This document shows positions 1-64,000 of a DNA stretch of 64,000 nt, one piece after another. Source of the DNA: Allopusillimonas ginsengisoli (lineage in GTDB: Bacteria > Pseudomonadota > Gammaproteobacteria > Burkholderiales > Burkholderiaceae_B); the NCBI RefSeq assembly GCF_004153455.1, contig NZ_SDQE01000002.1, positions 248,001 through 312,000 of the forward strand, given 5' to 3'. The notes under the pieces are model-generated. The model saw nothing but the letters and a program-made list of their open reading frames with translations. It did no database searches and had not been told where the DNA came from. The position numbers and the translations under genes were made by a program. Every line of letters begins with the position of its first letter. Position 1 is the first letter of the stretch.

Positions 1-1096
1 TTTCTTGCTCTCGCGTGACTTCAAGACGCTGGCCACGCGGTGAAGCCTCCAACGCATTATCCAGCACGTTGCAGATCATCTGCTTGAGCGCCAAATCTGA
101 AATGATGCGGACATCGCCCGCAAAATAGTTTTCGTACATCATACGCGACGCCTGACGCGAGCTGCGCCACTGCGTTACCAGCGTATCCAGAAACACGCGC
201 ACCGAAATTTCTACCAGCGCCTCGCCGCGCGCTTCGCCAGCCGACATCAGAATGCCACTGACAATCGCCTTGCAGCGTTTTACCTGAGCCTGCATTTCCT
301 GAACTTCTTGCGCCAACTCGGGATTGTCGCGAAACGGCTCGATATGCGCCCAATCGCCCAGGATGATATCCAGCGTAGCCAAGGGGGTGCCCAGCTCGTG
401 CGCCGCGCCGGACGCCAGCAGGCCCATGCGCACAATGTGCTCTTCTTCGACAGCGCGCTGGCGCATCGTCGCCAGCCGCGCATCGCGCGAGCGCAGATTA
501 TGCGTGATGCGCGTAATGAATATCACAAGCAAAATGGCGTTCAGCACAAAGCAGATCAGCATTCCCAGCACAAAAGGGCTGGCAAGCCCTTCGTGTGGAT
601 TGATGGGAATATGCAAAGCACGGCTGACCAGGCCAAGTCCGGCAAACGCACAGGCTGTCAACAGCACCACGATCCACGTGGAAAGCGGCTTGAGCAGCAC
701 CGCCGCCAAGGCAACCTGCAGCAGAAAAAGAAAAATAAACGGGTTGGTAGTGCCCCCGCTCAGGTATAGCTGAAAGGTGAGTGCGATGACATCAACCAGC
801 AGCACCAGGAATAGTTCGGTCTGGCGTACCGCAGCCGGGATTCTGAGACGCAGCAAACTGCACAGGTTGAACAGGATCAACCCGGCAACCACTGTCAGCA
901 TGTAGGTTAGTGGCAGCGGGATGTCGAAGCTTACCTGGGTAATGAGAATGGTGATGACCTGGCCCAGCACGGCAATCCAGCGCAACTGGATGAGTTGCCG
1001 AAGATTCTGCCGGCCAGTGCCATCATCGCTGGATGTGCTTTCGTCGATGTCGATGTCGATACCGGATGCGATCACATCAGCGGTTTTTGTGTTCAT
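1..1096 (-). CDS. RegB/PrrB-type redox-sensing histidine kinase (partial, 3' end outside window)
   Basis: Reading leftwards from an ATG at 1096, the frame stays open for 365 codons to the window edge. The N-terminal half has about six hydrophobic segments. Between segments lies GGTTNPF (residues 114-120), the heptapeptide GGxxNPF that in RegB binds ubiquinone. The dimerisation H-box AAHELGTPLA gives phospho-acceptor His233. Cys275, 42 residues later, sits about where RegB has its redox-active cysteine (H225 to C265 in Rhodobacter). The ATPase domain is mostly outside the window. The start overlaps the SURF1 3' end by 20 bases, so it is probably cotranscribed with the quinol oxidase operon. 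It likely senses quinone redox state and phosphorylates a RegA/ActR partner not seen here. Confidence 0.88.
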   Translation of the reverse strand, partial: MNTKTADVIASGIDIDIDESTSSDDGTGRQNLRQLIQLRWIAVLGQVITILITQVSFDIPLPLTYMLTVVAGLILFNLCSLLRLRIPAAVRQTELFLVLLVDVIALTFQLYLSGGTTNPFIFLFLLQVALAAVLLKPLSTWIVVLLTACAFAGLGLVSRALHIPINPHEGLASPFVLGMLICFVLNAILLVIFITRITHNLRSRDARLATMRQRAVEEEHIVRMGLLASGAAHELGTPLATLDIILGDWAHIEPFRDNPELAQEVQEMQAQVKRCKAIVSGILMSAGEARGEALVEISVRVFLDTLVTQWRSSRQASRMMYENYFAGDVRIISDLALKQMICNVLDNALEASPRGQRLEVTREQE

Positions 1097-1913
1097 GATT
1101 TACCCCAGGACAACGCCGTTGAAGGTATTCGAGGCGGCCGACAAATACCGCCGCGCCGGCAACCATCAGCGCCAGCACATACCAGGTTATTGCGTAGACC
1201 AGATGATTGTCGCGAAACGACACAACCGTCAGGCCCGGTACCGGCCAGACAGTTGGCATTGCACTGGTCGGCCCCGGCGCAAGCGTGCCGGGCGGCGCAG
1301 ACTGATCCACAAAAAATGGCGCGGTGGGCGCGAGCCCATGCAATGCAGCGATCGCCTGCACGTCGCGCGAATACCACCGCCCTTCGGAAGGCTTATTGTG
1401 CCGCAGAAACGCTCCACCCGGTTCGGGGAGCCTCAACAGGCCGGTAATGTTCACCTCACCTTGCGGCGCCGGCTGACCGCGCGATGCCGGATCCCGATGC
1501 GCGGGTGAGACAAACCCGCGATTGACCAGCACGTAGCTGCCGTCGACCTGCTTCAGGGGCGTGAGCACCCAGAATCCTGCGCCCAATTCGGTGCTGGCCT
1601 GCACCAAGGTTTCGTCCTGGTGCAAAAACGTGCCATGGAGTGTGACCTTGCGATATTCATCTTGCGCGACACTCACGGCGGGCCAATGAGCCTGGTCGGG
1701 CACCGGCACCGCAGGCGCATGAGTGCGCTGCGTCACGCGGGCGATCAGTTCGTGCTTCCAGGCCAGCCGCCTGAGCTGCCAATTGCCCAGCGCAATAAAT
1801 CCGCTAAAAGCCACCGCGGCCAATACCGCCCAGATAAGCAAGACGCCCCCACGACGGGGATGAAACCGCGTCGTCGGGGGCGTGGAAGAAGCTTCAGGCA
1901 AAGAGTGCGGCAT
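1077..1913 (-). CDS. SURF1-family cytochrome oxidase assembly protein
   Basis: The product is about 278 residues. It has a first membrane segment near residues 23-45 followed by GNWQLRRLAWKHELI, the typical SURF1 start (G-x-WQ-x-R-x-x-WK), then a large periplasmic loop with VNRGFV, and a last membrane segment (WYVLALMVAGAAVFVG). SURF1 proteins help insert haem a/o and assemble haem-copper oxidases. It lies 25 bases after cyoD, and no cyoE (haem O synthase) is visible, so it seems to be the dedicated assembly factor of this oxidase. I chose the ATG at 1913; a TTG at 1925 in the same frame is possible. Confidence 0.9.
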   Translation of the reverse strand: MPHSLPEASSTPPTTRFHPRRGGVLLIWAVLAAVAFSGFIALGNWQLRRLAWKHELIARVTQRTHAPAVPVPDQAHWPAVSVAQDEYRKVTLHGTFLHQDETLVQASTELGAGFWVLTPLKQVDGSYVLVNRGFVSPAHRDPASRGQPAPQGEVNITGLLRLPEPGGAFLRHNKPSEGRWYSRDVQAIAALHGLAPTAPFFVDQSAPPGTLAPGPTSAMPTVWPVPGLTVVSFRDNHLVYAITWYVLALMVAGAAVFVGRLEYLQRRCPGVNHEHKNR

Positions 1914-1938
1914 CAACCTGGCCAACCTTGCCGGTGCA

Positions 1939-2328
1939 TCACGGCATATTGCGCATGTCGTGGATCATGTCCGGCATCATGTTCGTATTCAGATGGTACA
2001 TCACCCACAAGGAACCAGCCATGGCGATCGCGACGATGATGATGGTAAAGATCAACGCGAGCATGGTCCAGCCGCCTTCCGAGCGCGGGCTCATGTGCAG
2101 GAAGTAAATCATGTGCACAATCATCTGCACGGCACCGATAGCCAGAATGACCAGCGCGGTGGTGTCCGGCGCCTTGAGCACATCGCCCATGACCAGCCAG
2201 AATGGGATCACGGTGAGGATGACCGACAGGATGAAACCTGTCATGTAGCCCTTGAAGGTGCTGGGTGCATGGCCGCCGTCTTGATCGTCGTGATGCGAAT
2301 GTTGTTGACTGTTATGGTTCGCGCTCAT
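1939..2328 (-). CDS. cyoD: Cytochrome bo3 ubiquinol oxidase subunit IV
   Basis: The product has 129 residues: a His-rich, Gln-rich soluble head (NHNSQQHSHHDDQDGGHA), then three membrane helices, with the subunit IV landmarks TFKGYMTGFILSVILT and VQMIVHMIYFLHM. This small subunit assists assembly and stability of the oxidase in the inner membrane. The ATG at 2328 shares a base with the cyoC stop codon, so the two are translationally coupled. An upstream in-frame start at 2409 would lie inside cyoC and is unlikely. Confidence 0.93.
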   Translation of the reverse strand: MSANHNSQQHSHHDDQDGGHAPSTFKGYMTGFILSVILTVIPFWLVMGDVLKAPDTTALVILAIGAVQMIVHMIYFLHMSPRSEGGWTMLALIFTIIIVAIAMAGSLWVMYHLNTNMMPDMIHDMRNMP

Positions 2329-2966
2329 TACAGCACCCCCATCAGATATACAAAGGTAAACACGCCTATCCAGATCACATCCAGAAAGTGCCAGAACATC
2401 GACAGGCACATCAGGCGGCGACGGTTTTCTGGGATCAACCCGTGGCGCTTGAGTTGGAACAGCAGGGTTACCAGCCAGATGATGCCAAAGGTGACATGCA
2501 GGCCGTGGGTGCCGACCAAGGTGAAGAAGGCAGACAGGAAGGCGCTGCGCTGGGGGCCGGCGCCGATATGGATCAGGTGCGCGAACTCATAAAGCTCCAG
2601 GCCCAGAAAAGCCAGGCCGAACAGGCCGGTAACGATCAACCACGCAATCGTGCCGCCCACGCGCTTGCGTTGCATCTCAAGCATGGCAAAGCCGTAGGTG
2701 ATCGACGACATCAGCAGCATGGCGGTATTGAGCGCCACCAACGGCAAGTCGAACAGCTCGGCACCCGTCGGGCCGCCCGCATAGCTGCGGCCCTGCACAC
2801 CGTACACAGCGAACAGGCAGGCAAAAATGAGGCAATCGCTCATCAGGTAGATCCAGAACCCAAGCAGGGTTCCGTTCTGCGGATGGTGATCTTCCTTGAC
2901 CAGGAACTCGGGCGCGGCGGACTGGCTGGCGACGCCCGGATGACGGATGGCGGTGGTATCAGACAT
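2328..2966 (-). CDS. cyoC: Cytochrome bo3 ubiquinol oxidase subunit III
   Basis: The product has 212 residues with five hydrophobic helices. [15 protein letters not shown] at about residue 35 and [15 protein letters not shown] near residue 150 are the conserved haem-copper oxidase subunit III signatures. Its role is in proton uptake and structural support of the terminal oxidase that reduces O2 with ubiquinol. The ATG at 2966 overlaps the cyoB end by 8 bases. The open frame continues to 3125, but those extra residues are Ser/Pro-rich and only reflect cyoB read in another frame. Confidence 0.94.
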
Positions 2967-4974
2967 GATTGGCAAGCTGCAGGGTGCGCGCGGTTTCAAC
3001 CTGGGCGACTTCATCCGCTGGGATGTGGAAATCGCGCTTGTAGTTGAAGGTGTGGTAGATGGAATAGGCAACGATCGCGAAGAAGGCAGCGACGACCAAC
3101 GGCCACATGTGCCAGACCAGGGCAAAGCCGCAGACTGTGCTCAGCGCCGAGATAATGAAACCGGCGCCGGTGTTCTTGGGCATGTGTACCGCCACAAAGC
3201 CGGTTTCTGGTCGTTTGAAGCCCATTTGCTTCATGTGCCACCATGCATCGCCGCTGTGCACGCGCGGTGTAAATGCAAAGTTGTAGTCAGGCGGGGGAGA
3301 CGATGTCGACCATTCCAGCGTGCGGCCATTCCAGGGGTCGCCCGTGACATCGCGCAGCGCTTCGCGCTTGCGATAGCTGACATACAGCTGGATCAGGAAG
3401 GACGCAATACCCAATGCGATCAGGAAAGCACCAAACGCCGCAATCTGGAACCATATCTGCAAGGATGTGTCGTCGAAATGGCTGACCCGGCGCGTAATGC
3501 CCATCAGGCCCAGGATATACAACGGCATGAAGGCCACCCAGAAGCCCACCACCCAGCACCAGAACGAGCACAAGCCCCAGAAACGATCGAGCCGATAGCC
3601 AAACGCCTTGGGATACCAGTAGTTGATGGCCGCAAACAGGCCAAACAGCACGCCGCCAATGATCACGTTATGAAAGTGGGCAATCAGGAACAGGCTGTTG
3701 TGCAGTACGAAGTCAGCGGGGGGAACGGCCAACAGCACGCCCGTCATGCCGCCGATCACGAAGGTAATCATGAAGGCGACCGTCCACATCATGGGCAGCT
3801 CGAAGCGAATGCGGCCCCGGTACATCGTGAACAGCCAGTTGAATATCTTGGCCCCGGTGGGGATGGAGATAATCATCGTGGTAATGCCGAAGAACGAGTT
3901 GACGCTGGCCCCCGAACCCATCGTGAAGAAGTGGTGCAGCCAGACCAGGTACGACAGCACCGTAATGACAACGGTGGCGTAGACCATGGAGGTATAGCCG
4001 AACAGGCGCTTGCCGCAGTAGGTGGCCACCACTTCAGAGAAAACGCCGAACAGCGGCAGGATCAGAATATAGACTTCGGGATGACCCCAGATCCAGATCA
4101 GGTTCACGTACATCATGGGGTTGCCGCCCAGGTCGTTCGTGAAGAACTGGGTGCCCACATAACGATCCATGCCCAGCAAGGCCAGCGTGGCAGTCAGCAC
4201 CGGAAAACTGATAATGATGAGTACGTTGGTGCACAAGGCTGTCCAGCTGAAGACAGGCATTTTCATCATGCTCATGCCCGGCGCGCGCATTTTGATGATG
4301 GTTACCACGAGGTTGATCCCCGACAGCAAGGTACCCACCCCGGCTATCTGCAGCGCCCAGATGTAGTAATCCACCCCCACATCCGGACTGAATTCCAGCC
4401 CTGACAAAGGCGGATAGGCCAACCATCCGGTTTTTGCAAACTCGCCAACGAAGAGCGACACCATGACCAGCACCGCACCGCTGGTAGTCATCCAGAAACT
4501 GAAATTGTTCAGGAAAGGGAAAGCAACGTCGCGAGCGCCGATCTGCAGCGGCACGATGTAGTTCATCAAGCCCGTTACGAATGGCATGGCGACAAAGAAG
4601 ATCATGATCACGCCGTGGGCGGTGAAGATCTGGTCGTAGTGATGAGGCGGCAGATACCCTGTGGCATCGCCAAAGGCAATGGCCTGCTGTATGCGCATCA
4701 TGATGGCATCGGAAAACCCGCGCAGCAGCATGACGATCCCAAGAATCATGTACATGATGCCTATTTTCTTGTGGTCGATGCTGGTGATCCAGTCACGCCA
4801 CAGGTAACCCCACAAGCGATAGCGGAAAAGCACATACAGCAGCGCAATGCCACCCAGCACCACGGCAGCGAATGTCGCCACCAGAATCGGTTCATGCAAG
4901 GGAATCGCTTCCCAGGTAAGGCGACCGAATACCAGTTTTTGCAGGTCCATAAGTATTACATCGGGTATTGCCAT
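2959..4974 (-). CDS. cyoB: Cytochrome bo3 ubiquinol oxidase subunit I
   Basis: The product is 671 residues, close to E. coli CyoB (663), with about 15 membrane helices. The catalytic motif [15 protein letters not shown] carries the Cu(B) His and the cross-linked Tyr, and HHFFTMG supplies the Cu(B) His pair. The haem-ligand segment HFHNVIIGG is also present. It holds low-spin haem b, the haem o3-Cu(B) centre and the proton channels. The region near residues 10-40 matches the extra N-terminal helix typical of quinol rather than cytochrome c oxidases. It sits in the order cyoA-B-C-D. Confidence 0.96.
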
Positions 4975-5036
4975 GACGGCAAGGATTGGAAAACAGCGGG
5001 GCAGAGCGCAGCCGGGGCGCGCTCTGCCCTAACGGA

Positions 5037-6128
5037 TCACGGCTGAGCCAGCGCCGTTCTGCGGGCCTGGGGCAGCAGTCGCGCGACCGCCTGAGCCTCG
5101 CTGAAGGAACATAAATCGCCGATATAGTCGCCCTCGAACGGCAGGTTGATACCAGCCTGCGCGGGCGCTGGCATGCCTTGCATGCCGGAATGATGCATCT
5201 CGCCAGCCTTGCGCGAGCCACGTTGGGCGTCCATCTTCATGACATCGCGCATGCAGACGGTGCCAGGCGCGACGCAGCGATTGAGAATGGCGTCGTACAG
5301 TTCCGGATCGACGCTGCCAAAGCGGCGCACGGGATCGTTCTGGCTCGGCCGTTCGAGCGCGAGATAAGCGCCGCGGTCGAGCACATCGGCAGCGGCGCGA
5401 TTGGACTCGATCCATTGGTCGAAGGCCGCGTCGTCCAGACCATGGAACTTGAAGTTCATGCCCGAGAAGCCTGCCCCGCTGTAGTTGGCGGACATGCCTT
5501 CGTACACGCCGGGCTTGTTGATGACCGCGTGCAGCATTGTCTGCATGCCAGCCATGGCGTAGATCTGGCCGGCGAGCGCAGGCACGAAGAAGGAGTTCAT
5601 GACCGAAGAGGCTGTGATCTTGAAGGAGATCGGGCGATCTACCGGCGCGGCCAGCTCATTGACGGTAGCGATGCCATACTCTGGATAGATGAACAGCCAT
5701 TTCCAGTCGAGCGCGACGACCTCTACCGTCAGCGGACGGGTTTCTGCGGGAATCGCGCGCTTGGCATCGAGACGATCGAGCGGACGGTAAGGATCCAGCA
5801 AGTGCGTGCTGACCCAGGTTACGCTGCCAAGCGCAATGATGATCATCAGCGGCACGGACCAGATCACCAGCTCGAGCTTGGTGGAATGATGCCAGTCGGG
5901 TTCATACCTGGCGCTGGTATTGGAGGCGCGATACCGCCACGCAAACACAACCGTTGCGATGATGACCGGAACAATCACGATCAACATCAGGGCGGTTGCC
6001 AGATAGATCAGATTTCGCTGCTGGACTGCGATGTCTCCGGAGGGGCTAAGCAGTACAGCGTTACATCCAGTCAAGAGAAAGGCAACGGCGGGCAGGAGGA
6101 AAAACTTTAAATACTTGATACGAATCAT
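5037..6128 (-). CDS. cyoA: Cytochrome bo3 ubiquinol oxidase subunit II (lipoprotein)
   Basis: The product has 363 residues. It begins with a lipoprotein signal ending in the lipobox LLTGC (Cys about 21), followed by two membrane helices and a periplasmic cupredoxin-like domain that lacks the Cu(A) cysteines, as expected for a quinol oxidase. The final ~60 residues form a tail with a His/Met-rich MHHSGMQGM patch that E. coli CyoA (315 aa) lacks; its function is unknown to me. I chose the ATG at 6128, since longer in-frame starts add a non-signal-like extension. It is the first gene of the cyo operon. Confidence 0.94.
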   Translation of the reverse strand: MIRIKYLKFFLLPAVAFLLTGCNAVLLSPSGDIAVQQRNLIYLATALMLIVIVPVIIATVVFAWRYRASNTSARYEPDWHHSTKLELVIWSVPLMIIIALGSVTWVSTHLLDPYRPLDRLDAKRAIPAETRPLTVEVVALDWKWLFIYPEYGIATVNELAAPVDRPISFKITASSVMNSFFVPALAGQIYAMAGMQTMLHAVINKPGVYEGMSANYSGAGFSGMNFKFHGLDDAAFDQWIESNRAAADVLDRGAYLALERPSQNDPVRRFGSVDPELYDAILNRCVAPGTVCMRDVMKMDAQRGSRKAGEMHHSGMQGMPAPAQAGINLPFEGDYIGDLCSFSEAQAVARLLPQARRTALAQP

Positions 6129-6202
6129 TGCCGCAAAACCGGAATCAGCATAGCCAAACTGGGAAGCGAGTACTATAAATTCGAAGTTTCCGCGAGGGAA
6201 TT

Positions 6203-6215
6203 GGACATTTTGTCC
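6203..6215. promoter_or_regulatory. Dyad GGACA-TTT-TGTCC in the cyoA/MFS divergent region
   Basis: A perfect 5-bp inverted repeat around a 3-base spacer lies 75 bases upstream of the cyoA start, and a half-site TTGTCCAAT follows at about 6246. On the minus strand a TTGACG hexamer (6222-6227) could serve as a -35 element. The position suits an operator controlling cyo, the MFS gene at 6335, or both. The binding protein is unknown. Confidence 0.35.
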
Positions 6216-6334
6216 TATTTGCGTCAAGCCGAAGAGACAAGGGTTTTGTCCAATAGCGTCTCAGCAGCGGGAATGCGACGCTTCAGGTGTCATATCGATT
6301 ATTTGGCTTTTTGCTGCACGAAGGACCATCCGCC

Positions 6335-7690
6335 ATGAATGAACAGGCCTTGCATTATCCAACCCCGGGCTCCCGGGCACTACATGATGACCGCCAGCGC
6401 GCCGCCCGCGCCGCCGAAGGCCATGAATCCGTAACACCCGGCGATATTGCTGTCGGGGTCATTATTGGCCGCACCTCGGAATTCTTCGATTTTTTTACCT
6501 ACGGTATCGCCTCCGTGCTGGTCTTCCCGCATGTGTTTTTTCCGTTTGCGGATGCCTTGACCGGCACGATGTATTCTTTTGCCATCTTTGCCCTGGCATT
6601 TATATTCCGCCCCTTTGGCACCGCCCTGTTCATGACGATACAGCGCCATTGGGGCCGTGGCGTCAAGCTCACGATTGCCCTGTTCCTGCTGGGCACCGCC
6701 ACCGCGGGTATCGCCTTTCTGCCCGCCCATGCCACGTCGGGCGGGCTCGCCATCCTGCTGCTCGCCATCTTTCGCAGCCTTCAGGGCGTGGCCTATGGAG
6801 GCTCCTGGGACGGGCTGCCCTCACTGCTCGCGCTGAATGCCCCCGCCAACAAGCGGGGCTGGTATTCCATGCTGGGCCAGTTGTCCGCCCCCCTGGGGTT
6901 TCTGGTTGCGGCGGCGCTCTTTCTGTACTTGCATACCACGTTGTCGGAGGCCGACTTCCTGGAATGGGGCTGGCGCTTCCCTTTCTATGTTGCCTTTGCC
7001 ATCAATGTCGTTGGACTGTTCGCCCGCCTGCGCCTGGTGCTCGCCAGCGAATATACCCAAATGCTCGAGGATCGCGAACTCAACCCTATCGGCACGCTGG
7101 AGATGGTGCGCACACAAGGGTATAACCTGTTCATCGGCGCCTTTGCCTCGCTCGCCAGCTACGCCCTGTTCCACCTGGTCACGATTTTTCCATTGTCCTG
7201 GATCGCCATCCACCATAGCCAGGCCATTGCCGATGTGCTGATCATTCAGTTGGTGGGCGCGGCCATCGCGATCCCGTCCATGCTGGCCTCGGGCGCCATT
7301 GCCGACCGCCTGGGCCGTCGCACCACGCTGGGGCTGCTGGCCATTCTGATTGGCGTCTTCGCCATCGCCTCGCCGTGGCTGTTGTCGGCCGGAGTCGTCG
7401 GCCAGGATGCCTTTATTTTGGTCGGCTTTGCCCTGCTGGGACTTTCGTACGGACAAGCGTCCGGCACCGCCACGGCCAACTTTCTGCCACACTGCAGATA
7501 CACTGGCGCGGCGCTTACCGCAGACCTGGCGTGGCTGATTGGTGCCGCATTCGCGCCATTGGTCGCCCTGGGCCTCTCGGCACATTTTGGTCTTGCCGCG
7601 CTGAGCCTGTATCTACTGTCCGGCTCGGCCTGCACGCTGCTGGCACTACGCATCAATCGTCGGATCCGGCCTGCCCAGACCAGACGCTGA
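6335..7690 (+). CDS. MFS transporter, MHS (metabolite:H+ symporter)-like
   Basis: The product is 451 residues with 12 predicted membrane helices. The segment GRTSEFFDFFTYGIASVLVFP opens helix 1 in the way of the MHS family (citrate, proline/betaine, shikimate carriers), and the inter-domain loop SGAIADRLGRRTTL carries the repeated MFS motif D-R-x-G-R-R. Its substrate cannot be told. The ATG at 6335 has an AAGGA ribosome site 8 bases upstream; an earlier start at 6287 has none. It is transcribed divergently from cyoA and ends in a strong terminator. Confidence 0.85.
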   Translation: MNEQALHYPTPGSRALHDDRQRAARAAEGHESVTPGDIAVGVIIGRTSEFFDFFTYGIASVLVFPHVFFPFADALTGTMYSFAIFALAFIFRPFGTALFMTIQRHWGRGVKLTIALFLLGTATAGIAFLPAHATSGGLAILLLAIFRSLQGVAYGGSWDGLPSLLALNAPANKRGWYSMLGQLSAPLGFLVAAALFLYLHTTLSEADFLEWGWRFPFYVAFAINVVGLFARLRLVLASEYTQMLEDRELNPIGTLEMVRTQGYNLFIGAFASLASYALFHLVTIFPLSWIAIHHSQAIADVLIIQLVGAAIAIPSMLASGAIADRLGRRTTLGLLAILIGVFAIASPWLLSAGVVGQDAFILVGFALLGLSYGQASGTATANFLPHCRYTGAALTADLAWLIGAAFAPLVALGLSAHFGLAALSLYLLSGSACTLLALRINRRIRPAQTRR

Positions 7691-7726
7691 CTCGGCGCAC
7701 AGCTCAGCGGGCGAACGGGTCGCAAC

Positions 7727-7780
7727 GCCACCCATAGCGCACATCTGCCTACAGGTCTGCGCTATGGGTGGCTCGTTTTC
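7727..7780 (+). terminator. Rho-independent terminator after the MFS gene
   Basis: A perfect 15-bp inverted repeat (7727-7741 with 7758-7772, arm GCCACCCATAGCGCA) encloses a 16-base loop and is followed by TCGTTTTC. It insulates the MFS gene from the iron-uptake genes downstream. Confidence 0.85.
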
Positions 7781-7872
7781 CAGAATATTCAAGCCCCTTT
7801 CACAAATGTGGATGGGCCGCAACATTCGCGCGGCATTCAGCTTTAATTCAGCTTCCTTTAAGTTTCTATAAA

Positions 7873-7891
7873 TATAATGCGAATTATTCTT
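7873..7891 (+). promoter_or_regulatory. Fur-box-like site upstream of the TonB receptor
   Basis: TATAATGCGAATTATTCTT agrees with the Fur consensus GATAATGATAATCATTATC at about 13 of 19 positions and lies 29 bases upstream of the receptor start codon. Its first six bases, TATAAT, form a perfect -10 hexamer, so bound Fur-Fe(II) would cover the promoter. Confidence 0.7.
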
Positions 7892-7919
7892 ATTTTTAGA
7901 AACTATTGAGGAGTTAGCC

Positions 7920-10184
7920 TTGCCATCCCCTTCCCTGCCGTCCCGGGCCTTGCTCGGGTCTTCGCTGGCCTTGGCGCTTGCCGCGCCTGGCGCATTTCTT
8001 TCAACCCCAGCTCAAGCGCAATCCGCAACCACCCCTTCCCCAAGGCCTTCAACACTCAGTCCCGTCACAGTCACCGGACATCAAGAGCACGACTACCAAG
8101 CCACAGAAGCCTCCCAGGCAAAGTTCACGGCGCCCCTCGTCAACACCCCAAAGTCGGTCCAGATCATTCCGCAAGGTGTCATTCAGGATACTTCGGCAAC
8201 CTCCCTGGAAGACGTCTTGCGTAATGCACCGGGCATTACCTTTGGCGCCGGCGAAGGCGGTCAACCGCTTGCCGACCGACCGGTCATTCGCGGCATGACC
8301 TCGGGCAGCAATATTTATGTGGATGGCATCCGGGACCCGGGCGGCCAGACCCGCGATATTTTTGCAGTAGAAAGCGTAGAGATCGTGCGAGGCGCCGACT
8401 CCGCATTGGGGGGGCGCGGCACCGGCGGCGGCAGCATTAATCTGTCCAGCAAACATGCGCATCTGGGCAACGCAGCGAGCGGCACGCTCGGTGTGGGCAC
8501 AGACCGTTATCTGCGCGCAACCGCCGATGGCAACTGGCAGTTTAACGATACCAGCGCTTTCCGCCTGAACGTGCTGGGCGCACGAGGCGACGTGGCGGGC
8601 CGGGATGCCGTGGACTACAAGAATTTCGGCATTGCGCCGACCCTCTCCTTTGGTCTTGGAACCCCCACGCGGGCGACCATCAGCTATTACCACTACGAAA
8701 CAGACGGCATGGCGGACTATGGAGTGCCGGTGATTCGTGAAACCAACACCCGCCACTTCCCCTATCAGACTGACAACGGCATACTCGACGTGGACCGTGA
8801 CACGTTCTACGGTGTTTACGATCGCGACTACCGCAAAACCCGGGCGGATATCGCCACGATTGAACTGGAACATGATTTCTCTGACCGCCTGACCCTGCGC
8901 AATGCGACGCGCTATGGTGAAACGCTCAATGATTACATTGTGACGAACCCTGGGGACGGCCAGGTCGCTTACGATGCCCCCACCAACCAGTACTGGCTGC
9001 TGCGCGGCACCAAATCCCGCTGGCAGAAAAGCAATATGCTCGCCAACGTTACCGAACTGTATGGCAAGTTCGATACCGGTTCGCTCAAGCACAGCTTCAA
9101 CACCGGCATTGAGCTATCGCGCGAGAAAACCCGCAACGCCAGCTACCTCATCGACACGGTAAACGGATCGTCCTGCCCCGCTGTCTTTGCGGGCAAGCAA
9201 GATTGCACGCCGCTCTATAACCCCGATCCGAGCGTCCCCTGGTCAGGCTCGATCACACGCGGCCCGCTCAGCCTGGACGCCAAGTCCACCACCAAGGCGG
9301 CGTACTTCTTTGACAGCATAGAGATCAACGATCAGTTTCAAGTCAATGCGGGCGTGCGACTGGATCATTACGACATTTCGGGCAAGTTTCTGCCGCGCGG
9401 CGCTCAAGTGGCGGAGTCTACCGACGGCAGCTGGACGATGTTCAACTACCAGCTCGGCCTGGTCTACAAACCCGCGCAAAACGGCAGCATTTACCTGAGC
9501 TACGCGACCGCGTCTACGCCGCCAAGCATGAGCGGCGGCGACCAGGAAGGCCTGGCCACCAATATGAACGACCTGAAGCCCGAAAAAAGCAGCACGCTGG
9601 AACTGGGCACCAAATGGAATGTGCTCAACGACCGCCTCAGCCTGACGGCCGCCATCTTCCAGAACGAACGGCGCGATGCGCAGATTGAGGTCGATGACGG
9701 CATCTTTGCCCAGGCAGGCAAGACACGCGTCAAAGGCCTGGAGCTTGGGATTGCGGGTCAGATAACACCCCTGTGGGCTGTTTATGGGGGCTATGCCTAC
9801 ATGGACAGCGAGCTGGTGAGCGGCGCCTACAACAACGTGAATGTCGGCGATCCGCTGAGCAACACGCCTCGCCATAGCTTCAGCCTGTGGAGCACGTACA
9901 AGGTACTGCCGCCGCTCACCGTGGGCGCCGGCGCCTACTATGTGGGCAAGATGTATGGCGGGTCGGGCACCGGCACGGCGGGGGGCGGCGCCAACGGCAC
10001 CTATATTCCCGCTCACTGGCGCTTTGATGCCATGGCGGCCTACCAGTTCAACAAGAACCTGAGCCTGCAGCTGAACGCCTTGAACCTGACCGACAGGGTT
10101 TACTATACGCACAACAATGGCAACCACCACGCCGACTTCGGCCCTGGTCGCCAGTTCATCCTGAGTGCGCAACTGAGCTACTAG
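7920..10184 (+). CDS. TonB-dependent siderophore receptor (Fiu/PiuA-like)
   Basis: The product is 754 residues. It has a signal peptide (cleavage after PAQAQS, near residue 35), a TonB-box-like LSPVTVTG, a plug domain with [14 protein letters not shown] and IYVDGIRD, then a 22-strand barrel ending in the aromatic terminal residue of [12 protein letters not shown]. Such receptors import ferric siderophores, often monocatechols in the Fiu/PiuA group. Linkage to piuC 62 bases downstream supports that group. The start is a TTG preceded by GAGGAG; I see no in-frame ATG upstream that fits. A Fur-box-like site predicts iron repression. Confidence 0.93.
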
Positions 10185-10195
10185 CCCCTGCCCGC

Positions 10196-10224
10196 GGTGC
10201 GCGCCGCGCAAAGAGGCGCGCACC
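10196..10224 (+). other. Intercistronic hairpin between TonB receptor and piuC
   Basis: GGTGCGCGCC and its exact complement (10215-10224) flank a 9-base loop. No T-run follows, so it is more likely an mRNA-stabilising or attenuating stem than a full terminator. Confidence 0.5.
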
Positions 10225-10246
10225 CAATCCAAGGGAGCACTTCACC

Positions 10247-10927
10247 ATGATGCTGGCAGTACCCAATCTGCTCAATGCGGATCAGGTCCGCGAGATACGT
10301 GCCGCGCTCGAAGGCGCCGAATGGGCGGACGGCAAATCCACGGCTGGCCATCTTGCCGCACGAGCCAAGGACAATCAACAACTGCCGCTGGATCATCCGC
10401 TGGCCGAACAAATCGGCAACCAGATTCTGCAGGCACTGACCGCCGATCCGCTGTATATGTCTGCCGCCCTGCCTCTGCGCATACTGCCGCCGCGATTCAA
10501 TCGCTACCAGGGCGGCGGGCAATACGACGCCCACGTGGACAACGCCATCTTCCTGGTGCCGGGCACGAACCAACGCATCCGGACGGACGTGTCCACCACT
10601 GTATTTCTCAGCGAACCCGAGGAATACGACGGCGGTGAACTCATCATCCAGGACACTTATGGCGAACAGCGGGTCAAGCTGCCGGCCGGCCACGCCATTC
10701 TTTACCCTGGCACGAGCCTGCATCGCGTAACGCCGGTGACACGCGGCACACGCTATGCCTCTTTTTTCTGGACCCAAAGCCTGGTGCGCAGCGACGAACA
10801 GCGCGCTTTGCTGTTCGAGCAGGATATTGCCATTCAAGAACTTACGCTCAGCGGCGGCGCTCCCGACGCGTTGTCGCGGCTTACCGGCGTGTACCACAAC
10901 CTGTTGCGGATGTGGTCAGAGCTCTAG
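10247..10927 (+). CDS. piuC: PKHD-type Fe(II)/2-oxoglutarate dioxygenase PiuC
   Basis: The product is 226 residues, the usual PiuC/YbiX length. The double-stranded beta-helix core shows the iron-binding HVD (residues ~96-98) and the distal His in [11 protein letters not shown], whose Arg binds 2-oxoglutarate. [15 protein letters not shown] is highly characteristic of the family. PiuC genes habitually follow catecholate TonB receptors and are iron-repressed; their substrate is not established. The ATG at 10247 is preceded by AAGGGAG. A hairpin separates it from the receptor gene, with which it is probably cotranscribed. Confidence 0.93.
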
Positions 10928-10976
10928 CGTGCAGCTCCCGTCGCACAGATGTGGCGCTTGCCGGTAAACTGCATCC

Positions 10977-12104
10977 ATGTCCAAACCGCCACTCACGCTC
11001 ATCCCTGCCCAGATCGCCAGCGCAGCCGATTACGAAGCCTTTGCTCGTGAGCACCTCGACGCAAGCGCCTGGGCATATCTGAATAGCGCAAGCGCAGATG
11101 GTCTCACGGCACACGATAACCTTGTCGCGTTTTCCCGCCTGCGGCTGCGCAGCCGCGTCCTGCGCCCGATGCATAATGCGCACACCCAGCTGACACTGAA
11201 CGGCATAGGCTGCGATCACCCTATTCTCATTGCGCCTACCGCCTATCACGCGCTGGCGCATCCCGATGGAGAGCGGGCAACCGCGCTGGCTGCCGCCGCA
11301 ACGCACACACCCATGGTCGTCAGCGCGCAGTCAGGCACGCAGATCGAAGAGCTCGCCCAGAGCGCCCACCCTCCGCAGCTGTGGTTTCAACTGTATCCAC
11401 AGGCTAGGCGCGAAGACACGCTCGCGCTTGCCCGCCGCGCCCAGGCTGCCGGCGCGCGCGCATTGATGTTGACGGTGGATGCGCCCGTCAATGGCATACG
11501 CAATGCGGAACAGCGAGCGGAATTCAGCCTGCCCGCGCATGTGCGCCCCGTTCATCTTGACGGTTTGCCCGCACTGCCCAGCCATCCAGCGTCGCCCGGC
11601 GGCAGTCCGCTCTTCTCGACCGGCCTGCTGGACAGCGCACCTACCTGGGACGATATTCTGTGGCTGCGCGAACAGGTTGACCTGCCACTATGGCTCAAGG
11701 GCATTATGGATCCCGATGATGCTGTCCGGGCGGCTGATAGCAGAATCGACGGCATTGTCGTCTCCAATCACGGAGGTCGCTGCCTGGATACTGTTCCCGC
11801 CACAATTTCCGCGCTGCCGGCGATTGCGGCGGCGCTGGACGGTCGCATCCCCATTCTGCTGGACGGTGGCATCCGCCGTGGCACCGACATCCTCAAGGCC
11901 CTTGCGCTCGGCGCGCAGGCCGTGATGATAGGCAGACCCGTACTCCATGCCTTGGCGGTTGCCGGCGCGCAAGGTGTCGCCCATCTCATTCAGATTCTGC
12001 GGGCGGAACTAGAAGTCGCCATGGCCCTGACAGGATGCGCAACGCTGAAAGAGGTCGACGAAGGCGTGCTTTGGAACGCAGCGCTCGGCCATGACTCACG
12101 GTAG
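10977..12104 (+). CDS. FMN-dependent alpha-hydroxyacid oxidase/dehydrogenase
   Basis: The product is 375 residues with a TIM-barrel of the lactate/glycolate oxidase family. PILIAPTAYHALAHPDGE, WFQLY, and the SNHGGR-x-LD active-site motif (His as base, Arg binding substrate carboxylate) are present, followed by ILLDGGIRRGTDILKALALGA for FMN phosphate binding. One position is odd: the motif reads SNHGGRCLD where nearly all relatives have Gln before LD. It oxidises a 2-hydroxy acid to a 2-oxo acid. It starts 49 bases after piuC, possibly in the same transcript. The oxidant (O2 or quinone) cannot be told. Confidence 0.88.
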   Translation: MSKPPLTLIPAQIASAADYEAFAREHLDASAWAYLNSASADGLTAHDNLVAFSRLRLRSRVLRPMHNAHTQLTLNGIGCDHPILIAPTAYHALAHPDGERATALAAAATHTPMVVSAQSGTQIEELAQSAHPPQLWFQLYPQARREDTLALARRAQAAGARALMLTVDAPVNGIRNAEQRAEFSLPAHVRPVHLDGLPALPSHPASPGGSPLFSTGLLDSAPTWDDILWLREQVDLPLWLKGIMDPDDAVRAADSRIDGIVVSNHGGRCLDTVPATISALPAIAAALDGRIPILLDGGIRRGTDILKALALGAQAVMIGRPVLHALAVAGAQGVAHLIQILRAELEVAMALTGCATLKEVDEGVLWNAALGHDSR

Positions 12105-12182
12105 AAACACCTAGATCTGGTCTGTCAGGGACGTAGGTATACTCGCGATCGGACTACAACAACAACACATCGACCACCCATC

Positions 12183-14180
12183 ATGAGCCCCATCCTGGCC
12201 TGCCTCACGACCGTCACAAGGTTGGCATGGCTTTGTTGCGTGGGCATCATTATTTCTGGCACGGTCCACGCAACAACCACCAATCCGTCGGTCCAGCAGT
12301 GCAACAACAAAGACCTGGTATTTGTTGCCCATCTGGACGATGACCTGCTGTTCATGAATCCCGACATCGCCGCCAACATCAATGATGGCGGATGCGTTCT
12401 GACCGTCTACCTGACTGCGAGCGATCGCGGAAGAGGCGAAGACTACATGCGCGGACGGGAGCGCGGCGTACGCGCCGCCTATGCCTATCTGGCGAATGTG
12501 CCTGACCTCTGGACCGAAGATACCGCCGCGGTCGGCGCCTATCACCTTGCCCGCTTTACGCTCACGGGAAACTCGAAAATACAGCTTCTGGCCATGCGCC
12601 TGAAAGACCCTTGGCTGGGCAAAGGTTGGGGAAGCCTCACACCGTTGAGCCGAGCCGAGTCAATCGCTGGCTATACGGCGGACACCCTGGGCGCCTCCCA
12701 TGAAACATACGGCCGCGCGGATCTTGTGGCCACGCTAGCCAGCCTCATCGAAGGATACCGCCCCACCACCATACGCCACATGGACGACACGATCGACATC
12801 CCCTATACCAAGCTGTGCTGGCGCTGCGCAGGCCACGGCCACCCCGATCACATCGCCAGCGCCAGACTGGTCCGCGACGCCATCAAGATAGCCCACGGCA
12901 ATTACGCGGAAGTCGGCTACATCGGGTATCCCACCCAGGAGCGGCAAGCCAATCTCGACAAACAGGAAATAAACAGGAAAACCGAGGCGTTTCGTCGCTA
13001 TGCCTGGAAAGATGTCCACTATTGTTCAGGCCCGTTGAACTGCAAAGAACCGGCCGGCCCGGCCGCCTCATGGGTAGGCCGCGCTTACTATGTGTCACGC
13101 GGAGACACCACACCCTCGCTTTTTGCCGATCGTAAAGGCGGTATGCTGATCCTGGCCACCGGCGAAGACAATGACGCGGCCAATGTCTGGAACAGCCGCG
13201 CCCAGGATTGGCGCTCGCTGGGCGGCCGTACCGCCGATCCCCTCGCCTCGTTTACGTATCCGGATACCACGGTGGGATTCTTTGTCCGCGATGCAATAGG
13301 GGGAATCTGGGTCAACAAGCAAAATCTTGACGAAACCTGGCGAGGATGGCGATCCATACCAGGCGCGAGGTGTTCACGCATTCCTACCGCCACCGCCCAG
13401 GGCAGGACCGCGGCAGTGGCACTTGCCAACGATGGCTTGCTTTACTGGACAGCGCCCACCGGGACGGAAAACAACTGGGCTCCCTGGCGCCCATTACCTC
13501 CATTGCATCAGCCCACCGGGGACCTTGCCATAACCACTGACGCCGCCAATCGTCTGGTGATCTTTGCAGCCACAACCACGGGCAAGCTCTTATTTGTCCA
13601 GCAAACCAATGACGAGGACACTGGCCTTTGGTCTGCATGGACTGAAATCCACGTACCGCCCACAGATGGTGGATTGGCGGCAATACGCGATCCGCGCGGC
13701 CCCATCGTCGTCTATCTGCGCAACCGGACAAACAACCATTTGCTGCGAATGACCCAAGCCAGGAACACCCAAGACCTTGCAAGCCATCCGTCAGCCGTTC
13801 TATGGAACGAAGCCGCCGATCTGGGCATTGAATTCGTCGGCAAACCAGCCGTCGACTTGAATGAACATGGCGCAATCATCGCAGCCGCATTGGAACGCCA
13901 AGGCGGTGCGCTATGGTTGTTTGAGGATGCGCATGCGCAAAAAATCGCCGCCAATATTTCCTCGTCGCCGGCCCTGCGCGTCATCAATGGCGCCCTGTAT
14001 ATCGTTGCGCGCAATGCCGGCAAGCCTCAGATTTATCAGATTCTGGAGCGCCGCCAGAACATCTGGACATCAACCCTTAGCGTCGCCGCGCCGCCCCAAG
14101 GAGGAGGAAGTTCCTTCGCGCCGCTCGCGGCTGCCGCACCGGGGATAGCGGTAGCAGGCAGAGATCCGGCACTCAAGTAG
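12183..14180 (+). CDS. Secreted PIG-L family deacetylase with C-terminal propeller-like domain
   Basis: The product is 665 residues. A hydrophobic signal (residues ~12-30) precedes a PIG-L/LmbE deacetylase domain (~40-290). This has the zinc-binding AHLDDD where most relatives read AHPDDD, and the second histidine cluster GHGHPDH near residue 220. From about 300 to 665 there are repeated short blocks ending in W-x-x-W or W-R-S-L (QDWRSLGG, TWRGWRSIPG, NWAPWRPLP, LWSAWTEI), as in PLL/sialidase-like beta-propellers that bind sugars. I infer an exported N-acetyl-sugar deacetylase with a carbohydrate-binding tail. It stands alone, 78 bases after the oxidase gene. Confidence 0.85.
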   Translation: MSPILACLTTVTRLAWLCCVGIIISGTVHATTTNPSVQQCNNKDLVFVAHLDDDLLFMNPDIAANINDGGCVLTVYLTASDRGRGEDYMRGRERGVRAAYAYLANVPDLWTEDTAAVGAYHLARFTLTGNSKIQLLAMRLKDPWLGKGWGSLTPLSRAESIAGYTADTLGASHETYGRADLVATLASLIEGYRPTTIRHMDDTIDIPYTKLCWRCAGHGHPDHIASARLVRDAIKIAHGNYAEVGYIGYPTQERQANLDKQEINRKTEAFRRYAWKDVHYCSGPLNCKEPAGPAASWVGRAYYVSRGDTTPSLFADRKGGMLILATGEDNDAANVWNSRAQDWRSLGGRTADPLASFTYPDTTVGFFVRDAIGGIWVNKQNLDETWRGWRSIPGARCSRIPTATAQGRTAAVALANDGLLYWTAPTGTENNWAPWRPLPPLHQPTGDLAITTDAANRLVIFAATTTGKLLFVQQTNDEDTGLWSAWTEIHVPPTDGGLAAIRDPRGPIVVYLRNRTNNHLLRMTQARNTQDLASHPSAVLWNEAADLGIEFVGKPAVDLNEHGAIIAAALERQGGALWLFEDAHAQKIAANISSSPALRVINGALYIVARNAGKPQIYQILERRQNIWTSTLSVAAPPQGGGSSFAPLAAAAPGIAVAGRDPALK

Positions 14181-14270
14181 CGTCGGCTCGCGTCACCGTA
14201 TACTGCTGTGGGTATGATGTAGAGGGCGTTGACCATTTCATCGATCTTTTTTATATACCCACAGGCCTTC

Positions 14271-15770
14271 ATGAAGTTTTTATCGAAACACCGCCGCGGC
14301 GCGCAAGCGCGGACGAACACGGACGCCGATCTGAACGCTATACGCTGGCGCATATTGGTGGTGTTGTTGATTGCCATATTCATGTCCTTGATTGGCGTGA
14401 GTATTGTCAATGTCGCCCTGCCTTCCATTCAGCATGCGCTTGACGCGTCGCAGTCGGATGTTCAGTGGGTATTGTCGGGCTATGCGCTGACGTTCGGCGT
14501 GGTCCTCGTGGCCGCCGGCCGTGCCGGGGATCTCATGGGCAGAGGCGGCATCTTCCTTGTTGGTGTGGGCATCTTCACCCTGTCATCCGTTGCCGCCGGT
14601 TTTGCGCCAGATGCCGCCTGGCTCAATGCCGCCCGTCTCGCGCAAGGCATTGGCTCAGGGCTTTTGAACCCACAAGGCGTGGGTATCATCCAGCAATTCT
14701 TTCGGGGCGCGGAGCGTGGGCGGGCGTTCGGCTATTTCGGCACCACGGTCGGCTTTTCCGTTGCAATCGGACCTGTATTGGGTGGATTCCTGATCGAACT
14801 TGGAGGCCTGCACATCGGATGGCGTCTGACCTTTCTGGTGAATGTGCCCATCGGAATTCTCACCATTATTCTCGGACTGATGTGGCTGCCAAAGCCATTA
14901 TTCAAACGCCCCCCGCCCCCCGCATCGAACAGTCCGGGCGCCTCAAAACGCGGCCTTCGATCGTTAGACCCGGTCGGCGCCGCGCTGTTGGGACTTGCCG
15001 TGCTCGCCATTTTGTTCCCTTTCGTTGAGTTTCGCAGTTCGCCCCTCACCTGGCTGCTGCTGCCGCTGGGCATTGTTCTTTCCTGGTTGTGGGTCCAATG
15101 GGAACGACGCTATGCGCGACTGGGCCACAGCCCCATGGTCGATCTGAATGTGTTCGCCACGCCTAGCTTCGCCAATGGCACCATCATCATGTCGCTGTAC
15201 TTCCTGGGGATGACCAGTGTCTGGGTGTTGGTTGCGCTGTATCTTCAGGACGGAAACGGTAAAACGGCGCTTGAATCAGGCCTGTTTGGCGTACCGGCGG
15301 CGCTGTTTGCCGCGTACGCGGCGCATTGGGCGGGGCGAAGAGTCAGCCGATACGGTCGCAAGGTGGTCATTGGAGGCTTGCTGCTTGCCCTTTTGGGCCT
15401 GGCTCTAAGCTCCGCCGTCGTGCTTTTGCACGAAGCGGGCTATTTGAGCATCTGGTGGCTGTTGTTGACGCTAACCTTCATTGGCCTGGCGCAGGGATCG
15501 GTCATCAGCCCCAACCAGACTTTGACTTTGGAAGATGTGCCCTTGGCGTATGCCGGCAGCTCCGGCGCCATTATGCAGACAGGACAGCGCATCGGCACCT
15601 CGGTCGGCATCGCTATTATCACCGCCGCCGTTTTCGCTTCGCTGGAAACATTTTCCTGGCCCATCGCAGTGTCGATAGGATTTGGAACAATAGGGCTTGT
15701 GGTGCTCGTAGCGCTTGGTTTTGCCTTCAAGGACGAGCGCGACCGTAAGAGGAAACATGAGCGTGGATGA
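14271..15770 (+). CDS. DHA2-family (EmrB/QacA-like) MFS drug transporter
   Basis: The product is 499 residues with about 14 membrane helices. Motif A-like GRAGDLMGRGGIFLVG follows helix 2, IVNVALPSIQHAL in helix 1 is the DHA2 hallmark, and GPVLGGFLIELGGLHIGWRLTFLVNVPIG is the conserved helix 5 region. These carriers expel drugs or metabolites in exchange for protons. The ATG at 14271 was preferred over a TTG at 14229. Its last 14 bases overlap the next MFS gene. Confidence 0.87.
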   Translation: MKFLSKHRRGAQARTNTDADLNAIRWRILVVLLIAIFMSLIGVSIVNVALPSIQHALDASQSDVQWVLSGYALTFGVVLVAAGRAGDLMGRGGIFLVGVGIFTLSSVAAGFAPDAAWLNAARLAQGIGSGLLNPQGVGIIQQFFRGAERGRAFGYFGTTVGFSVAIGPVLGGFLIELGGLHIGWRLTFLVNVPIGILTIILGLMWLPKPLFKRPPPPASNSPGASKRGLRSLDPVGAALLGLAVLAILFPFVEFRSSPLTWLLLPLGIVLSWLWVQWERRYARLGHSPMVDLNVFATPSFANGTIIMSLYFLGMTSVWVLVALYLQDGNGKTALESGLFGVPAALFAAYAAHWAGRRVSRYGRKVVIGGLLLALLGLALSSAVVLLHEAGYLSIWWLLLTLTFIGLAQGSVISPNQTLTLEDVPLAYAGSSGAIMQTGQRIGTSVGIAIITAAVFASLETFSWPIAVSIGFGTIGLVVLVALGFAFKDERDRKRKHERG

Positions 15771-17016
15771 GGAACACAGCACAAAGCTCAAGACACATTC
15801 AAGGGTAAAAACAACGCCTGCCTGGCTTGTACCCATTGTGGCGATCTTTATTCTGCAAACCACCGCGGCTTTTCTGAGTCGATTCATTCCCATTATTGCG
15901 CCAGCGGTGTCCGGAGAATTTGGATGGAGTGGCAGCTCTATTGGCTATCTGACGGCCATGAACTCGCTTGGCGGCCTTGCCATTTTGATGGGCGGCTCAG
16001 CGCTGCTCAAACAAATCGGTGGGATGCGAACGCTGCAGCTCAGTCTGTTTCTGGGCGCGGCCAGCATGGCGTTCTTTCTGCACTCGAGCTTGAGTATCGC
16101 TTTGGCCGCATGTTTTGTGATGGGATTAAGCAATGGTACCGCCAACCCGGCCGGCAGCGAAGTACTGCAACGGTTTTCGCCACCCGGCAAACGCAATCTC
16201 ATATTTTCCATAAAACAGGCTGGCGTACCGCTGGGCGGCGTGATCGCAGGCCTGGTGATTCCCCCCATGGTGCTTCTGGCTGGATGGCGCGCGACGCTCT
16301 TCGCCTGTGCCCTGTTAGTGATTCTGCCCACGCTGCTGACCTGGCGAATGAGCAAGCAAGTAGACGAGCCAAGCGCCGTTGATGGCTGGCGTTTTTCCAT
16401 GCCAACCCGACAGTCGCTGCACACCTTCAAAGTGCCGCTGCAATCGCTGATGCACAACAGCGGCCTGTTGAGGATGTCTATCGTCGGAAGCCTGTTTGCC
16501 GTGTCGCAAAGTTGCTGGTTCACTTTCACGGTTATCTACCTGATAGACGAACTGGGATTTTCGCTTGGAAGAGCTGGCGTTGTATTTGCTGTCATGCAGG
16601 CGGGCGGCGTCATCGGACGCATTGCCTTGGGATGGTTGTCTGATCGACTGCACTCGGCCACGGCATCGCTGTCGGTGGCAGCCATCCTGTCGGCAGCCAC
16701 CACCCTGCTGCTTGGATTGAGCAGCCCGCAGTGGCCGGTATGGACGCTTGTTCTGCTGGCGTTTGTAGCAGGCTGCTCTGCAGCGAGCTGGAACGGCGTG
16801 CAAATAGCGGAGGTCGCTCGTCGTTCGCCCCCCGACTTGATCTCGGAAACCTCGGCGGGGTCCAGCATTCTGGTGAACATGACCAACATGCTCGTGCCAA
16901 CCGCATTCGCTGCGTTTGTCGCAGTTTGGGGACGCTACGATTTCGCTTTCGGCGTCGCAGGCCTGTGCAGTTTACTCGTACTGGTGGCCCTGCCGCGTGA
17001 TAGGCAAACAGCATAA
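15757..17016 (+). CDS. MFS transporter (CynX/NNP-like, 12 helices)
   Basis: The product is 419 residues with 12 hydrophobic segments. GRIALGWLSDRL between helices 8 and 9 and FSIKQAGVPLGGVIAGLVIP resemble cyanate/nitrate-type and related MFS carriers, though the substrate is not identifiable. The ATG at 15757 lies inside the end of the previous gene with AAGAGGAAAC upstream, indicating translational coupling. No regulator is adjacent to this pair. Confidence 0.84.
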   Translation: MSVDEEHSTKLKTHSRVKTTPAWLVPIVAIFILQTTAAFLSRFIPIIAPAVSGEFGWSGSSIGYLTAMNSLGGLAILMGGSALLKQIGGMRTLQLSLFLGAASMAFFLHSSLSIALAACFVMGLSNGTANPAGSEVLQRFSPPGKRNLIFSIKQAGVPLGGVIAGLVIPPMVLLAGWRATLFACALLVILPTLLTWRMSKQVDEPSAVDGWRFSMPTRQSLHTFKVPLQSLMHNSGLLRMSIVGSLFAVSQSCWFTFTVIYLIDELGFSLGRAGVVFAVMQAGGVIGRIALGWLSDRLHSATASLSVAAILSAATTLLLGLSSPQWPVWTLVLLAFVAGCSAASWNGVQIAEVARRSPPDLISETSAGSSILVNMTNMLVPTAFAAFVAVWGRYDFAFGVAGLCSLLVLVALPRDRQTA

Positions 17017-17128
17017 TAGGATTACTGTTGCAACCCGGTAGCGATTTCTTCTCATTTATCGGAGGCATGCGCATAACAAGCAAAAGATGCTAATAATCAG
17101 CACGCCCTCGGATAGCGAACCAGACGTC

Positions 17129-17623
17129 TTACTTTGCGTCCTTCATTCTTAGAATACTCACATTTCCCGTTGATTCCATATAGGCTCTGCGCACCTTGGA
17201 AATATCGTCGACGCCCTGAATACGCAGTTCTTCCAGCAGTTCATCTCGGCTGACATATTCACGACGCATCCCGCGCCGCTGCATTTGGCCGTCCTTGATC
17301 AACAGCACCCGCCCCGGTTCAAAGAAGGGTCGCGTTGCCGGTATGAAATAGGCGACGCGATCCGCGAATACACTCCAGAACACCAGGGTAGCAACCAGCA
17401 CTGCGCCCTCTGACACGCTGTTGTATTGCGCGGCCATGGCGTTCTGCGCAGCATCCGCAATCAGGACCAGAAGCAGCACATCGGCGGCTCCGAAGGATCC
17501 AAGATCGCGCCGGCCGCCAAGACGCAACAATATGAAAATGAACCAATACATCATCGTTCCCCGCAACACCAGTTCCCAGGGAGACATGGAAAACTCAAAC
17601 ATTCCGGCCCAATCGATTTGCAT
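17129..17623 (-). CDS. DUF421 (YetF-like) membrane protein
   Basis: The product is 164 residues. Three membrane helices fill the first ~85 residues with LLRLGGRRDLGSFGAADVLLLVLIADAAQNAM, matching the DUF421 core (R-x-x-G-K/R-R-x-L-x-x-x-x-x-x-D). A small cytosolic domain follows, with LLIKDGQMQRRGMRREYVSRDELLEELR. The biochemical role is unknown; the Bacillus homologue YetF is a membrane protein of spores. The ATG at 17623 was chosen because the upstream extension (to 17722) is low-complexity. It converges with the MFS gene and is monocistronic. Confidence 0.85.
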   Translation of the reverse strand: MQIDWAGMFEFSMSPWELVLRGTMMYWFIFILLRLGGRRDLGSFGAADVLLLVLIADAAQNAMAAQYNSVSEGAVLVATLVFWSVFADRVAYFIPATRPFFEPGRVLLIKDGQMQRRGMRREYVSRDELLEELRIQGVDDISKVRRAYMESTGNVSILRMKDAK

Positions 17624-17718
17624 CGTCGTACTCCGCGCAGTGGAAGACAATGCATGAGCAATCAACGTGCCCGCTGAACATGAAATAAGTATCAATGAGC
17701 ACTCGGGGCAACAGACTA

Positions 17719-17994
17719 TCAAGGCACCCTGTAAGCATACTTATATGGGTTGAAGCAGCCATTGCCCAGCTGTTTTTCCCAAACCGCCTGACAAATGGCC
17801 AGTGTCCGCTCGGTTTTGAGGTTGGCCGCATTGAGTAGAGATATGACGCGTTCCACCCTGGTCGAATTCAAAGCGTCAGCGCACCCACGGATTTCCCCAA
17901 ACACCAGCCTATCGCCCAAGCTGTGGTGTGAAACACCCGATTCCGAACTGTAGCAAGACGAATAGACCACACAGCCGATAATGCGACTAGCCAA
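17719..17994 (-). CDS. Possible small hypothetical protein
   Basis: The frame gives up to 91 residues from a TTG start (a GTG a few codons in is an alternative). The C-terminal part (ERVISLLNAANLKTERTLAICQAVWEKQL) looks like an amphipathic helical protein with scattered cysteines. I recognise no family. It fills most of the 357-base space between DUF421 and ccmA and overlaps the possible extended ccmA start by 14 bases. It could be an unexpressed frame. Confidence 0.3.
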   Translation of the reverse strand: MASRIIGCVVYSSCYSSESGVSHHSLGDRLVFGEIRGCADALNSTRVERVISLLNAANLKTERTLAICQAVWEKQLGNGCFNPYKYAYRVP

Positions 17995-18694
17995 TAATGA
18001 CTACACCTTGCCTGCCACCTCCAGACTGACTACACTTTTCGCACCAGGTACGATAAGAAAACCTGCGGAGGATTTCGACATATTCGAACTATCTGAAGTG
18101 CGCTGCATGCGTGGAACGAAATGCTTGTTCGACGGCCTGAACGTTCAGTTGCAGCCGGGTGGGTTGTTGCGCATTCGGGGCGCTAATGGCACAGGCAAAA
18201 CCAGTCTGCTGCGCATGCTCTGCGGTCTGTCTCGCGCCGATGCCGGCCAGATCCGCTGGTCGGGCCAGGATATTCACCGGCTTGGCGAGGAATTCTCCCG
18301 ACAGATCATCTACATTGGTCACGCGCCAGCCAGCAAAGCAGAACTCAGCGCTCACGAAAACCTGATGATCGCGCTCACGCTTCAAGGCGCCTCGGCTACG
18401 GCGAACGCCGCCGAGGAGGCCTTGGCATCTGCAGGGCTGCTTGCCTATCGCGATGCTCCTGTCCGGTTTCTGTCGCAAGGCCAGCGTCGACGACTTGCAC
18501 TGGCCCGCCTGGCCTGCCGGCCGGCGCCCACACTCTGGATTCTGGACGAACCCTTTACCGCCCTGGATGCCGCAGCACGCGTGTGGCTCAAGGAAATGGT
18601 CGAATGCCACCTGAGTGAGGGAGGCATCGTCATCCTCACCAGTCACGACGAAACAGGCCTGGAACAGCGGCCTCACCAGGTGATCGCTTTATGA
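17981..18694 (+). CDS. ccmA: Haem exporter ATP-binding protein CcmA
   Basis: ABC ATPase: Walker A GANGTGKTS, signature LSQGQRRRLALARL, Walker B LWILDEP. With CcmB and CcmC it drives release of holo-CcmE during System I cytochrome c maturation. The first canonical start, ATG 17981, adds ~33 residues not found in CcmA (E. coli 207 aa). Family homology begins at FELSEVRCMRG, right after an in-frame ATA codon (18080-18082) that has a perfect GCGGAGG ribosome site 8 bases upstream. Starting there gives 204 residues. The true start is therefore uncertain. It overlaps ccmB by 4 bases (ATGA). Confidence 0.9.
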   Translation: MRLANNDYTLPATSRLTTLFAPGTIRKPAEDFDIFELSEVRCMRGTKCLFDGLNVQLQPGGLLRIRGANGTGKTSLLRMLCGLSRADAGQIRWSGQDIHRLGEEFSRQIIYIGHAPASKAELSAHENLMIALTLQGASATANAAEEALASAGLLAYRDAPVRFLSQGQRRRLALARLACRPAPTLWILDEPFTALDAAARVWLKEMVECHLSEGGIVILTSHDETGLEQRPHQVIAL

Positions 18695-19371
18695 TGCACA
18701 TTGAACTGCGCGGCATGGCATGTATCCTCCAGCGCGACCTGCGTCTGGCCTGGCGGCGGCGGGCCGACAGTGTGGGCGCGTTAATGTTCTTCATCATGGT
18801 CACCAGCCTGTTTCCACTTGCGTTGAATCCAGACCCATCGCTACTACGCGCCATCGCTCCCGGGGTAATCTGGGTAGCAGCGCTACTCGCTGTGATGCTG
18901 ACGCTTTCCCGGTTGTTCTCCGATGACTTCGCAGACGGCACACTTGAGCAATTGCTGCTGGCTGGGATACCCCTACCGCTGCTGCTGTTGAGCAAGATCA
19001 CAGCCCATTGGATCAGTACTGCCGTACCCCTGATGCTTGCCGCGCCACTCATCGCGCTGCAGTTTGATTTGCCGGCGTCGAGCATCGGCGTGCTGGCGGT
19101 CATGCTACTGCTTGGCACACCGATCTTGAGCCTGCTAGGCGCCATGGGCGCGGCGCTCACTGTGGGCGTCCGAGGCGCCGCCACGTTGCTGGCGCTCCTA
19201 ATCATTCCGCTATATATCCCCATCCTTATCTTTGGCACGTCAGGTGTCAGCGACAGCCTGCAGGGTATGCCGATTGGCGGCCACTGCGCGATCCTGGGCG
19301 CGATTCTCGCGCTAGCGCTCTTTCTGGCGCCCTGGGCATGTGCCGCCGCCCTAAGAATCTCACTTGACTGA
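18691..19371 (+). CDS. ccmB: Haem exporter permease CcmB
   Basis: The product is 226 residues with six membrane helices. RDLRLAWRRRADSVGALMFF at the N-terminus and LFSDDFADGTLEQLLL with PLPLLLLSKITAHW are CcmB landmarks. It forms the membrane part of the CcmAB transporter. It ends 6 bases from the convergent ccmI stop, so the ccm genes are split into two facing transcripts. Confidence 0.93.
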   Translation: MMHIELRGMACILQRDLRLAWRRRADSVGALMFFIMVTSLFPLALNPDPSLLRAIAPGVIWVAALLAVMLTLSRLFSDDFADGTLEQLLLAGIPLPLLLLSKITAHWISTAVPLMLAAPLIALQFDLPASSIGVLAVMLLLGTPILSLLGAMGAALTVGVRGAATLLALLIIPLYIPILIFGTSGVSDSLQGMPIGGHCAILGAILALALFLAPWACAAALRISLD

Positions 19372-19377
19372 CTCGGA

Positions 19378-20463
19378 TCAAGGATCGGACACAACTCGAT
19401 CCAGCACCAGTTCCACGCCGGTGGCACCCACCGCCACCGATTTAAGCGAACCCTCAATATCACCCGCCTGCGGAGCCGGGTTGCCGGTATGGGAGACGCG
19501 CGCGAGGAGCTCGACAGTCTCAAACGCTGATAACGCCCGATCCTGCATCATCGCCGAACCATCATCCAGAATGAAAGACACGGGCCAATCTGCCGCCTGC
19601 TTGCGCACGACTGCAATCGGCAATGACGAGCCTTCAGCGACTCGCGCGAGGATGAAAAGCGAATCGCCCGGAGCGATTCGCCCGCTCAGCTCCGGGCTCA
19701 CTCTCACTACGCCGTCAATCGACGCGGGTGATGTAGCGGCATGTTTTGTGGCGGCAGCATTAACGGGTGCAGGTGCGGCTGTCGGAACAGAGCGCTCCCC
19801 ATTATCGATCCGCGCAAGCAGCGCTTCGATTCGGGCATAGTCCTCCGAGCCCGCTGGGATACGTTCGCGCAGACGCAGCCAGTACGCCTGAGCCACCTGA
19901 GCCTCTCCACGCTGCAGCGCCGCCGCGCCGGCAAGCGCCAGCGCGTTCAGATTATCCGGGGCCAGCGCCAGCGCGCGTTCGATCAGCTCCGTGGGCTGGC
20001 CAGCAAGGCTACGGCCTTGCTGTCGACTCAGGGCATTCGCGTACTCCACCAGCAGATCGGAATCGTCGGGTGCCAGCGAGGCGGCCTGCGCATAAGCTTT
20101 CAGCGCCTCCGCGCTTCGGCCAGTGCCCTGGTAGGATCGTGCCAGCAACAGCCAGTTTTCCAGACTCTCTGGCTGTGCTTGCAGCCGCCGCGCCAGCTCA
20201 TCCGTCATGGCGTTCATACGCGCCAGATCGCCCATTTGCGCATGAGGCGTTGCGATCCCTGCGCCCAGCCAATCAAACGGCCGCCCGCTGCCGACATAGA
20301 GCGTGAATGCCAACAGGGGTATTGCCAGTGCAACAGTCAATGCTGTGCGCCAGTGCGTCGTCGGTACGCGCGCGTCGGCGATGACGGTAGGCCGCAACAG
20401 CGGCACCAGTAAAAAAGACAGCGCCAGCGCGGTGGCGCCCGCCAAGTATAGAAAGAGAATCAT
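19378..20463 (-). CDS. ccmI: Cytochrome c maturation protein CcmI
   Basis: The product is 361 residues. It has an N-terminal membrane helix (~4-25), a second helix near 42-58, then TPR repeats (~95-215, with ENWLLLARSYQGTGRSAEALKAY and related blocks) and a C-terminal domain beginning about residue 245 (GVVRVSPELSGRIAPGDSLFILAR). CcmI holds apocytochrome c for haem ligation by CcmFH. The start overlaps ccmH by 4 bases. It is the last gene of the hao-ccm operon. Confidence 0.92.
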   Translation of the reverse strand: MILFLYLAGATALALSFLLVPLLRPTVIADARVPTTHWRTALTVALAIPLLAFTLYVGSGRPFDWLGAGIATPHAQMGDLARMNAMTDELARRLQAQPESLENWLLLARSYQGTGRSAEALKAYAQAASLAPDDSDLLVEYANALSRQQGRSLAGQPTELIERALALAPDNLNALALAGAAALQRGEAQVAQAYWLRLRERIPAGSEDYARIEALLARIDNGERSVPTAAPAPVNAAATKHAATSPASIDGVVRVSPELSGRIAPGDSLFILARVAEGSSLPIAVVRKQAADWPVSFILDDGSAMMQDRALSAFETVELLARVSHTGNPAPQAGDIEGSLKSVAVGATGVELVLDRVVSDP

Positions 20464-20906
20464 GGCAGCTCCTCCTTTTCACTCAAGAGGCGAACCTCTG
20501 AATCAATGGCCCGGCGCTGCCAAATCACCCGTGCCATCACCCACAAGGCAAGGATCAATAGCACAAAAGGGCCAACCCACAACGCCCAGGTATTGGGCTG
20601 AAAAGGTGGTCGATAGAGAATGAAATCGCCATAACGTGCCACGAGAAAATCAATGACATGCTCACGGCTGTCGCCCGCAGCCAGCCGCTCGCGGATCTGG
20701 TTGCGCAGATCAATCGCCAACTCCGCGTGAGATGCGGCGAGCGTCTCGTTCTGACAAACCAGACAGCGCAAATCGTCGGCCAGTTCCATGACACGCGCCT
20801 CCAGTGCCGGATCATCGACCAGTGGCCGCGCTTCCCGAGCCAGCGCCGCCGACAGCCCCACAAACAGGGCAAGAGACAGCATGAGCCATATCGCCGTTCT
20901 AGTCAT
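20460..20906 (-). CDS. ccmH: Cytochrome c maturation thiol reductase CcmH
   Basis: The product is 148 residues with a signal/anchor helix (~5-22), the redox motif LRCLVCQNETLAAS (Cys48, Cys51) and a C-terminal membrane helix (~110-130). It reduces the CXXCH cysteines of apocytochromes. It lacks the fused CcmI-like TPR domain of E. coli CcmH, since ccmI is a separate gene here. It overlaps ccmG by 8 bases and ccmI by 4. Confidence 0.94.
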   Translation of the reverse strand: MTRTAIWLMLSLALFVGLSAALAREARPLVDDPALEARVMELADDLRCLVCQNETLAASHAELAIDLRNQIRERLAAGDSREHVIDFLVARYGDFILYRPPFQPNTWALWVGPFVLLILALWVMARVIWQRRAIDSEVRLLSEKEELP

Positions 20907-21426
20907 TCAGACTTCCGATCAAAGGCAGAATCACATCGTGTACGAGCTCCGGTGTCAGCGGCCCCGCATGCTTGTAGCGAATGCGTCCCAGGTCATCAAT
21001 CACAAAAGTTTCAGGCACGCCGTATACGCCGAAATCGACACCGATACGGCCATCCAGGTCGAAAAGAGAATCCTGATACGGATCACCACGCTCATTGAGC
21101 CAACGCAGCGCGTCCGCCCTCTGATCCTTGTAGTTCAGTCCGTACACCGGTACCGCCTGCCGAGCGGCAAAATCCATCAGCACATCATGCTCCTGACGGC
21201 AGGCAACACACCAGGAAGCCCAGACATTCAAAACCCATACTTGCCCCTCGAGGCTGCCGGACGAAAACTGACGATCCAGCACATGCACTGAAGGCAGAGT
21301 GAACTGGGGCGCAGGCTTGTCAATCAGCGGCGAAGGAAGAAGACGCGGATCCAGTCTCAGACCAACACCCAGAAACCCGATCAATACAAAGAAAATCGCC
21401 AGCGGCAACCAAACGCGCGTTTTCAT
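20899..21426 (-). CDS. ccmG: Thiol:disulfide interchange protein CcmG/DsbE
   Basis: The product is 175 residues with an N-terminal membrane anchor and a thioredoxin fold. The active site WASWCVACRQEH and the cis-proline region GVYGVPETFVID are typical of CcmG. It passes electrons from DsbD to CcmH or to apocytochrome c in the periplasm. The middle active-site residues VA replace the more common PT/PS. It overlaps ccmF by 4 bases. Confidence 0.94.
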   Translation of the reverse strand: MKTRVWLPLAIFFVLIGFLGVGLRLDPRLLPSPLIDKPAPQFTLPSVHVLDRQFSSGSLEGQVWVLNVWASWCVACRQEHDVLMDFAARQAVPVYGLNYKDQRADALRWLNERGDPYQDSLFDLDGRIGVDFGVYGVPETFVIDDLGRIRYKHAGPLTPELVHDVILPLIGSLND

Positions 21427-23453
21427 GCCTGACCTCCTTGATTGCCGAGATCCAACTGGGTTGTCGGGTAGGCTTGCGCGCGAGACGCTATTGAGTCGGT
21501 GTCGCTACGAATGGTGCTGCGCCGCCGGTAGCGGCGATCCATCACGGCTAGCCCACCACCCAGCGCCATCAGAATCCCGCCGCCCCATATCCAGGCCACG
21601 AAGGGCTTGAAGTAGAGCCGCACAATCCACGATCCGTCACCCATGGGATCGCCCAGCGCCACATACAGATCACGCGTCAATCTCGTATTGATGGCCGCCT
21701 CGGTCATCGGGCTGCTCGATTGCGCTGCAGTGTATATCCGCCGCTCCGGCATAAGCACCGTAATTCGCCGACCGTCTTGAAACGCTGAAATAACGGCGCG
21801 ATCCGTAACGTAGTTGGGCCCCTGACGCTGAGCAATCGAATCCAGCCGGAATGTATACCCGGCAATGGATGCTATTTCAGACGGGCGCATGATTACATCA
21901 CGCTCCTCCTCGTAGCTGTTCACAGTCGTTATGCCGATGACCACCACGCCCATGCCAACGTGCGCGATCAACATGCCGTAATAACTGCCAGGCTGCACCC
22001 GCAGCACCTTAATGGCCTCCCGCAACGGCCGCATCCTCAGTCGGCCGAGCAAATTGACCAACGCACTGGCAAATATCCAGAAACCAAGAAAATAACCAAA
22101 GCTGGTCAAGGCTGCCCAATCGCCGAAGCAAAACGGCGCAACAAGCGCCGCCACCAGGCTGACACCCAGCGCCCAACGCAAGCGGCGTGTCAGCCGGCCC
22201 GGATCAGCTTTTTGCCAATGCGCTATTGGTCCGACTCCCATCAAGAACAGCGCGGGGGCAATCAGCGGCACGAAGACCGCATTGAAGTATGGCGGACCCA
22301 CCGACAGTTTGCCCATACCCAGCGCATCAATGATCAAGGGATACAGCGTCCCGAGCATCACCGACGCGGCGGCAACCATCAGCAGAACATTGTTGCCAAG
22401 CAGCAGGGATTCCCGTGAAATCGCCGCAAAGCGTCCGCCAATGCCGACCTGAGCGGCCCGCAGCGCAAACAGCAGAAACGATCCACCCACGACAATCGCC
22501 AGAAACAGCAATATGAAAATGCCACGCTTCGGATCCGTTGCGAAGGCATGCACCGACGTCAGTACCCCCGAACGAACCAGGAATGTGCCTAGCAGAGACA
22601 GCGAGAAGGCAATGATGGCCAGCAGCACCGTCCACATCTTGAAAGTGTCTCGTTTTTCGGTCACGGCCAGGGAGTGCAGTAAGGCAGTCACAACCAGCCA
22701 AGGCATAAGCGACGCATTTTCCACTGGATCCCAGAACCACCACCCTCCCCAGCCCAGCTCATAATAAGCCCAGGCACTGCCCAGGGCGATGCCGAGTGTC
22801 AGAAAGCACCATGCGGCAGTTGCCCATGGCCGCGTCCAGCGCGCCCATGCGGTATCCAGCCTGCCTGCCAGCAGTGCTGCCATAGCAAAGCCGAAGGGCA
22901 CTGCCATGCCAACATACCCCATGTACAGCAACGGGGGATGCACGATCAACCCCGGATCCTGCAACTGAGGGTTGAGGTCATGGCCATTGGCCGCTGCGGG
23001 AAAGACGCGGTCGAATGGGTTGGAGGTGAACAGAATGAAGACCAGAAAGCCGATGCTGATCAGCCCCATCACTCCCAGAACGCGCGCCAGCATGTCTGCT
23101 TCAAGATGGCGCGAGAATAGAGACACAGCCAGCGTCCATAAGGACAGAATAAGCAGCCAAAGCAGGATTGAACCCTCGTGACCGCCCCACACCGCAGCCA
23201 ACCGATAGCCCCAGGGCAGAGCCGTATTCGAATGCTGTATGACGTAAATCACTGAAAAATCGTTGACCAGGAAGGAAACAATCAAACAGGCGAAGGCAAG
23301 GATGATGAACAGCGTCTGTCCCGCTGCGGCAGGACGGGCCAGCGCAACCCAGGCAGGCCGTCCTGCTACGACGCCCCACATCGGGAGCACCACCTGCACG
23401 CTCGTCAGCAATAGCGCCAGAATCAGGGCAAAGTGGCCAATCTCAGGAATCAT
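21423..23453 (-). CDS. ccmF: Haem lyase subunit CcmF
   Basis: The product is 676 residues, about 15 membrane helices, the normal CcmF length. The tryptophan-rich WWD motif WGGWWFWDPVENASLMPWL is near residue 235, and the helix-bordering histidines of the haem site are present (PLLYMGYVG, HSLAVTEKRDTFK). CcmF with CcmH and CcmI joins haem from CcmE to the apocytochrome. The start overlaps ccmE by 4 bases. Confidence 0.96.
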   Translation of the reverse strand: MIPEIGHFALILALLLTSVQVVLPMWGVVAGRPAWVALARPAAAGQTLFIILAFACLIVSFLVNDFSVIYVIQHSNTALPWGYRLAAVWGGHEGSILLWLLILSLWTLAVSLFSRHLEADMLARVLGVMGLISIGFLVFILFTSNPFDRVFPAAANGHDLNPQLQDPGLIVHPPLLYMGYVGMAVPFGFAMAALLAGRLDTAWARWTRPWATAAWCFLTLGIALGSAWAYYELGWGGWWFWDPVENASLMPWLVVTALLHSLAVTEKRDTFKMWTVLLAIIAFSLSLLGTFLVRSGVLTSVHAFATDPKRGIFILLFLAIVVGGSFLLFALRAAQVGIGGRFAAISRESLLLGNNVLLMVAAASVMLGTLYPLIIDALGMGKLSVGPPYFNAVFVPLIAPALFLMGVGPIAHWQKADPGRLTRRLRWALGVSLVAALVAPFCFGDWAALTSFGYFLGFWIFASALVNLLGRLRMRPLREAIKVLRVQPGSYYGMLIAHVGMGVVVIGITTVNSYEEERDVIMRPSEIASIAGYTFRLDSIAQRQGPNYVTDRAVISAFQDGRRITVLMPERRIYTAAQSSSPMTEAAINTRLTRDLYVALGDPMGDGSWIVRLYFKPFVAWIWGGGILMALGGGLAVMDRRYRRRSTIRSDTDSIASRAQAYPTTQLDLGNQGGQA

Positions 23454-23896
23454 TGCGGCCCTCCCTTGGCCAGACGCGCATCCTCCAGTGCTTGCGCAGC
23501 CTCCGGCGGCATGTAGTTTTCATCATGCTTGGCGAGCACCTGATCTGCGTGGAAGACACCCTGGGCATTGATCACGCCCTGCGCCACCACACCCTTGCCT
23601 TCGCGAAACATGTCAGGCAACAGGCCCTGGTATTGAACTTTCACCGTGCGCGCGCCGTCGGTGACTGCAAAATGGATTAACAATGATTGCGCCGGGCGCT
23701 GCACGCTGCCTTCTTCGACGATGCCTCCCAGGCGGAACCGCTGCCCAGGAGGAACGGTATTAGCCGCAACCTGGCTCGGACTGAAGTAAAACACCAAATT
23801 ACTTTGGAACGCGTTGAGCACCAGGACACTCGCCAGGCCAAGCGCGGCCAGCCCTCCCAGCAGTATCAGGCTACGTTTCGTTCGGGCACGCATCAT
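23450..23896 (-). CDS. ccmE: Haem chaperone CcmE
   Basis: The product is 148 residues: one N-terminal membrane anchor (RSLILLGGLAALGLASVLVLNAF) and an OB-fold domain containing the covalent haem-binding His in VLAKHDENYMPPE. The start has two adjacent ATGs (23896 and 23893), preceded by GGAGG. It overlaps ccmD by 26 bases. Holo-CcmE carries haem from CcmC to CcmF. Confidence 0.95.
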   Translation of the reverse strand: MMRARTKRSLILLGGLAALGLASVLVLNAFQSNLVFYFSPSQVAANTVPPGQRFRLGGIVEEGSVQRPAQSLLIHFAVTDGARTVKVQYQGLLPDMFREGKGVVAQGVINAQGVFHADQVLAKHDENYMPPEAAQALEDARLAKGGPQ

Positions 23897-24071
23897 GAAC
23901 CTCCAAGGCTGCCCTGCCCCAACGCAATCGTTGTCGCAGGCGCCGGCGTCGATACGCAAGCTGACAGAGTTCGACCGCCAGCGTCAATGCAACAACGGCA
24001 AACGAACCCCATACATAAACGGCATAGCCGCCCATGGCCCAGAATGATCCCCAACTTGACCAGTTCATCAT
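23871..24071 (-). CDS. ccmD: Haem exporter accessory protein CcmD
   Basis: The product is 66 residues with one membrane helix. MGGYAVYVWGSFAVVALTLAVE followed by a basic YRRRRLRQRLRW stretch is the CcmD pattern. CcmD is needed to release holo-CcmE from the CcmABC complex. It overlaps ccmC by 4 bases and ccmE by 26, an unusually deep overlap, but the order C-D-E is canonical. Confidence 0.88.
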   Translation of the reverse strand: MMNWSSWGSFWAMGGYAVYVWGSFAVVALTLAVELCQLAYRRRRLRQRLRWGRAALEVHDACPNET

Positions 24072-24811
24072 GCGGCCTCCGTCTGCCTGACCCAGGCGCT
24101 TTCATCTTCGCGCTCGAGTATCAATGTCCGGGCGCGCGCCAGCACGACTGCAATGCAGTAACACCACAGCGCCAGCGTACAAAGCAACATGCCGCTCAGC
24201 ATGCTGGCCGCCATACTTGGCGCACGGCTCAGGCTGACCGAAGCGCCCTGATGCAGGGTGTTCCACCAAACAACTGAGAAATAGATAATGGGTACATTGA
24301 CGACACCAACCAAGGCCAACAGCGCGGCCGCTCGGTCGGCGCGGCGGACATCATCTATCGCCGCGTGCAAGGCCAGAAAACCCGCGTATAAAAACAGCAG
24401 CACCAACTCCGACGTGAGGCGCGCATCCCACACCCACCAAGCGCCCCAAGTGGGCCGCCCCCACAAAGCCCCGGTCCATAGAGCGAGAAACGTCATCAAG
24501 GCGCCCGTCGGCGCCAAGGCCAGAGCCAGCATCGCCGCCAATCGCGCATTGAAAACCAGACAGACGCCGGCCCACAAAGCCATGGCCACATAGATGATCA
24601 TCGACATCCACGCAACGGGGACATGAACAAAGATGATGCGATAGGCATCGCCTTGCTGAGCATCGGTTGGCGCCCACACCAGGCCTACTGCCAGGCCGGC
24701 CACGCCAAGCACCACAGCCAACGTTCCAAACCACGGAATCAGACGTCCAGCCAGATAATAGAACCGCCGGGGCGCTGCATATACGTACCAGTTGATCCGC
24801 CTTGCCGCCAT
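24068..24811 (-). CDS. ccmC: Haem handling protein CcmC
   Basis: The product is 247 residues with six membrane helices. The WWD motif WGRPTWGAWWVWDARLTSEL lies near residue 125, with flanking histidines IFVHVPVAWMS and NTLHQG. CcmC loads haem onto CcmE. The start ATG at 24811 has GGAGTAGG upstream; the longer open frame reaches back into haoB. Only 4 bases separate it from the haoB stop, which ties the hao genes to the ccm operon. Confidence 0.94.
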   Translation of the reverse strand: MAARRINWYVYAAPRRFYYLAGRLIPWFGTLAVVLGVAGLAVGLVWAPTDAQQGDAYRIIFVHVPVAWMSMIIYVAMALWAGVCLVFNARLAAMLALALAPTGALMTFLALWTGALWGRPTWGAWWVWDARLTSELVLLFLYAGFLALHAAIDDVRRADRAAALLALVGVVNVPIIYFSVVWWNTLHQGASVSLSRAPSMAASMLSGMLLCTLALWCYCIAVVLARARTLILEREDESAWVRQTEAA

Positions 24812-24815
24812 AAGC

Positions 24816-25841
24816 CTACTCCCGCTCCGTTGCGAAATCTCCATGTGCCGGCGCAATTTCGTACACCGAGAACCCACCAACCTGATAGACCAGTGTCGCG
24901 CCCGGTACGTCATATTGCGCATTGCCAATGAAAGGCAGCAACCGCGTCGCCAGACCCATGCCTGATTCCACGTCCATCAAGGCGATTGCCCGCACCGGCT
25001 GCCCCTGTGTTCCCATCAACGCGTAAGCGGAATAATCATGTTCGGAGAGCCAATGACGCACGCTGCGCACGGTGCCATGAACATCACCCGCCGGGGGAAA
25101 ATCGCGGAATGCCACGCCGATGCGGTTCGGCCACATGTGGCCCAGTTGAATAATGTCGCGCACATGCAGCACCAGAACCGCTTTCCGGCCTTGAACGAGA
25201 TCACGCAAAGCCGTCATTCCCGCTTCTTCCTCCATCAGCAAGGCCTGCGCGAAGCGATTGAAGCGAGTCTGAGCATTGACGCCTTCGGGTGCGCCCCAGA
25301 ATGAAGCCTCAAGATGCTCGACCTGACTTTGCCACGCGCGCCAGGCGGTTGGCACAAACAACGGCCCGCCCAAGGGCGCATCAAAGACCAGCGGCACTCG
25401 ATCAGACAGCACCCGCAGTTGACGCGACACATCCCACCACGCCAGAACCGGCGTATCGGCTGCGACATGGCGGTCCAACACCTCCGCCAGTGCAGTCACC
25501 TCACTGAGCGCTGGCTGCAGATGCAGGAAAGGATCATCCACGGTGGGCTGCCAACGCATCAGTACAGGGCCGCTCGTGGAACTGGCAGTGGCAAAATGCG
25601 CGAGAACTTCGCCCTGGCTTGCCGCCATCACTTTTCCAGTGCGAAGCGGCAGCGCGCCAGTCGTACTATGCACGGTTTCGACAGCATCTTGGCCAGTCTC
25701 GTCCATTACATAATGATAGGGAGGCCCCGCCGCTGTAATCTGGAACCACAGCCAAGCGGATACCAGCAGCAAGAGCAGGCCTACGGCAATCGCCAACACA
25801 CCGGGCGCTCCTACCTTCGCCCCTTTAGCAAACACCGCCAT
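24816..25841 (-). CDS. haoB: HaoB-like hydroxylamine oxidation accessory membrane protein
   Basis: The product is 341 residues with one N-terminal membrane helix (about residues 12-34) and a large, probably periplasmic, domain with no CXXCH. Length, topology and position directly after an octaheme HAO gene match HaoB, the protein of unknown function that follows hao in ammonia oxidisers and some methanotrophs. Recognisable blocks are TPVLAWWDVSRQLR, FWGAPEGVNAQTRFNRFAQAL and RIGVAFRDFPPAGDVHG. The ATG at 25841 follows TAGGAGGAACC, an almost ideal ribosome site. It is followed by ccmC after 4 bases. Confidence 0.8.
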   Translation of the reverse strand: MAVFAKGAKVGAPGVLAIAVGLLLLLVSAWLWFQITAAGPPYHYVMDETGQDAVETVHSTTGALPLRTGKVMAASQGEVLAHFATASSTSGPVLMRWQPTVDDPFLHLQPALSEVTALAEVLDRHVAADTPVLAWWDVSRQLRVLSDRVPLVFDAPLGGPLFVPTAWRAWQSQVEHLEASFWGAPEGVNAQTRFNRFAQALLMEEEAGMTALRDLVQGRKAVLVLHVRDIIQLGHMWPNRIGVAFRDFPPAGDVHGTVRSVRHWLSEHDYSAYALMGTQGQPVRAIALMDVESGMGLATRLLPFIGNAQYDVPGATLVYQVGGFSVYEIAPAHGDFATERE

Positions 25842-25923
25842 GGTTCCTCCTAAGATACACGCCTCCTTGAGCGATCCCGTCGAGGTGATATGCCTCGGAC
25901 GAGACCGCCCGTCTTGAGGAAAC

Positions 25924-27660
25924 CTATTCCTTTTTGCGCTTGCTGGAGCGGCGTATCGACACCATGCCACCCAGCAGAAGCCCGCCTCCCAGCATGGCCA
26001 GACTGCCGCTGGTGTAGCGCGTGTCGAGTGTGATGCCAGCCACCTGAATATTGCCTGGCGCCGACGGCAGGAAGGCCGCCTTCTTGCCCGCTGTCTGTCC
26101 CTCAAGCTTGCTCACACGCTCTTCGAGCGCCGCCTGGGCACGCAACTGTGTATCGTGCTCATTGATGATGATCTGGTCCTTGATCAAATCGGACCAGCCC
26201 GACGAATAGGTCCAGCCACCCGGATTGACGTGCTCCAGACCCTTCATGTATTGCGCCACGTGCTGCTCCCACATTTCTGCAAAAGTCCGGTCGACGATCG
26301 TGGCGCTGTTACCCTGTGCGAAAAACAGCGAGGAGAAGGCACCGGGCTCGTCTACTTCGGGTTCCGGCAACGCTGGCCGATTGGTCTTCTGCCCGACAAG
26401 CAACTGATCATCGTAAAGCTTCTGAACCACCTTGCGGGTGGACTCGACCAGCGCAGTGCCTTCCTTGATGCCACTGTCCATCATGTCCAGATAGGTTTTG
26501 GCGAAACGTGGCGAGTGACATTGCGAGCACGTCGATTGCCAGGCTTGCTTGCGACTCTCAAACCATGGGTCGTCGAGATTGTCGACGATGCTTTGGAATG
26601 GCAGAAAACCCCAGCGCACTTTGCGGACAACGTTATGAGTGAATTCGCCCTTGTATTCGAAGTGACAGGTCTGACAGGTGGGTGCGGTCTGTCCACCCAC
26701 TTCGAAAGCATCGGCCAAACGCGCATTCCAGTCCCAAGTATGGCCCAGCGTCTGATAGACCGTGCCATGTTTGGACATCATGAAGTTCTCGTACTCGTTG
26801 TGATCCACGCCGTTGTGACAGGTGGCACAGGCTTGCGGCTTGCGCGCCTCGACCAGAGAAAACTCGTGACGCGTGTGACAGTTGTCACACTTGGTCTGGT
26901 TGGTGTGGCACATGGTGCAGCTCGCTGCCACTTCACGCTGCTGCAGCGCGGCCCAGGTAGCGGTTTCGACGTTCGCAATGTAGTCCACGGTATGTGAAGG
27001 ATGGCCAGGCGCCCACTGATCCTGAGGCCAGACCAACGTATCGCGCTCCGACTCAGCTTCGGCAAACTGTCGCAGGTGACAGGAGCCACAGGCCGTACGA
27101 TCCGGCAAGCGCAGGTCGTCCTTGTGATTGCCCTTTTCCATGCCTACGCCCATGTGGCAGTCAATACAGCCCACATTGCCCAACTGCTTGCCTTCTGCCA
27201 ACAGATTCAGCGAACGCAGATTGCCTTCAACCTCTGCAATGATGCCCTTTTTGTATGCGCGCACATCGTTTTCATCCAGATTGCGAATTTCATCGAGATT
27301 GGCGTGCACGCTTTTTTCCCAGGACTTTACCCAGCCGTGGGTGACCGCCTTGTGACAGTCCACGCACTGGCTGCGGCTAACCTCCATATCAATGTTCGGC
27401 GGCGTGTAGAACAAAGTGGGCGCCAGGTATTGATCCATGGGAATCGGCTCCCACCACTGGGCGAGTTTGCCCTTGTTGAGTTCGGCCAGGTAGCGTGCCG
27501 ATAGGGCATCGTACAGCTCCTTGGGGCTTGCATCCCGTTTCAACTCCAGTGCCGTGAGCTGCTCGTCAGGCACGGACTCCCAAATTGTCGCCGAGACTGG
27601 CGCAGCCAGCAGCATCGCCACCACCACAGCGAGTATGCGGCCAAGCAAATGATTCAACAT
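25924..27660 (-). CDS. haoA: Octaheme hydroxylamine oxidoreductase-like cytochrome c
   Basis: The product is 578 residues with a Sec signal (cleavage near PVSA, residue 24). It has eight CXXCH haem motifs beginning at Cys99, 165, 191, 248, 258, 278, 329 and 378, and a C-terminal membrane anchor (~553-570) ending in RRSSKRKKE. In HAO the fourth haem is the catalytic P460, cross-linked to a Tyr well after the last CXXCH. Here QYMKGLEHVNPGGWTY offers Tyr471 and Tyr485 as candidates. Known function of the family is oxidation of hydroxylamine to NO/nitrite in the periplasm; relatives lacking the Tyr are reductive. Total length is close to Nitrosomonas HAO. No cytochrome c554 or cM552 gene follows; haoB and ccmC-I do. 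Confidence 0.92.
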   Translation of the reverse strand: MLNHLLGRILAVVVAMLLAAPVSATIWESVPDEQLTALELKRDASPKELYDALSARYLAELNKGKLAQWWEPIPMDQYLAPTLFYTPPNIDMEVSRSQCVDCHKAVTHGWVKSWEKSVHANLDEIRNLDENDVRAYKKGIIAEVEGNLRSLNLLAEGKQLGNVGCIDCHMGVGMEKGNHKDDLRLPDRTACGSCHLRQFAEAESERDTLVWPQDQWAPGHPSHTVDYIANVETATWAALQQREVAASCTMCHTNQTKCDNCHTRHEFSLVEARKPQACATCHNGVDHNEYENFMMSKHGTVYQTLGHTWDWNARLADAFEVGGQTAPTCQTCHFEYKGEFTHNVVRKVRWGFLPFQSIVDNLDDPWFESRKQAWQSTCSQCHSPRFAKTYLDMMDSGIKEGTALVESTRKVVQKLYDDQLLVGQKTNRPALPEPEVDEPGAFSSLFFAQGNSATIVDRTFAEMWEQHVAQYMKGLEHVNPGGWTYSSGWSDLIKDQIIINEHDTQLRAQAALEERVSKLEGQTAGKKAAFLPSAPGNIQVAGITLDTRYTSGSLAMLGGGLLLGGMVSIRRSSKRKKE

Positions 27661-27783
27661 GGTTGTCCCCCCCTTTGTCAGGGTCTTATCGTATTCCTGC
27701 CTAGTTTAGGACGGGACGCAATAAGCTCAAGGTCCATGCGTGCACCATTTGATGGGTCCATGGGCGCCGCCGGCGCGCGGATG

Positions 27784-29244
27784 TCAACCGACCAGCCGCG
27801 ACAGACGCCTCACGCCCTCCTGTATTTCAGACTCCTGCAAGGCGGCGTATCCCATCATTAATGCGCGGGCATAACGGCGTTCCGCCGAACGGCCAAACAC
27901 CTGCGCGTTCCCTGTGGGGAAGCTATATACGCCCACAGACTGGGCACGGGCCAGCTGTTCCAGCTCGCTGGCTTCAGGCAAAGAAGGCGGTACATGCCAT
28001 ACCAGATGCATACCGCTTTGTATGCCCGTTACCTCTCCGCCGATCTCTTGCAAGAGCGTACAGGCCAGAAGGCTGCGCCGAGCGGCATATAACATGCGAA
28101 TCTGATGCAAATGCTGCCGATACGCGCCCGTAGCCAGAAAATCGGCCAGTAGCGCCTGAATCAACCAGACAGTGCTATTGTTCAACAGGCATTTCGCGGT
28201 CAGCACATGCTCGAACAAGTGCCGGGGCAGAACCAGATATCCGATCCGCAGCCCTGCGCCAAGACTCTTGGAAAAGGTCCCCATGTAGATTACATGACCA
28301 CTTTCATCCTGACTCTTGAGCGCCGGCAGCGGCGCTTGGTCGTAGTAAAAGTCACTGTCGTAGTCGTCTTCAAGGATGTAGGTATTACAGGACTGTGCCC
28401 ATTCGAGCAGTCGTTCGCGGCGCGCCATGGACAGCGTGGCGCCCGTCGGATATTGGTGCGACGGGGTCAAATAGGCCAGCGTCGCGGATTCGGGCAATTC
28501 GTCCACGCATAGGCCATGGGTATCCACCGACACCGGCAGCAGACGCGCGCCACGGCTGGCAAAAACGTTGGCCGCCCCCATATAACAGGGGTTCTCTACC
28601 ACGACACCGGTGCCTTCTCCGATAAACAATTGGGCCATCAGGCTTAGCCCCTCCTGGATGCCGTTCACAACCAGCACATCACAGGGCTCGGCCTGCACGC
28701 CGCGCGCCACACCGACATAATCAGCAATCGCCTTGCGCAAGTCCCACAGACCGGCAGGGTCCCCATAGCCGCTATTACCATCTTGCAGATAGCGCAATCG
28801 TTTCTTTATGCTGCGTGCCCAATTCAAAATAGGAAACAGGCGCGCATCAGGTCGCCCCACCCAAAAATCAAACGCCACGGGCTGAGGATATGGAGACATC
28901 ACCACATGCGGCTTTCCTTTATAGTGAAGGAGCAGACGAGGTGGCGACGGCGGTGGCAGAGGCATCGCTTCCTGATGTGGCGACGCAGCATGCGGCAGCG
29001 CAATCGCCGCAACAAATGTGCCGACTGGCGGCCGCATTTCGAGATAACCCTCTGCCACGAGGACACCATAAGCTTGGATCACAGTATTACGTGATACGCC
29101 TAGATCCTGCGCCAGCACACGACTGGCCGGCAACTGCACGCCTGGCTTCAGACGGCCGTCGATAATCAATTCCCGGATCTGCTCGAACAATTGGCGTTGC
29201 AAGTTCCGGCGACGGCTCATGTCCAGACACAACGGTAGTTGCAT
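27784..29244 (-). CDS. MocR/PdxR-type transcriptional regulator (GntR HTH fused to aminotransferase fold)
   Basis: The product is 486 residues. A GntR winged helix occupies ~10-75 (LFEQIRELIIDGRLKPGVQLPASRVLAQDLGVSRNTVIQAY), and a fold-type I aminotransferase domain follows (~115-480). It contains DDYDSDFYYD and the PLP-lysine segment MGTFSKSLGAGLRIGYL. Such regulators sense PLP or an amino compound. It sits 123 bases upstream of haoA on the same strand, so it could control haoA or simply precede it. The ATG at 29244 has GAGGGGG upstream. Confidence 0.88.
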   Translation of the reverse strand: MQLPLCLDMSRRRNLQRQLFEQIRELIIDGRLKPGVQLPASRVLAQDLGVSRNTVIQAYGVLVAEGYLEMRPPVGTFVAAIALPHAASPHQEAMPLPPPSPPRLLLHYKGKPHVVMSPYPQPVAFDFWVGRPDARLFPILNWARSIKKRLRYLQDGNSGYGDPAGLWDLRKAIADYVGVARGVQAEPCDVLVVNGIQEGLSLMAQLFIGEGTGVVVENPCYMGAANVFASRGARLLPVSVDTHGLCVDELPESATLAYLTPSHQYPTGATLSMARRERLLEWAQSCNTYILEDDYDSDFYYDQAPLPALKSQDESGHVIYMGTFSKSLGAGLRIGYLVLPRHLFEHVLTAKCLLNNSTVWLIQALLADFLATGAYRQHLHQIRMLYAARRSLLACTLLQEIGGEVTGIQSGMHLVWHVPPSLPEASELEQLARAQSVGVYSFPTGNAQVFGRSAERRYARALMMGYAALQESEIQEGVRRLSRLVG

Positions 29245-29586
29245 GATTCCCCCTCTTCCGGTAATTTTCATTATTTACTTTATATTGCGGGAATGTGAGC
29301 GGATACTCAAGCCCCTTGCTTGGCGCTTAAGTGGTTCAGGGCGGTCAATAGTTTGAGGTATTTTGAGCCGCAGCGTGGCGGTCACGGTTCGCGTGCTTCG
29401 GGGTAAATATTCGACGAGGACGGCCGCCTCAGCCCCGCCCCATATCAGATTGAAAAAAAAAGCCGCCTATACGTGCGAGACGCCACATGATGGTGCGATA
29501 GGTATCAACGCTAACCCCTCCAGCCAGCAGGCACATGCCTTGCTATCGGCATACGTCAGAGTCGAAAGACGAGGCCGGTAGCAAAT
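29245..29586. other. Intergenic region between MocR regulator and cinA-like gene
   Basis: The 342 bases divide minus-strand and plus-strand genes and must hold both promoters. The part next to the MocR gene is AT-rich (TTATTTACTTTATATTG). I find no convincing coding frame, terminator or long repeat. Confidence 0.4.
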
Positions 29587-30081
29587 ATGAACAAGATTGA
29601 ATCCATCGCCCGATATATGCGCGAACATAACCTTCTTCTGGTTACTGCCGAGTCTTGCACTGCCGGCCTTATTGCTGCGCGACTAGTAGATGCACATGGG
29701 GCGGGAGAAATACTCGATTGCGCATTTGTCACCTATTCACCTTCAGCCAAGCTAAGCTGTTTAGACGTAAATGCCGACACCATAAAGACATTTGGCCTGA
29801 CAAGCGAAGAGGTTTCCACAGAAATGGCAATTGGAGCCCTTGCCCATAGCAGAGCAAATGTCGCCATCGCCAACACAGGAACGACCGAGCCGATGCCTGA
29901 TGGGCCTCCGGAAGGCACACAATGCTTTGCTTGGGTATTCAAGAAGTCCGGCGCAGCTTTATTGGTCTTCTCAAAAACCAAAAAATTTGAAGGCACAAGA
30001 AATGAAATTCGCGAAGCCAGTGCCGATTTTGCGCTGCAGCAACTGATTCGTTTGCACAAGGAAAATCCTCGTGCGAGATAA
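29587..30081 (+). CDS. CinA C-terminal-domain (nicotinamide-nucleotide amidohydrolase-like) protein
   Basis: The product is 164 residues, the size of stand-alone PncC. VTAESCTAGLIAARL, the catalytic-serine motif, and FVTYSPSAKLSCLDV plus EEVSTEMAIGALAHSRANVAIA follow the family. The usual TGIAGP-x-GG block is degenerate here (TGTTEPMPDGPPEG), so activity as NMN deamidase is uncertain. Base composition is more AT-rich than the hao-ccm genes. It is probably a horizontally acquired paralogue rather than the housekeeping copy. Confidence 0.75.
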   Translation: MNKIESIARYMREHNLLLVTAESCTAGLIAARLVDAHGAGEILDCAFVTYSPSAKLSCLDVNADTIKTFGLTSEEVSTEMAIGALAHSRANVAIANTGTTEPMPDGPPEGTQCFAWVFKKSGAALLVFSKTKKFEGTRNEIREASADFALQQLIRLHKENPRAR

Positions 30082-30097
30082 AGTTAAGGAGATATTT

Positions 30098-30364
30098 ATG
30101 CAAAATTTTCTATACTCACCCCAATCTTCAAGCAAGTTATCTATCAACATCGGCGATAGATCATCCAAGAAGTTGATGACCGCCCGCAGCACATCGGTGA
30201 GTACTCAGCCAGATAAACGCGCACCCGATACACCTACGGAGAACGATGACGAGAAATCCCAACGTGAACGCGATCCGTCGAAACCTTACCCTCCTGATAG
30301 CATTCCCAACCCCATGCCTGGACTTGATCCTCAACAGTCGCCGGGCATAGATGGGCCAGCCTGA
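30098..30364 (+). CDS. Small proline-rich hypothetical protein
   Basis: The product is 88 residues with an excellent ribosome site (AAGGAG, 7 bases before the ATG) and it starts 16 bases after the cinA-like gene, so it is likely cotranscribed. The first ~40 residues are Ser/Lys-rich. The rest is charged and Pro-rich (PYPPDSIPNPMPGLDP) and probably disordered. No signal peptide or known family is visible. Confidence 0.55.
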   Translation: MQNFLYSPQSSSKLSINIGDRSSKKLMTARSTSVSTQPDKRAPDTPTENDDEKSQRERDPSKPYPPDSIPNPMPGLDPQQSPGIDGPA

Positions 30365-30378
30365 AACGGTGATTTTCG

Positions 30379-30615
30379 CTACCCTGAACGGTCACGCAGT
30401 TCGGTCACCCCCGCTCGCGCCGCGCAATGAGCGCAACAGAACATCTGCCCGCTATTCTCCAGTCCATGGCCAATTATTGGCACACCGCAATGTGCACATT
30501 GCGGTGCAACCATTCGGATAGCACATTCAAAACTGTCAAATGTATAAGTTCTCTCCGATATAGTTAGTTGGAATGCTTTGTCATATTCATTTCCACACGC
30601 ATCACATTTACCCAT
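30379..30615 (-). CDS. Small zinc-ribbon-like hypothetical protein
   Basis: The product is 78 residues with three Cys pairs: CDACGNEY near the start, CAHCG mid-protein, and CCAHC near the end. This suits binding of one or two zinc ions. A middle block (FQLTISERTYTFDSFECAIRMVAPQC) looks folded. I recognise no named family with certainty. The ATG at 30615 follows a GTG codon in frame. It faces the preceding small gene. Confidence 0.6.
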   Translation of the reverse strand: MGKCDACGNEYDKAFQLTISERTYTFDSFECAIRMVAPQCAHCGVPIIGHGLENSGQMFCCAHCAARAGVTELRDRSG

Positions 30616-30874
30616 CACGCAGCGCTATGAGCGTCACAACATTATCATCGCCATCAGGCAGGCGACCACCGATCAGTTGGTGCAAGCATTGGCAGCCATC
30701 AACTGGATCCTTCCATCGCTGGCGACGCCTGTCGGCGCAAAAATGGCCGAGATACGTCGCGTTCGCGATACACCGATGGATGCAGAGGAGAAGTTCGTCC
30801 AAATACTAAAGGAGCTATGCGAGCATGCCACAACCGGTACGAAGACGGTTCCAAGGAGTACCTGGCTCGGTCAC

Positions 30875-31810
30875 TTAACCACTAAGTGCCAGCGATGCAG
30901 AACGCCGAGATAAGCCTGGAGGTTTGCCGTGTGCCAGCTTGTCCACCAAGAAATCAAGGAAGACACGGGTTTTGGTCGGCATCAGACGCGACGGGAACAT
31001 CGCGATCAGAGGAATGGACTCGAATTCCCAATCGGGCAGAATGCGGACCAGGCATTTCTCATCGTCCGCGCGCGCTAGCGCGTGAGTTGAAAGCGTTACG
31101 ATACCGACACCCAGTGTTGCCAAACGGCTCAGCATGGCCACATTGTTTACGACAACTTGACTGGAGACCGTCACCACCTCTTCACGCGACCCCGCTCTCA
31201 GATGCCAAACAGAGCCCTCCTTATCAGCAGAGGAACGCAGGCATTCGTGTTGGGCTAGGTCCGCTGGACACAGTGGCGTCCCGTGCCTGTCCAAATAATC
31301 AGTAGATGCATACAAACCAAGCCGCGCATAAGTAAGCAGGCGCGAGACCACGCTTGAGTCAGGCTGCTTGCCCAGACGGATGACAACATCGAAAGGATCG
31401 GCCAGCAGATCGATGGCCTGGATGCCCAGGTCGTACTCACACCGAATTTCGGGATACCGCAGCCCAAATTCCTGGATAGCCTGCGGCATATAAGTAAGGG
31501 CAAAGCTGGAAGGCATGGATATTCGCAACTTTCCTTTGGGTTGCTGGGCTGTCTCGGTCAGTTGTTCATGCGCGATGCGGGCTTCGGTGACAATGTGCTG
31601 GCAGCGCTCAAAGTAAACGGCGCCCGCTTCGGTAAGCTCAACCTTGCGGGTGCTCCGATGAAGCAGACGTATGCCGATATGCTGTTCCAACTGGCTGATT
31701 CGACGCGAAAGCGTAGACGCGGGCATGTCCAGCGCCGAGGCGGCGCGCGTAAAGTTCCGGCTCTTGGCAACCTCGACAAAGAGCGCGATATCATTGAGAG
31801 ATGGCTCCAT
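30875..31810 (-). CDS. LysR-family transcriptional regulator
   Basis: The product is 311 residues. An N-terminal HTH (LNDIALFVEVAKSRNFTRAASALDMPASTLSRRISQLEQHIGIRLLHRSTRKVELTEAG) is followed by a substrate-binding domain of the CrgA/DmlR-like group (residues ~90-290). It lies 69 bases downstream of the NTF2-like gene on the same strand, at the tail of the catabolic operon. The first 366 bases are nearly duplicated, inverted, at 41945-42310. Its target is unknown. Confidence 0.9.
   Translation of the reverse strand: MEPSLNDIALFVEVAKSRNFTRAASALDMPASTLSRRISQLEQHIGIRLLHRSTRKVELTEAGAVYFERCQHIVTEARIAHEQLTETAQQPKGKLRISMPSSFALTYMPQAIQEFGLRYPEIRCEYDLGIQAIDLLADPFDVVIRLGKQPDSSVVSRLLTYARLGLYASTDYLDRHGTPLCPADLAQHECLRSSADKEGSVWHLRAGSREEVVTVSSQVVVNNVAMLSRLATLGVGIVTLSTHALARADDEKCLVRILPDWEFESIPLIAMFPSRLMPTKTRVFLDFLVDKLAHGKPPGLSRRSASLALSG
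31445..31810 (-). repeat. Inverted duplicate arm A (5' part of LysR gene)
   Basis: This segment, read on the minus strand, matches 41945-42310 on the plus strand with only scattered differences (by eye more than nine in ten bases). Homology starts exactly at the start codon and stops in the codons for PEI. It forms one arm of an inverted repeat enclosing the catabolic operon. Confidence 0.9.
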
Positions 31811-31879
31811 ACTTATTCCTGTTGTGATAGCAACCAAGATCCGCGTACTGCAATTCTCAGGAGAACGGTCAGTTAGTCT

Positions 31880-32278
31880 TCAGGCGTCGGTAGATGCTTT
31901 GGTCGACTGCCACGCCACAACACGCCAAACTGCCCCTTCACGAATCCAGACATTCGTATATCGACTCTGAAGCGAATGTTCGATCCCGCCTAGACGGACC
32001 TGTTGATTGACAATCCCCGACGCGACTGCGGCATCGGCCGAGATGACATACTTCTCGTCTTCGCGACAAATACAGAGGTACTGCGAAGTACCACCTTCAA
32101 TTCTGGCCAGCAGTTCCTGTTTACTGTCTACGTGACCCGACGAGTGCGTCCAAACCAGCTTGTCGCTGAACAGTCGATCAAGCACAGCCATATCGGCTCT
32201 AATCATCGCCCGGCACCGCTCATCCTCCAGGGCTTTCAGGTTGGCCGGTTGTAGTGAGCTCATATCCAACTCCATCAT
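31880..32278 (-). CDS. NTF2-like (SnoaL/DUF4440-type) protein
   Basis: The product is 132 residues with the alpha+beta cone layout: helical start (LKALEDERCRAMIRADMAVLDRLFSDKLVWTHSSG), then strands with GGIEHSLQSRYTNVWIREGAVWRVVAWQST. The C-terminal W-R-V-V-A-W-Q is a DUF4440/SnoaL hallmark. Members range from isomerases to ligand-binding proteins. The tandem ATGs overlap the NIPSNAP stop codon, so translation is coupled. Confidence 0.82.
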   Translation of the reverse strand: MMELDMSSLQPANLKALEDERCRAMIRADMAVLDRLFSDKLVWTHSSGHVDSKQELLARIEGGTSQYLCICREDEKYVISADAAVASGIVNQQVRLGGIEHSLQSRYTNVWIREGAVWRVVAWQSTKASTDA

Positions 32279-32595
32279 TTAATTGGCGAGAAAATGGTCG
32301 GCACGAGAATCTTGGTTTCCATGACATCGATCAGTTCAAGAAGTTTCTTTACAGCCACTTGCCAAGCTGGGTCCGCATACAGCGCATCGCGACAGCGTGC
32401 ACGCTCGTTCAGGTCGGCATAACCCCACATATGCACAATCTGGTTAAGAGGACCGATGTCAGTCGAAAAGTATCCAACCATATGCGGAAGATGTTTCTTC
32501 TGTACCTCCATCGCTTCCCGCATGTAGACATCCAGATAGGCAGGCACTCCGCCTGGCTTTATGGTGTAAGTTCGTAGTTCAACAATCATTGTCAT
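32275..32595 (-). CDS. NIPSNAP-family protein
   Basis: The product is 106 residues, a dimeric alpha/beta barrel type. It opens with IVELRTYTIKPGGVPAYLDVY and contains VGYFSTDIGPLNQIVHMWGYADLNER, the NIPSNAP pattern. Small NIPSNAP proteins recur in aromatic and hydroxyacid catabolic operons, with no established reaction. It begins 6 bases after the FAH gene, with GGAG just before the ATG. Confidence 0.87.
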   Translation of the reverse strand: MTMIVELRTYTIKPGGVPAYLDVYMREAMEVQKKHLPHMVGYFSTDIGPLNQIVHMWGYADLNERARCRDALYADPAWQVAVKKLLELIDVMETKILVPTIFSPIK

Positions 32596-32601
32596 CTCCT
32601 T

Positions 32602-33525
32602 TTAGTCCCGCACCTGGATGGCCAGATGGCCAATCCCTTCGATTTCGGCGTCCAATCGATCGCCAGGCTTCAGATACTGTCCCGTCGCCAGGCCGACACC
32701 ACTTGGTGTACCAGTCATGATGATGTCGCCGGGCTCGAGCGTCACGTGCTCGGTGATGGCAACGAGTTGCTCCGCAATGTTCCAGATCATCAGACTAGTC
32801 CGCGCATGTTGCTTCACCTCTCCATTCACCTTAAGTGTCATTTCCAGATCTTCAGCATTGACTTGATCTGCAGGGACAATGCACGGACCGAGTGGGTTGC
32901 TTGAGTCAAAGGCTTTCCCGCCGAACAGGTCAAATTTGACCAGGTGTTTTTCATGAAACTGCCAGTCGCGCGCAGATAAGTCGATGCCGATCGTGTAGCC
33001 CGCAATGCACGACATTGCGTTCTCGATAGTGAGTCGGGTCGCTCGCTTGCCAATGACAGCGGCAAGTTCCAGTTCCCAATCGAACTGTTTCGTTTGCACT
33101 GGATAGAGTACCGAAGCGCCGCTACCCACAATCGCTGTGGTCGGCGGCTTCATGAACAGACAGGGGATCTTTGAAGCCTTCTCGAAATCTTCAACACCTG
33201 CATCCTGTTGCATATGATCCAGATAGTTGGCACCCATCATGATCAGTTTGTTCGGATATAGCAGCGGCGCAAGAATGTCGTCGGCGGATGGCGGCGCAGA
33301 AATCTCGCCGGCCACGCTCCCAGACGAAAGACGTGAAGCGAGGCTGGTGAGATGCTTGCTGGACTGCTCCCAGTCGTCAAAGAGATGCATCAGACCACGA
33401 GCGGAATCCGGAGGGAGCAAATCCGGCGCTACAGCTGAGATTGGCCAGTAGTGTCGATTAACCTCGATCACAGGAGTAGGCCTGTTCTGATAGCGGAAAG
33501 TGGCAAGTGTGTATGGAGTAGTCAT
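32602..33525 (-). CDS. Fumarylacetoacetate hydrolase (FAH) family enzyme
   Basis: The product is 307 residues. Metal-binding FDWELELAAVIG (E-x-E) and GYTIGIDLSARDWQ are present, as are the catalytic-loop segment KFDLFGGKAFDSSNPLGPCIV and the C-terminal GDIIMTGTPSGVGLA. Family members hydrolyse fumarylpyruvate or acylpyruvates, isomerise homoprotocatechuate ring-fission products, or decarboxylate oxaloacetate. With a ring-cleaving dioxygenase in the same operon, a role in processing the cleavage product is the best inference. It lies 50 bases after the enolase-like gene. Confidence 0.9.
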   Translation of the reverse strand: MTTPYTLATFRYQNRPTPVIEVNRHYWPISAVAPDLLPPDSARGLMHLFDDWEQSSKHLTSLASRLSSGSVAGEISAPPSADDILAPLLYPNKLIMMGANYLDHMQQDAGVEDFEKASKIPCLFMKPPTTAIVGSGASVLYPVQTKQFDWELELAAVIGKRATRLTIENAMSCIAGYTIGIDLSARDWQFHEKHLVKFDLFGGKAFDSSNPLGPCIVPADQVNAEDLEMTLKVNGEVKQHARTSLMIWNIAEQLVAITEHVTLEPGDIIMTGTPSGVGLATGQYLKPGDRLDAEIEGIGHLAIQVRD

Positions 33526-33575
33526 AAGTCATCAGGTTCCGTAGTAGCGAAGGCGACCAGTCATAGGGCGACACG

Positions 33576-34874
33576 CTAAAGAAATGGACACGCCAGTTGC
33601 AGGTCGTCGTGTTCCGAAATTCGTGTCAGCTGGTTGTATTTTCCTAAGCGTTCGGAGTTGCGAACGGAGCCGATCTTGATCTGACCTGCATTCGATCCCA
33701 CTGCCAAGTCTGCGATAAACGAATCCTCCGTCTCCCCCGATCGCGCGGACACGACGGTCGCATAGCCGCCCACTTGAGCACGCTTCATCGCTTTGAAGGT
33801 ACCGGATAGCGTGCCGTTCTGATTCACCTTGATCAGTGCGGCGTTGGCCGCCCTCACATTGATGCCATGCGAGATACGCTCGGGGTTGGTTACGAACAAG
33901 TCGTCTCCGACGATCTGCACATTGGGAAAGCGTTTCGTGAACGCTGCCCACGAAGACCAGTCATCTTGATCAAATGCATCTTCAATCGAAATCAACGGAT
34001 ATCGACGTATGAAGTCTCCAAGGAAGTCCACCATCTCTTCGCCATCGAGTGTGCGCCGCTCTCCCAGCAACTGATATTTCCCTTCGTGGTAGAACTCGCT
34101 TGCAGCGACGTCAACCGCGATGGCAATGTCGTGACCTGGACGCAGCTTTGCTCGTTCAAATGCGCGCATCATTAGCTGAAACGCCTGTTCAGCGGACGAA
34201 TAGCCAGGACTGAGCCCCCCCTCGTCCGCCAGCAAGGTTGTGATACCGTCTTCGGCTAACAGTTCGCTTGCCGCCGCGCGCACATTGGTAAGCATGTTTA
34301 GCGCGTCAGCATAGTTCTTGGCGCCAACAGGAACAGCCAGAAAATCCTGAAAGTCCATGCTTCGGCGGGCATGCGCGCCTCCGCTGAGAATATTGGCCAT
34401 GGGCATTGGCATCGAGATCCGTGTCGTGCCGATCAACTGCGCAATGTAACGATGCAGCGGCAACCGCTCATGTATTGAGGCTGCCCGACAGATCGCGAGC
34501 GACGTAGCAATGATCGCGTTCGCTCCGAGCCGTGAAAGGTTTTCCGAGCCGTCAAGGGCTCGGAGTGCATCATCCAGCTCTTTCTGCGACGTCGAGCACC
34601 GCCCCTTGAGAAGCTCTGCAATCTCACCGTTAATATTGCCAACGGCTTTGGATACGCCGCGACCTTGATGGTGTGTGTCGTCACCATCGCGCAGTTCGAG
34701 AGCCTCATGCCGCCCAGTGGACGCACCTGATGGTGCACAGGCTCGTCCATACGAGCCGTCTCTGAGTTCTACGTCAACCTCGACCGTCGGACGACCGCGA
34801 GAGTCAAGAATCTGACGACCACGCACATGCAGGATATCGGCAGAGCGAGCTGAGTTCAAAGAAAAATGTGTCAC
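33576..34874 (-). CDS. Enolase paralogue with altered active site
   Basis: The product is 432 residues, full enolase length. Metal ligands are retained (Asp255, Glu298, Asp324), as are catalytic Lys349 and Lys400, the SGAST loop (49-53), His168 and Glu218. Residues around the C3 leaving group differ: the NGG-x-H loop has Ser164 for Asn, the QEF motif has Asp177 for Glu (yeast E168), and the invariant SHRSGETED reads SARSGETED, Ala377 replacing yeast His373. I infer dehydration of a phospho-hydroxyacid other than 2-phosphoglycerate. The start is GTG with GGTGGA upstream, 14 bases after the dehydrogenase-kinase gene. This is unlikely to be the glycolytic copy. Confidence 0.88.
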   Translation of the reverse strand: MTHFSLNSARSADILHVRGRQILDSRGRPTVEVDVELRDGSYGRACAPSGASTGRHEALELRDGDDTHHQGRGVSKAVGNINGEIAELLKGRCSTSQKELDDALRALDGSENLSRLGANAIIATSLAICRAASIHERLPLHRYIAQLIGTTRISMPMPMANILSGGAHARRSMDFQDFLAVPVGAKNYADALNMLTNVRAAASELLAEDGITTLLADEGGLSPGYSSAEQAFQLMMRAFERAKLRPGHDIAIAVDVAASEFYHEGKYQLLGERRTLDGEEMVDFLGDFIRRYPLISIEDAFDQDDWSSWAAFTKRFPNVQIVGDDLFVTNPERISHGINVRAANAALIKVNQNGTLSGTFKAMKRAQVGGYATVVSARSGETEDSFIADLAVGSNAGQIKIGSVRNSERLGKYNQLTRISEHDDLQLACPFL

Positions 34875-34888
34875 GTCATATCCACCGA

Positions 34889-36739
34889 TTAGTTAAACCA
34901 CCGATCTGCGAACTTCATGTCGCCGCTCAGCAGTGTCTTTGCAATGCGCCGTATACCAACTGTATCCAGCTCGGAAACATACTCAACAGGAGAGTCGCTA
35001 TCGAGTCTCGCCAGCAGCAGACATCCAACCAGTGGCAGCAAGTGGGCATCAAAGATGGCCAGGCCTTCTAAGCGATAGCCTTCCACGACCGATCGCTCAG
35101 CAAGCAACAGCTCATCCACCATGGCATTCCGACGATGCGCCTTGAGCATCAGGTGCGCAAGCACAAAGGCCAAGTCGAAACGAGGGTCACCCCAATGCGC
35201 GACCTCCCAGTCGACTACCGTTACGTTCGTGTTATCGACCAGGAGATTCTTCGGACTGTAATCACCGTGAACGAGCGCCTGTCGCCGGGTTCGCATGCCT
35301 TCGATGACGGCAGCAACCGCATCGCGATATTCGGGGTTGCGCTGCGCGACGCGCTCGAAATACGGCTCAACACGCAACTCTCGAAAAAATGTCTGATCGG
35401 CGAAGCGTTCAGCAAGCACTTGACTCCTGGATGAGCGTTTATGCAGCATTCCTAGCAGCTCGCCCACCCTTCGGGCCGTCGCGAGATTGACGGTGCCTGC
35501 AAGAAGCTCTTGTTTCCAATTTGTCTGGATAGGCGAGATGCGCTCCATCGCGAACTGGTTGCGAATACGATCGCTCCACAAGACTCGCGGTACCGCCTCG
35601 GCTCCCAGCAATTCAGCTGCGGCGTTCAGCGCCGCAACTTCCGTCAAGGACCGTGCCGGATCCGATCGCCAGTCTGCAGCGACTTTCAGTTGATCCAGAG
35701 CTCTCTTGAGTACGATCGAACCTTGAACAGTCTGAATTACATGAATATCGCTCGCCACGCCACCCGGTAGCGTTTGACCATTCTGAAGTCGGTTGCACGC
35801 ATTGATGGGATCTTTTCCTTCTAGAACCCGTACCACTTCTTCGCACGCCTTGATCCGCAATTCGGTGACCGAGGTCGTTGAGAGAAAAGCCACATGGGGA
35901 GTTGCCGTGACATGTGCATGCCCTAGAATACTGGCAGGCGGACTAGGTTCTCCATCGACAACGTCCAGCGCAGCGCCACACAGCCGGCCGTCAGCGAGCG
36001 CGTTCAAAAGGGCTTCGTTGCAGACAAGCCCTCCACGACTGACATTGATGAGTAACGGCTTACGTTTGCAGGCGGATATGAAATCCTCATCTACAAGATG
36101 ATGCGTTTCTTCGTTGAGCGGCGCGTGCAGAATAATGACATCCGCTCTTTCCTGGATATCTTCGATGGTGGACACCTGTACCTTTGCATTCGGGGCCAGT
36201 GGTTGAACGCCGTTGGTCGCCATCACCGTGCATCCGAAGGCGGCCAGCTTGCGAGCGGTTGCACGGCCAATTCGCCCGTACCCAATAATGCCAACGCTCA
36301 ATTCGGCAATACGTTTTAAAGGGCGGGTGCCTGGCGCCCATCGTCCTCTCTTGACGTCGCCGTTATACCCGGAGATTGCCCTGAAATGATTCAGCAACAG
36401 CGCAAGCGCATGGTCTGAAACTTCTTCAACACAATAGTCCGGTACATTGGTGACCCAGGCGCCGACGGCAGTTGCTGCGCCAATGTCAATGTTGTCGAGC
36501 CCTACACCCAGGCGGGCGACGATCCTGAGCTTAGTCGCAGACGTAATAGCTGTTGCGGACACGGGAGCCCAACAGGTCAGAATGGCATCAGGATCATGCT
36601 CAGCCACCAGGCGCTCTACTTCCGCCTCGCTCCCGGGAACGGCGGGACCCGCAACGAACTCAAAACCGACCGTTTCAAGCATGCCGGTCTCGATCTTCAA
36701 GTCGGGCCATGCATAATCTGTGATAAGCACTTTCATCAT
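34889..36739 (-). CDS. Fused D-2-hydroxyacid dehydrogenase / APH-type kinase
   Basis: The product is 616 residues. Residues 1-320 form an NAD(P)-dependent D-2-hydroxyacid dehydrogenase: GYGRIG at 153-158 and catalytic Arg235 (NVSRGG), Glu264 (VDGEPSPP) and His282 (TPHVAF). Residues ~325-616 form an aminoglycoside-phosphotransferase-fold kinase. It has a candidate ATP lysine, Lys345 (IVLKRAL), the catalytic loop HGDYSPKNLL (Asp493, Asn498) and the metal Asp510 in VDWE. Both halves appear catalytically complete and no frameshift is needed. I infer reduction of a 2-oxo acid followed by phosphorylation of the hydroxyacid, feeding the enolase-like enzyme next door. I do not recall this as a standard architecture. 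Confidence 0.88.
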   Translation of the reverse strand: MMKVLITDYAWPDLKIETGMLETVGFEFVAGPAVPGSEAEVERLVAEHDPDAILTCWAPVSATAITSATKLRIVARLGVGLDNIDIGAATAVGAWVTNVPDYCVEEVSDHALALLLNHFRAISGYNGDVKRGRWAPGTRPLKRIAELSVGIIGYGRIGRATARKLAAFGCTVMATNGVQPLAPNAKVQVSTIEDIQERADVIILHAPLNEETHHLVDEDFISACKRKPLLINVSRGGLVCNEALLNALADGRLCGAALDVVDGEPSPPASILGHAHVTATPHVAFLSTTSVTELRIKACEEVVRVLEGKDPINACNRLQNGQTLPGGVASDIHVIQTVQGSIVLKRALDQLKVAADWRSDPARSLTEVAALNAAAELLGAEAVPRVLWSDRIRNQFAMERISPIQTNWKQELLAGTVNLATARRVGELLGMLHKRSSRSQVLAERFADQTFFRELRVEPYFERVAQRNPEYRDAVAAVIEGMRTRRQALVHGDYSPKNLLVDNTNVTVVDWEVAHWGDPRFDLAFVLAHLMLKAHRRNAMVDELLLAERSVVEGYRLEGLAIFDAHLLPLVGCLLLARLDSDSPVEYVSELDTVGIRRIAKTLLSGDMKFADRWFN

Positions 36740-36785
36740 GTTTCAGAGTCAATTAGAGGAGAGCTGGCTAGCAGCCTCGCAATAT

Positions 36786-37712
36786 TCATGAGCGCAGGAA
36801 GTCTTCCGGCATTGCCATAGTGGACCATTGCTCAAGGGATTCTTGGTTATGGGGGTTCACTTTCGTTGGGTATGTGTCATTGAGCAGATCTCCATCGGTT
36901 ACATGCTCGACGCGAAAACCTGAGGGGTCGTACCAATAATCGGAAATTGCCCCGCCGAGTGCGTGACGCACAATACCCCAAGACGCCTTGTAGCCTTTTG
37001 ACATCAAGTATCGGCGGCCTACGCCGATGGCATCCAGATCAATTGTCTCAAAGCAGGCGTGGTGTGCACCATTTGTCGGACCCAGGAAAACTGCAACGTT
37101 GTGATGATCAACATATTCAGCGCCTTGCGGGAACCGCATGAACGCGCCAATCACTGTTTTGTTCTCGTCACAGATCAAATCCGAGGAATATGCCCCCAGG
37201 TTCTCTGTAAACCATTTAATAATGGCTGGCGGATTTGGAGAACTCATCACCACGTGTTTGAGCCCCACCACTTCGGCAGGCCGCAGATCAAAAATCGGAA
37301 ATCTTCCAAGGCGCCGACGCTCTCCCCATGAATTCCAAGCGACTGCGGGGCGACTCACCGCTATCGGCGCGCTACGTGCCATGCCATAAACAAGCTCGAC
37401 TCTCCGGCCATCCGGATCCGTCGTCGTCACCCTTTTCCCGCCACCGGGATAATGAAGCTCCTCGATCGGAGCATCCAAACGCACAGACAACGCTTGCAGA
37501 CTTTCCTGCGAATCCACCTCGAATGCCATTCCAACGAAAGCCGCCTCTTCTCCACGCTCAGCAATATAGAGATACGGTGCATCACCACATCCTCGAAAGA
37601 AAATTCGATCGGACGTTTCTTCAGCGACAGTCAAACCGAAGTCCTCGAAAAAGGTCCGCACGGCATCGAGATCACGATGCCGGTATATTGCGTAGCTGAT
37701 TGATTTAATCAT
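36786..37712 (-). CDS. Type I extradiol ring-cleavage dioxygenase (VOC superfamily)
   Basis: The product is 308 residues from the ATG at 37712 (GGGAGA upstream). There are two vicinal-oxygen-chelate repeats (~1-110 and ~150-270). The Fe(II) triad is visible: His153 (GLKHVV), His217 (GAHHACFE) and Glu269 (FRVEHV). Their spacing of 64 and 52 matches BphC (146/210/260), and His203 of DHHNVAVF matches the acid-base His195. It should cleave a catechol-like ring meta to the hydroxyls. It is the first gene of the catabolic operon, 46 bases before the fusion gene. Confidence 0.87.
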   Translation of the reverse strand: MIKSISYAIYRHRDLDAVRTFFEDFGLTVAEETSDRIFFRGCGDAPYLYIAERGEEAAFVGMAFEVDSQESLQALSVRLDAPIEELHYPGGGKRVTTTDPDGRRVELVYGMARSAPIAVSRPAVAWNSWGERRRLGRFPIFDLRPAEVVGLKHVVMSSPNPPAIIKWFTENLGAYSSDLICDENKTVIGAFMRFPQGAEYVDHHNVAVFLGPTNGAHHACFETIDLDAIGVGRRYLMSKGYKASWGIVRHALGGAISDYWYDPSGFRVEHVTDGDLLNDTYPTKVNPHNQESLEQWSTMAMPEDFLRS

Positions 37713-37902
37713 GATGTCTCCCACATACCTGAATTAACTAGATCAAAACATTGCGCTCAGTGGTACGCGACTAGGCCTCATAAGACGCGCATTCGACATG
37801 GCTCAAGCAGCAGCCAAGAGCGTGGGGCGCGTCTGGCAGGCTTGTCCGTTCATCAGCAACAAGGTTTACTTCTCATGCTTGACGCCAGTGTAGACCAATT
37901 TG

Positions 37903-37916
37903 GGCACACGTGTGCG
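37903..37916. promoter_or_regulatory. LacI-type operator candidate upstream of the dioxygenase operon
   Basis: GGCACACGTGTGCG contains the perfect 12-bp palindrome GCACACGTGTGC with a central CG, as LacI-family operators have. It lies 191 bases upstream of the dioxygenase start. The same 12-mer occurs before livK (47898-47911), and a near copy lies upstream of the lacI gene (39408-39421). Confidence 0.65.
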
Positions 37917-38008
37917 TTATGGTTTACCCGGATATTTCCAAAATCGGCAGCAATTGACGTTGAATGTTTTCAGCTGGCGGGGAACTTGTCAGGGATTGAA
38001 CCCGCGGA

Positions 38009-38024
38009 CGCACTATCTAGTGCG
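38009..38024. promoter_or_regulatory. Perfect palindrome CGCACTA-TC-TAGTGCG
   Basis: Two 7-base arms separated by 2 bases, in the leader of the dioxygenase operon. The loop is too short for a good RNA hairpin, so a protein-binding site is more likely. It could serve a second regulator such as the LysR or TetR protein nearby. Confidence 0.35.
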
Positions 38025-38151
38025 CCTGCGGAAGGATCGGGCAGCTGCCGGCGGGGCCGCATCAGCCATCAGTCACGCTGAGTTGGACGGCACCAGATGC
38101 TGCTCATTGAATAGTTATCTATCTCGACGCGCTACTTACATAGCAGATCTA

Positions 38152-39210
38152 TTACAAAGGCCTGGTGGACCCACGAAGCACCAACGATGTTTCGAACTGA
38201 AGCGTACCGGCCGAAGCGCTTGGTGGGATAGTCGCATGACGAGTTTCGAGACGTGAGAGAAGGACTGTCGTTGCTGTGGTGGCAATGTCTTTTACGGGCA
38301 GCTGCACTGTTGTGATGCCCTCCTCAGCGAGTTCGAACCACGGGGGATCATGATATCCAACGACGGATACGTCCAGTGGCCATTCGAGTTTCAACGCTCT
38401 TAGCGCCTGTAAGGCGCCCAGCGTCAATTCAGCGCTGCCAAGAATGATTCCTGTCGGACGATTCTTTGCCGACATCATGGCGGTAACCGCGTACCGTGCA
38501 AACTCCGGGCGCGGCAATCCAAGCGCTATATTCGTCGCCTTCAAGCGGTGCTCGTTAAGCGCATCCTGGAATCCGCCAAGCCGCTCTCGTCCGGTGCTGA
38601 GCGTCTCGTCCCCGCCCACGAATGCAAGGCGTTTATGACCACTCGCGATAAGGTGTCGGGTCGCGCTCCTAATGCCTCCGCGATCGTCGATAACCACCGC
38701 ATTTCCGACAAGATCCGTGTGCACTCGCACGAGCTGAACTGTTTCGACGTTCTGCAATAGCGCGCAGGTTTCCGGACGCGGCGAGGCAGTCGGAACAATG
38801 ATAATTCCTGCCGGTCGCGTCTCGAGAATTGCTCGTAGTTCGCGCAATTCACGCTCCGGGTCATCGTCAGTGACCGACAGTAAAAGCTGCATCGAATGCA
38901 ACGCCAGAGAATCCGCTACGATTTTCGCAACGGTCGCATAAAAGTCATTTTGCACATCAGGAATAATGAGGCCCACAAGAGAGCTGCGCCGGCCACGCAT
39001 CATTCTCGCTGAGGCAGATGGCAAATATCCCATCTGCTCTACCATCGCGCGAACGCGCGACTTGGTCTTCTCGCTAATCTTTGGATTATCAGCCAACGCG
39101 CGCGAGACCGTCGTATGAGAGATATTCAGCGCTTTCGCCACATCTCGTATCGTGACCCCTGCTTCTCCCCGCAGCGGGAGCCTCGCTCCGGGTGTATCGT
39201 TGGCATCCAT
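38152..39210 (-). CDS. LacI-family transcriptional regulator
   Basis: The product is 352 residues. The HTH VTIRDVAKALNISHTTVSRALADNPKISEKTKSRV is followed by the hinge YLPSASARMMRGRRSSLVGLIIPD and a periplasmic-binding-protein-like effector domain. The ATG at 39210 has AAGGGG upstream; the longer frame lacks one. Lying upstream of the catabolic operon, it is the natural candidate to bind the palindromes at 37903, 39408 and 47898. It would then control both uptake and catabolism. Confidence 0.92.
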   Translation of the reverse strand: MDANDTPGARLPLRGEAGVTIRDVAKALNISHTTVSRALADNPKISEKTKSRVRAMVEQMGYLPSASARMMRGRRSSLVGLIIPDVQNDFYATVAKIVADSLALHSMQLLLSVTDDDPERELRELRAILETRPAGIIIVPTASPRPETCALLQNVETVQLVRVHTDLVGNAVVIDDRGGIRSATRHLIASGHKRLAFVGGDETLSTGRERLGGFQDALNEHRLKATNIALGLPRPEFARYAVTAMMSAKNRPTGIILGSAELTLGALQALRALKLEWPLDVSVVGYHDPPWFELAEEGITTVQLPVKDIATTATTVLLSRLETRHATIPPSASAGTLQFETSLVLRGSTRPL

Positions 39211-39277
39211 GGTGACATCCCCTTCACTTGAGTACGTTAAATTTCGCGCACCTCTGGGCAGGTCAGCGCCACAGTGG

Positions 39278-39301
39278 TTGCTAACGACCAATCATTAGCA
39301 A
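39278..39301. promoter_or_regulatory. Inverted repeat TTGCTAA-N10-TTAGCAA upstream of lacI
   Basis: Perfect 7-base arms spaced by 10 bases, 68 bases upstream of the LacI start codon. A related TTAACTAACGATC follows at 39343. It could be an additional operator or a promoter-region stem. Confidence 0.35.
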
Positions 39302-39407
39302 TCGTGTCAATGAGGCATTCTACACTGGAGAAACTCGCTAATTTAACTAACGATCATTCTCATCGCATACACGATTCCTGTGTACCCACCGTTCCAGCGT
39401 TCAGTAG

Positions 39408-39421
39408 CGCATACGTGTGCA
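39408..39421. promoter_or_regulatory. LacI-type operator candidate upstream of lacI
   Basis: CGCATACGTGTGCA matches the livK-upstream palindrome TGCACACGTGTGCA at 12 of 14 positions and keeps the central CG. It lies 198 bases upstream of the LacI start, directly after the MFS stop codon, as expected for autoregulation. Confidence 0.5.
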
Positions 39422-40633
39422 TTATATCGACGTTCGCTCGCTCGACCAGTAGACCAGGGCTAGCACTGGCAGCGCGACTCCGATCCACGATGCCAGCGGC
39501 CATCCGTTCTGAGCGTAGGCCCACCCGCCCAAAGCGGAACCGATTGCCCCACCGATAAAGAAGGTAGTCATATACAGCCCGTTTAAGCGCGCGCGAAACT
39601 CCGCCCCCAGCCCGAAGATTTCGCGCTGCCCTAATGCCATATTCGCCGCCACGCCAAAGTCGAGCACCACGGCAGCCAGTACCAGCAATATCAGTGACCA
39701 TGTTGATCCCGGCGTGGCGATGTGGGTTAACAGAAAGCCCGCCGCTACCGCTAGCATAGCCAGTGCTGTGGCAGGGCGTGTCCAACCTAGATCCGCCACG
39801 CGCCCAGCGATGGGCGCGGCTATGGCGCCCGCCACCCCGGCCAGCGCAAATAGGGCGATGCCGCTTTGAGAGAGTTCGAATATTGGCCCCGCCAGCAACA
39901 GCGGCGTAGTGGTCCAGAACAGGCTGAAAGCCGCGAATAGTGCAGCATGATAGAGAGCGCGGCGGCGCAAAATGGGAGTGTGGCGAGCAAGTCGTCCCAT
40001 AGATGCCAGCAGTTGACCATAATGCAATTGCCCTCTTGGTACACGCGTGGGCAATTTCAAAGCCAGTGCGCCTGCCAACAGTGCCATCGTCGCAGCAGAT
40101 GCGAAGAAAACCGAATGCCACGAGAAAATTTCCGTAAGGAAGCTCGATACCGGACGAGCCAGCATGATGCCCAGCATTAGGCCGCTCATCACATTACCAA
40201 CCACGCGTCCGCGCATTACCTCCGGCGCCATGTGTGCCGCATAGGGCACCAACACCTGCACCGCAACAGCTCCGACGCCAATACCCAGCGACGACAGCAG
40301 AAAAGGTAAGGGACTCGTGGAAAGCCCTGCACCCAACAATGCTAGCGCCGAAACGCCCAGCAGCACGAGTGTCAACAAGCGGTTCTCGATCAAGTCACCC
40401 AAAGGCACTATCAGTAGCAAACCCATGCCGTAGCCGATCTGCGTCAGCGTTACGATCAGTCCAGTTGCTCCGGCAGACAGCCCGAGTTCAACGCTGATTA
40501 GCCCGGCCAATGGCTGGGCGTAGTAGATGTTTGCAGCTATCAGGCCACAGGCGACGGCTTGTAGCAAGACCAACCATCGCGAGAATGTCTGGGTTTCAGG
40601 CCTCGCATTGACCATTGAAAGTGGAGAGCTCAT
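39422..40633 (-). CDS. MFS transporter (DHA1-type)
   Basis: The product is 403 residues with 12 membrane helices. ANIYYAQPLAGLISVELGLSAGATGLIVTLTQIGYGMGLLLIVPLGDL is typical of the YtbD/YdeA-like sugar or drug efflux group. The start ATG at 40633 follows AAGGATT; a further in-frame ATG lies at 40660. It follows the TetR gene on the same strand by fewer than 50 bases, so it is probably the target of that repressor. Confidence 0.86.
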   Translation of the reverse strand: MSSPLSMVNARPETQTFSRWLVLLQAVACGLIAANIYYAQPLAGLISVELGLSAGATGLIVTLTQIGYGMGLLLIVPLGDLIENRLLTLVLLGVSALALLGAGLSTSPLPFLLSSLGIGVGAVAVQVLVPYAAHMAPEVMRGRVVGNVMSGLMLGIMLARPVSSFLTEIFSWHSVFFASAATMALLAGALALKLPTRVPRGQLHYGQLLASMGRLARHTPILRRRALYHAALFAAFSLFWTTTPLLLAGPIFELSQSGIALFALAGVAGAIAAPIAGRVADLGWTRPATALAMLAVAAGFLLTHIATPGSTWSLILLVLAAVVLDFGVAANMALGQREIFGLGAEFRARLNGLYMTTFFIGGAIGSALGGWAYAQNGWPLASWIGVALPVLALVYWSSERTSI

Positions 40634-40680
40634 AGAATCCTTGTATAAGAGAACGTTCATGTCCTAAATAGGTAAAAAAA

Positions 40681-41304
40681 TTAAATCAGCAATTTCAACG
40701 CAGCTTCGGACACCGCCAGCATCTCTTTTTTGCTGCGCCCAGTCTTCCCGATCACACGCATGCCTTGGAATATGCATAGCATCAGACGCGCCGTTGCCCG
40801 ATGATCGAGGGCGGCGGGAATCGAGCCATCGGATTGTCCTTGCCGGATCAGTTCGCCCAGCATGAGTTCGCTTCGTTTTATTGAGGCCGTAACCCTCTGA
40901 GCAATCTCGTCGTCGAACGTAGCCAGCTCAGCCGCGCCGCCTACCACCATACATCCCAACTGACCTTGTATCCCGTAAGACGACGCGGCATAGAAATCGA
41001 GGAAATTGCGCACCCGCTCGTAACCATTTCGCCCCCGATCGATTGAATCGCGCAGGCGAGCATCTCGTACGCTCTTGTAGCGGTCGAATGCTGCCAGGAA
41101 TACCCCCCGCTTATTCTTGAACGCCTTGTACACGCTACCCGAAGCCAGCTCCATCGCTTCTGTCAATTCGGCGATGGAGGTTGCGTGATAGCCACGCTCA
41201 CAAAACATCAGGACAGCCTTGTCCAGCGCCTCGGCCATGTCGAACTCTCGAGGACGCCCACGGCTGCGGGGAAAGGTTGAGCTGGGCGAGTGTAGAACAA
41301 TCAT
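40681..41304 (-). CDS. TetR-family transcriptional regulator
   Basis: The product is 207 residues. HTH GRPREFDMAEALDKAVLMFCERGYHATSIAELTEAMELASGSVYKAFKNKRGVFLAAF lies at the N-terminus, followed by a helical ligand domain. A dyad GGAAAT-ATA-ATTTCC sits 20 bases upstream of the start codon and could be its own operator. It probably represses itself and the downstream MFS gene. Confidence 0.9.
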   Translation of the reverse strand: MIVLHSPSSTFPRSRGRPREFDMAEALDKAVLMFCERGYHATSIAELTEAMELASGSVYKAFKNKRGVFLAAFDRYKSVRDARLRDSIDRGRNGYERVRNFLDFYAASSYGIQGQLGCMVVGGAAELATFDDEIAQRVTASIKRSELMLGELIRQGQSDGSIPAALDHRATARLMLCIFQGMRVIGKTGRSKKEMLAVSEAALKLLI

Positions 41305-41323
41305 TGCTTCTGCATGTAAATAT

Positions 41324-41338
41324 GGAAATATAATTTCC
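41324..41338. promoter_or_regulatory. TetR operator candidate
   Basis: GGAAATATAATTTCC is a perfect 6-base dyad with 3-base centre in an AT-rich promoter-like stretch just upstream of the TetR start, the usual place for autorepression. Confidence 0.5.
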
Positions 41339-41355
41339 CTATATTATCACCGATG

Positions 41356-41380
41356 GCGACAGCTTGAAAAAAGCTGTCGC
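41356..41380 (-). terminator. Hairpin downstream of the DUF4148 gene
   Basis: Arms GCGACAGCTT and AAGCTGTCGC pair perfectly around a 5-base loop, 9 bases past the DUF4148 stop codon. No T-run follows on the minus strand, so termination efficiency is uncertain. It separates that gene from the TetR promoter. Confidence 0.5.
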
Positions 41381-41388
41381 GAACAATA

Positions 41389-41745
41389 TCAAGGCTCAAC
41401 AAAGGTGGAATGACTAGACACGTAGTCATCCAACTCTCTCTGCACCTGAGTGCGTGTCTTGTCTGAACTGTGAACAATGACGGGGTACTCGGAGTCCTCG
41501 CCCAGTGTTATAAGGCCAGTGGTTTTGGCTTCTTGCAGTTCCGCCAACACTTCCGCACGGCTTTTGCTGGACGATGCTACCTCTACAGGATAGGGTTGTT
41601 CGCCGATGGTCACCAGGCCTTTGGCCTGGGCCTCCTGCAGTTCAGCCACAACCTGGGTGCGGGTTTTAGGAATATCCGCAGCGGCGTTCGCAACGCCAGC
41701 AACAGTGGAAAAAGCAAGTAAAGCTGCGATAGTAATAACTTTCAC
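41389..41745 (-). CDS. DUF4148 domain-containing exported protein
   Basis: The product is 118 residues from a GTG (41745) preceded by GAGG. A signal peptide (VKVITIAALLAFSTVAGVANAAA) precedes three repeats of about 30 residues of the form TR-x-V-x-AELQEAQAKGLVTIGE-x-x-YPV. DUF4148 proteins are small exported proteins abundant in Burkholderiales, function unknown. An ATG at 41778 would add 11 residues before the signal. Confidence 0.85.
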   Translation of the reverse strand: MKVITIAALLAFSTVAGVANAAADIPKTRTQVVAELQEAQAKGLVTIGEQPYPVEVASSSKSRAEVLAELQEAKTTGLITLGEDSEYPVIVHSSDKTRTQVQRELDDYVSSHSTFVEP

Positions 41746-41944
41746 GGTACGAACCTCGTAGAAAAATAAGCCGGGCATTTGCTGTGCTCCGGATCAAGAC
41801 TTTGTTTTGACGGGTTCAGTATGTGACAAGCTAGCGAACAGATAAATATGGGAAGAACGAATTCATAATTCCATACTCAGCAGTAATAACCACTTGTTGC
41901 TTGATGGAGAATTCATCGCTGTTAGTATCATTAGCAGAACAAAT

Positions 41945-42310
41945 ATGGAGCCATCCCTCAACGATATCGCGCTCTTTATAGAGGTTGTCGAGAGCCGCAG
42001 CTTTACGCGTGCCGCCTCGGCGCTGGACATGCCCGCGTCTACGCTTTCGCGCCGAATCAGTCAGTTGGAACAGCATATCGGCATACGTCTGCTTCATCGG
42101 AGCACCCGCAAAGTTGAGCTTACCGAAGCGGGCGCCGTTTACTTTGAGCGCTGCCAGCACATTATCACCGAAGCCCGCATCGCGCATGAACAACTGACCG
42201 AGACAGCCCAGCAACCCAAAGGAAAGTTGCGAATATCCATGCCCTCCAGCTTTGCCCTTACTTATATGCCGCAGGCTATCCAGGAATTTGGGCTGCGCTA
42301 TCCCGAAATT
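41945..42310 (+). repeat. Inverted duplicate arm B (LysR fragment)
   Basis: This is the partner of 31445-31810 in opposite orientation, 366 bases with a few substitutions such as Ile/Val and Ser/Asn codon changes. The arms flank about 10 kb carrying the catabolic operon, lacI, MFS, TetR and DUF4148 genes. Confidence 0.9.
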
Positions 42311-42355
42311 CAGTACAAATACGGCCTGAGCGGGCAGCCCGACTCAAGCGTTCAG
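41945..42355 (+). pseudogene. Truncated LysR-family regulator (copy of 30875-31810)
   Basis: The reading begins at the same ATG context and follows the intact LysR protein almost residue for residue through MPQAIQEFGLRYPEI. Then about 20 residues (IQAIDLLADPFDVVIRLGK region) are missing before QPDSSV, after which similarity ends. The effector domain is gone, so it cannot be a working regulator. The remaining frame runs into the 3' end of the convergent dehydrogenase gene. Confidence 0.88.
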
Positions 42356-42367
42356 GTGCCTTGTTCT

Positions 42368-43249
42368 TTATGGCTTGTGCATCCTGTCATGCAACGGCAG
42401 TCCGGAATCAGCCCATTGCGATAGTGCAAAAAAGTCGAGCTGTCCCATTCCGGCCTGCTGGAACGACGCGCTGACCTGCCGGACCATCGAACTCAGAGGC
42501 AGTGCCAAATCAACTGCAGCACCCTCTCGGACTGCGAGGCCGGCATCCTTGGCTACAGTGTCCAGGCTCGCCGATGTGGCCGCCCATCCCAATGACTTCA
42601 GCATGTCGGCCTTGTACTGTATCAGCGGCGAAGACACGGCGCTTTCAGCCATTGCATCGACGATCATCTCGCGAGAAACGCCCAATCGCGTGGCCAGAGC
42701 AATGGCTTCGCCGACTAACAAGGGCACACAGCCCGCAATGATATTGATAGCGAGCTTGATGGCGCGCGCCTCTTCAGATTCACCACAGAAAATCACACGA
42801 GATCCAAGATGACATAAATAAGACTGCGCAGCGGCAAACGCGCGTTGCGTCCCGGAACAGTAGATGGTCAGTGTGCCAGACTCGGCAAGGCTGACACTAC
42901 CAGAAACTGGCGCGCGGAGATATCTGTCTGCTTGGCGTCCGGCAGCAACCTGCCTCGACGCGCTCAACGATACGGTACTCATGTCGACCAGGGTGACAGC
43001 CGGATCAAGCATGGATCCGACCTTAAGAAGAGCTTCATCATCTGACACCATTGAGAACACTAGATCGCATTTTCGGCTCAGCGCTGCAACGCTGCCACAC
43101 TCCGTCGCGCCTTGCTTTGCCAGCTCCTTGGTTGCTGTAGCACGCAAATCATAAACGGCAACCGGTATGTTGTTGTTCAGTAGGCGTCTGCACATAGGCG
43201 TGCCCATCTTGCCCAAGCCTATCCATCCCACATGAAGTTTAGTTTCCAT
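42368..43249 (-). CDS. 3-hydroxyisobutyrate / tartronate-semialdehyde dehydrogenase-family protein
   Basis: The product is 293 residues. Rossmann motif GWIGLGKMGTPMCRRL is at the N-terminus, substrate-binding APVSGSVSLAESGTLTIYCSG lies near residue 115, and the catalytic Lys is in ARAIKLAINIIAG. The family interconverts beta-hydroxyacids and semialdehydes with NAD(P). Its 2-base spacing from the LivF-like gene makes it the last gene of the transporter operon. This suggests it acts on the imported compound or a product of it. Confidence 0.88.
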   Translation of the reverse strand: METKLHVGWIGLGKMGTPMCRRLLNNNIPVAVYDLRATATKELAKQGATECGSVAALSRKCDLVFSMVSDDEALLKVGSMLDPAVTLVDMSTVSLSASRQVAAGRQADRYLRAPVSGSVSLAESGTLTIYCSGTQRAFAAAQSYLCHLGSRVIFCGESEEARAIKLAINIIAGCVPLLVGEAIALATRLGVSREMIVDAMAESAVSSPLIQYKADMLKSLGWAATSASLDTVAKDAGLAVREGAAVDLALPLSSMVRQVSASFQQAGMGQLDFFALSQWADSGLPLHDRMHKP

Positions 43250-43251
43250 TT

Positions 43252-43992
43252 TTATGCACCGAAATAAAGACGCCTGATTAAATCGCTGTTGTTCAGAGCC
43301 GTACGAGTGCAAGCCTCTAATTCGATCTTGCCGTGTACTAGCACATAGCCTGCGTCTGCGATTCGCGACGCTTGGTGAAAGCTTTGCTCCGCCATCAGTA
43401 CGGTCAAGCCGAGTGACGCCTTCAACTTGGCAATAGTCTCCATTGTTCGAGTCACAAGGATCGGCGCTAATCCTACGGATGGCTCATCTATGATCAGAAG
43501 GCGAGGCGAAGACATCAGCGCGCGGCCCAAAGCCACCATCTGCTGCTCGCCACCGCTCATCGTGGACACCACTTGGCGCCGACGCTCGGCAAGACGGCCG
43601 AAGATTGAGTAACAAACTTCCAGATTGGCTGATCGTGCTGCTCGAGCGTGGCGTGGAAATGCCCCCAGCAGCAGATTTTCTTCCACGGTAGACTGCGGGA
43701 ACAGTCGACGCCCCTCGGGCACGAGCACGATTCCCAGCTCCACGATTTCCTGCGTACTGAGGCCCAGGAGATCGATTTCATTTCCGTCGATGTTCGCAGT
43801 GATTGTGCCCCTATTCGCCGGCAGCATGCCCATGATGCAACGAATAACTGTCGACTTACCGTTGCCATTGGTGCCCAGCAATAGTGTCGTTTGACCGGAA
43901 TCAGCGTCGAGCGACACCTCGCTCAGTACCTGGATGGCACCGTATCCAGCGGACAGACCCTTGACTGTGAGACTTGCGTGTTTATTGTCCAA
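43252..43992 (-). CDS. Branched-chain-type ABC transporter ATP-binding protein (LivF-like)
   Basis: The product is 246 residues. Walker A LLGTNGNGKST, signature TMSGGEQQMVALGRAL, Walker B LLIIDEPSVGLAP, and VPEGRRLFPQSTVEENLLLGAF are LivF hallmarks. The start is TTG, overlapping the end of the LivG-like gene with GAGAGGG upstream. It powers uptake in a LivHMGF-type complex. Confidence 0.92.
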   Translation of the reverse strand: MDNKHASLTVKGLSAGYGAIQVLSEVSLDADSGQTTLLLGTNGNGKSTVIRCIMGMLPANRGTITANIDGNEIDLLGLSTQEIVELGIVLVPEGRRLFPQSTVEENLLLGAFPRHARAARSANLEVCYSIFGRLAERRRQVVSTMSGGEQQMVALGRALMSSPRLLIIDEPSVGLAPILVTRTMETIAKLKASLGLTVLMAEQSFHQASRIADAGYVLVHGKIELEACTRTALNNSDLIRRLYFGA

Positions 43993-44713
43993 GATATGCC
44001 CTCTCTATGCTGCTAAGTGCCAGAACGTTGTCCGGCACTCCGTCCGCGATTTTTTCGCCAGCCACTATGACGATCAGCCGCTGCGAAAATCGCGTAACGG
44101 CTCGCATGATGTGTTCAATCATGATCACCGATGTGCCGTTGGAGTTGAACTTCAGCAGTAGATCGAGAATCTCGTCCACCTCTGACCCAGACAATCCAGC
44201 CATCGCCTCGTCGGCGATGAGAAGATGGGGCGATGTCGCGATGCCCTTGGCCAGTTCCAATTTACGCAGTTCCACCTGAGTCAGCTTGTCCGGCATGACA
44301 TCTAGCTTGCGGCCCAACCCAACATCACAAAGAGCGCGTGCGGCGACCCCCCTGATTACTTCAGCGGAATTGGCACCCGGTCGGTGAAGAAGGGGCGTGG
44401 ACACGTTGTCGAGCAACGTCAGGCTCCAGAAAGGCCTGGGCAACTGAAAAGTGCGAACCAAACCGCGATGGGCGCGCTCGTGTGGCGGCAGGCGTGTGAT
44501 GTCCGAGCCCTGAAACTGGATACACCCTGCACTGGAGGCTGTAACACCAGTAATGCAATTTACCAGCGTGCTTTTGCCAGAGCCGTTGGGGCCGATAATG
44601 CCAAGTCGCTCACCTGGATTAAGCTCAAGGCCAACGCCGTTTAGGGCGGTGAAACCTCCATACTTCTTTACAAGCCCTGTGACTGAGAGTTGTGGATTGA
44701 TTGGCTCAGTCAT
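43982..44713 (-). CDS. Branched-chain-type ABC transporter ATP-binding protein (LivG-like)
   Basis: The product is 243 residues. Walker A IIGPNGSGKSTLVNCITG, the LivG-type VRTFQLPRPFWSLTLLDNV, a variant signature LTQVELRKLELAKGI in place of LSGGQ, and LIADEAMAGLSGSEVDEI. The LSGGQ loop is replaced by LTQVE and Walker B ends DEAM rather than DEP. Related LivG-type subunits for aromatic or short amide substrates show similar drift. It overlaps the LivM-like gene by 8 bases. Confidence 0.9.
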   Translation of the reverse strand: MTEPINPQLSVTGLVKKYGGFTALNGVGLELNPGERLGIIGPNGSGKSTLVNCITGVTASSAGCIQFQGSDITRLPPHERAHRGLVRTFQLPRPFWSLTLLDNVSTPLLHRPGANSAEVIRGVAARALCDVGLGRKLDVMPDKLTQVELRKLELAKGIATSPHLLIADEAMAGLSGSEVDEILDLLLKFNSNGTSVIMIEHIMRAVTRFSQRLIVIVAGEKIADGVPDNVLALSSIERAYLGQ

Positions 44714-45713
44714 GGCGAGCCTTTCGCAACTGTTTACGTATCCCTGCCAAACCGTTGGGTGCCGCTACAAGGAACACTATCATTAGAATGGCAACGAGCA
44801 GCAGGTGAAACGATGACGATATAGTAACGACTGCTATCTGCTGGATCACGGCGACGAAAATGGCACCCAATACCGGCCCAACCCAGGTACCGATGCCGCC
44901 GATTAGCACCATGGCCATCGTGTTGGCCGACATGGTCAGCCCGAAAAGCGACGACGGCTCAACAAACGTCAGGAAGTAGGCCGCCGGCGCACCAGCCGCC
45001 CCCATGAGCGCGCCACTCACGACGGCTGCCCATAATTTGAGCTTGAGTGTGGGAATACCTGCAGCTTCCGCCGCCAGTTCGTCGTCCTTCAATGCCTTCA
45101 AACCCGCGCCCGCGCGTGATTCTTCGATAAAGCGTCCTAACCACACAGCTGCGATGGCCATCAGCAGCATTGCCATAAAAAGATACTCGGTATAGCTGCT
45201 TAGAAAACCCGTGGTGAGATCCGGCCGAACAACGAGGGCACCTCGCGCGCCGCCGATGTAGTCCCAGTTCGTTATCAACGTCTCCAGCAACACTACTAGT
45301 GCCAACGTCGCGATCGAAAAGTACGCCCCCTTGACACGCAGCGTCAGATAACCGATCAACATTCCAAGCACGCCACTGACGATGGCCGCACAGCCAATGA
45401 GTATCGCGAGATTGCCGACGCCCAGCTTAAGTAGCAGCACAGCGACATAACAGCCAGCGCCGAAAAGACCCGCAGTGCCGAAGTTGACATAGCCTGCGTA
45501 ACCGCCCAAGATGTTCCAAGCTACCGCCAGCACTACGTATTGTAGGACAGTGTAAGAAGCGAACCAGAGATATTCTGAACCGGCGAGATGCAGAGCGCCG
45601 AACAGGAGCGCGCCAACCGCCACGAACATGGCATTAAACATCCATTCCCTTTGATTGGCGACTGCGATCCGATGAGTGCGCAAGGCAATATAGGATTCTA
45701 ATGAGTTCTGCAC
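44706..45713 (-). CDS. Branched-chain-type ABC transporter permease (LivM-like)
   Basis: The product is 335 residues with about ten membrane helices. LAVAWNILGGYAGYVNFGTAGLFGAGCYVAVLL and GLKALKDDELAAEAAGIPTLKLKLWAAVVSGALMGAAGA are the LivM signatures, including the cytoplasmic coupling loop. The start is GTG with AGGAGATAACA upstream, 9 bases after the LivH-like gene. Confidence 0.92.
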   Translation of the reverse strand: MQNSLESYIALRTHRIAVANQREWMFNAMFVAVGALLFGALHLAGSEYLWFASYTVLQYVVLAVAWNILGGYAGYVNFGTAGLFGAGCYVAVLLLKLGVGNLAILIGCAAIVSGVLGMLIGYLTLRVKGAYFSIATLALVVLLETLITNWDYIGGARGALVVRPDLTTGFLSSYTEYLFMAMLLMAIAAVWLGRFIEESRAGAGLKALKDDELAAEAAGIPTLKLKLWAAVVSGALMGAAGAPAAYFLTFVEPSSLFGLTMSANTMAMVLIGGIGTWVGPVLGAIFVAVIQQIAVVTISSSFHLLLVAILMIVFLVAAPNGLAGIRKQLRKARHD

Positions 45714-45722
45714 TGTTATCTC

Positions 45723-46595
45723 CTAGCGTGCAAATAGACCTTGCGGCCGAATTACCAGCGTCACAAGAAGTAGTACGAAGGCCACACATAGAGACCACTC
45801 TGGCCCTACGTACGTGGCGGTGAAGTTTTCGAGAACCCCGAAGACGACTGCTGCGACCCACGTCCCTCGTACACTTGCCAAGCCGCCGAGGATGCAGATA
45901 GAGAACATCCGGCCCAAATAAGTGTGGCCAGCCCAGGGGTCTACAGGTTGAATGAGCAGCAAGCAGATGCCCGCAAATGCACCGAGCGCCAAGCTTAGAC
46001 CGAAGGCGAAGCTGCGGATACGTAGTGGGTCAATTCCTACGAATCTGACGGCAAGCTTGTCCTGACCGACAGCCGCAACAGCCCTGCCAATGAAGGTGTG
46101 CCGCAAGAACGCGATCATTCCTCCGCCCAGTATGGTAGCCGCCACAAATGGAATCAACAGCCGCATTGGCAAACTGAATCGGCCGATTTGCAGAGTTGTA
46201 GAGACGTACCATGCCGTGTTTATTTGTCGACGTTCCGGCCCAAATATCATAGCCAGCCCCGTCTCAAGCAAAAACAGCAGAGCGAAGAAAAGAGCCAATG
46301 CCTCGATGGATCCGCTTCGCTTGACCTCAAAAACCTTGAAGTACTGCCGGTAAAAGTACTTGCCAATAAAAAAGAAGCCTATCAGAACAAAGAGCCCGCA
46401 CAGAAAGGGGTCCAGCCCGAAACGTGTTGCGGCAGCTTGGGTCAAGATGGCGGCACAGACCATAACAGCCGGCTGAGCTATGTTGACCACATCCAACATT
46501 CCAAAAGAGAGTGTTAGGCCAAGGGTTGCGAGGGCATAGAAACCTCCAAGCAGTAAACCGGAAATTAGCGTATTGACGAAGAGATCTATCATCAT
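45723..46595 (-). CDS. Branched-chain-type ABC transporter permease (LivH-like)
   Basis: The product is 290 residues with eight or so helices. LISGLLLGGFYALATLGLTLSFGMLDVVNIAQPAVMV is the LivH N-terminal signature; RAVGQD-like GRAVAAVGQDKLAVRFVGIDPLRIRSFAFGLS forms the coupling loop. It follows the binding-protein gene by 8 bases. Confidence 0.92.
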   Translation of the reverse strand: MMIDLFVNTLISGLLLGGFYALATLGLTLSFGMLDVVNIAQPAVMVCAAILTQAAATRFGLDPFLCGLFVLIGFFFIGKYFYRQYFKVFEVKRSGSIEALALFFALLFLLETGLAMIFGPERRQINTAWYVSTTLQIGRFSLPMRLLIPFVAATILGGGMIAFLRHTFIGRAVAAVGQDKLAVRFVGIDPLRIRSFAFGLSLALGAFAGICLLLIQPVDPWAGHTYLGRMFSICILGGLASVRGTWVAAVVFGVLENFTATYVGPEWSLCVAFVLLLVTLVIRPQGLFAR

Positions 46596-46603
46596 GGCGT
46601 GCC

Positions 46604-47851
46604 CTACCTGGCAAGGTAGGGCGTGACAACATCGCCCGTCTTGAACTGTGGCGGATAAAGGATTACTTGGACGCCAGGATGCTTAAATTGCTCAAGACTG
46701 TTTGGCGTCACATTGCGATATTGGACGAGCAAACTACGTTCTTGCGTCCACTCGCCGCCATCACCGAACCGCACCTCGCCGACTACTGTCTTGAACGCAG
46801 CCGAGCGCAGGACGTTCGCTATTAAACCTTGATCGAGCGACCCAGCCTTATCCACGGCCTGCGCAAGCACTTCCATGCGCGCATAAGCAAACGGGGGCAC
46901 ATAGAAACCCAGTGAATCAGCTCCTACTTTCTCCGCACGCTGCTGGTATTTGCGCAGGAACGCGCTAACACCTGGGAAGTCCATCGTTTTCTCTGGTACA
47001 TATACGTCCCACGTCACCAAGTTGTTCAGCGCTGGGCCCATTTGCTTCTTAAACTGGCCTACCTGTGGTCCAATCACAGGGCCTCCGACCATCATCGCCT
47101 GTACACCTACCTCTTGGAATGCGCGAACGAGGCCTGCAGAATCTCCTGGTAGGGTAGCAAGGAAAATCAGGTCGGGCTCCACCGCCTTGATCGACCGCGC
47201 TATCGGGCTGAAATCCACAGTCGACGGCGGATATGAACGGTCGTACACCACTTTGATTGAGTGGCCCTCCAGGTTCTGCCTGATACCGTCAGTGGCCTTC
47301 TTCGGAAACTCTGCATCGGCACCGACAATGGCAATCGACTTCGGAGCGGGGTTCAAAGTCGTGGCAACTTGCACGAAGCCTTTCGATAGCGACAGTGCAG
47401 GTTCGGGGCCCAAAGGCATCATCGAAAAGTAGCGGTTGTATTTGAACAGCGAGTTGGCTTGGGTACCAAACAATCCGATGTAGGCCATCTTACGCTGAAT
47501 GACGGAGGGCATCGCTGCGATGACATGTGCGGTGCTGTATCCAGAGAGCACTAGATCTATCTTGTCAACATCCAGCAATTTGGCATAGATGCCCGGTATC
47601 GCCGAAGACGAGCTTTGATCATCGTAATACACGAGCTTTACGGGACGCCCAAGCAACCCACCTTGCGCGTTGATCTCTTCGTTCCAAATCTGGGTTGCCA
47701 GCAGTGCCGCTTTGCCGCTGGCTGCCAACGCTCCGGAAAGGGATATTGAAAAGCCAATTTTTATAGGCTTGGGGCTCTGCGCGTGGCTTATTGCCGGAAT
47801 GCCCACAAGTGAAAGTGCTGCTGCACTCAGAAGCTCTCGCCGTGTAGTCAT
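46604..47851 (-). CDS. Branched-chain-type ABC transporter substrate-binding protein (LivK-like)
   Basis: The product is 415 residues. An N-terminal TTRRELLSAAALSLVG with cleavage near SHAQS could be a Tat or Sec signal. The mature part opens with IKIGFSISLSGALAASGKAALLATQIWNEEINAQGGLLGRPVKLVYYDDQSS, characteristic of peripla_BP_6 proteins of the amide/urea/aromatic-acid subgroup. The ligand is unknown. A LacI-type palindrome lies 47 bases upstream of the start, linking it to the dioxygenase operon. Confidence 0.92.
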   Translation of the reverse strand: MTTRRELLSAAALSLVGIPAISHAQSPKPIKIGFSISLSGALAASGKAALLATQIWNEEINAQGGLLGRPVKLVYYDDQSSSSAIPGIYAKLLDVDKIDLVLSGYSTAHVIAAMPSVIQRKMAYIGLFGTQANSLFKYNRYFSMMPLGPEPALSLSKGFVQVATTLNPAPKSIAIVGADAEFPKKATDGIRQNLEGHSIKVVYDRSYPPSTVDFSPIARSIKAVEPDLIFLATLPGDSAGLVRAFQEVGVQAMMVGGPVIGPQVGQFKKQMGPALNNLVTWDVYVPEKTMDFPGVSAFLRKYQQRAEKVGADSLGFYVPPFAYARMEVLAQAVDKAGSLDQGLIANVLRSAAFKTVVGEVRFGDGGEWTQERSLLVQYRNVTPNSLEQFKHPGVQVILYPPQFKTGDVVTPYLAR

Positions 47852-47897
47852 GATTTTCGCCCATTTATGAACATGATGGAGCAATGATGCAAATTAA

Positions 47898-47911
47898 TGC
47901 ACACGTGTGCA
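47898..47911. promoter_or_regulatory. LacI-type operator candidate upstream of the liv operon
   Basis: TGCACACGTGTGCA is a perfect 14-bp palindrome fitting the LacI-family pattern TG-N4-CG-N4-CA. It lies 47 bases upstream of the LivK-like start and shares its inner 12 bases with the site at 37903. Confidence 0.7.
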
Positions 47912-47984
47912 ATCGGGTGAAACCCTAACAATAACGGGTCCGTGGTTCCGATGCAGTCAAAGCTCTTGCACATGGAACGCGATT

Positions 47985-48161
47985 AGTTTTTTCCTGGGCA
48001 GATCCTTCAACTATGCAGCGGCGATAGTGGACGAAAAGGGCGTATTGCACGCTATGGACTTGTTTGCCACGGAGTTGCGCCGTAATACAGCAATGCTAGG
48101 GTTGACTCGACTCACCGATGTGGATGCCAAATATTTATATAGTGTGTTCGCATACTGCTAG
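47985..48161 (+). pseudogene. C-terminal fragment of an FMN-dependent alpha-hydroxyacid oxidase
   Basis: The frame reads FFLGRSFNYAAA...DEKGVLHAMDLFATELRR and then TAMLGLTRLTDV. This aligns with the last ~50 residues of lactate/glycolate oxidase-type proteins (GRPFLY-AAA-GEAGV-x-H-x-x-D-x-L-x-x-E-L-x-x-x-MALLG). No upstream barrel is present, so it is a remnant. It is not a copy of the gene at 10977, whose tail differs. Confidence 0.6.
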
Positions 48162-48497
48162 CTAAGAGGCATCAGTGACGCAGTAGGAGCAAGAGCCGAA
48201 ATTTGTTTGTTTATGAGTGCCTGCAAATACCTACCACGCTCTATGATTGTTTGCGTAAATTGGTGTTTGCAGTAAGCATTCGCTGGTGCCCCCCCGTGAG
48301 TCGAGCACGGCACCAACGGATTATAAGTTCGTCGCCAACGGGCTACGCCTAGGAAAATCAAGCATAGGTGAGCGTAAGCTACAGAACAAAAAAATAAACT
48401 GCGACACTAGTTTAGGGCAGCTTGGAGAAGGTGGGCAAAACTAAGTTCTGTACCGCTGGAGTACCGCCCTCTGGAGCAATATTGAACCCGTAGGAGG
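48162..48497. other. Remnant-rich intergenic region
   Basis: The 336 bases hold a tRNA 3'-half-like fragment and AT-rich sequence with no recognisable gene. A 67-codon minus-strand frame (48158-48361) runs across the fragment and is not considered coding. Confidence 0.45.
48284..48332 (-). repeat. tRNA 3'-half fragment (attachment-site-like remnant)
   Basis: On the minus strand the order is: an anticodon-arm-like ACGAA-CTTATAA-TCCGT (one mismatch), a short variable region TGGTG, a perfect T-arm CCGTG-CTCGACT-CACGG, an acceptor-like G-run and a terminal ACCA. The 5' half (acceptor strand and D-arm) is not convincingly present. Such 3' tRNA pieces are left by integrative elements that target tRNA genes. 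The parent tRNA is not in this window. Confidence 0.5.
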
Positions 48498-48918
48498 TCA
48501 TGGCAATGGCTCCCACGGATTGACGATGGTCACTCCCGTAGGCTTGAAATCGGCCACGTTGCGCGTGACCACCTCCATGCCGTGTACCAATGCCGTCGCC
48601 GCTATGAGCGCGTCGCGCTCACCGCGCTTGTCAGGCACATGCAGCCGAGCGCTGCGCCACCGCGGTATCGATAGGCAACGTGCGTCCGGAGAACTCGGGT
48701 AAGACGTGCTGATCCAGCCACGCGCGCAGCATGACCCTCTGAGTTGCGTCCTTGCGTTCAATCGACAAAACGCCAAGCTCCAACTCCATGATGGTGATCG
48801 CCGATACGAAGAGGTCGGCGGCATCGACGCTTTCCGTCCATGCCGTCATATTCACATCGGCTTTGCCAAGCCGTACCTTGCGCAGCTCGGACAGGACGTT
48901 GGTATCGAGCACATACAT
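48498..48918 (-). pseudogene. VapC/FitB-like PIN-domain toxin, frameshifted
   Basis: The first frame gives YVLDTNVLSELRKVRLGKADVNM through LPIDTAVAQRSAA, then a stop. The second frame resumes with ARLHVPDKRGERDALIAATALVHGMEVVTRNVADFKPTGVTIVNPW, the second half of a PIN domain including the later acidic residues. The break is around 48650-48660. Family proteins read AVAQRCARLHVPD here, so a short deletion is the simplest explanation. It overlaps the antitoxin stop. Without ribosomal frameshifting the toxin is dead. Confidence 0.85.
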
Positions 48919-48920
48919 CA

Positions 48921-49172
48921 TCAGAGATCAGCCGGTCGGGCTCCAATGGTCACGCGCGGTGGCTCAAACTCGATGTCTGCAACACCTGGCATCGCCAGCG
49001 CATCAGCAATGTTGCGTCGCTGCTTGGTCAACCGCTGATAGTCATCGAAGCTTAACAGCACGTGAGCAGGTTTACCGCGATCCGTGATGAACACCGGGCC
49101 GCTCTTGGTGGCCTTCTTTGCTCGCGTCACGTCCTGATTCAACTCTCGACTAGATAGGGTCGTGATGGTCAT
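48921..49172 (-). CDS. Phd/YefM-type antitoxin
   Basis: The product is 83 residues. TLSSRELNQDVTRAKKATKSGPVFITDRGKPAHVLLSFDDYQRL is the Phd/YefM DNA-binding domain, and the C-terminal tail would wrap the toxin (IADALAMPGVADIEFEPPR). It is intact while the toxin partner is broken, and overlaps it by one codon. It may persist as a passive repressor or as an anti-addiction antitoxin. Confidence 0.88.
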   Translation of the reverse strand: MTITTLSSRELNQDVTRAKKATKSGPVFITDRGKPAHVLLSFDDYQRLTKQRRNIADALAMPGVADIEFEPPRVTIGARPADL

Positions 49173-49236
49173 AGAGCGCCTCCAGCATCAGCAATAGTAG
49201 GAACGTTACTACAAAACCAATCGAAAGGGCTCTTCC

Positions 49237-49285
49237 TCATTAAAGGGGACACCGACGGCTCTCCATCATTAAAGGGGGACAGCGA
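49237..49285. repeat. Two direct repeats CATTAAAGGGGGACA-type
   Basis: CATTAAAGGGGACACCGAC (from 49239) and CATTAAAGGGGGACAGCGAC (from 49266) are near-identical and spaced by about 8 bases. They resemble terminal sequence of an insertion element and adjoin the transposase fragment. Confidence 0.45.
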
Positions 49286-49321
49286 CATTCATTAAACTTG
49301 TTTTTGCGAAGAACGAGCTTA

Positions 49322-49435
49322 ATGGAAGGAATGCCGATGTCCCCAGTCGATTCTATCTTAGGAATCCAAGATTTAGTAGTTGAGCATGTCGAGCGAGGCC
49401 GAGAGATTCATGTCTGGGCCAAGCCGTGTTGTGAA
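49322..49435 (+). pseudogene. N-terminal fragment of a transposase, probably ISL3 family
   Basis: An ATG opens a frame reading MPMSPVDSILGIQDLVVEHVER and then GREIHVWAKPCC, like the start of ISL3-type transposases (a LVVE-x-V-x-x-x-x-x-I-x-V-x-x-x-P-x-x-C zinc-binding start). It is cut off at the tRNA-Val 3' end. The remainder is absent from the window. Confidence 0.5.
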
Positions 49436-49510
49436 TGGTGGGCGGTACTGGGTTCGAACCAGTGACCCCTGCCGTGTGAAGGCAGTGCTCTACCACTGAG
49501 CTAACCGCCC
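49436..49510 (-). tRNA. tRNA-Val (anticodon CAC), CCA encoded
   Basis: The minus strand folds into a full cloverleaf: acceptor GGGCGGT/ACCGCCC, D-arm with TAGCTCAGTGGTAGAGC, anticodon stem CTGCC/GGCAG around loop TTCACAC (anticodon CAC, reads GUG), T-arm ACTGG-TTCGAAC-CCAGT, discriminator A and encoded CCA. Its 3' end faces the remnant-rich segment to the left, the usual side for an inserted element. Confidence 0.97.
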
Positions 49511-49629
49511 CAGGCAACGATACTATCGTGCTGGAGAATTGAGGCCGCTAGTTTAGCACAAACCTGAACCTGAACATCCAGCGCTGGCGGATAAGCGGCT
49601 GGCGGCAGGACAAAGCCTGCCCTCAGCCG

Positions 49630-50412
49630 TCACGCCCTTAATTTCCGCCCCGCCAGTTCCAGCAACAGCAGCAAGACCGTGATGATGATCAGGAACGCGC
49701 TGATGGCGGCGATGATGGGTTCCATGTTCATGACCAGACTGTTCCATATCCTCACCGGCAATGTTTCGCTTTCCAGGCCAGAGAGGAAAAGAGAAATAAT
49801 CAGCTCGTCAAAAGACGTCAGAAAGCTGAAGAAGGCCGCCGAAATGATCCCCGGTGCCGCCATGGGAATCACAATACGTGTAAACGTATAAGTCTTGCTT
49901 GCCCCGAGACCTTCGGCAGCGCGTTCAATGGACACATCAATCCCTTGCAGCGAGCTGATCAGAATCAACAGCACGATGGGCAGTGCCAGCGAGGCATGAC
50001 AAATGGAAATCCATATTCTCGAGCCCACCAGGTCCAGCGGTACGGACGCAAAATACAGTGCTACGGCAGTGATAATGGTAGGAATGATCAAGGGCAAAAG
50101 ACAGAATGAAATGATCAGCTTCTTGTTGCCGAACTTGCCTCTGACCAGCGCATAGGCGCCAAGAAACCCGAGTGATGTCGAAATCAGGCTGGATAGCACG
50201 GCGATCATCAGGCTCGATAGCAAAGCGTTCATCCACTCCGGGCTCGAAAAGAACTCGACATACCAGCGCGTGGAAAAGGCAGTCGGTGGGAAGATCATGT
50301 AGCTGCTCTTCCCAAAGGACATGACGACAACGATGAGTATCGGTGCAATCAGAATCAGGCACAGGACGCCTGTTATCAGGTTGGTGATGCTTATCTGCTT
50401 GAGCATGTTCAT
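49630..50412 (-). CDS. ABC transporter permease (PotC-like)
   Basis: The product is 260 residues with six helices. The EAA coupling loop ERAAEGLGASKTYTFTRIVIPMAAPGI is clear, and SFLTSFDELIISLFL after it is typical of spermidine/putrescine PotC. It is the last gene of the operon dadA-like - binding protein - ATPase - permease - permease, and starts 10 bases after its partner permease. Confidence 0.92.
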   Translation of the reverse strand: MNMLKQISITNLITGVLCLILIAPILIVVVMSFGKSSYMIFPPTAFSTRWYVEFFSSPEWMNALLSSLMIAVLSSLISTSLGFLGAYALVRGKFGNKKLIISFCLLPLIIPTIITAVALYFASVPLDLVGSRIWISICHASLALPIVLLILISSLQGIDVSIERAAEGLGASKTYTFTRIVIPMAAPGIISAAFFSFLTSFDELIISLFLSGLESETLPVRIWNSLVMNMEPIIAAISAFLIIITVLLLLLELAGRKLRA

Positions 50413-50422
50413 GTCGCCTCTC

Positions 50423-51295
50423 CTATTTGCCCAGCATCTTGTCCAGGTCGGTGTACCGGCAATAAATCGCGTAGATCACCAGGGTGATGAGCAGCAGAAA
50501 CAGCGATAACGCCGAGGCGAGCGGCCAGTTCATGGTGACTTCGATATTGCGCTGTATGAGCATGGCCATCATGACATCGCTCGGGCCGCCCATCAGCGCA
50601 GGGGTGATGAAAAACCCGACGGCCAGAATGTAGACAATCAGAAAGCCGGAGACGATGCCAGGCATGCTAAGCGGGAAGAACACCCGGCGAAAGACATAGA
50701 AATTCGACGCCCCCATGCTTCGTCCTGCCTGCATGAGCCACATGTCGATGCCCTTCATTGTTGAAAACAGAGTCAGCACAAAGTATGGAAGCAAGACGTA
50801 CGTCATGCCGATCACGACGCCGGTCATGTTGTACATCAGATTGAGCGGCTTCTCGATCAGGCCGATATACATCAAGAACTCATTGATGACGCCTTTTGTG
50901 CCCAGAATAATCATCCACGAATAGGTTCTGACAATAATGGACGTGAAGTACGGCACAATGACGCAGATGATGATCAATGTGAACTTGAGTGAATGCGATC
51001 TGGCCAGCGTGTAGGCGATGGGATAGCCCGCCAACAGAGCCAGCAGCGTCACCACGAACGATATCCATACGGTTTTCCAGGCAACGGTCACAAACAGCGA
51101 CGAGGTAAAAGTCTCGTACAGCATCGCTGCGAAGTTGCCTTCGAAATCGATCGCCGATTTGATGAAGAACCATGCAATGGGCAGCACGAAGAACAAAAGA
51201 AGAAAGCCCAGAACGGGATAGATCAACCGGTCGGTGCCCGACGAAGGCCGTTGTGCGCTCAGCGCGCCCTCGCGCGGCAAGGCAAGGTCAGCCAT
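50423..51295 (-). CDS. ABC transporter permease (PotB-like)
   Basis: The product is 290 residues with six helices. The coupling loop AGRSMGASNFYVFRRVFFPLSMPGIVSGFLIVYILAVGFFITPALMGGP is the PotB/FbpB type. It pairs with the PotC-like permease, and its start overlaps the ATPase gene by 8 bases. Polyamine or a related cation/amine is the likely class of substrate. Confidence 0.92.
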   Translation of the reverse strand: MADLALPREGALSAQRPSSGTDRLIYPVLGFLLLFFVLPIAWFFIKSAIDFEGNFAAMLYETFTSSLFVTVAWKTVWISFVVTLLALLAGYPIAYTLARSHSLKFTLIIICVIVPYFTSIIVRTYSWMIILGTKGVINEFLMYIGLIEKPLNLMYNMTGVVIGMTYVLLPYFVLTLFSTMKGIDMWLMQAGRSMGASNFYVFRRVFFPLSMPGIVSGFLIVYILAVGFFITPALMGGPSDVMMAMLIQRNIEVTMNWPLASALSLFLLLITLVIYAIYCRYTDLDKMLGK

Positions 51296-52349
51296 GATTG
51301 ATAATCCTTATATCCGAGGCTTGCTTCCAGCCTATGGCTACAGAGTCGCCCACATCAAAGGAACGCATATCAGATAAGTTGGCTGAGTCGGCATATATGC
51401 TGAACTCATCATCCAGGCCAATCTGATACCTGACAATGCTGCCCAGGAACGAAACGTTCCGGATGCATCCTGTCAGCCCGCTGTCGCTCTGGCTCATGGT
51501 GCCGGTCAGGGGCGCCAGCACCACTCGCTCGGGGCGAATGAAAAGATGGTCGCCGTCTTGCATGCCCATGCGCTGCCGATAATCAACCGCAAGCCGTGAA
51601 TAAGGCAGTATGTTGGCCTCGCCAAGAAAGCCTGCGGCAAAGACATTGCGCGGCGACTCGTACACTTCTTTTGGCCGGCCCAGTTGCTCTATACTGCCAT
51701 TGTTCATGATCGCGATGCGATCAGACATATTCATGGCTTCTTCCTGATCGTGCGTCACAAAGACGACCGTCATGTTCAGCTTGCGCTGCAGCTCCTTGAT
51801 CTCCATCTGCATCTGATATCGCAGATTCTTGTCCAGCGCGCCAAGGGGTTCATCCATCAATACGACTCTGGGATGAAACACCACGGCGCGGGCCAGCGCA
51901 ACACGTTGCTGCTGGCCACCGGACAATTCTTTGGGGAGACGCTTGGCGAACGACGACAACCGCACCAGATCAATAGCCCACTGCGCCCGTTCAAGACATT
52001 CTTTGCCGGAAAATTTCCTGACCTTCAAAGGAAACATCACATTTTCCAGCACACTCATGTGCGGGAACAAGGCATAGTTCTGGAACACCATGCCTAGATT
52101 GCGCTGCTGCGGACTCAGATAGCTGATGTCCGCCTCATCCAGCAGTATCTGACCTGAATCGGGCATTGCAAAACCGGCGAGCATCATCAGCGTGGTGGTC
52201 TTGCCTGACCCGCTCGGCCCCAGCAAGGAAAAGAACTCGCCGGGCGCAATGTCCAGGTTGATGTCATCAACGACGGTCAGTTCGCCGTACTTTTTGGTAA
52301 TGCCGGCGAATCGAATGCGTCCGCCGTTGCTCACGCTTGCAGTGCCCAT
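51288..52349 (-). CDS. ABC transporter ATP-binding protein (PotA-like)
   Basis: The product is 353 residues. Walker A LLGPSGSGKTTTLMMLAG, signature LSGGQQQRVALARAV, Walker B VVLMDEPLGALD, and a C-terminal TOBE domain (~275-350). The ATG at 52349 has AAGGAG upstream and sits inside the end of the binding-protein gene, so translation is coupled. Confidence 0.93.
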   Translation of the reverse strand: MGTASVSNGGRIRFAGITKKYGELTVVDDINLDIAPGEFFSLLGPSGSGKTTTLMMLAGFAMPDSGQILLDEADISYLSPQQRNLGMVFQNYALFPHMSVLENVMFPLKVRKFSGKECLERAQWAIDLVRLSSFAKRLPKELSGGQQQRVALARAVVFHPRVVLMDEPLGALDKNLRYQMQMEIKELQRKLNMTVVFVTHDQEEAMNMSDRIAIMNNGSIEQLGRPKEVYESPRNVFAAGFLGEANILPYSRLAVDYRQRMGMQDGDHLFIRPERVVLAPLTGTMSQSDSGLTGCIRNVSFLGSIVRYQIGLDDEFSIYADSANLSDMRSFDVGDSVAIGWKQASDIRIINHG

Positions 52350-53413
52350 TTTGCCCACTCCTTACCAACTTCCGAACGGTTCTTGGCCCACCATTTGGCA
52401 TCCAGCAGAAAACCATGCTCACGCGTGCGATCCCCGCCTGGAATCTTTTCACGCAGATCGGGGGTGAGCGCCTCATAAGCTGTCTTGGTGACCGGCCCGC
52501 TATTCCATAAGGAACTGAATTTGCTTTGCACTTCCTGGCTGAGACAGAAGTCGATGAGTTTCTGCGCATTTTCCTGATTCCTGGCCTTCTTGAGTATGGA
52601 ATATGCCTGCACATGCACCCCATGCTGATTCCAGTTGATGGCCAGCGGCGATCCGCTTTCGATGCCTTTGAGAATGCGTGTGCTCCACACCGAGCTTACG
52701 TCGGCTTCTCGGGTTGACAGCATCTGTACTGACAACGCGCCGGATGACCAGAACTTGGCAATCGCCGGTTTGATACGCGACAAGGACGCGAACGCACGAG
52801 GAAGATCGAGCGGGTAAAGCTTGTCCATAGGGACGCCATCGGCCAGCAACGCAAACTCGATATTCGGGGCGCCCGTATCGATATCTGCCAGCGCCCTGCT
52901 TGCGGGAATGCGCTTGTAATCCCAGAAATCGGCCCAATTTGCGGGTACGGAGCCCTGGTTGAATTTTTCGAGGTTGTACCCCATTACATCCGCATATACA
53001 AAATTCCCGACATAGTTGTCGTGCTTGTACTCTGGAAGAATATCGTCCGGATCGGTGTACTTGAACCCCGCATAGTTCAACGGCGCGAGCTCGTCTTCCC
53101 ATTGCAGCAACACGCTGTCATCGTTGTCGATGATATCGATCTCCACATTGCCCGATTTCAGCATCGCCTCCAGCTTTCCCGTCGTCGTCGCTACCGGGAT
53201 CACACGAATGCCGGTTTCCTTGGCAAAGGGCTCATAGATAAGCTTTTTCCGGATGTCGTCGTAGGCCCCACCCGGAGAGCGGATCACAACCCGCTCTTGC
53301 GCCGCTTCCGCATTCTTTACCCAGAACATCGGGGCTGCCAAGGTGGCGCCCGCCAGCTTCAGGACCGAGCGCCGCGAAACCGGGCTGGTCACCAATCTGT
53401 TTTGTTTGCTCAT
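52331..53413 (-). CDS. Extracellular solute-binding protein (PotD-like)
   Basis: The product is 360 residues. A Tat-type signal SRRSVLKLAGATLAAPMFWVKNAEA is followed by VVIRSPGGAYDDIRKKLIYEPFAKETGIRVIPV, the type 2 periplasmic binding fold of the PotD/PotF group. It delivers an unknown amine-like ligand to the PotB/C permease. It lies 11 bases after the DadA-like gene. Confidence 0.92.
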   Translation of the reverse strand: MSKQNRLVTSPVSRRSVLKLAGATLAAPMFWVKNAEAAQERVVIRSPGGAYDDIRKKLIYEPFAKETGIRVIPVATTTGKLEAMLKSGNVEIDIIDNDDSVLLQWEDELAPLNYAGFKYTDPDDILPEYKHDNYVGNFVYADVMGYNLEKFNQGSVPANWADFWDYKRIPASRALADIDTGAPNIEFALLADGVPMDKLYPLDLPRAFASLSRIKPAIAKFWSSGALSVQMLSTREADVSSVWSTRILKGIESGSPLAINWNQHGVHVQAYSILKKARNQENAQKLIDFCLSQEVQSKFSSLWNSGPVTKTAYEALTPDLREKIPGGDRTREHGFLLDAKWWAKNRSEVGKEWAKWALQA

Positions 53414-53424
53414 GATGCTGTCTC

Positions 53425-54669
53425 CTAAAATCGATTTATAGCGTAAGGTGCAACGTCGATGGTGTTGGCGGTACCTGTAATCAGGTTTGCCAGTATTTCG
53501 GCAGATACAGGCGCGCCGGTGATGCCGGTATGGCCATGGCCAAAACCCAAGAACAAACCGGGCATATTGTCGAGCCCCCCGAGGATGGGCAGGCTGTCTG
53601 GCGTCGAGGGGCGAAACCCCAGCCAGAAACGGTCTTTTCGACTGGTGTCCAGTGCGGGAAACAGCCGCTTGGCATGCGCGACAAGGGCTGCTTCCCGGCT
53701 CATGTCCGGCTCAGCGTCCAGGCCGGCAATTTCCACAAAACCAGCAACCCGGATGCTTTCTCCCATGGGCGTTACGCCAAACGCATGCTCTTTATGCATC
53801 ACAGGCATCGGTAAATCCAGTGCACTGCTGTCGAAAGACACGTGGTAGCCGCGCTCGGTCTCAAGTGGAATATCAATGCCCAAACCCTTGAGCAGCCTTT
53901 TGCTCCAGGCGCCGGCACAGATCACGACGCGGCTCGAGCGCAGATCGCTGCAACTGGTAATGATGCGAAAACCTGCCCCATCTGAGTGAGGGCTGATTCC
54001 ATTGACCCTTTGCTGCAGGAACTCGCCCCCGCCATCGATAAATTGCTGGAACAGACGCTGCACCAGTTGATAAGGCGTGGCAACATAGCCATTGTTTTCG
54101 TAGAGCTGTGCGCGGCGCACTGTGCGCGCCATGCCAGGCATCAGCTCGGTAATTTCCTCAACACTCAGGTCTCGCGCGACCACCCCCTGCTCCGCGCGCA
54201 GGCGGTCGGCAAGGAGGTCTCCCGCGGATTTTCTGGGTGTATCCCATACGTGCAATTGCCCGCTCAGCCGTATCACTTCATTGAAACCCCTAGCTCCAAG
54301 CAGATTCCGATAGTGGACCAGGGCATCCTTGTGAAGTCGCCTGAGTGCGCGACAGAGAAGCGATACGTGCTTTTCGCTGGCTCCCGATCTGATCCATTTC
54401 AACAACCATGGCGAAGCGTAAGGAAGATAGCCGGGGCGGACACTGAGTGGCCCTTGCGTGTCGAACAACCACTTGGGGACGTTCCTGAGCATGCCCGGCA
54501 TCGCAATGGGAATGCAACTGTCTATGCTGACCAGGCCCGCATTGCCAAAGGAGGCGCCGGTTCCCGGATCCCGCTCGTCGATGATCCGCACCGCGACGCC
54601 ACGCTGCTGCAGCGCCACGGCCGTGCATATACCGACTATGCCTGCACCAACAATGCTGACCCGCTCCAT
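53425..54669 (-). CDS. FAD-dependent D-amino-acid dehydrogenase-like oxidoreductase (DadA family)
   Basis: The product is 414 residues. GAGIVGICTAVALQQRGVAVRIIDE is the dinucleotide-binding start, and GASFGNAGLVS, AGAWSKRL, and GFGHGHTGITGAPVSAEILA at the end follow DadA. It oxidatively deaminates a D-amino acid or related amine. Being first in an operon with an amine-type ABC importer, it likely acts on the imported compound. The operon is divergent from the LysR gene at 54832. Confidence 0.9.
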   Translation of the reverse strand: MERVSIVGAGIVGICTAVALQQRGVAVRIIDERDPGTGASFGNAGLVSIDSCIPIAMPGMLRNVPKWLFDTQGPLSVRPGYLPYASPWLLKWIRSGASEKHVSLLCRALRRLHKDALVHYRNLLGARGFNEVIRLSGQLHVWDTPRKSAGDLLADRLRAEQGVVARDLSVEEITELMPGMARTVRRAQLYENNGYVATPYQLVQRLFQQFIDGGGEFLQQRVNGISPHSDGAGFRIITSCSDLRSSRVVICAGAWSKRLLKGLGIDIPLETERGYHVSFDSSALDLPMPVMHKEHAFGVTPMGESIRVAGFVEIAGLDAEPDMSREAALVAHAKRLFPALDTSRKDRFWLGFRPSTPDSLPILGGLDNMPGLFLGFGHGHTGITGAPVSAEILANLITGTANTIDVAPYAINRF

Positions 54670-54831
54670 ATTGCTCCCTGTGCTGTCTTCGTGCGAAGCG
54701 CATGAATGCTCATGGGCAGAAATACGTCATTCTTTTGTTCTGCCCGCTGTGTTCTCCAGTGCCTAATGTGCCCGCAGTCACTTAATATGTAAAATGAAAA
54801 AAACAATGCCTATTAATTCGTTAAACTCATA

Positions 54832-55827
54832 ATGAATCTGAAACAGGTCTCTCATATCATTGCGCTTGCCGAAACGCTCAGCTTCAGCAAGGCGGCTGCC
54901 AACGTTCACTTGAGCCAATCGGCCCTGAGCAAGAGCATTGCCTTGCTGGAAGAAGAAATAGGCATTCAGATCTTTGAACGGACGACGAACAAAGTCGAGG
55001 TCACGCCGTCAGGCCGCCATGTTCTGGCCCATGCCCGGCATCTGTGGTCCGAGGCCACCAATTTCAGGAAGAACATCGAATACCTGAAAACCGGTGCCTT
55101 GGGCGGCGTCTCGGTCGGATCGGGGCCTTTTCCCGCAACGTGTTATCTGGATGCGGCCGTCAGGGAATTCCACACACGCTACCCCAAGGTATCCTTGACC
55201 CTGAATATCAATCACTGGGGCAATCTATTGACAGAATTGCACGCGGGCAAGATTGATTTTTTCATGGCTGATATCCGCAATATTGATGATGATCCGATGC
55301 TGGATTTCACGCCGGTAGGCGGGCTGACGCTTGCCCTATTCTGTGACCGCAACCATCCTTTGGTCGCCGATGACCCGCAGCGCCTGATTGCGCCGACCGA
55401 AATACTGGACTATACGTTGGCGTCTGTGAGCCTGCCTACACCCGTATTCCTCGAGCTCAAGCAGAGCATGGGCCTGGGGCATAACGACACCTTTGCCGTC
55501 AATATAGAATGCGACGATATTGCACTGATAAACCGGCTGATCCCGGGATCAGATATTCTTTTTGTCAGCAGCAATCTGATGATGGAGGAAAAGTTCTGCA
55601 GCAATGACGTGGTCAAGCTCAATATCCCCATGGCACGCAATCGTTTCGGCGAATGGGCATTGGTCAAAATAAAAAACCGCACGCTCACGCCCAGCGCGTC
55701 GCTGCTTGCCGATCTGCTCGTTGATTTGATTCGCACCGGCAGTGCCGCCGACAACGAAAAGCACGGTTTTGCAGGCAACAAGCCGCTCAACTTCCTGACA
55801 CAGAACAAGCCCTGGCCTGCCTCATGA
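54832..55827 (+). CDS. LysR-family transcriptional regulator
   Basis: The product is 331 residues. HTH LKQVSHIIALAETLSFSKAAANVHLSQSALSKSIALLEEEIGIQIFERTTNKVEVTPSG is followed by an effector domain (~92-300). It is divergent from the DadA-pot-like operon with a 162-base gap, a standard layout for LysR control of that operon. Its stop codon overlaps the dnaQ end by 6 bases, tail to tail. Confidence 0.92.
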   Translation: MNLKQVSHIIALAETLSFSKAAANVHLSQSALSKSIALLEEEIGIQIFERTTNKVEVTPSGRHVLAHARHLWSEATNFRKNIEYLKTGALGGVSVGSGPFPATCYLDAAVREFHTRYPKVSLTLNINHWGNLLTELHAGKIDFFMADIRNIDDDPMLDFTPVGGLTLALFCDRNHPLVADDPQRLIAPTEILDYTLASVSLPTPVFLELKQSMGLGHNDTFAVNIECDDIALINRLIPGSDILFVSSNLMMEEKFCSNDVVKLNIPMARNRFGEWALVKIKNRTLTPSASLLADLLVDLIRTGSAADNEKHGFAGNKPLNFLTQNKPWPAS

Positions 55828-56541
55828 GGCCACGACTTCTCCGCGCCACACGCAAGGCTGGCCCGCCGCTTTGTCCAGCGCGTCCAGGTACGCGTCATGT
55901 TCAGCCAGTTCAGCCTCGCTGGCCATGACGACCTTGAGCGACGACAAGTCTACGTGTCCGATCTCGACACCATCAATGCCATTGCCCTGTTCTTCCTGAA
56001 AATCCATCAACAGCGCATCCTGCCCGCGCGTCATGGCCAGCCATACGTCGGCCAGCAGCTCGGAATCAAGCAAGGCGCCGTGCAGGGTGCGATGCGCATT
56101 GGAGATGCCATAGCGTTCGCACAAAGCATCCAGCGAGTTGCGTTTGCCCGGGTGAATCTCGCGCGCATGCAACAGCGAGTCGGTGATTTTTCCGCACAGC
56201 CTGTCGAATTCGGGCAACCTGCATCGGGCCAACTCGGCATTCAGAAACTTGGTGTCGAATGACGCGTTATGGATGATCACCTCCGCATCCTTGACGAAGT
56301 CCACCAGTTGCTGCGCCACTTCTTCGAAACGAGGGTGCTGAGACAAAAACTCTGTGGTCAGGCCATGCACGGCCAGCGCTTCGGGATCGCTGTCGCGGTC
56401 GGGATTCAGATACAAGTGAAGATGCCGTCCGGTCAATGTCCGGTTTTCGACTTCTACGCAGGCGAGTTCGACAACCCGATGCCCCTGGGAAGGATCCAGG
56501 CCGGTGGTTTCGGTATCAAGAATTACCACCCTGTTAGTCAT
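55822..56541 (-). CDS. dnaQ: DNA polymerase III epsilon subunit (3'-5' exonuclease)
   Basis: The product is 239 residues. Exo I VVILDTETTGLDPSQGHRVVELACVEV, Exo II VIIHNASFDTKFLNAEL, and Exo III-epsilon RTLHGALLDSELLADVWL with the catalytic His are all present, so proofreading activity is intact. The C-terminal tail should bind the alpha subunit. The ATG at 56541 was chosen; the longer frame lacks homology. Confidence 0.96.
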   Translation of the reverse strand: MTNRVVILDTETTGLDPSQGHRVVELACVEVENRTLTGRHLHLYLNPDRDSDPEALAVHGLTTEFLSQHPRFEEVAQQLVDFVKDAEVIIHNASFDTKFLNAELARCRLPEFDRLCGKITDSLLHAREIHPGKRNSLDALCERYGISNAHRTLHGALLDSELLADVWLAMTRGQDALLMDFQEEQGNGIDGVEIGHVDLSSLKVVMASEAELAEHDAYLDALDKAAGQPCVWRGEVVAS

Positions 56542-56667
56542 ATTTTGTAAACTCCATTTATGCTTACCTAAACGATTTTCCCTATCGCCCTCTAAGATAT
56601 CACAGAGGCCGAAGCCCAGAAACTTGCCCTTGTAGTAGCCAATACCAAATGACAAGAGGGCCGGATA

Positions 56668-57815
56668 ATGACAGCTACCGCACTGAAAGAATCGGATAAG
56701 CAACTAAATCTCGATGTAAATCTGGATCGTACTGACCGTCCGGAGTTCAAACACGGTGATCTCTTCTGGGAGGGGGACTCATTAAAGTGGATTGGCATGA
56801 TGAGTGTGAATTACTCCGCTTTCAAGGTATTGGCACCCGAGACCCAGCGCTCGCTTCGAGATCACCTTATTTTATTTGCCAAGCAACGCAAATATTCGAT
56901 TCGCACATTTCAATGTATGGTGCAAGCTCTTGGCCGACTATGCCATTGTTACCCCTAGCGCCTATTACTGGACACACCCATACATGGGAGACCGCAGCTA
57001 CTCGAAAACGCGCGGAGCCTTTGCTCCACAGTCTGTAAAAAACAAAAAGGTTCCAGACCAGGACGCTTTGCTCGCGATTGCGGAAGTATTCAGTCGCAGG
57101 TATCTCCACCCGCTTGAAGACATCGATGTGCTGGTCACCAGCATTACCGCACTTCTGCTCTCTGCGCAGATGCGCATCATGGAAACCGTACAATTTAGAG
57201 TCGATTGTCTAGCCCGCGACAAGGACAAAGACGGCAAGACCCAGTATTACCTGAAATACTGGGTCCCCAAAATCAACTCCTTTGCTCGCAAACCAATACC
57301 GGAAACAATGGCGGAGACGGCCATTGAAGCCATCCGGCGATTGAATCCTCATTTTCCATACCAGGGGCCTGTTGGGTTTGCTGCGGTTCCTCCTCTGAAA
57401 ATGTCCGAATCACTGCTTTGCTGCCTGCGCTACCAATTCTCGACCGAATGGACTACTAGCCCCATCCTACTCACCCCCTTCGACCCGAGTTACTATTCAG
57501 CGCGGCTGAGCGCATCAACGAAAGAAAATGGAAAGCCGTGTCATTATTGCTTCTACACCCGCCATGGCTTTGAACCGGTCAAGCTCAAGTCGCACTCGCC
57601 ACGCCACTTGCTCAACCGGCTGGCGAAACAAAGCGGAATCTCAATCGATGTAATCACGGCGTGGAGCAGTCGCACTTCAAGTCGGCAAACCTTGACCTAT
57701 CTCGATAATGACCTGGGCGAAGCAGCGGATGGAGGCCATGGAGCGAATAGCCAAACTTCAGGAAAAGAACGATCAGTTGAAGGCAGAGATTGCCAAAATG
57801 GCGGAAATTGCCTAA
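56668..57815 (+). pseudogene. Frameshifted tyrosine recombinase-like gene
   Basis: Frame 1 (from 56668) gives an N-terminal ~95 residues ending in a stop near 56957; a second frame from about 56876 continues with the core. It includes LLLSAQMRIMETVQFRVDC, and KLKSHSPRHLLNRLAKQSGISIDVITAWSSR, which resembles the H-x-x-R region of phage-type integrases, then LTYLDND near the expected Tyr. A further shift leads to a coiled-coil tail, EAMERIAKLQEKNDQLKAEIAKM, ending at 57815. Beyond that stop the same frame continues to 57899. Multiple lesions mean it is inactive. Confidence 0.72.
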
Positions 57816-58072
57816 CGGTTTATCTACAATGCCTCGGTACACGGCCTCAAGCGCGAGCAACAGATGAAACCTCTCGAAGAAAAGAAGTTGCAATCCTAAA
57901 TACCGAAAGTCATATAACAGTGAGAAGAGTCCCACGGTCAGCCAAAACCAAAATTCAAAATTGTGCTAGAAGAAACGGTCACGCCCGGAAAGGCTGTCTG
58001 GATTGAACCGCAGCGAACTATCTTGCTCATGTCTCTCTCGTCAGGTGTTTGCATGCACGACATGTAGCAGTC

Positions 58073-59554
58073 TTAATATCTATAAAGGGGTTCTTCGCTG
58101 TCGTCCAGGGGGTAGAAGGGTCGAGCGCAGATGGTCCAGTTCAGTTTCTGCAGGTCCGCTCGACCGGCTCCGGGGGTATCCAGGGCATACAGGCGTGGTG
58201 CCCATGAGTAGGCTTGCCGGTAGTTCATTGGATTTTTCACGACGACAAACTTAAAACCTCTGATGTCTATGCCGGCAGCCGCATATTGCTCGTCTGCATA
58301 CTCGTACGCAGACCGGCTGGTAACGAGGATAGTGACGTTGCCGCTGCGCAAGACCGCTGCATGGCCGACGGTAGAGCGTGCGCCTGCCATGGGTCCACCT
58401 TTGTACGTGAAGCGGCCATCAGGCATGCTGATCACCTGGGCCGATAAGGTGACGGGGCCGCCATGCCGGTTTTCGATCTTATTGCCGATGCGACATTCGA
58501 TAAAAGCGCCGACGCCCTGTGATTTGGCTTGCTCCACTACATCCGAATCGACGATCTGCACAAGGAGGCTCTCCTTGGCGCCTGAGCTTAAGTATTGGTC
58601 CAGCACGTATGCACTGTCGCCGGCGGCGCCCGCACCCACTGCGTCGGACATCTCGCTCAGCACAACCGGTTTGCCGGCGACGGCTCTTCCCCCTTCTAGT
58701 GCTTCGTCCAGGGTAACCAACTGGACCTCAAAGCGATCTCGTGCCTTCCATAAGTCGGTGACTACCTTACTAAGCAAGGTTTCCGGTGAATCTAGACTCC
58801 CGTCGGAAACCATGACAAATGCAGTGCCGCCATCCTTGCGCTCAGCCCAGGGGGTGGACGGAAAATAGCTTACGGATAGAACACCTGGCAACGCCTCCAA
58901 CGCGCGACTAGCCTTGTACGCCTCACGCATGGGTGTGTTGTTCCGTGTGCCAGCCATGGTCGGCGACACCAGCATGGCCAGCTTGGTCATGTGCAGCTTC
59001 AACGGGGTCGCCTTGGATATCGTACTGATCAGAAGGCCGGCCGCTCGTGCGCCGGTTTCGAAGGCGTCATCATGTGGGTAATGTTGATACCCTACGATGG
59101 CGTCGCAAAGCTCAACCATCGCGGGCGTGATATGGGCATGCAAATCGCAACTAATGACCAGCGGCACCGCCCCGGTTCGGTCGCGTACAGCCTGCAAGAG
59201 TTCTACTTCGGCGTTGTCCGTTTGCTCGCAGATCATTGCGCCATGCAGTGCGAGGTAAACACCGTCTACTGAGGCCTGCCCTAGTTGGGCAAGAAGGCGT
59301 TCCTTGAGTTCTTCAAAACACTCCCGTGTAACCATACCGCCGGCACCGCCATGCGTAGCGATCAGGGGATGGACTTCAGCACCCGCCGCGTCGAACACTG
59401 ATAAGGCACCGGAAACCTCGACCTCGCCGCCGCGCAGCGACGAAAGCATATCTCCGCCTTCAAAGTAGTAGGTATCGTGGAAGGCCTGAATCGTCGTTTT
59501 GCTCAACGTGAAAGTATTTCCCTCGAAAAGTATGCCACCGACCGCAATCTTCAT
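58073..59554 (-). CDS. M81-family (MlrC-like) metallopeptidase
   Basis: The product is 493 residues. KIAVGGILFEGNTFTLSKTTIQAF at the N-terminus, GVYLALHGAMICEQTDNAE, VISCDLHAHITPAMVELCDAIVGYQHYPHDDAFETG (zinc-ligand region) and a C-terminal MlrC domain (VGHAAVLRSGNVTILVTS) match the family. MlrC degrades linearised microcystin fragments; other members act on unknown small peptides or amides. The ATG at 59554 has AGGAGAAAG upstream. It is last in the operon with an aminotransferase and a peptide-type importer. Confidence 0.9.
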   Translation of the reverse strand: MKIAVGGILFEGNTFTLSKTTIQAFHDTYYFEGGDMLSSLRGGEVEVSGALSVFDAAGAEVHPLIATHGGAGGMVTRECFEELKERLLAQLGQASVDGVYLALHGAMICEQTDNAEVELLQAVRDRTGAVPLVISCDLHAHITPAMVELCDAIVGYQHYPHDDAFETGARAAGLLISTISKATPLKLHMTKLAMLVSPTMAGTRNNTPMREAYKASRALEALPGVLSVSYFPSTPWAERKDGGTAFVMVSDGSLDSPETLLSKVVTDLWKARDRFEVQLVTLDEALEGGRAVAGKPVVLSEMSDAVGAGAAGDSAYVLDQYLSSGAKESLLVQIVDSDVVEQAKSQGVGAFIECRIGNKIENRHGGPVTLSAQVISMPDGRFTYKGGPMAGARSTVGHAAVLRSGNVTILVTSRSAYEYADEQYAAAGIDIRGFKFVVVKNPMNYRQAYSWAPRLYALDTPGAGRADLQKLNWTICARPFYPLDDSEEPLYRY

Positions 59555-59606
59555 TTCTTTCTCCTGGTTTTGCTTATCCAAAGGGGCTTTAAGTGCTGAC
59601 AGTTCC

Positions 59607-60554
59607 TCACACAGATACCGGTACGCTGAGGCGCGGGTCGCGGTGAGCTTCCCAGTAGAGGTCTCTGAGGCGTAATGAGGTCGTGGATCCTCCGTTACCG
59701 ATCTTGCGATCATTCACGTAGCGGACGGGTATGATCCCACCGGCGGTGGTGGTAAGGAAGACTTCGTCTGCCGACAAAACGTCCGCTGTAGGCACGTCGC
59801 GTTCTTGTACCGCTAGCCCTAACTGGGCGCAGAGCTCGATTGCCGTTTTGCGGGTTATGCCTTTAAGGACGCCTGTGCCCGGCGTGGCCACCGTGTCTCC
59901 TTTAACGGTAAACACGTTGAAGCCGGCCCCTTCCACGATATTGCCATGTCGATCGGTAAGGACCGCCAGGTCGGCATCGGCGTCGAAAGCGTCATACTGA
60001 CCACGCACGAGATCCAGCCAATGGTAGTTCTTGATGGTAGGATCCACAGATTGCGGCGAGATTCGTTCAACCTTGCTGATATGCAGCCGGACGCCTTTCT
60101 TTTGTTCTTCAGGCGTAGCAACCCATGAGAAGGGTACGACGAAGGCATAGAATGCGTTAGTGCAGCGGCGAGGGTCTCGCGAGTTGCCATCGGGAACTCC
60201 GCGCGTGCAGATCATTTCTACGTAAGCGCTCTTTAATCCCGACGCCACGACACAGCGGGCAAGAATTTTTTTGATGTCCTCCCGCGTATAGTCGATGGAC
60301 ATGTGCAACCGATCAATGCCGTTCATGAAGCGATCTAAGTGATCGTCCAGCCGGAAGAAATGGTTTTCCCATACGTGAACCACGTCATAAGTGGCATCCG
60401 AATGAATAAACCCCCGGTCCAGAATAGGTATTCTAGCTTCTGCTATGGGCACAATTTTTCCGTCTACGAATCCGACCCCTTCGGTTGCGACGGACTGGGA
60501 AATGGTGGTGGACGCCTCATCGTCCGCAATCTGTAGGTAATTTGTATTCGGCAT
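59607..60554 (-). CDS. Class IV aminotransferase (D-amino acid / branched-chain type)
   Basis: The product is 315 residues. GFVDGKIVPIAEARIPILDRGFIHSDATYDVVHVWENHFFRLDDHLDRF is the fold-type IV start. The PLP lysine lies in TIKNYHWLDLVRG, and EGAGFNVF plus FLTTTAGGIIPV complete the cofactor site. It transaminates a D- or branched amino acid. It is 52 bases upstream of the M81 gene and 56 after the peptide-binding protein. Confidence 0.91.
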   Translation of the reverse strand: MPNTNYLQIADDEASTTISQSVATEGVGFVDGKIVPIAEARIPILDRGFIHSDATYDVVHVWENHFFRLDDHLDRFMNGIDRLHMSIDYTREDIKKILARCVVASGLKSAYVEMICTRGVPDGNSRDPRRCTNAFYAFVVPFSWVATPEEQKKGVRLHISKVERISPQSVDPTIKNYHWLDLVRGQYDAFDADADLAVLTDRHGNIVEGAGFNVFTVKGDTVATPGTGVLKGITRKTAIELCAQLGLAVQERDVPTADVLSADEVFLTTTAGGIIPVRYVNDRKIGNGGSTTSLRLRDLYWEAHRDPRLSVPVSV

Positions 60555-60610
60555 AGTGATTCAACCATATCGGTAAGGTGGGCGCTGCAGCGGCTCCAGC
60601 GCCCTGTTTG

Positions 60611-62212
60611 TTACTTGGCTTTCTCGATATTCCAGAACAGATATACCGGAGCGTCGATGACGCCACTAAGCTTCTTGCTGTACGCGGACGGGACTTGATA
60701 TTCGCCCAGCGGAACGATGACCCCTTCGTCCAGGATGATCTCCTGTAACCGGTGGACCAGTGATTTCTGTTCTGCGGAGTCGGTGGTAAGTGAGAACTTG
60801 TCGCGTAGTTCTTCGATCTCCGGAAAGTCTGGCCATCCAAACCACGCTTTGGGGCCATTGGCGGCAACAGCGGGGTAACGCAGCGGGTCCAGCATGTCGG
60901 TCAGGGGCCAGCTCGTTACGAATATGTTCCATCCGCCTTCGCCCACAGGCTTGGTGCTCGTCCGTCGCGATGCAAGTGTCTGCCAATCCATGGATTGCAT
61001 TTCCACCTTGAATCCCGCTTTTCGCAAATCTTGCGCCATGACGACGGGTTGGGCAGACAAGAGCGGGTTGTCGGTGGCATGAAGAAGTACTACCGGAGCG
61101 CCGTCGTAATTCGCTTCCTTCAGCAAAGCTTTGGCCTTCTCTACATTAGGCTTGATGATCCAGTCGGTATCGTCCGTAAATGCAAAAGGTCCGCGACATC
61201 CAAACACTGCGCCGCAAGTTTGAAAATACTCAGGATTGCCGACTACAGCCGTCATGACGCCTTGCTGCCCGATGGCGTGCATCGCGGCCTTCCGCAGCAA
61301 CTTGTCATTGAAGGGCGGTTGCGTGAAATTGAATCGATACACGGATTGGTAGCCCAGCTTTCCGATCAGTTGAACCTGAATATCTTCGTTCTGTTGAACC
61401 ACAGGCAGCAAGTCGAATGGCATGACCTCCATGTAGTCGATTTCGTTGTTCATCAGTGCGTTGACCGCTGTCATCTGATCCGGCATCGTGACCCATTCCA
61501 CACGGTCGACCTTCACGACTTTGCCGCCGGCCGTCCAGCTTGGGGGCTCGGAACGGGGAATGTAATCGGTGTTTCTCTCGTAGACAACCTTGGTGTTGGG
61601 TCGGAACTCGTTGGCGATGAACTTGAAGGGACCAGAGCCTATGTGCTCTTTAACCGCTTCTGTGGAGGGCGTCTCGGCCATCCGCTTGGGCATCATGACG
61701 GGCACAGGCCCGCCTACCTTGGACAAGCCTTGCAGCACCAGCGGGGTGGGATCGGTCACGACGATCTCGAAGCGTTTTTCATCGAGAACATTCATGGCCG
61801 AAACCATAGGCATCAGCATCTGCCCAATTTTGTCCTGTTGCGCCCAGCGCTTGATGGACGCAATGCAGTCCTCGGAGGTAACAGGCGCGCCGTCATGCCA
61901 CTTCAGTCCGTCTCGTAAGGTAAACGTGTAGACTTTGCCGTCGGCGGACTCTTCCCAGTCCGCCATTTGCGGCTGGACCTTATAGTTTGAATCCAGCGAC
62001 AGCAGCGTGTCATAGATCATATAACCGTGGTAGGTCGACATGCTGATCGTGGTGATCGCAGGATCCAACATGCGAAGGCCGGACTGCATCACTGCGGTGA
62101 TCGTTTGCGCCGAGGCGCTTGGTGCCGCCAGACAAGCGACGGCGACGGGTGCGGCGGACAAGAAAGACTGGACTAATCGTAAGATAGATAAAGGCTGCGG
62201 TTTGGGTGGCAT
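60611..62212 (-). CDS. ABC transporter substrate-binding protein, dipeptide/oligopeptide type (DppA/SBP_bac_5)
   Basis: The product is 533 residues. A signal peptide (cleavage near PSASAQ, residue 36) precedes MLDPAITTISMSTYHGYMIYDTLLSLD and WEESADGKVYTFTLRDGLKWHDGAPVTSEDC, characteristic of SBP_bac_5. The ligand is probably a small peptide or peptide-like compound. It lies 32 bases after the ATPase gene. Confidence 0.92.
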   Translation of the reverse strand: MPPKPQPLSILRLVQSFLSAAPVAVACLAAPSASAQTITAVMQSGLRMLDPAITTISMSTYHGYMIYDTLLSLDSNYKVQPQMADWEESADGKVYTFTLRDGLKWHDGAPVTSEDCIASIKRWAQQDKIGQMLMPMVSAMNVLDEKRFEIVVTDPTPLVLQGLSKVGGPVPVMMPKRMAETPSTEAVKEHIGSGPFKFIANEFRPNTKVVYERNTDYIPRSEPPSWTAGGKVVKVDRVEWVTMPDQMTAVNALMNNEIDYMEVMPFDLLPVVQQNEDIQVQLIGKLGYQSVYRFNFTQPPFNDKLLRKAAMHAIGQQGVMTAVVGNPEYFQTCGAVFGCRGPFAFTDDTDWIIKPNVEKAKALLKEANYDGAPVVLLHATDNPLLSAQPVVMAQDLRKAGFKVEMQSMDWQTLASRRTSTKPVGEGGWNIFVTSWPLTDMLDPLRYPAVAANGPKAWFGWPDFPEIEELRDKFSLTTDSAEQKSLVHRLQEIILDEGVIVPLGEYQVPSAYSKKLSGVIDAPVYLFWNIEKAK

Positions 62213-62244
62213 GCTACTCTCCTAGAAGTTGGCTTTTATCGCTG

Positions 62245-63936
62245 CTACGAGGCAATGGCACGAGCCTGCTTATCGTCGAGGACGCGCAAGTTCTTGAAGT
62301 CCCAATTGCGTCCAGGGGCCGCCGCCAGCAGCGAGCGGGTGTAGATGGCTTGTGGGTGGCTAAGAATATCCAGAGCGGATCCTTGTTCCACGATGCGTCC
62401 TTGCTGCATGACGATGATGGTGTCGCAGATCTGTGCGGCGACGCGAAGATCATGCGTTATGAAAAGAATGGCGATGCCTGTACGCTCGCGGATATCGTCC
62501 AACAAGCGCAGAACCTGGGCTTGTACCGATACGTCCAGGGCGGATACCGCCTCATCTGCTACCAGGATGTCCGGCTCCAGCGACAGTGCTCGCGCAATAC
62601 ATATTCGTTGGCGCTGCCCTCCCGAGAATTGATGGGGGTAGCGCTGCATGGCGTCCGCCTCCAGCCCGACGAATTCGAGCATTTCAATGGCCTTCGCCTC
62701 CGCCTCGGGGCGCGCCATGCCAAAGTTCGTAAGCCCTTCAATCATGGAGTCGCGGATGCGAATCCTGGGATTCAGCGATCGGTAGGGGTCTTGGAATACC
62801 ACCTGAATGCGCCGCCGCAGGGGACCGAGTTCGCGCCGGGAATAGCGAGAGATGTCCATTCCGCCAAGGGAGATCTGACCGGACGTCGGGTGAATCAGAT
62901 GCATGATGCAACGTGCGACTGTCGATTTTCCGGAACCGGATTCCCCCACGATGCCCGCAACTTCGGCGCGTTGTAGTCCAAGGTTGATATCTTGCGCCGC
63001 GGTAACGGAACTGCCGGTGCCGAACAGGCGTTTTCGTGTATAGGTTTTGCTTAATGAGACGACGTCCAGGACAGGCTCGCCGGTCAATGGTACGCGTTCG
63101 ACAGGTACGAGACTGGGCACCGAGGTAACCAAGTGGCGCGTGTAAGGGTCGGCGGGTCGGGTGAGAATATCAGTACGGGTACCTGTTTCGACGATCCTGC
63201 CTCTTCGCATGACGACTATTCGGTCGGCGATCTCGGCGACCACGCCGAAGTCGTGTGTAATGAACAGCACTGCTGTGTTCTGCTGTTGTTGAAGCTCTCT
63301 TACCAGCGCCAAGATCTGCTTTTGCGTCGTAACGTCCAGGGCCGTTGTCGGTTCATCGGCAATCAGCAGCTTTGGCCGCAATATCAGCGCCATCGCGATG
63401 ACGATACGTTGCCGCTGTCCCCCAGAAAGCTGATGTGGATACGAGGCATAGATACGTTCGCAGTCTGGCAAATGTACTGAAGCCAGCATATCGAGCACGC
63501 GCTGGCGCCTTTCGGCGGCGCCAAGGTCGGTATGCAGGCGTAGAACTTCCTCGATCTGCGAGCCTGCTGTCTGGATCGGATTCAGGGCCGTCATGGGCTC
63601 TTGAAACACCATGGACATCTGGGCGGCACGCATACGGCGCAGCTGTTCGTCAGTCGCCGCCAAAACATTCTGGCCCTGGACAAGAGCCTCTCCGGCCTCG
63701 ACGACGAGTTCATTGCGCGGTAACAGCCCCATGATGGCCAGGGAGGTTACCGATTTTCCGGAGCCGGACTCTCCGACGATGCAAACCACCTCGCCGGCTT
63801 TCACGTTGAAGGTCAAGTCCTTCACGACGGGCATGTGCTCACCGCGGGTACGGATAGACAGCTGCTTGACCGACAATACAGGCACTATTTCGGTAACTGC
63901 TCCGTTTACGACGTTTGCGTGTTCCTTATGCGTCAC
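62245..63936 (-). CDS. Dipeptide-type ABC transporter, fused two-domain ATP-binding protein (DppDF/GsiA-like)
   Basis: The product is 563 residues with two complete ABC domains: Walker A GESGSGKSVTSLAIMG and signature LSGGQRQRIVIAMAL in the first; GESGSGKSTVARCIMH and FSGGQRQRICIARAL in the second. Each also has Walker B LLIADEP / ILVADEA; the second ends DEA rather than DEP. The start is GTG, overlapping the permease stop (GTGA) with AAGGAGG upstream. Confidence 0.93.
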   Translation of the reverse strand: MTHKEHANVVNGAVTEIVPVLSVKQLSIRTRGEHMPVVKDLTFNVKAGEVVCIVGESGSGKSVTSLAIMGLLPRNELVVEAGEALVQGQNVLAATDEQLRRMRAAQMSMVFQEPMTALNPIQTAGSQIEEVLRLHTDLGAAERRQRVLDMLASVHLPDCERIYASYPHQLSGGQRQRIVIAMALILRPKLLIADEPTTALDVTTQKQILALVRELQQQQNTAVLFITHDFGVVAEIADRIVVMRRGRIVETGTRTDILTRPADPYTRHLVTSVPSLVPVERVPLTGEPVLDVVSLSKTYTRKRLFGTGSSVTAAQDINLGLQRAEVAGIVGESGSGKSTVARCIMHLIHPTSGQISLGGMDISRYSRRELGPLRRRIQVVFQDPYRSLNPRIRIRDSMIEGLTNFGMARPEAEAKAIEMLEFVGLEADAMQRYPHQFSGGQRQRICIARALSLEPDILVADEAVSALDVSVQAQVLRLLDDIRERTGIAILFITHDLRVAAQICDTIIVMQQGRIVEQGSALDILSHPQAIYTRSLLAAAPGRNWDFKNLRVLDDKQARAIAS

Positions 63937-64000
63937 TTCAACCTCCTTGCCATTCGTGGATCGAGAGCGTCGCGCAGCGCATCACCGAGCACGTTCACGC
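63933..64000 (-). CDS. ABC transporter permease, DppC-like (partial, only the C-terminus)
   Basis: Only the last ~21 codons are in the window: VNVLGDALRDALDPRMARR and a stop. The G-D-x-L-R-D-x-L-D-P-R ending is typical of DppC/OppC permeases, matching the fused ATPase next to it. Confidence 0.85.
   Translation of the reverse strand, partial: VNVLGDALRDALDPRMARRLK

Follow-up and report, generated by a model that had tools for sequence, protein, structure and literature searches.

A minus-strand operon of Allopusillimonas ginsengisoli linking an extradiol dioxygenase to a dehydrogenase-kinase fusion and a distinct enolase paralogue

Organization of the operon

Six open reading frames, all unbroken, form a single operon on the minus strand at positions 31880-37712 of the window, the 64,000-nucleotide stretch of A. 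ginsengisoli DNA analysed here. The first gene (36786..37712) encodes a type I extradiol dioxygenase of the VOC superfamily (308 aa; PF00903, E 1.1e-8). It is followed by genes encoding a D-2-hydroxyacid dehydrogenase fused to an APH-fold kinase (34889..36739, 616 aa; PF02826, 4.4e-47, and PF01636, 1.4e-16), an enolase paralogue called here A-type (33576..34874, 432 aa; Enolase_N, PF03952, and Enolase_C, PF00113), an FAH-family hydrolase/decarboxylase (32602..33525, 307 aa; FAA_hydrolase, PF01557, 2.6e-66), a NIPSNAP protein (32275..32595, 106 aa; PF07978, 8.7e-31) and a DUF4440/SnoaL-like NTF2-fold protein (31880..32278, 132 aa; PF14534, 1.6e-19). In transcription order the genes are separated by 46, 14, 50, 6 and -4 bases, the NTF2-like and NIPSNAP genes overlapping by 4 bases. 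Reading frames, Pfam matches and gaps of -4 to 50 bases confirm the six tightly spaced genes, and their families, named in the first-pass annotation. The dioxygenase frame has a GTG start at 37724; in our own reading a GGAG lies a few bases upstream of the ATG at 37712, which agrees with the operon boundary placed there earlier.

Three more genes on the same strand were identified by Pfam scan. A LacI-family regulator is encoded upstream of the operon (38152..39291), next to an MFS transporter (39422..40660; PF07690) that is a possible uptake or efflux partner. A LysR-family regulator is encoded downstream (30875..31837), and its membership of the operon is uncertain. The LacI protein is 40-42% identical to the products of LacI genes directly adjoining a kinase-enolase pair in four of six genomes of the same family, and likely regulates the operon. 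The LacI operator motif AANCGNTT (17 sites, 14.3 expected) and promoter-like sites (6 and 5.8) occur in the window at about chance frequency, terminator-like sites above it (18 and 9.1, sd 3.0), and no regulatory site is claimed.

Ring-cleavage genes

Aligned to catechol 2,3-dioxygenase (1mpy), the dioxygenase keeps the 2-His-1-Glu iron site and the second-sphere His and Tyr, positions to which we assign these roles by assumption. Its score with the NCBIfam catechol 2,3-dioxygenase model (76.5 of 320 bits) is under the cut-off. In the FAH enzyme E151, E153 and D182, presumably metal ligands, are kept in five of five sequences, that of the window included. The homoprotocatechuate meta-cleavage pathway (HpaD, HpaG) likewise combines a VOC dioxygenase and an FAH-family enzyme. 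In contrast, the window proteins stay well under the cut-offs of the HpaD (65 vs 321.4 bits) and HpaG C-terminal (135.5 vs 276.4 bits) equivalogs, and the six genes include neither an aldehyde dehydrogenase nor an aldolase.

The dehydrogenase-kinase fusion

The fusion protein consists of a dehydrogenase (about residues 1-318) and an APH-fold kinase (about 319-616). The former resembles phosphoglycerate and hydroxypyruvate dehydrogenases, carries a GxGxxG motif, and features R235, E264 and H282, which are kept in all of 12 sequences, window included; motif and residues are taken to serve catalysis. The HGD, N and D residues of the kinase motif, presumably catalytic, are also present. The kinase region matched APH and ecdysteroid-kinase-like models only, and has methylthioribose kinase as nearest solved structure; a fold test set it apart from GK I, MOFRL and class III glycerate kinases.

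Dehydrogenase and kinase are separate genes in the relatives examined, adjoining each other in Sphingobium and Rhizobium. Other fused copies were found neither among 274 genomes of the class at E 1e-60 nor among 200 of the family at 1e-40; the window itself was the only match in the former search and the only full-length one in the latter. One frame (G507) that seemed fused at first look is in fact two genes.

The A-type enolase

The window enolase scores 499.6 bits with TIGR01060, the model of glycolytic enolase (cut-off 300), and has in common with that enzyme its domains, the catalytic Lys and Glu residues, the metal ligands and an Arg-Ser pair that we assume to bind phosphate. It keeps K349, K400, E218, D255, E298 and D324, which we take as the counterparts of yeast catalytic Lys345, Lys396 and Glu211 and of the three metal ligands. 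It differs in having D177, A216 and A377 in place of the canonical Glu, Gly and His. A377 and D177 presumably correspond to yeast His373 and Glu168, and A216 to the Gly preceding DEGG; all three should lie close to where the C3 leaving group sits in the glycolytic enzyme. This departure from 33 canonical enolases at three positions had been missed in the first-pass annotation.

Genes with the His to Ala change in SHRSGETED number 84, once ten second copies are removed from 94. Glu to Asp is found in 84/84 and Gly to Ala in 83/84, whereas all 33 canonical enolases keep His, Glu and Gly and none carries any A-type change. In a tree the two types are split by one fully supported branch. In 56 of the 84 A-type enolases the His159 loop has an Arg where canonical enolases have Asn. 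In motif-only searches of 299 Pseudomonadota genomes, six showed the A-type motif and 281 the canonical one, which all six A-type carriers also have; of 200 family genomes, eight showed the A-type motif. The genome of the window hosts a separate canonical enolase as well as a MOFRL glycerate kinase. The A-type enolase is accessory, and a distinct type which, unlike the glycolytic enzyme, is regularly found near a kinase gene. In seven of the eight A-type family genomes, a match to the kinase at 1e-40 is encoded no more than 9 kb from the A-type gene and on its contig; the same is true, at 8e-25, of the eighth, and of the five other A-type Pseudomonadota genomes. Four hand-chosen genomes without the A-type motif matched the dehydrogenase part only.

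Conservation of the gene set

The kinase-enolase association is found in many phyla, 70 of 80 kinase loci having an enolase; three (L112, L114, L121) lack it within 10 kb on each side. How widespread the linkage of the core genes is had escaped the first-pass annotation.

Window apart, 11 of 95 kinase loci feature, besides the kinase, a dehydrogenase at least 45% identical to that of the window. In these, enolase and VOC dioxygenase are each found in 11/11, an alcohol dehydrogenase (ADH) in 11/11, a cupin in 10/11 and FAH in 8/11, but the 11 are not independent, because the VOC, ADH and cupin queries were taken from clusters counted among them, nine of the loci are on plasmids and were picked out by their similarity to dehydrogenase plus kinase, and some are closely related, with three from Rhizobium and two from Rhodococcus. 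Plasmid records covering at least 80% of the fusion protein numbered 16, of which nine were examined. Among 45 other kinase loci of at least 15 kb, VOC, ADH and cupin genes are missing and FAH is found in four. Left out of the tally were L122, L123, L039, L040, L125 and L127-L129. Of these, L122 (Methylobacterium) has kinase and A-type enolase without a close dehydrogenase, L123 (Gordonia) has the dehydrogenase and a broken enolase with no kinase in the stretch, and L039 and L040 have no kinase, L039 hosting the same dehydrogenase subtype without enolase.

That dehydrogenase, kinase and enolase belong together, as proposed from the window, is borne out by the loci counted, and this dehydrogenase subtype goes together with dioxygenase and, in 8 of 11, FAH genes. 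Since the core genes co-occur, the objection that the set lacks conserved linkage falls for the core. Relatives of the two last genes were found in one other cluster only, L043: a 56% identical NIPSNAP protein is encoded at its far edge, and a 30% identical NTF2-like protein next to its FAH gene. This weakly suggests that either protein takes part in the pathway, and both look peripheral to the core set.

The four best plasmid relatives of the window FAH enzyme are all encoded inside the same type of cluster. The other clusters have dioxygenases of another VOC subfamily, with 23-24% identity to the window enzyme. The nearest plasmid relatives of the latter (36% identical) are encoded elsewhere, in the one locus examined together with an MhpA-type hydroxylase and without enolase. 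The ADH and cupin genes of the other clusters are absent from the window, and no ADH relative more than 29% identical was found in its genome. The upstream chemistry, therefore, need not match that of the other clusters.

The commonest Pfam family among neighbours is 2-hydroxyacid dehydrogenase, found in 8 of 106 scanned (out of 137 candidates, many probably false ORFs). Clustering of neighbours called by a greedy ORF caller is unreliable in GC-rich DNA, and the gene counts for the kinase loci rest on similarity searches.

A putative route to phosphoenolpyruvate

From gene order, domains, catalytic motifs, linkage, enolase subtype and kinase partner we infer reactions, substrates and order of steps. 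The operon would encode the closing stage of a catabolic pathway, made up of three steps. A ring would be opened by the dioxygenase and the product cut by the FAH enzyme, freeing a 2-oxo acid still bearing an oxygen substituent at C3. The dehydrogenase domain would then reduce the C2 oxo group to a D-2-hydroxy acid, the fused kinase phosphorylate the C2 hydroxyl (O2), and the A-type enolase take the C2 proton and expel the C3 substituent, yielding phosphoenolpyruvate (PEP) or a 3-substituted analogue. As the altered residues presumably surround the C3 leaving group, a C3 group larger than, or different from, that of 2-phosphoglycerate is expected. We hold this route, from dioxygenase and FAH enzyme through reduction, phosphorylation and elimination, to be the best explanation and somewhat probable. 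The reduce-phosphorylate-dehydrate logic of the first-pass annotation fits the catalytic residues retained in dehydrogenase, kinase and enolase, and is supported to that extent; the aromatic-derived substrate it suggested is a possibility. Against the present explanation, the enolase clears the phosphopyruvate hydratase cut-off by a wide margin, and its substitutions may reflect tuning and not a changed substrate.

The glycerate pathway has the same series, reduction of a 2-oxo acid, phosphorylation at O2 and dehydration to an enol phosphate. Three classes of glycerate kinase, class I, MOFRL and one related to phosphoribulokinase/uridine kinase, are described in PMC2063504, and the APH-fold kinase of the operon lies outside all three; the operon differs also in its distinct enolase paralogue and in the linked dioxygenase and FAH genes. 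Given the canonical enolase and MOFRL glycerate kinase of the same genome, and the three enolase changes, the operon is probably not the literal copy of the conversion of hydroxypyruvate to glycerate, 2-phosphoglycerate and PEP that had been drawn. Should the FAH enzyme nonetheless free hydroxypyruvate, the set would be a co-regulated duplicate salvaging it via D-glycerate and 2-phosphoglycerate to PEP. The order of activities, the kind of dehydrogenase, the enolase residues retained and the PEP carboxylase genes next to some clusters all suit such a salvage, but positions invariant in 33/33 canonical enolases are not expected to change in 84/84 and 83/84 A-type enzymes acting on the same substrate, and the genome is already equipped for it; we judge it unlikely.

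PEP carboxylase genes adjoin the trio in the three Rhizobium clusters and two more genomes, and lie within 8 kb of it in Pararhizobium and Cupriavidus, as expected if PEP is made. Free PEP would also result if the FAH product were a 3-alkoxypyruvate, for example 3-methoxypyruvate derived from a ring bearing a methoxy group, with methanol in place of water as the group expelled by the enolase. The Glu to Asp and His to Ala changes leave smaller side chains at what we take to be the C3-OH end of the pocket, and would make room for a methyl group; an NAD(P)H-dependent oxidoreductase and a 4-hydroxybenzoate-transporter-like gene found in clusters of relatives are in line with this leaving group. 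However, the annotated clusters examined list neither a demethylase nor a methanol-oxidising gene, and the wider kinase-enolase pair is accompanied by genes without any tie to aromatic compounds, among them those for a TRAP binding protein and a lactate permease, which makes methanol an improbable leaving group.

Equally doubtful is that a kinase-enolase pair serving a general sugar-acid or 2-hydroxy-acid route landed by chance in a ring-cleavage operon, the genes not forming one pathway: the 84 kinase loci without a close dehydrogenase have VOC genes in none and FAH in five, and the NIPSNAP and NTF2-like genes show little conservation, but the 11/11 association of VOC dioxygenase with the dehydrogenase subtype plus kinase, and the cluster location of the best FAH relatives, argue against it.

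Few enzymes of central metabolism are as conserved as enolase, and we know of few roles outside glycolysis for the true enolase family, one being in phosphinothricin biosynthesis. More tentatively than for the route itself, and at somewhat less than even chances, we suggest that an unnamed enolase subfamily and an APH-fold 2-hydroxy-acid kinase, spread over many phyla, produce enol phosphates from 2-phospho acids other than 2-phosphoglycerate, and that here and in relatives they lead ring-cleavage products to PEP. A clade with fixed active-site changes and a kinase of its own would then represent a new enzyme function that the name phosphopyruvate hydratase, given to the enolases in clusters of relatives, at present conceals, and an added route would connect ring cleavage to PEP. 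Among the matches listed in the open-access literature searched, judged by title and opening of the abstract, no paper naming such a pathway was found.

Tartrate-like or sulfolactate-like substrates were also considered, in view of the His159-loop Arg, a TcuC-like transporter among kinase-enolase neighbours, the TRAP binding protein and the wide distribution of the pair; the ring-cleavage clusters give no pointer to them. Another kinase-enolase locus features a PanE-type reductase. In L050 kinase and enolase are found with a 2-hydroxyacid racemase of the LarAH10 family (LarA superfamily), and this association points to 2-hydroxy acids as the entry compound; no such racemase was seen among the window genes scanned. 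LarAH10 enzymes favour bulky 2-hydroxy acids, according to PMC11770544, and this preference, bearing on one locus only, suits a side chain bigger than the one in glycerate.

Organization of the operon

Six genes take up the minus strand from 31880 to 37712 of the window, separated in transcription order by 46, 14, 50, 6 and -4 bases. By domain scan they encode a VOC-type dioxygenase, a 616-residue fusion of a D-2-hydroxyacid dehydrogenase and an APH-fold kinase, an enolase homologue, a FAH-family enzyme, a NIPSNAP protein and a DUF4440/NTF2-fold protein; all the genes predicted there by the first-pass annotation were found. Upstream, the same scan places genes for a LacI regulator, an MFS transporter and a TetR regulator, also on the minus strand; a LysR regulator lies downstream.

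Judged by their conserved residues, the operon enzymes look active. The Arg/Glu/His triad of the dehydrogenase is present in 12/12 compared sequences, and the Lys, the Gly-Asp of HGD, Lys-Asn and Asp-x-Glu of the kinase in 96/96 (window counted in both sets); the HGD His is found in 94 of the 96. Metal ligands of the FAH enzyme are conserved in 5/5 sequences, and catechol 2,3-dioxygenase can be aligned to the window dioxygenase over the iron-site half. The nearest solved structure to the kinase is methylthioribose kinase. The glycerate kinases described in PMC2063504 fall into three classes, none having the APH fold.

A distinct type of enolase

The genome encodes two enolases. Among 121 distinct enolase genes, 84 carry Ala for His in the SHRSGETED motif (A-type), 33 are canonical and four belong to neither group (Val in two, Thr in one, a gap in the last), these four being excluded from column comparisons. 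The SHRSGETED column itself sets the grouping, and 30 of the 33 canonical enolases were retrieved by the His motif; the other columns are independent. The Glu of QEF is Asp in 84/84 A-type sequences and Glu in 33/33 canonical ones; the Gly preceding DEGG is Ala in 83/84 and Gly in 33/33, respectively. A-type enolases also have Gly or Ser for the Asn of NGG (84/84), and Val or Ile for the Thr that follows Lys in IKTG (82/84, the remainder being one gap and one X). The alignment shows the catalytic Lys and Glu retained, as well as the metal ligands. By nearly constant number offsets, the SHRSGETED His and QEF Glu positions correspond to yeast His373 and Glu168, which line the C3-hydroxyl end of the pocket. 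A single branch, supported at 100/100, splits A-type from canonical enolases in an unrooted tree built from 59 sequences (34 A-type, 22 of the 33 canonical and three of neither group). The window enolase thus appears not to be a spare glycolytic copy.

By motif search, and with the window's genome counted, A-type enolases occur in 6/299 Pseudomonadota genomes and 8/200 same-family genomes, and are absent from four other genomes of the genus. The canonical motif was found in 281 of the 299, including all six A-type genomes. Given this low frequency and the canonical motif accompanying it in all six, the A-type is best described as a rare accessory enzyme.

Association of kinase and enolase

The A-type motif search made no use of the kinase sequence. 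A kinase match was found less than 9 kb from the A-type gene, on the same contig, in 8/8 same-family genomes (G458 being one) and in 5/5 of the remaining A-type Pseudomonadota genomes. In four motif-free genomes of our choosing, fusion matches all start in the dehydrogenase part and none extends beyond residue 357 of 616.

A kinase alignment run against the genomes of GTDB species detected at least 563 relatives, of which the best 80 were retained. These come from Proteobacteria, Acidobacteria, Planctomycetes, Chloroflexi, Verrucomicrobia and a haloarchaeal MAG. Of the 80 stretches, 70 contain an enolase, which in 67 cases is no more than 500 bases away from the kinase frame. By motif, 62 are A-type, one has Thr, one Val and six are unassigned; alignment gives Val and a gap for two of the six (L069 and L070, respectively). 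No canonical enolase was seen among the 70. In five of the ten enolase-free stretches the contig ends less than 300 bases from the kinase. Three others (L112, L114, L121) have 10 kb flanks on both sides, so the kinase can occur alone; these relatives may have other partners. On this sequence evidence, the kinase is considered the regular partner of the A-type enolase, and such a kinase-partnered subfamily is the chief addition to the first-pass annotation. The haloarchaeal pair, on a Salinarchaeum MAG contig, includes an enolase with a very long branch in the tree.

Clusters with a ring-cleavage dioxygenase

Ninety-five kinase loci were compared: the 80 best of at least 563 relatives, nine plasmid loci (drawn from 16 plasmid records with matches spanning 80% or more of the fusion) and six same-family loci. 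In 11 of the 95 a dehydrogenase sharing 45% identity or more with that of the window is present; nine of these were found by dehydrogenase and kinase match, so the pairing there is by selection, and near-copies are included (three Rhizobium, two Rhodococcus). All 11 feature enolase, VOC dioxygenase and ADH genes; cupin is found in 10, FAH enzyme in 8 and LacI in 6. Of the 84 others, 45 are at least 15 kb long, and feature no VOC, ADH or cupin, four FAH and five LacI genes, the VOC, ADH and cupin queries having been drawn from clusters within the 11.

The Sphingobium TomTYG74 cluster encodes a PcaK-type transporter, LacI, ADH, cupin, dioxygenase, dehydrogenase, kinase, enolase and a FAH relative annotated as hypothetical. 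Rhodococcus opacus PD630 has FAH, dehydrogenase, enolase, kinase and FAH genes, and Rhizobium Pop5 PEP carboxylase, dehydrogenase, kinase, NAD(P)H-dependent oxidoreductase, ADH, ABC transporter, dioxygenase, enolase, cupin, LacI and FAH genes. Rhodococcus and Sphingobium clusters hold the four best plasmid relatives of the window FAH enzyme (52% and 44%); a fifth (39.5%, Paroceanicella) lies outside such a cluster.

The linkage of six genes proposed in the first-pass annotation holds for a core of dehydrogenase, kinase, enolase, dioxygenase and, mostly, FAH enzyme; the NIPSNAP and NTF2-like genes may be passengers. Sphingomonas tagetis (L043) has an NTF2-like gene (30%) next to FAH and, at the far edge, a NIPSNAP gene (56%). 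The window dioxygenase belongs to a different VOC subfamily from those of the other clusters (23-24%); its best plasmid relatives are 36% identical, and one examined lies with a MhpA-type hydroxylase. A cluster-type ADH is missing from the window, the best match in its genome being 29%. The window operon is a reduced or divergent version of the cluster.

Outside the 95 loci, an Agrobacterium plasmid (L039) carries a dehydrogenase 52% identical to that of the window near a mandelate-racemase-family gene, without kinase or enolase. In Gordonia plasmid p174 (L123), dehydrogenase and an A-type enolase split across two frames are found, and no kinase in the stretch read, which is truncated by the start of the record; this looks like a decayed copy.

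Other contexts of the pair

Where the close dehydrogenase is missing, the pair is accompanied by LacI in 4/6 same-family genomes, and in one of these genomes by a TRAP binding protein. As these LacI proteins are 40-42% identical to the window LacI, the latter likely regulates the operon. Elsewhere, 2-hydroxyacid dehydrogenases of other kinds make up 8 of the 106 scanned neighbours, and a PanE-type reductase, a lactate permease and a LarAH10-type 2-hydroxyacid racemase also occur. Such neighbours point to a 2-hydroxy acid as the putative kinase substrate. Kinase, A-type enolase and LarAH10-family nickel-dependent racemase genes are consecutive in a Negativicutes MAG (L050), a useful lead towards this substrate. 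In a Cupriavidus plasmid (L128), a canonical-type enolase adjoins pyruvate kinase, near glycerate kinase, four-carbon acid sugar kinase and RuBisCO-like genes.

A putative catabolic route

The reduce-phosphorylate-dehydrate logic suggested initially stands, and agrees with the conserved catalytic residues of dehydrogenase, kinase and enolase. The FAH enzyme would be a natural source of a 2-oxo acid; dehydrogenase, kinase and enolase would in turn convert a 2-oxo-3-oxy acid to an enol phosphate. PEP carboxylase adjoins the trio in the Rhizobium clusters and two more genomes, which suggests that PEP itself is made there. The window's genome also encodes an ordinary enolase and a MOFRL glycerate kinase; for this reason, and because the A-type active site is altered in a fixed way, a substrate whose C3 substituent is not a plain hydroxymethyl group is favoured. 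It may carry a bulkier carbon group, or the leaving group may differ, methoxide being one candidate. An aromatic substrate is plausible. No paper naming the pathway or gene set was found in open-access literature, judged by title and abstract start; other literature may describe it.

Upstream of the operon region, branched-chain-type ABC transporter genes and a 3-hydroxyisobutyrate-dehydrogenase-like gene are found at 42368-47884 (minus strand); the binding protein shares 32% identity with that of the Rhizobium cluster. A second ABC transporter (permease, TOBE-domain ATPase) accompanies a DAO-type FAD oxidoreductase at 49630-54669 (minus strand), and the ORF at 29587-30081 (plus strand) encodes, by its sequence, a candidate CinA C-terminal domain protein.
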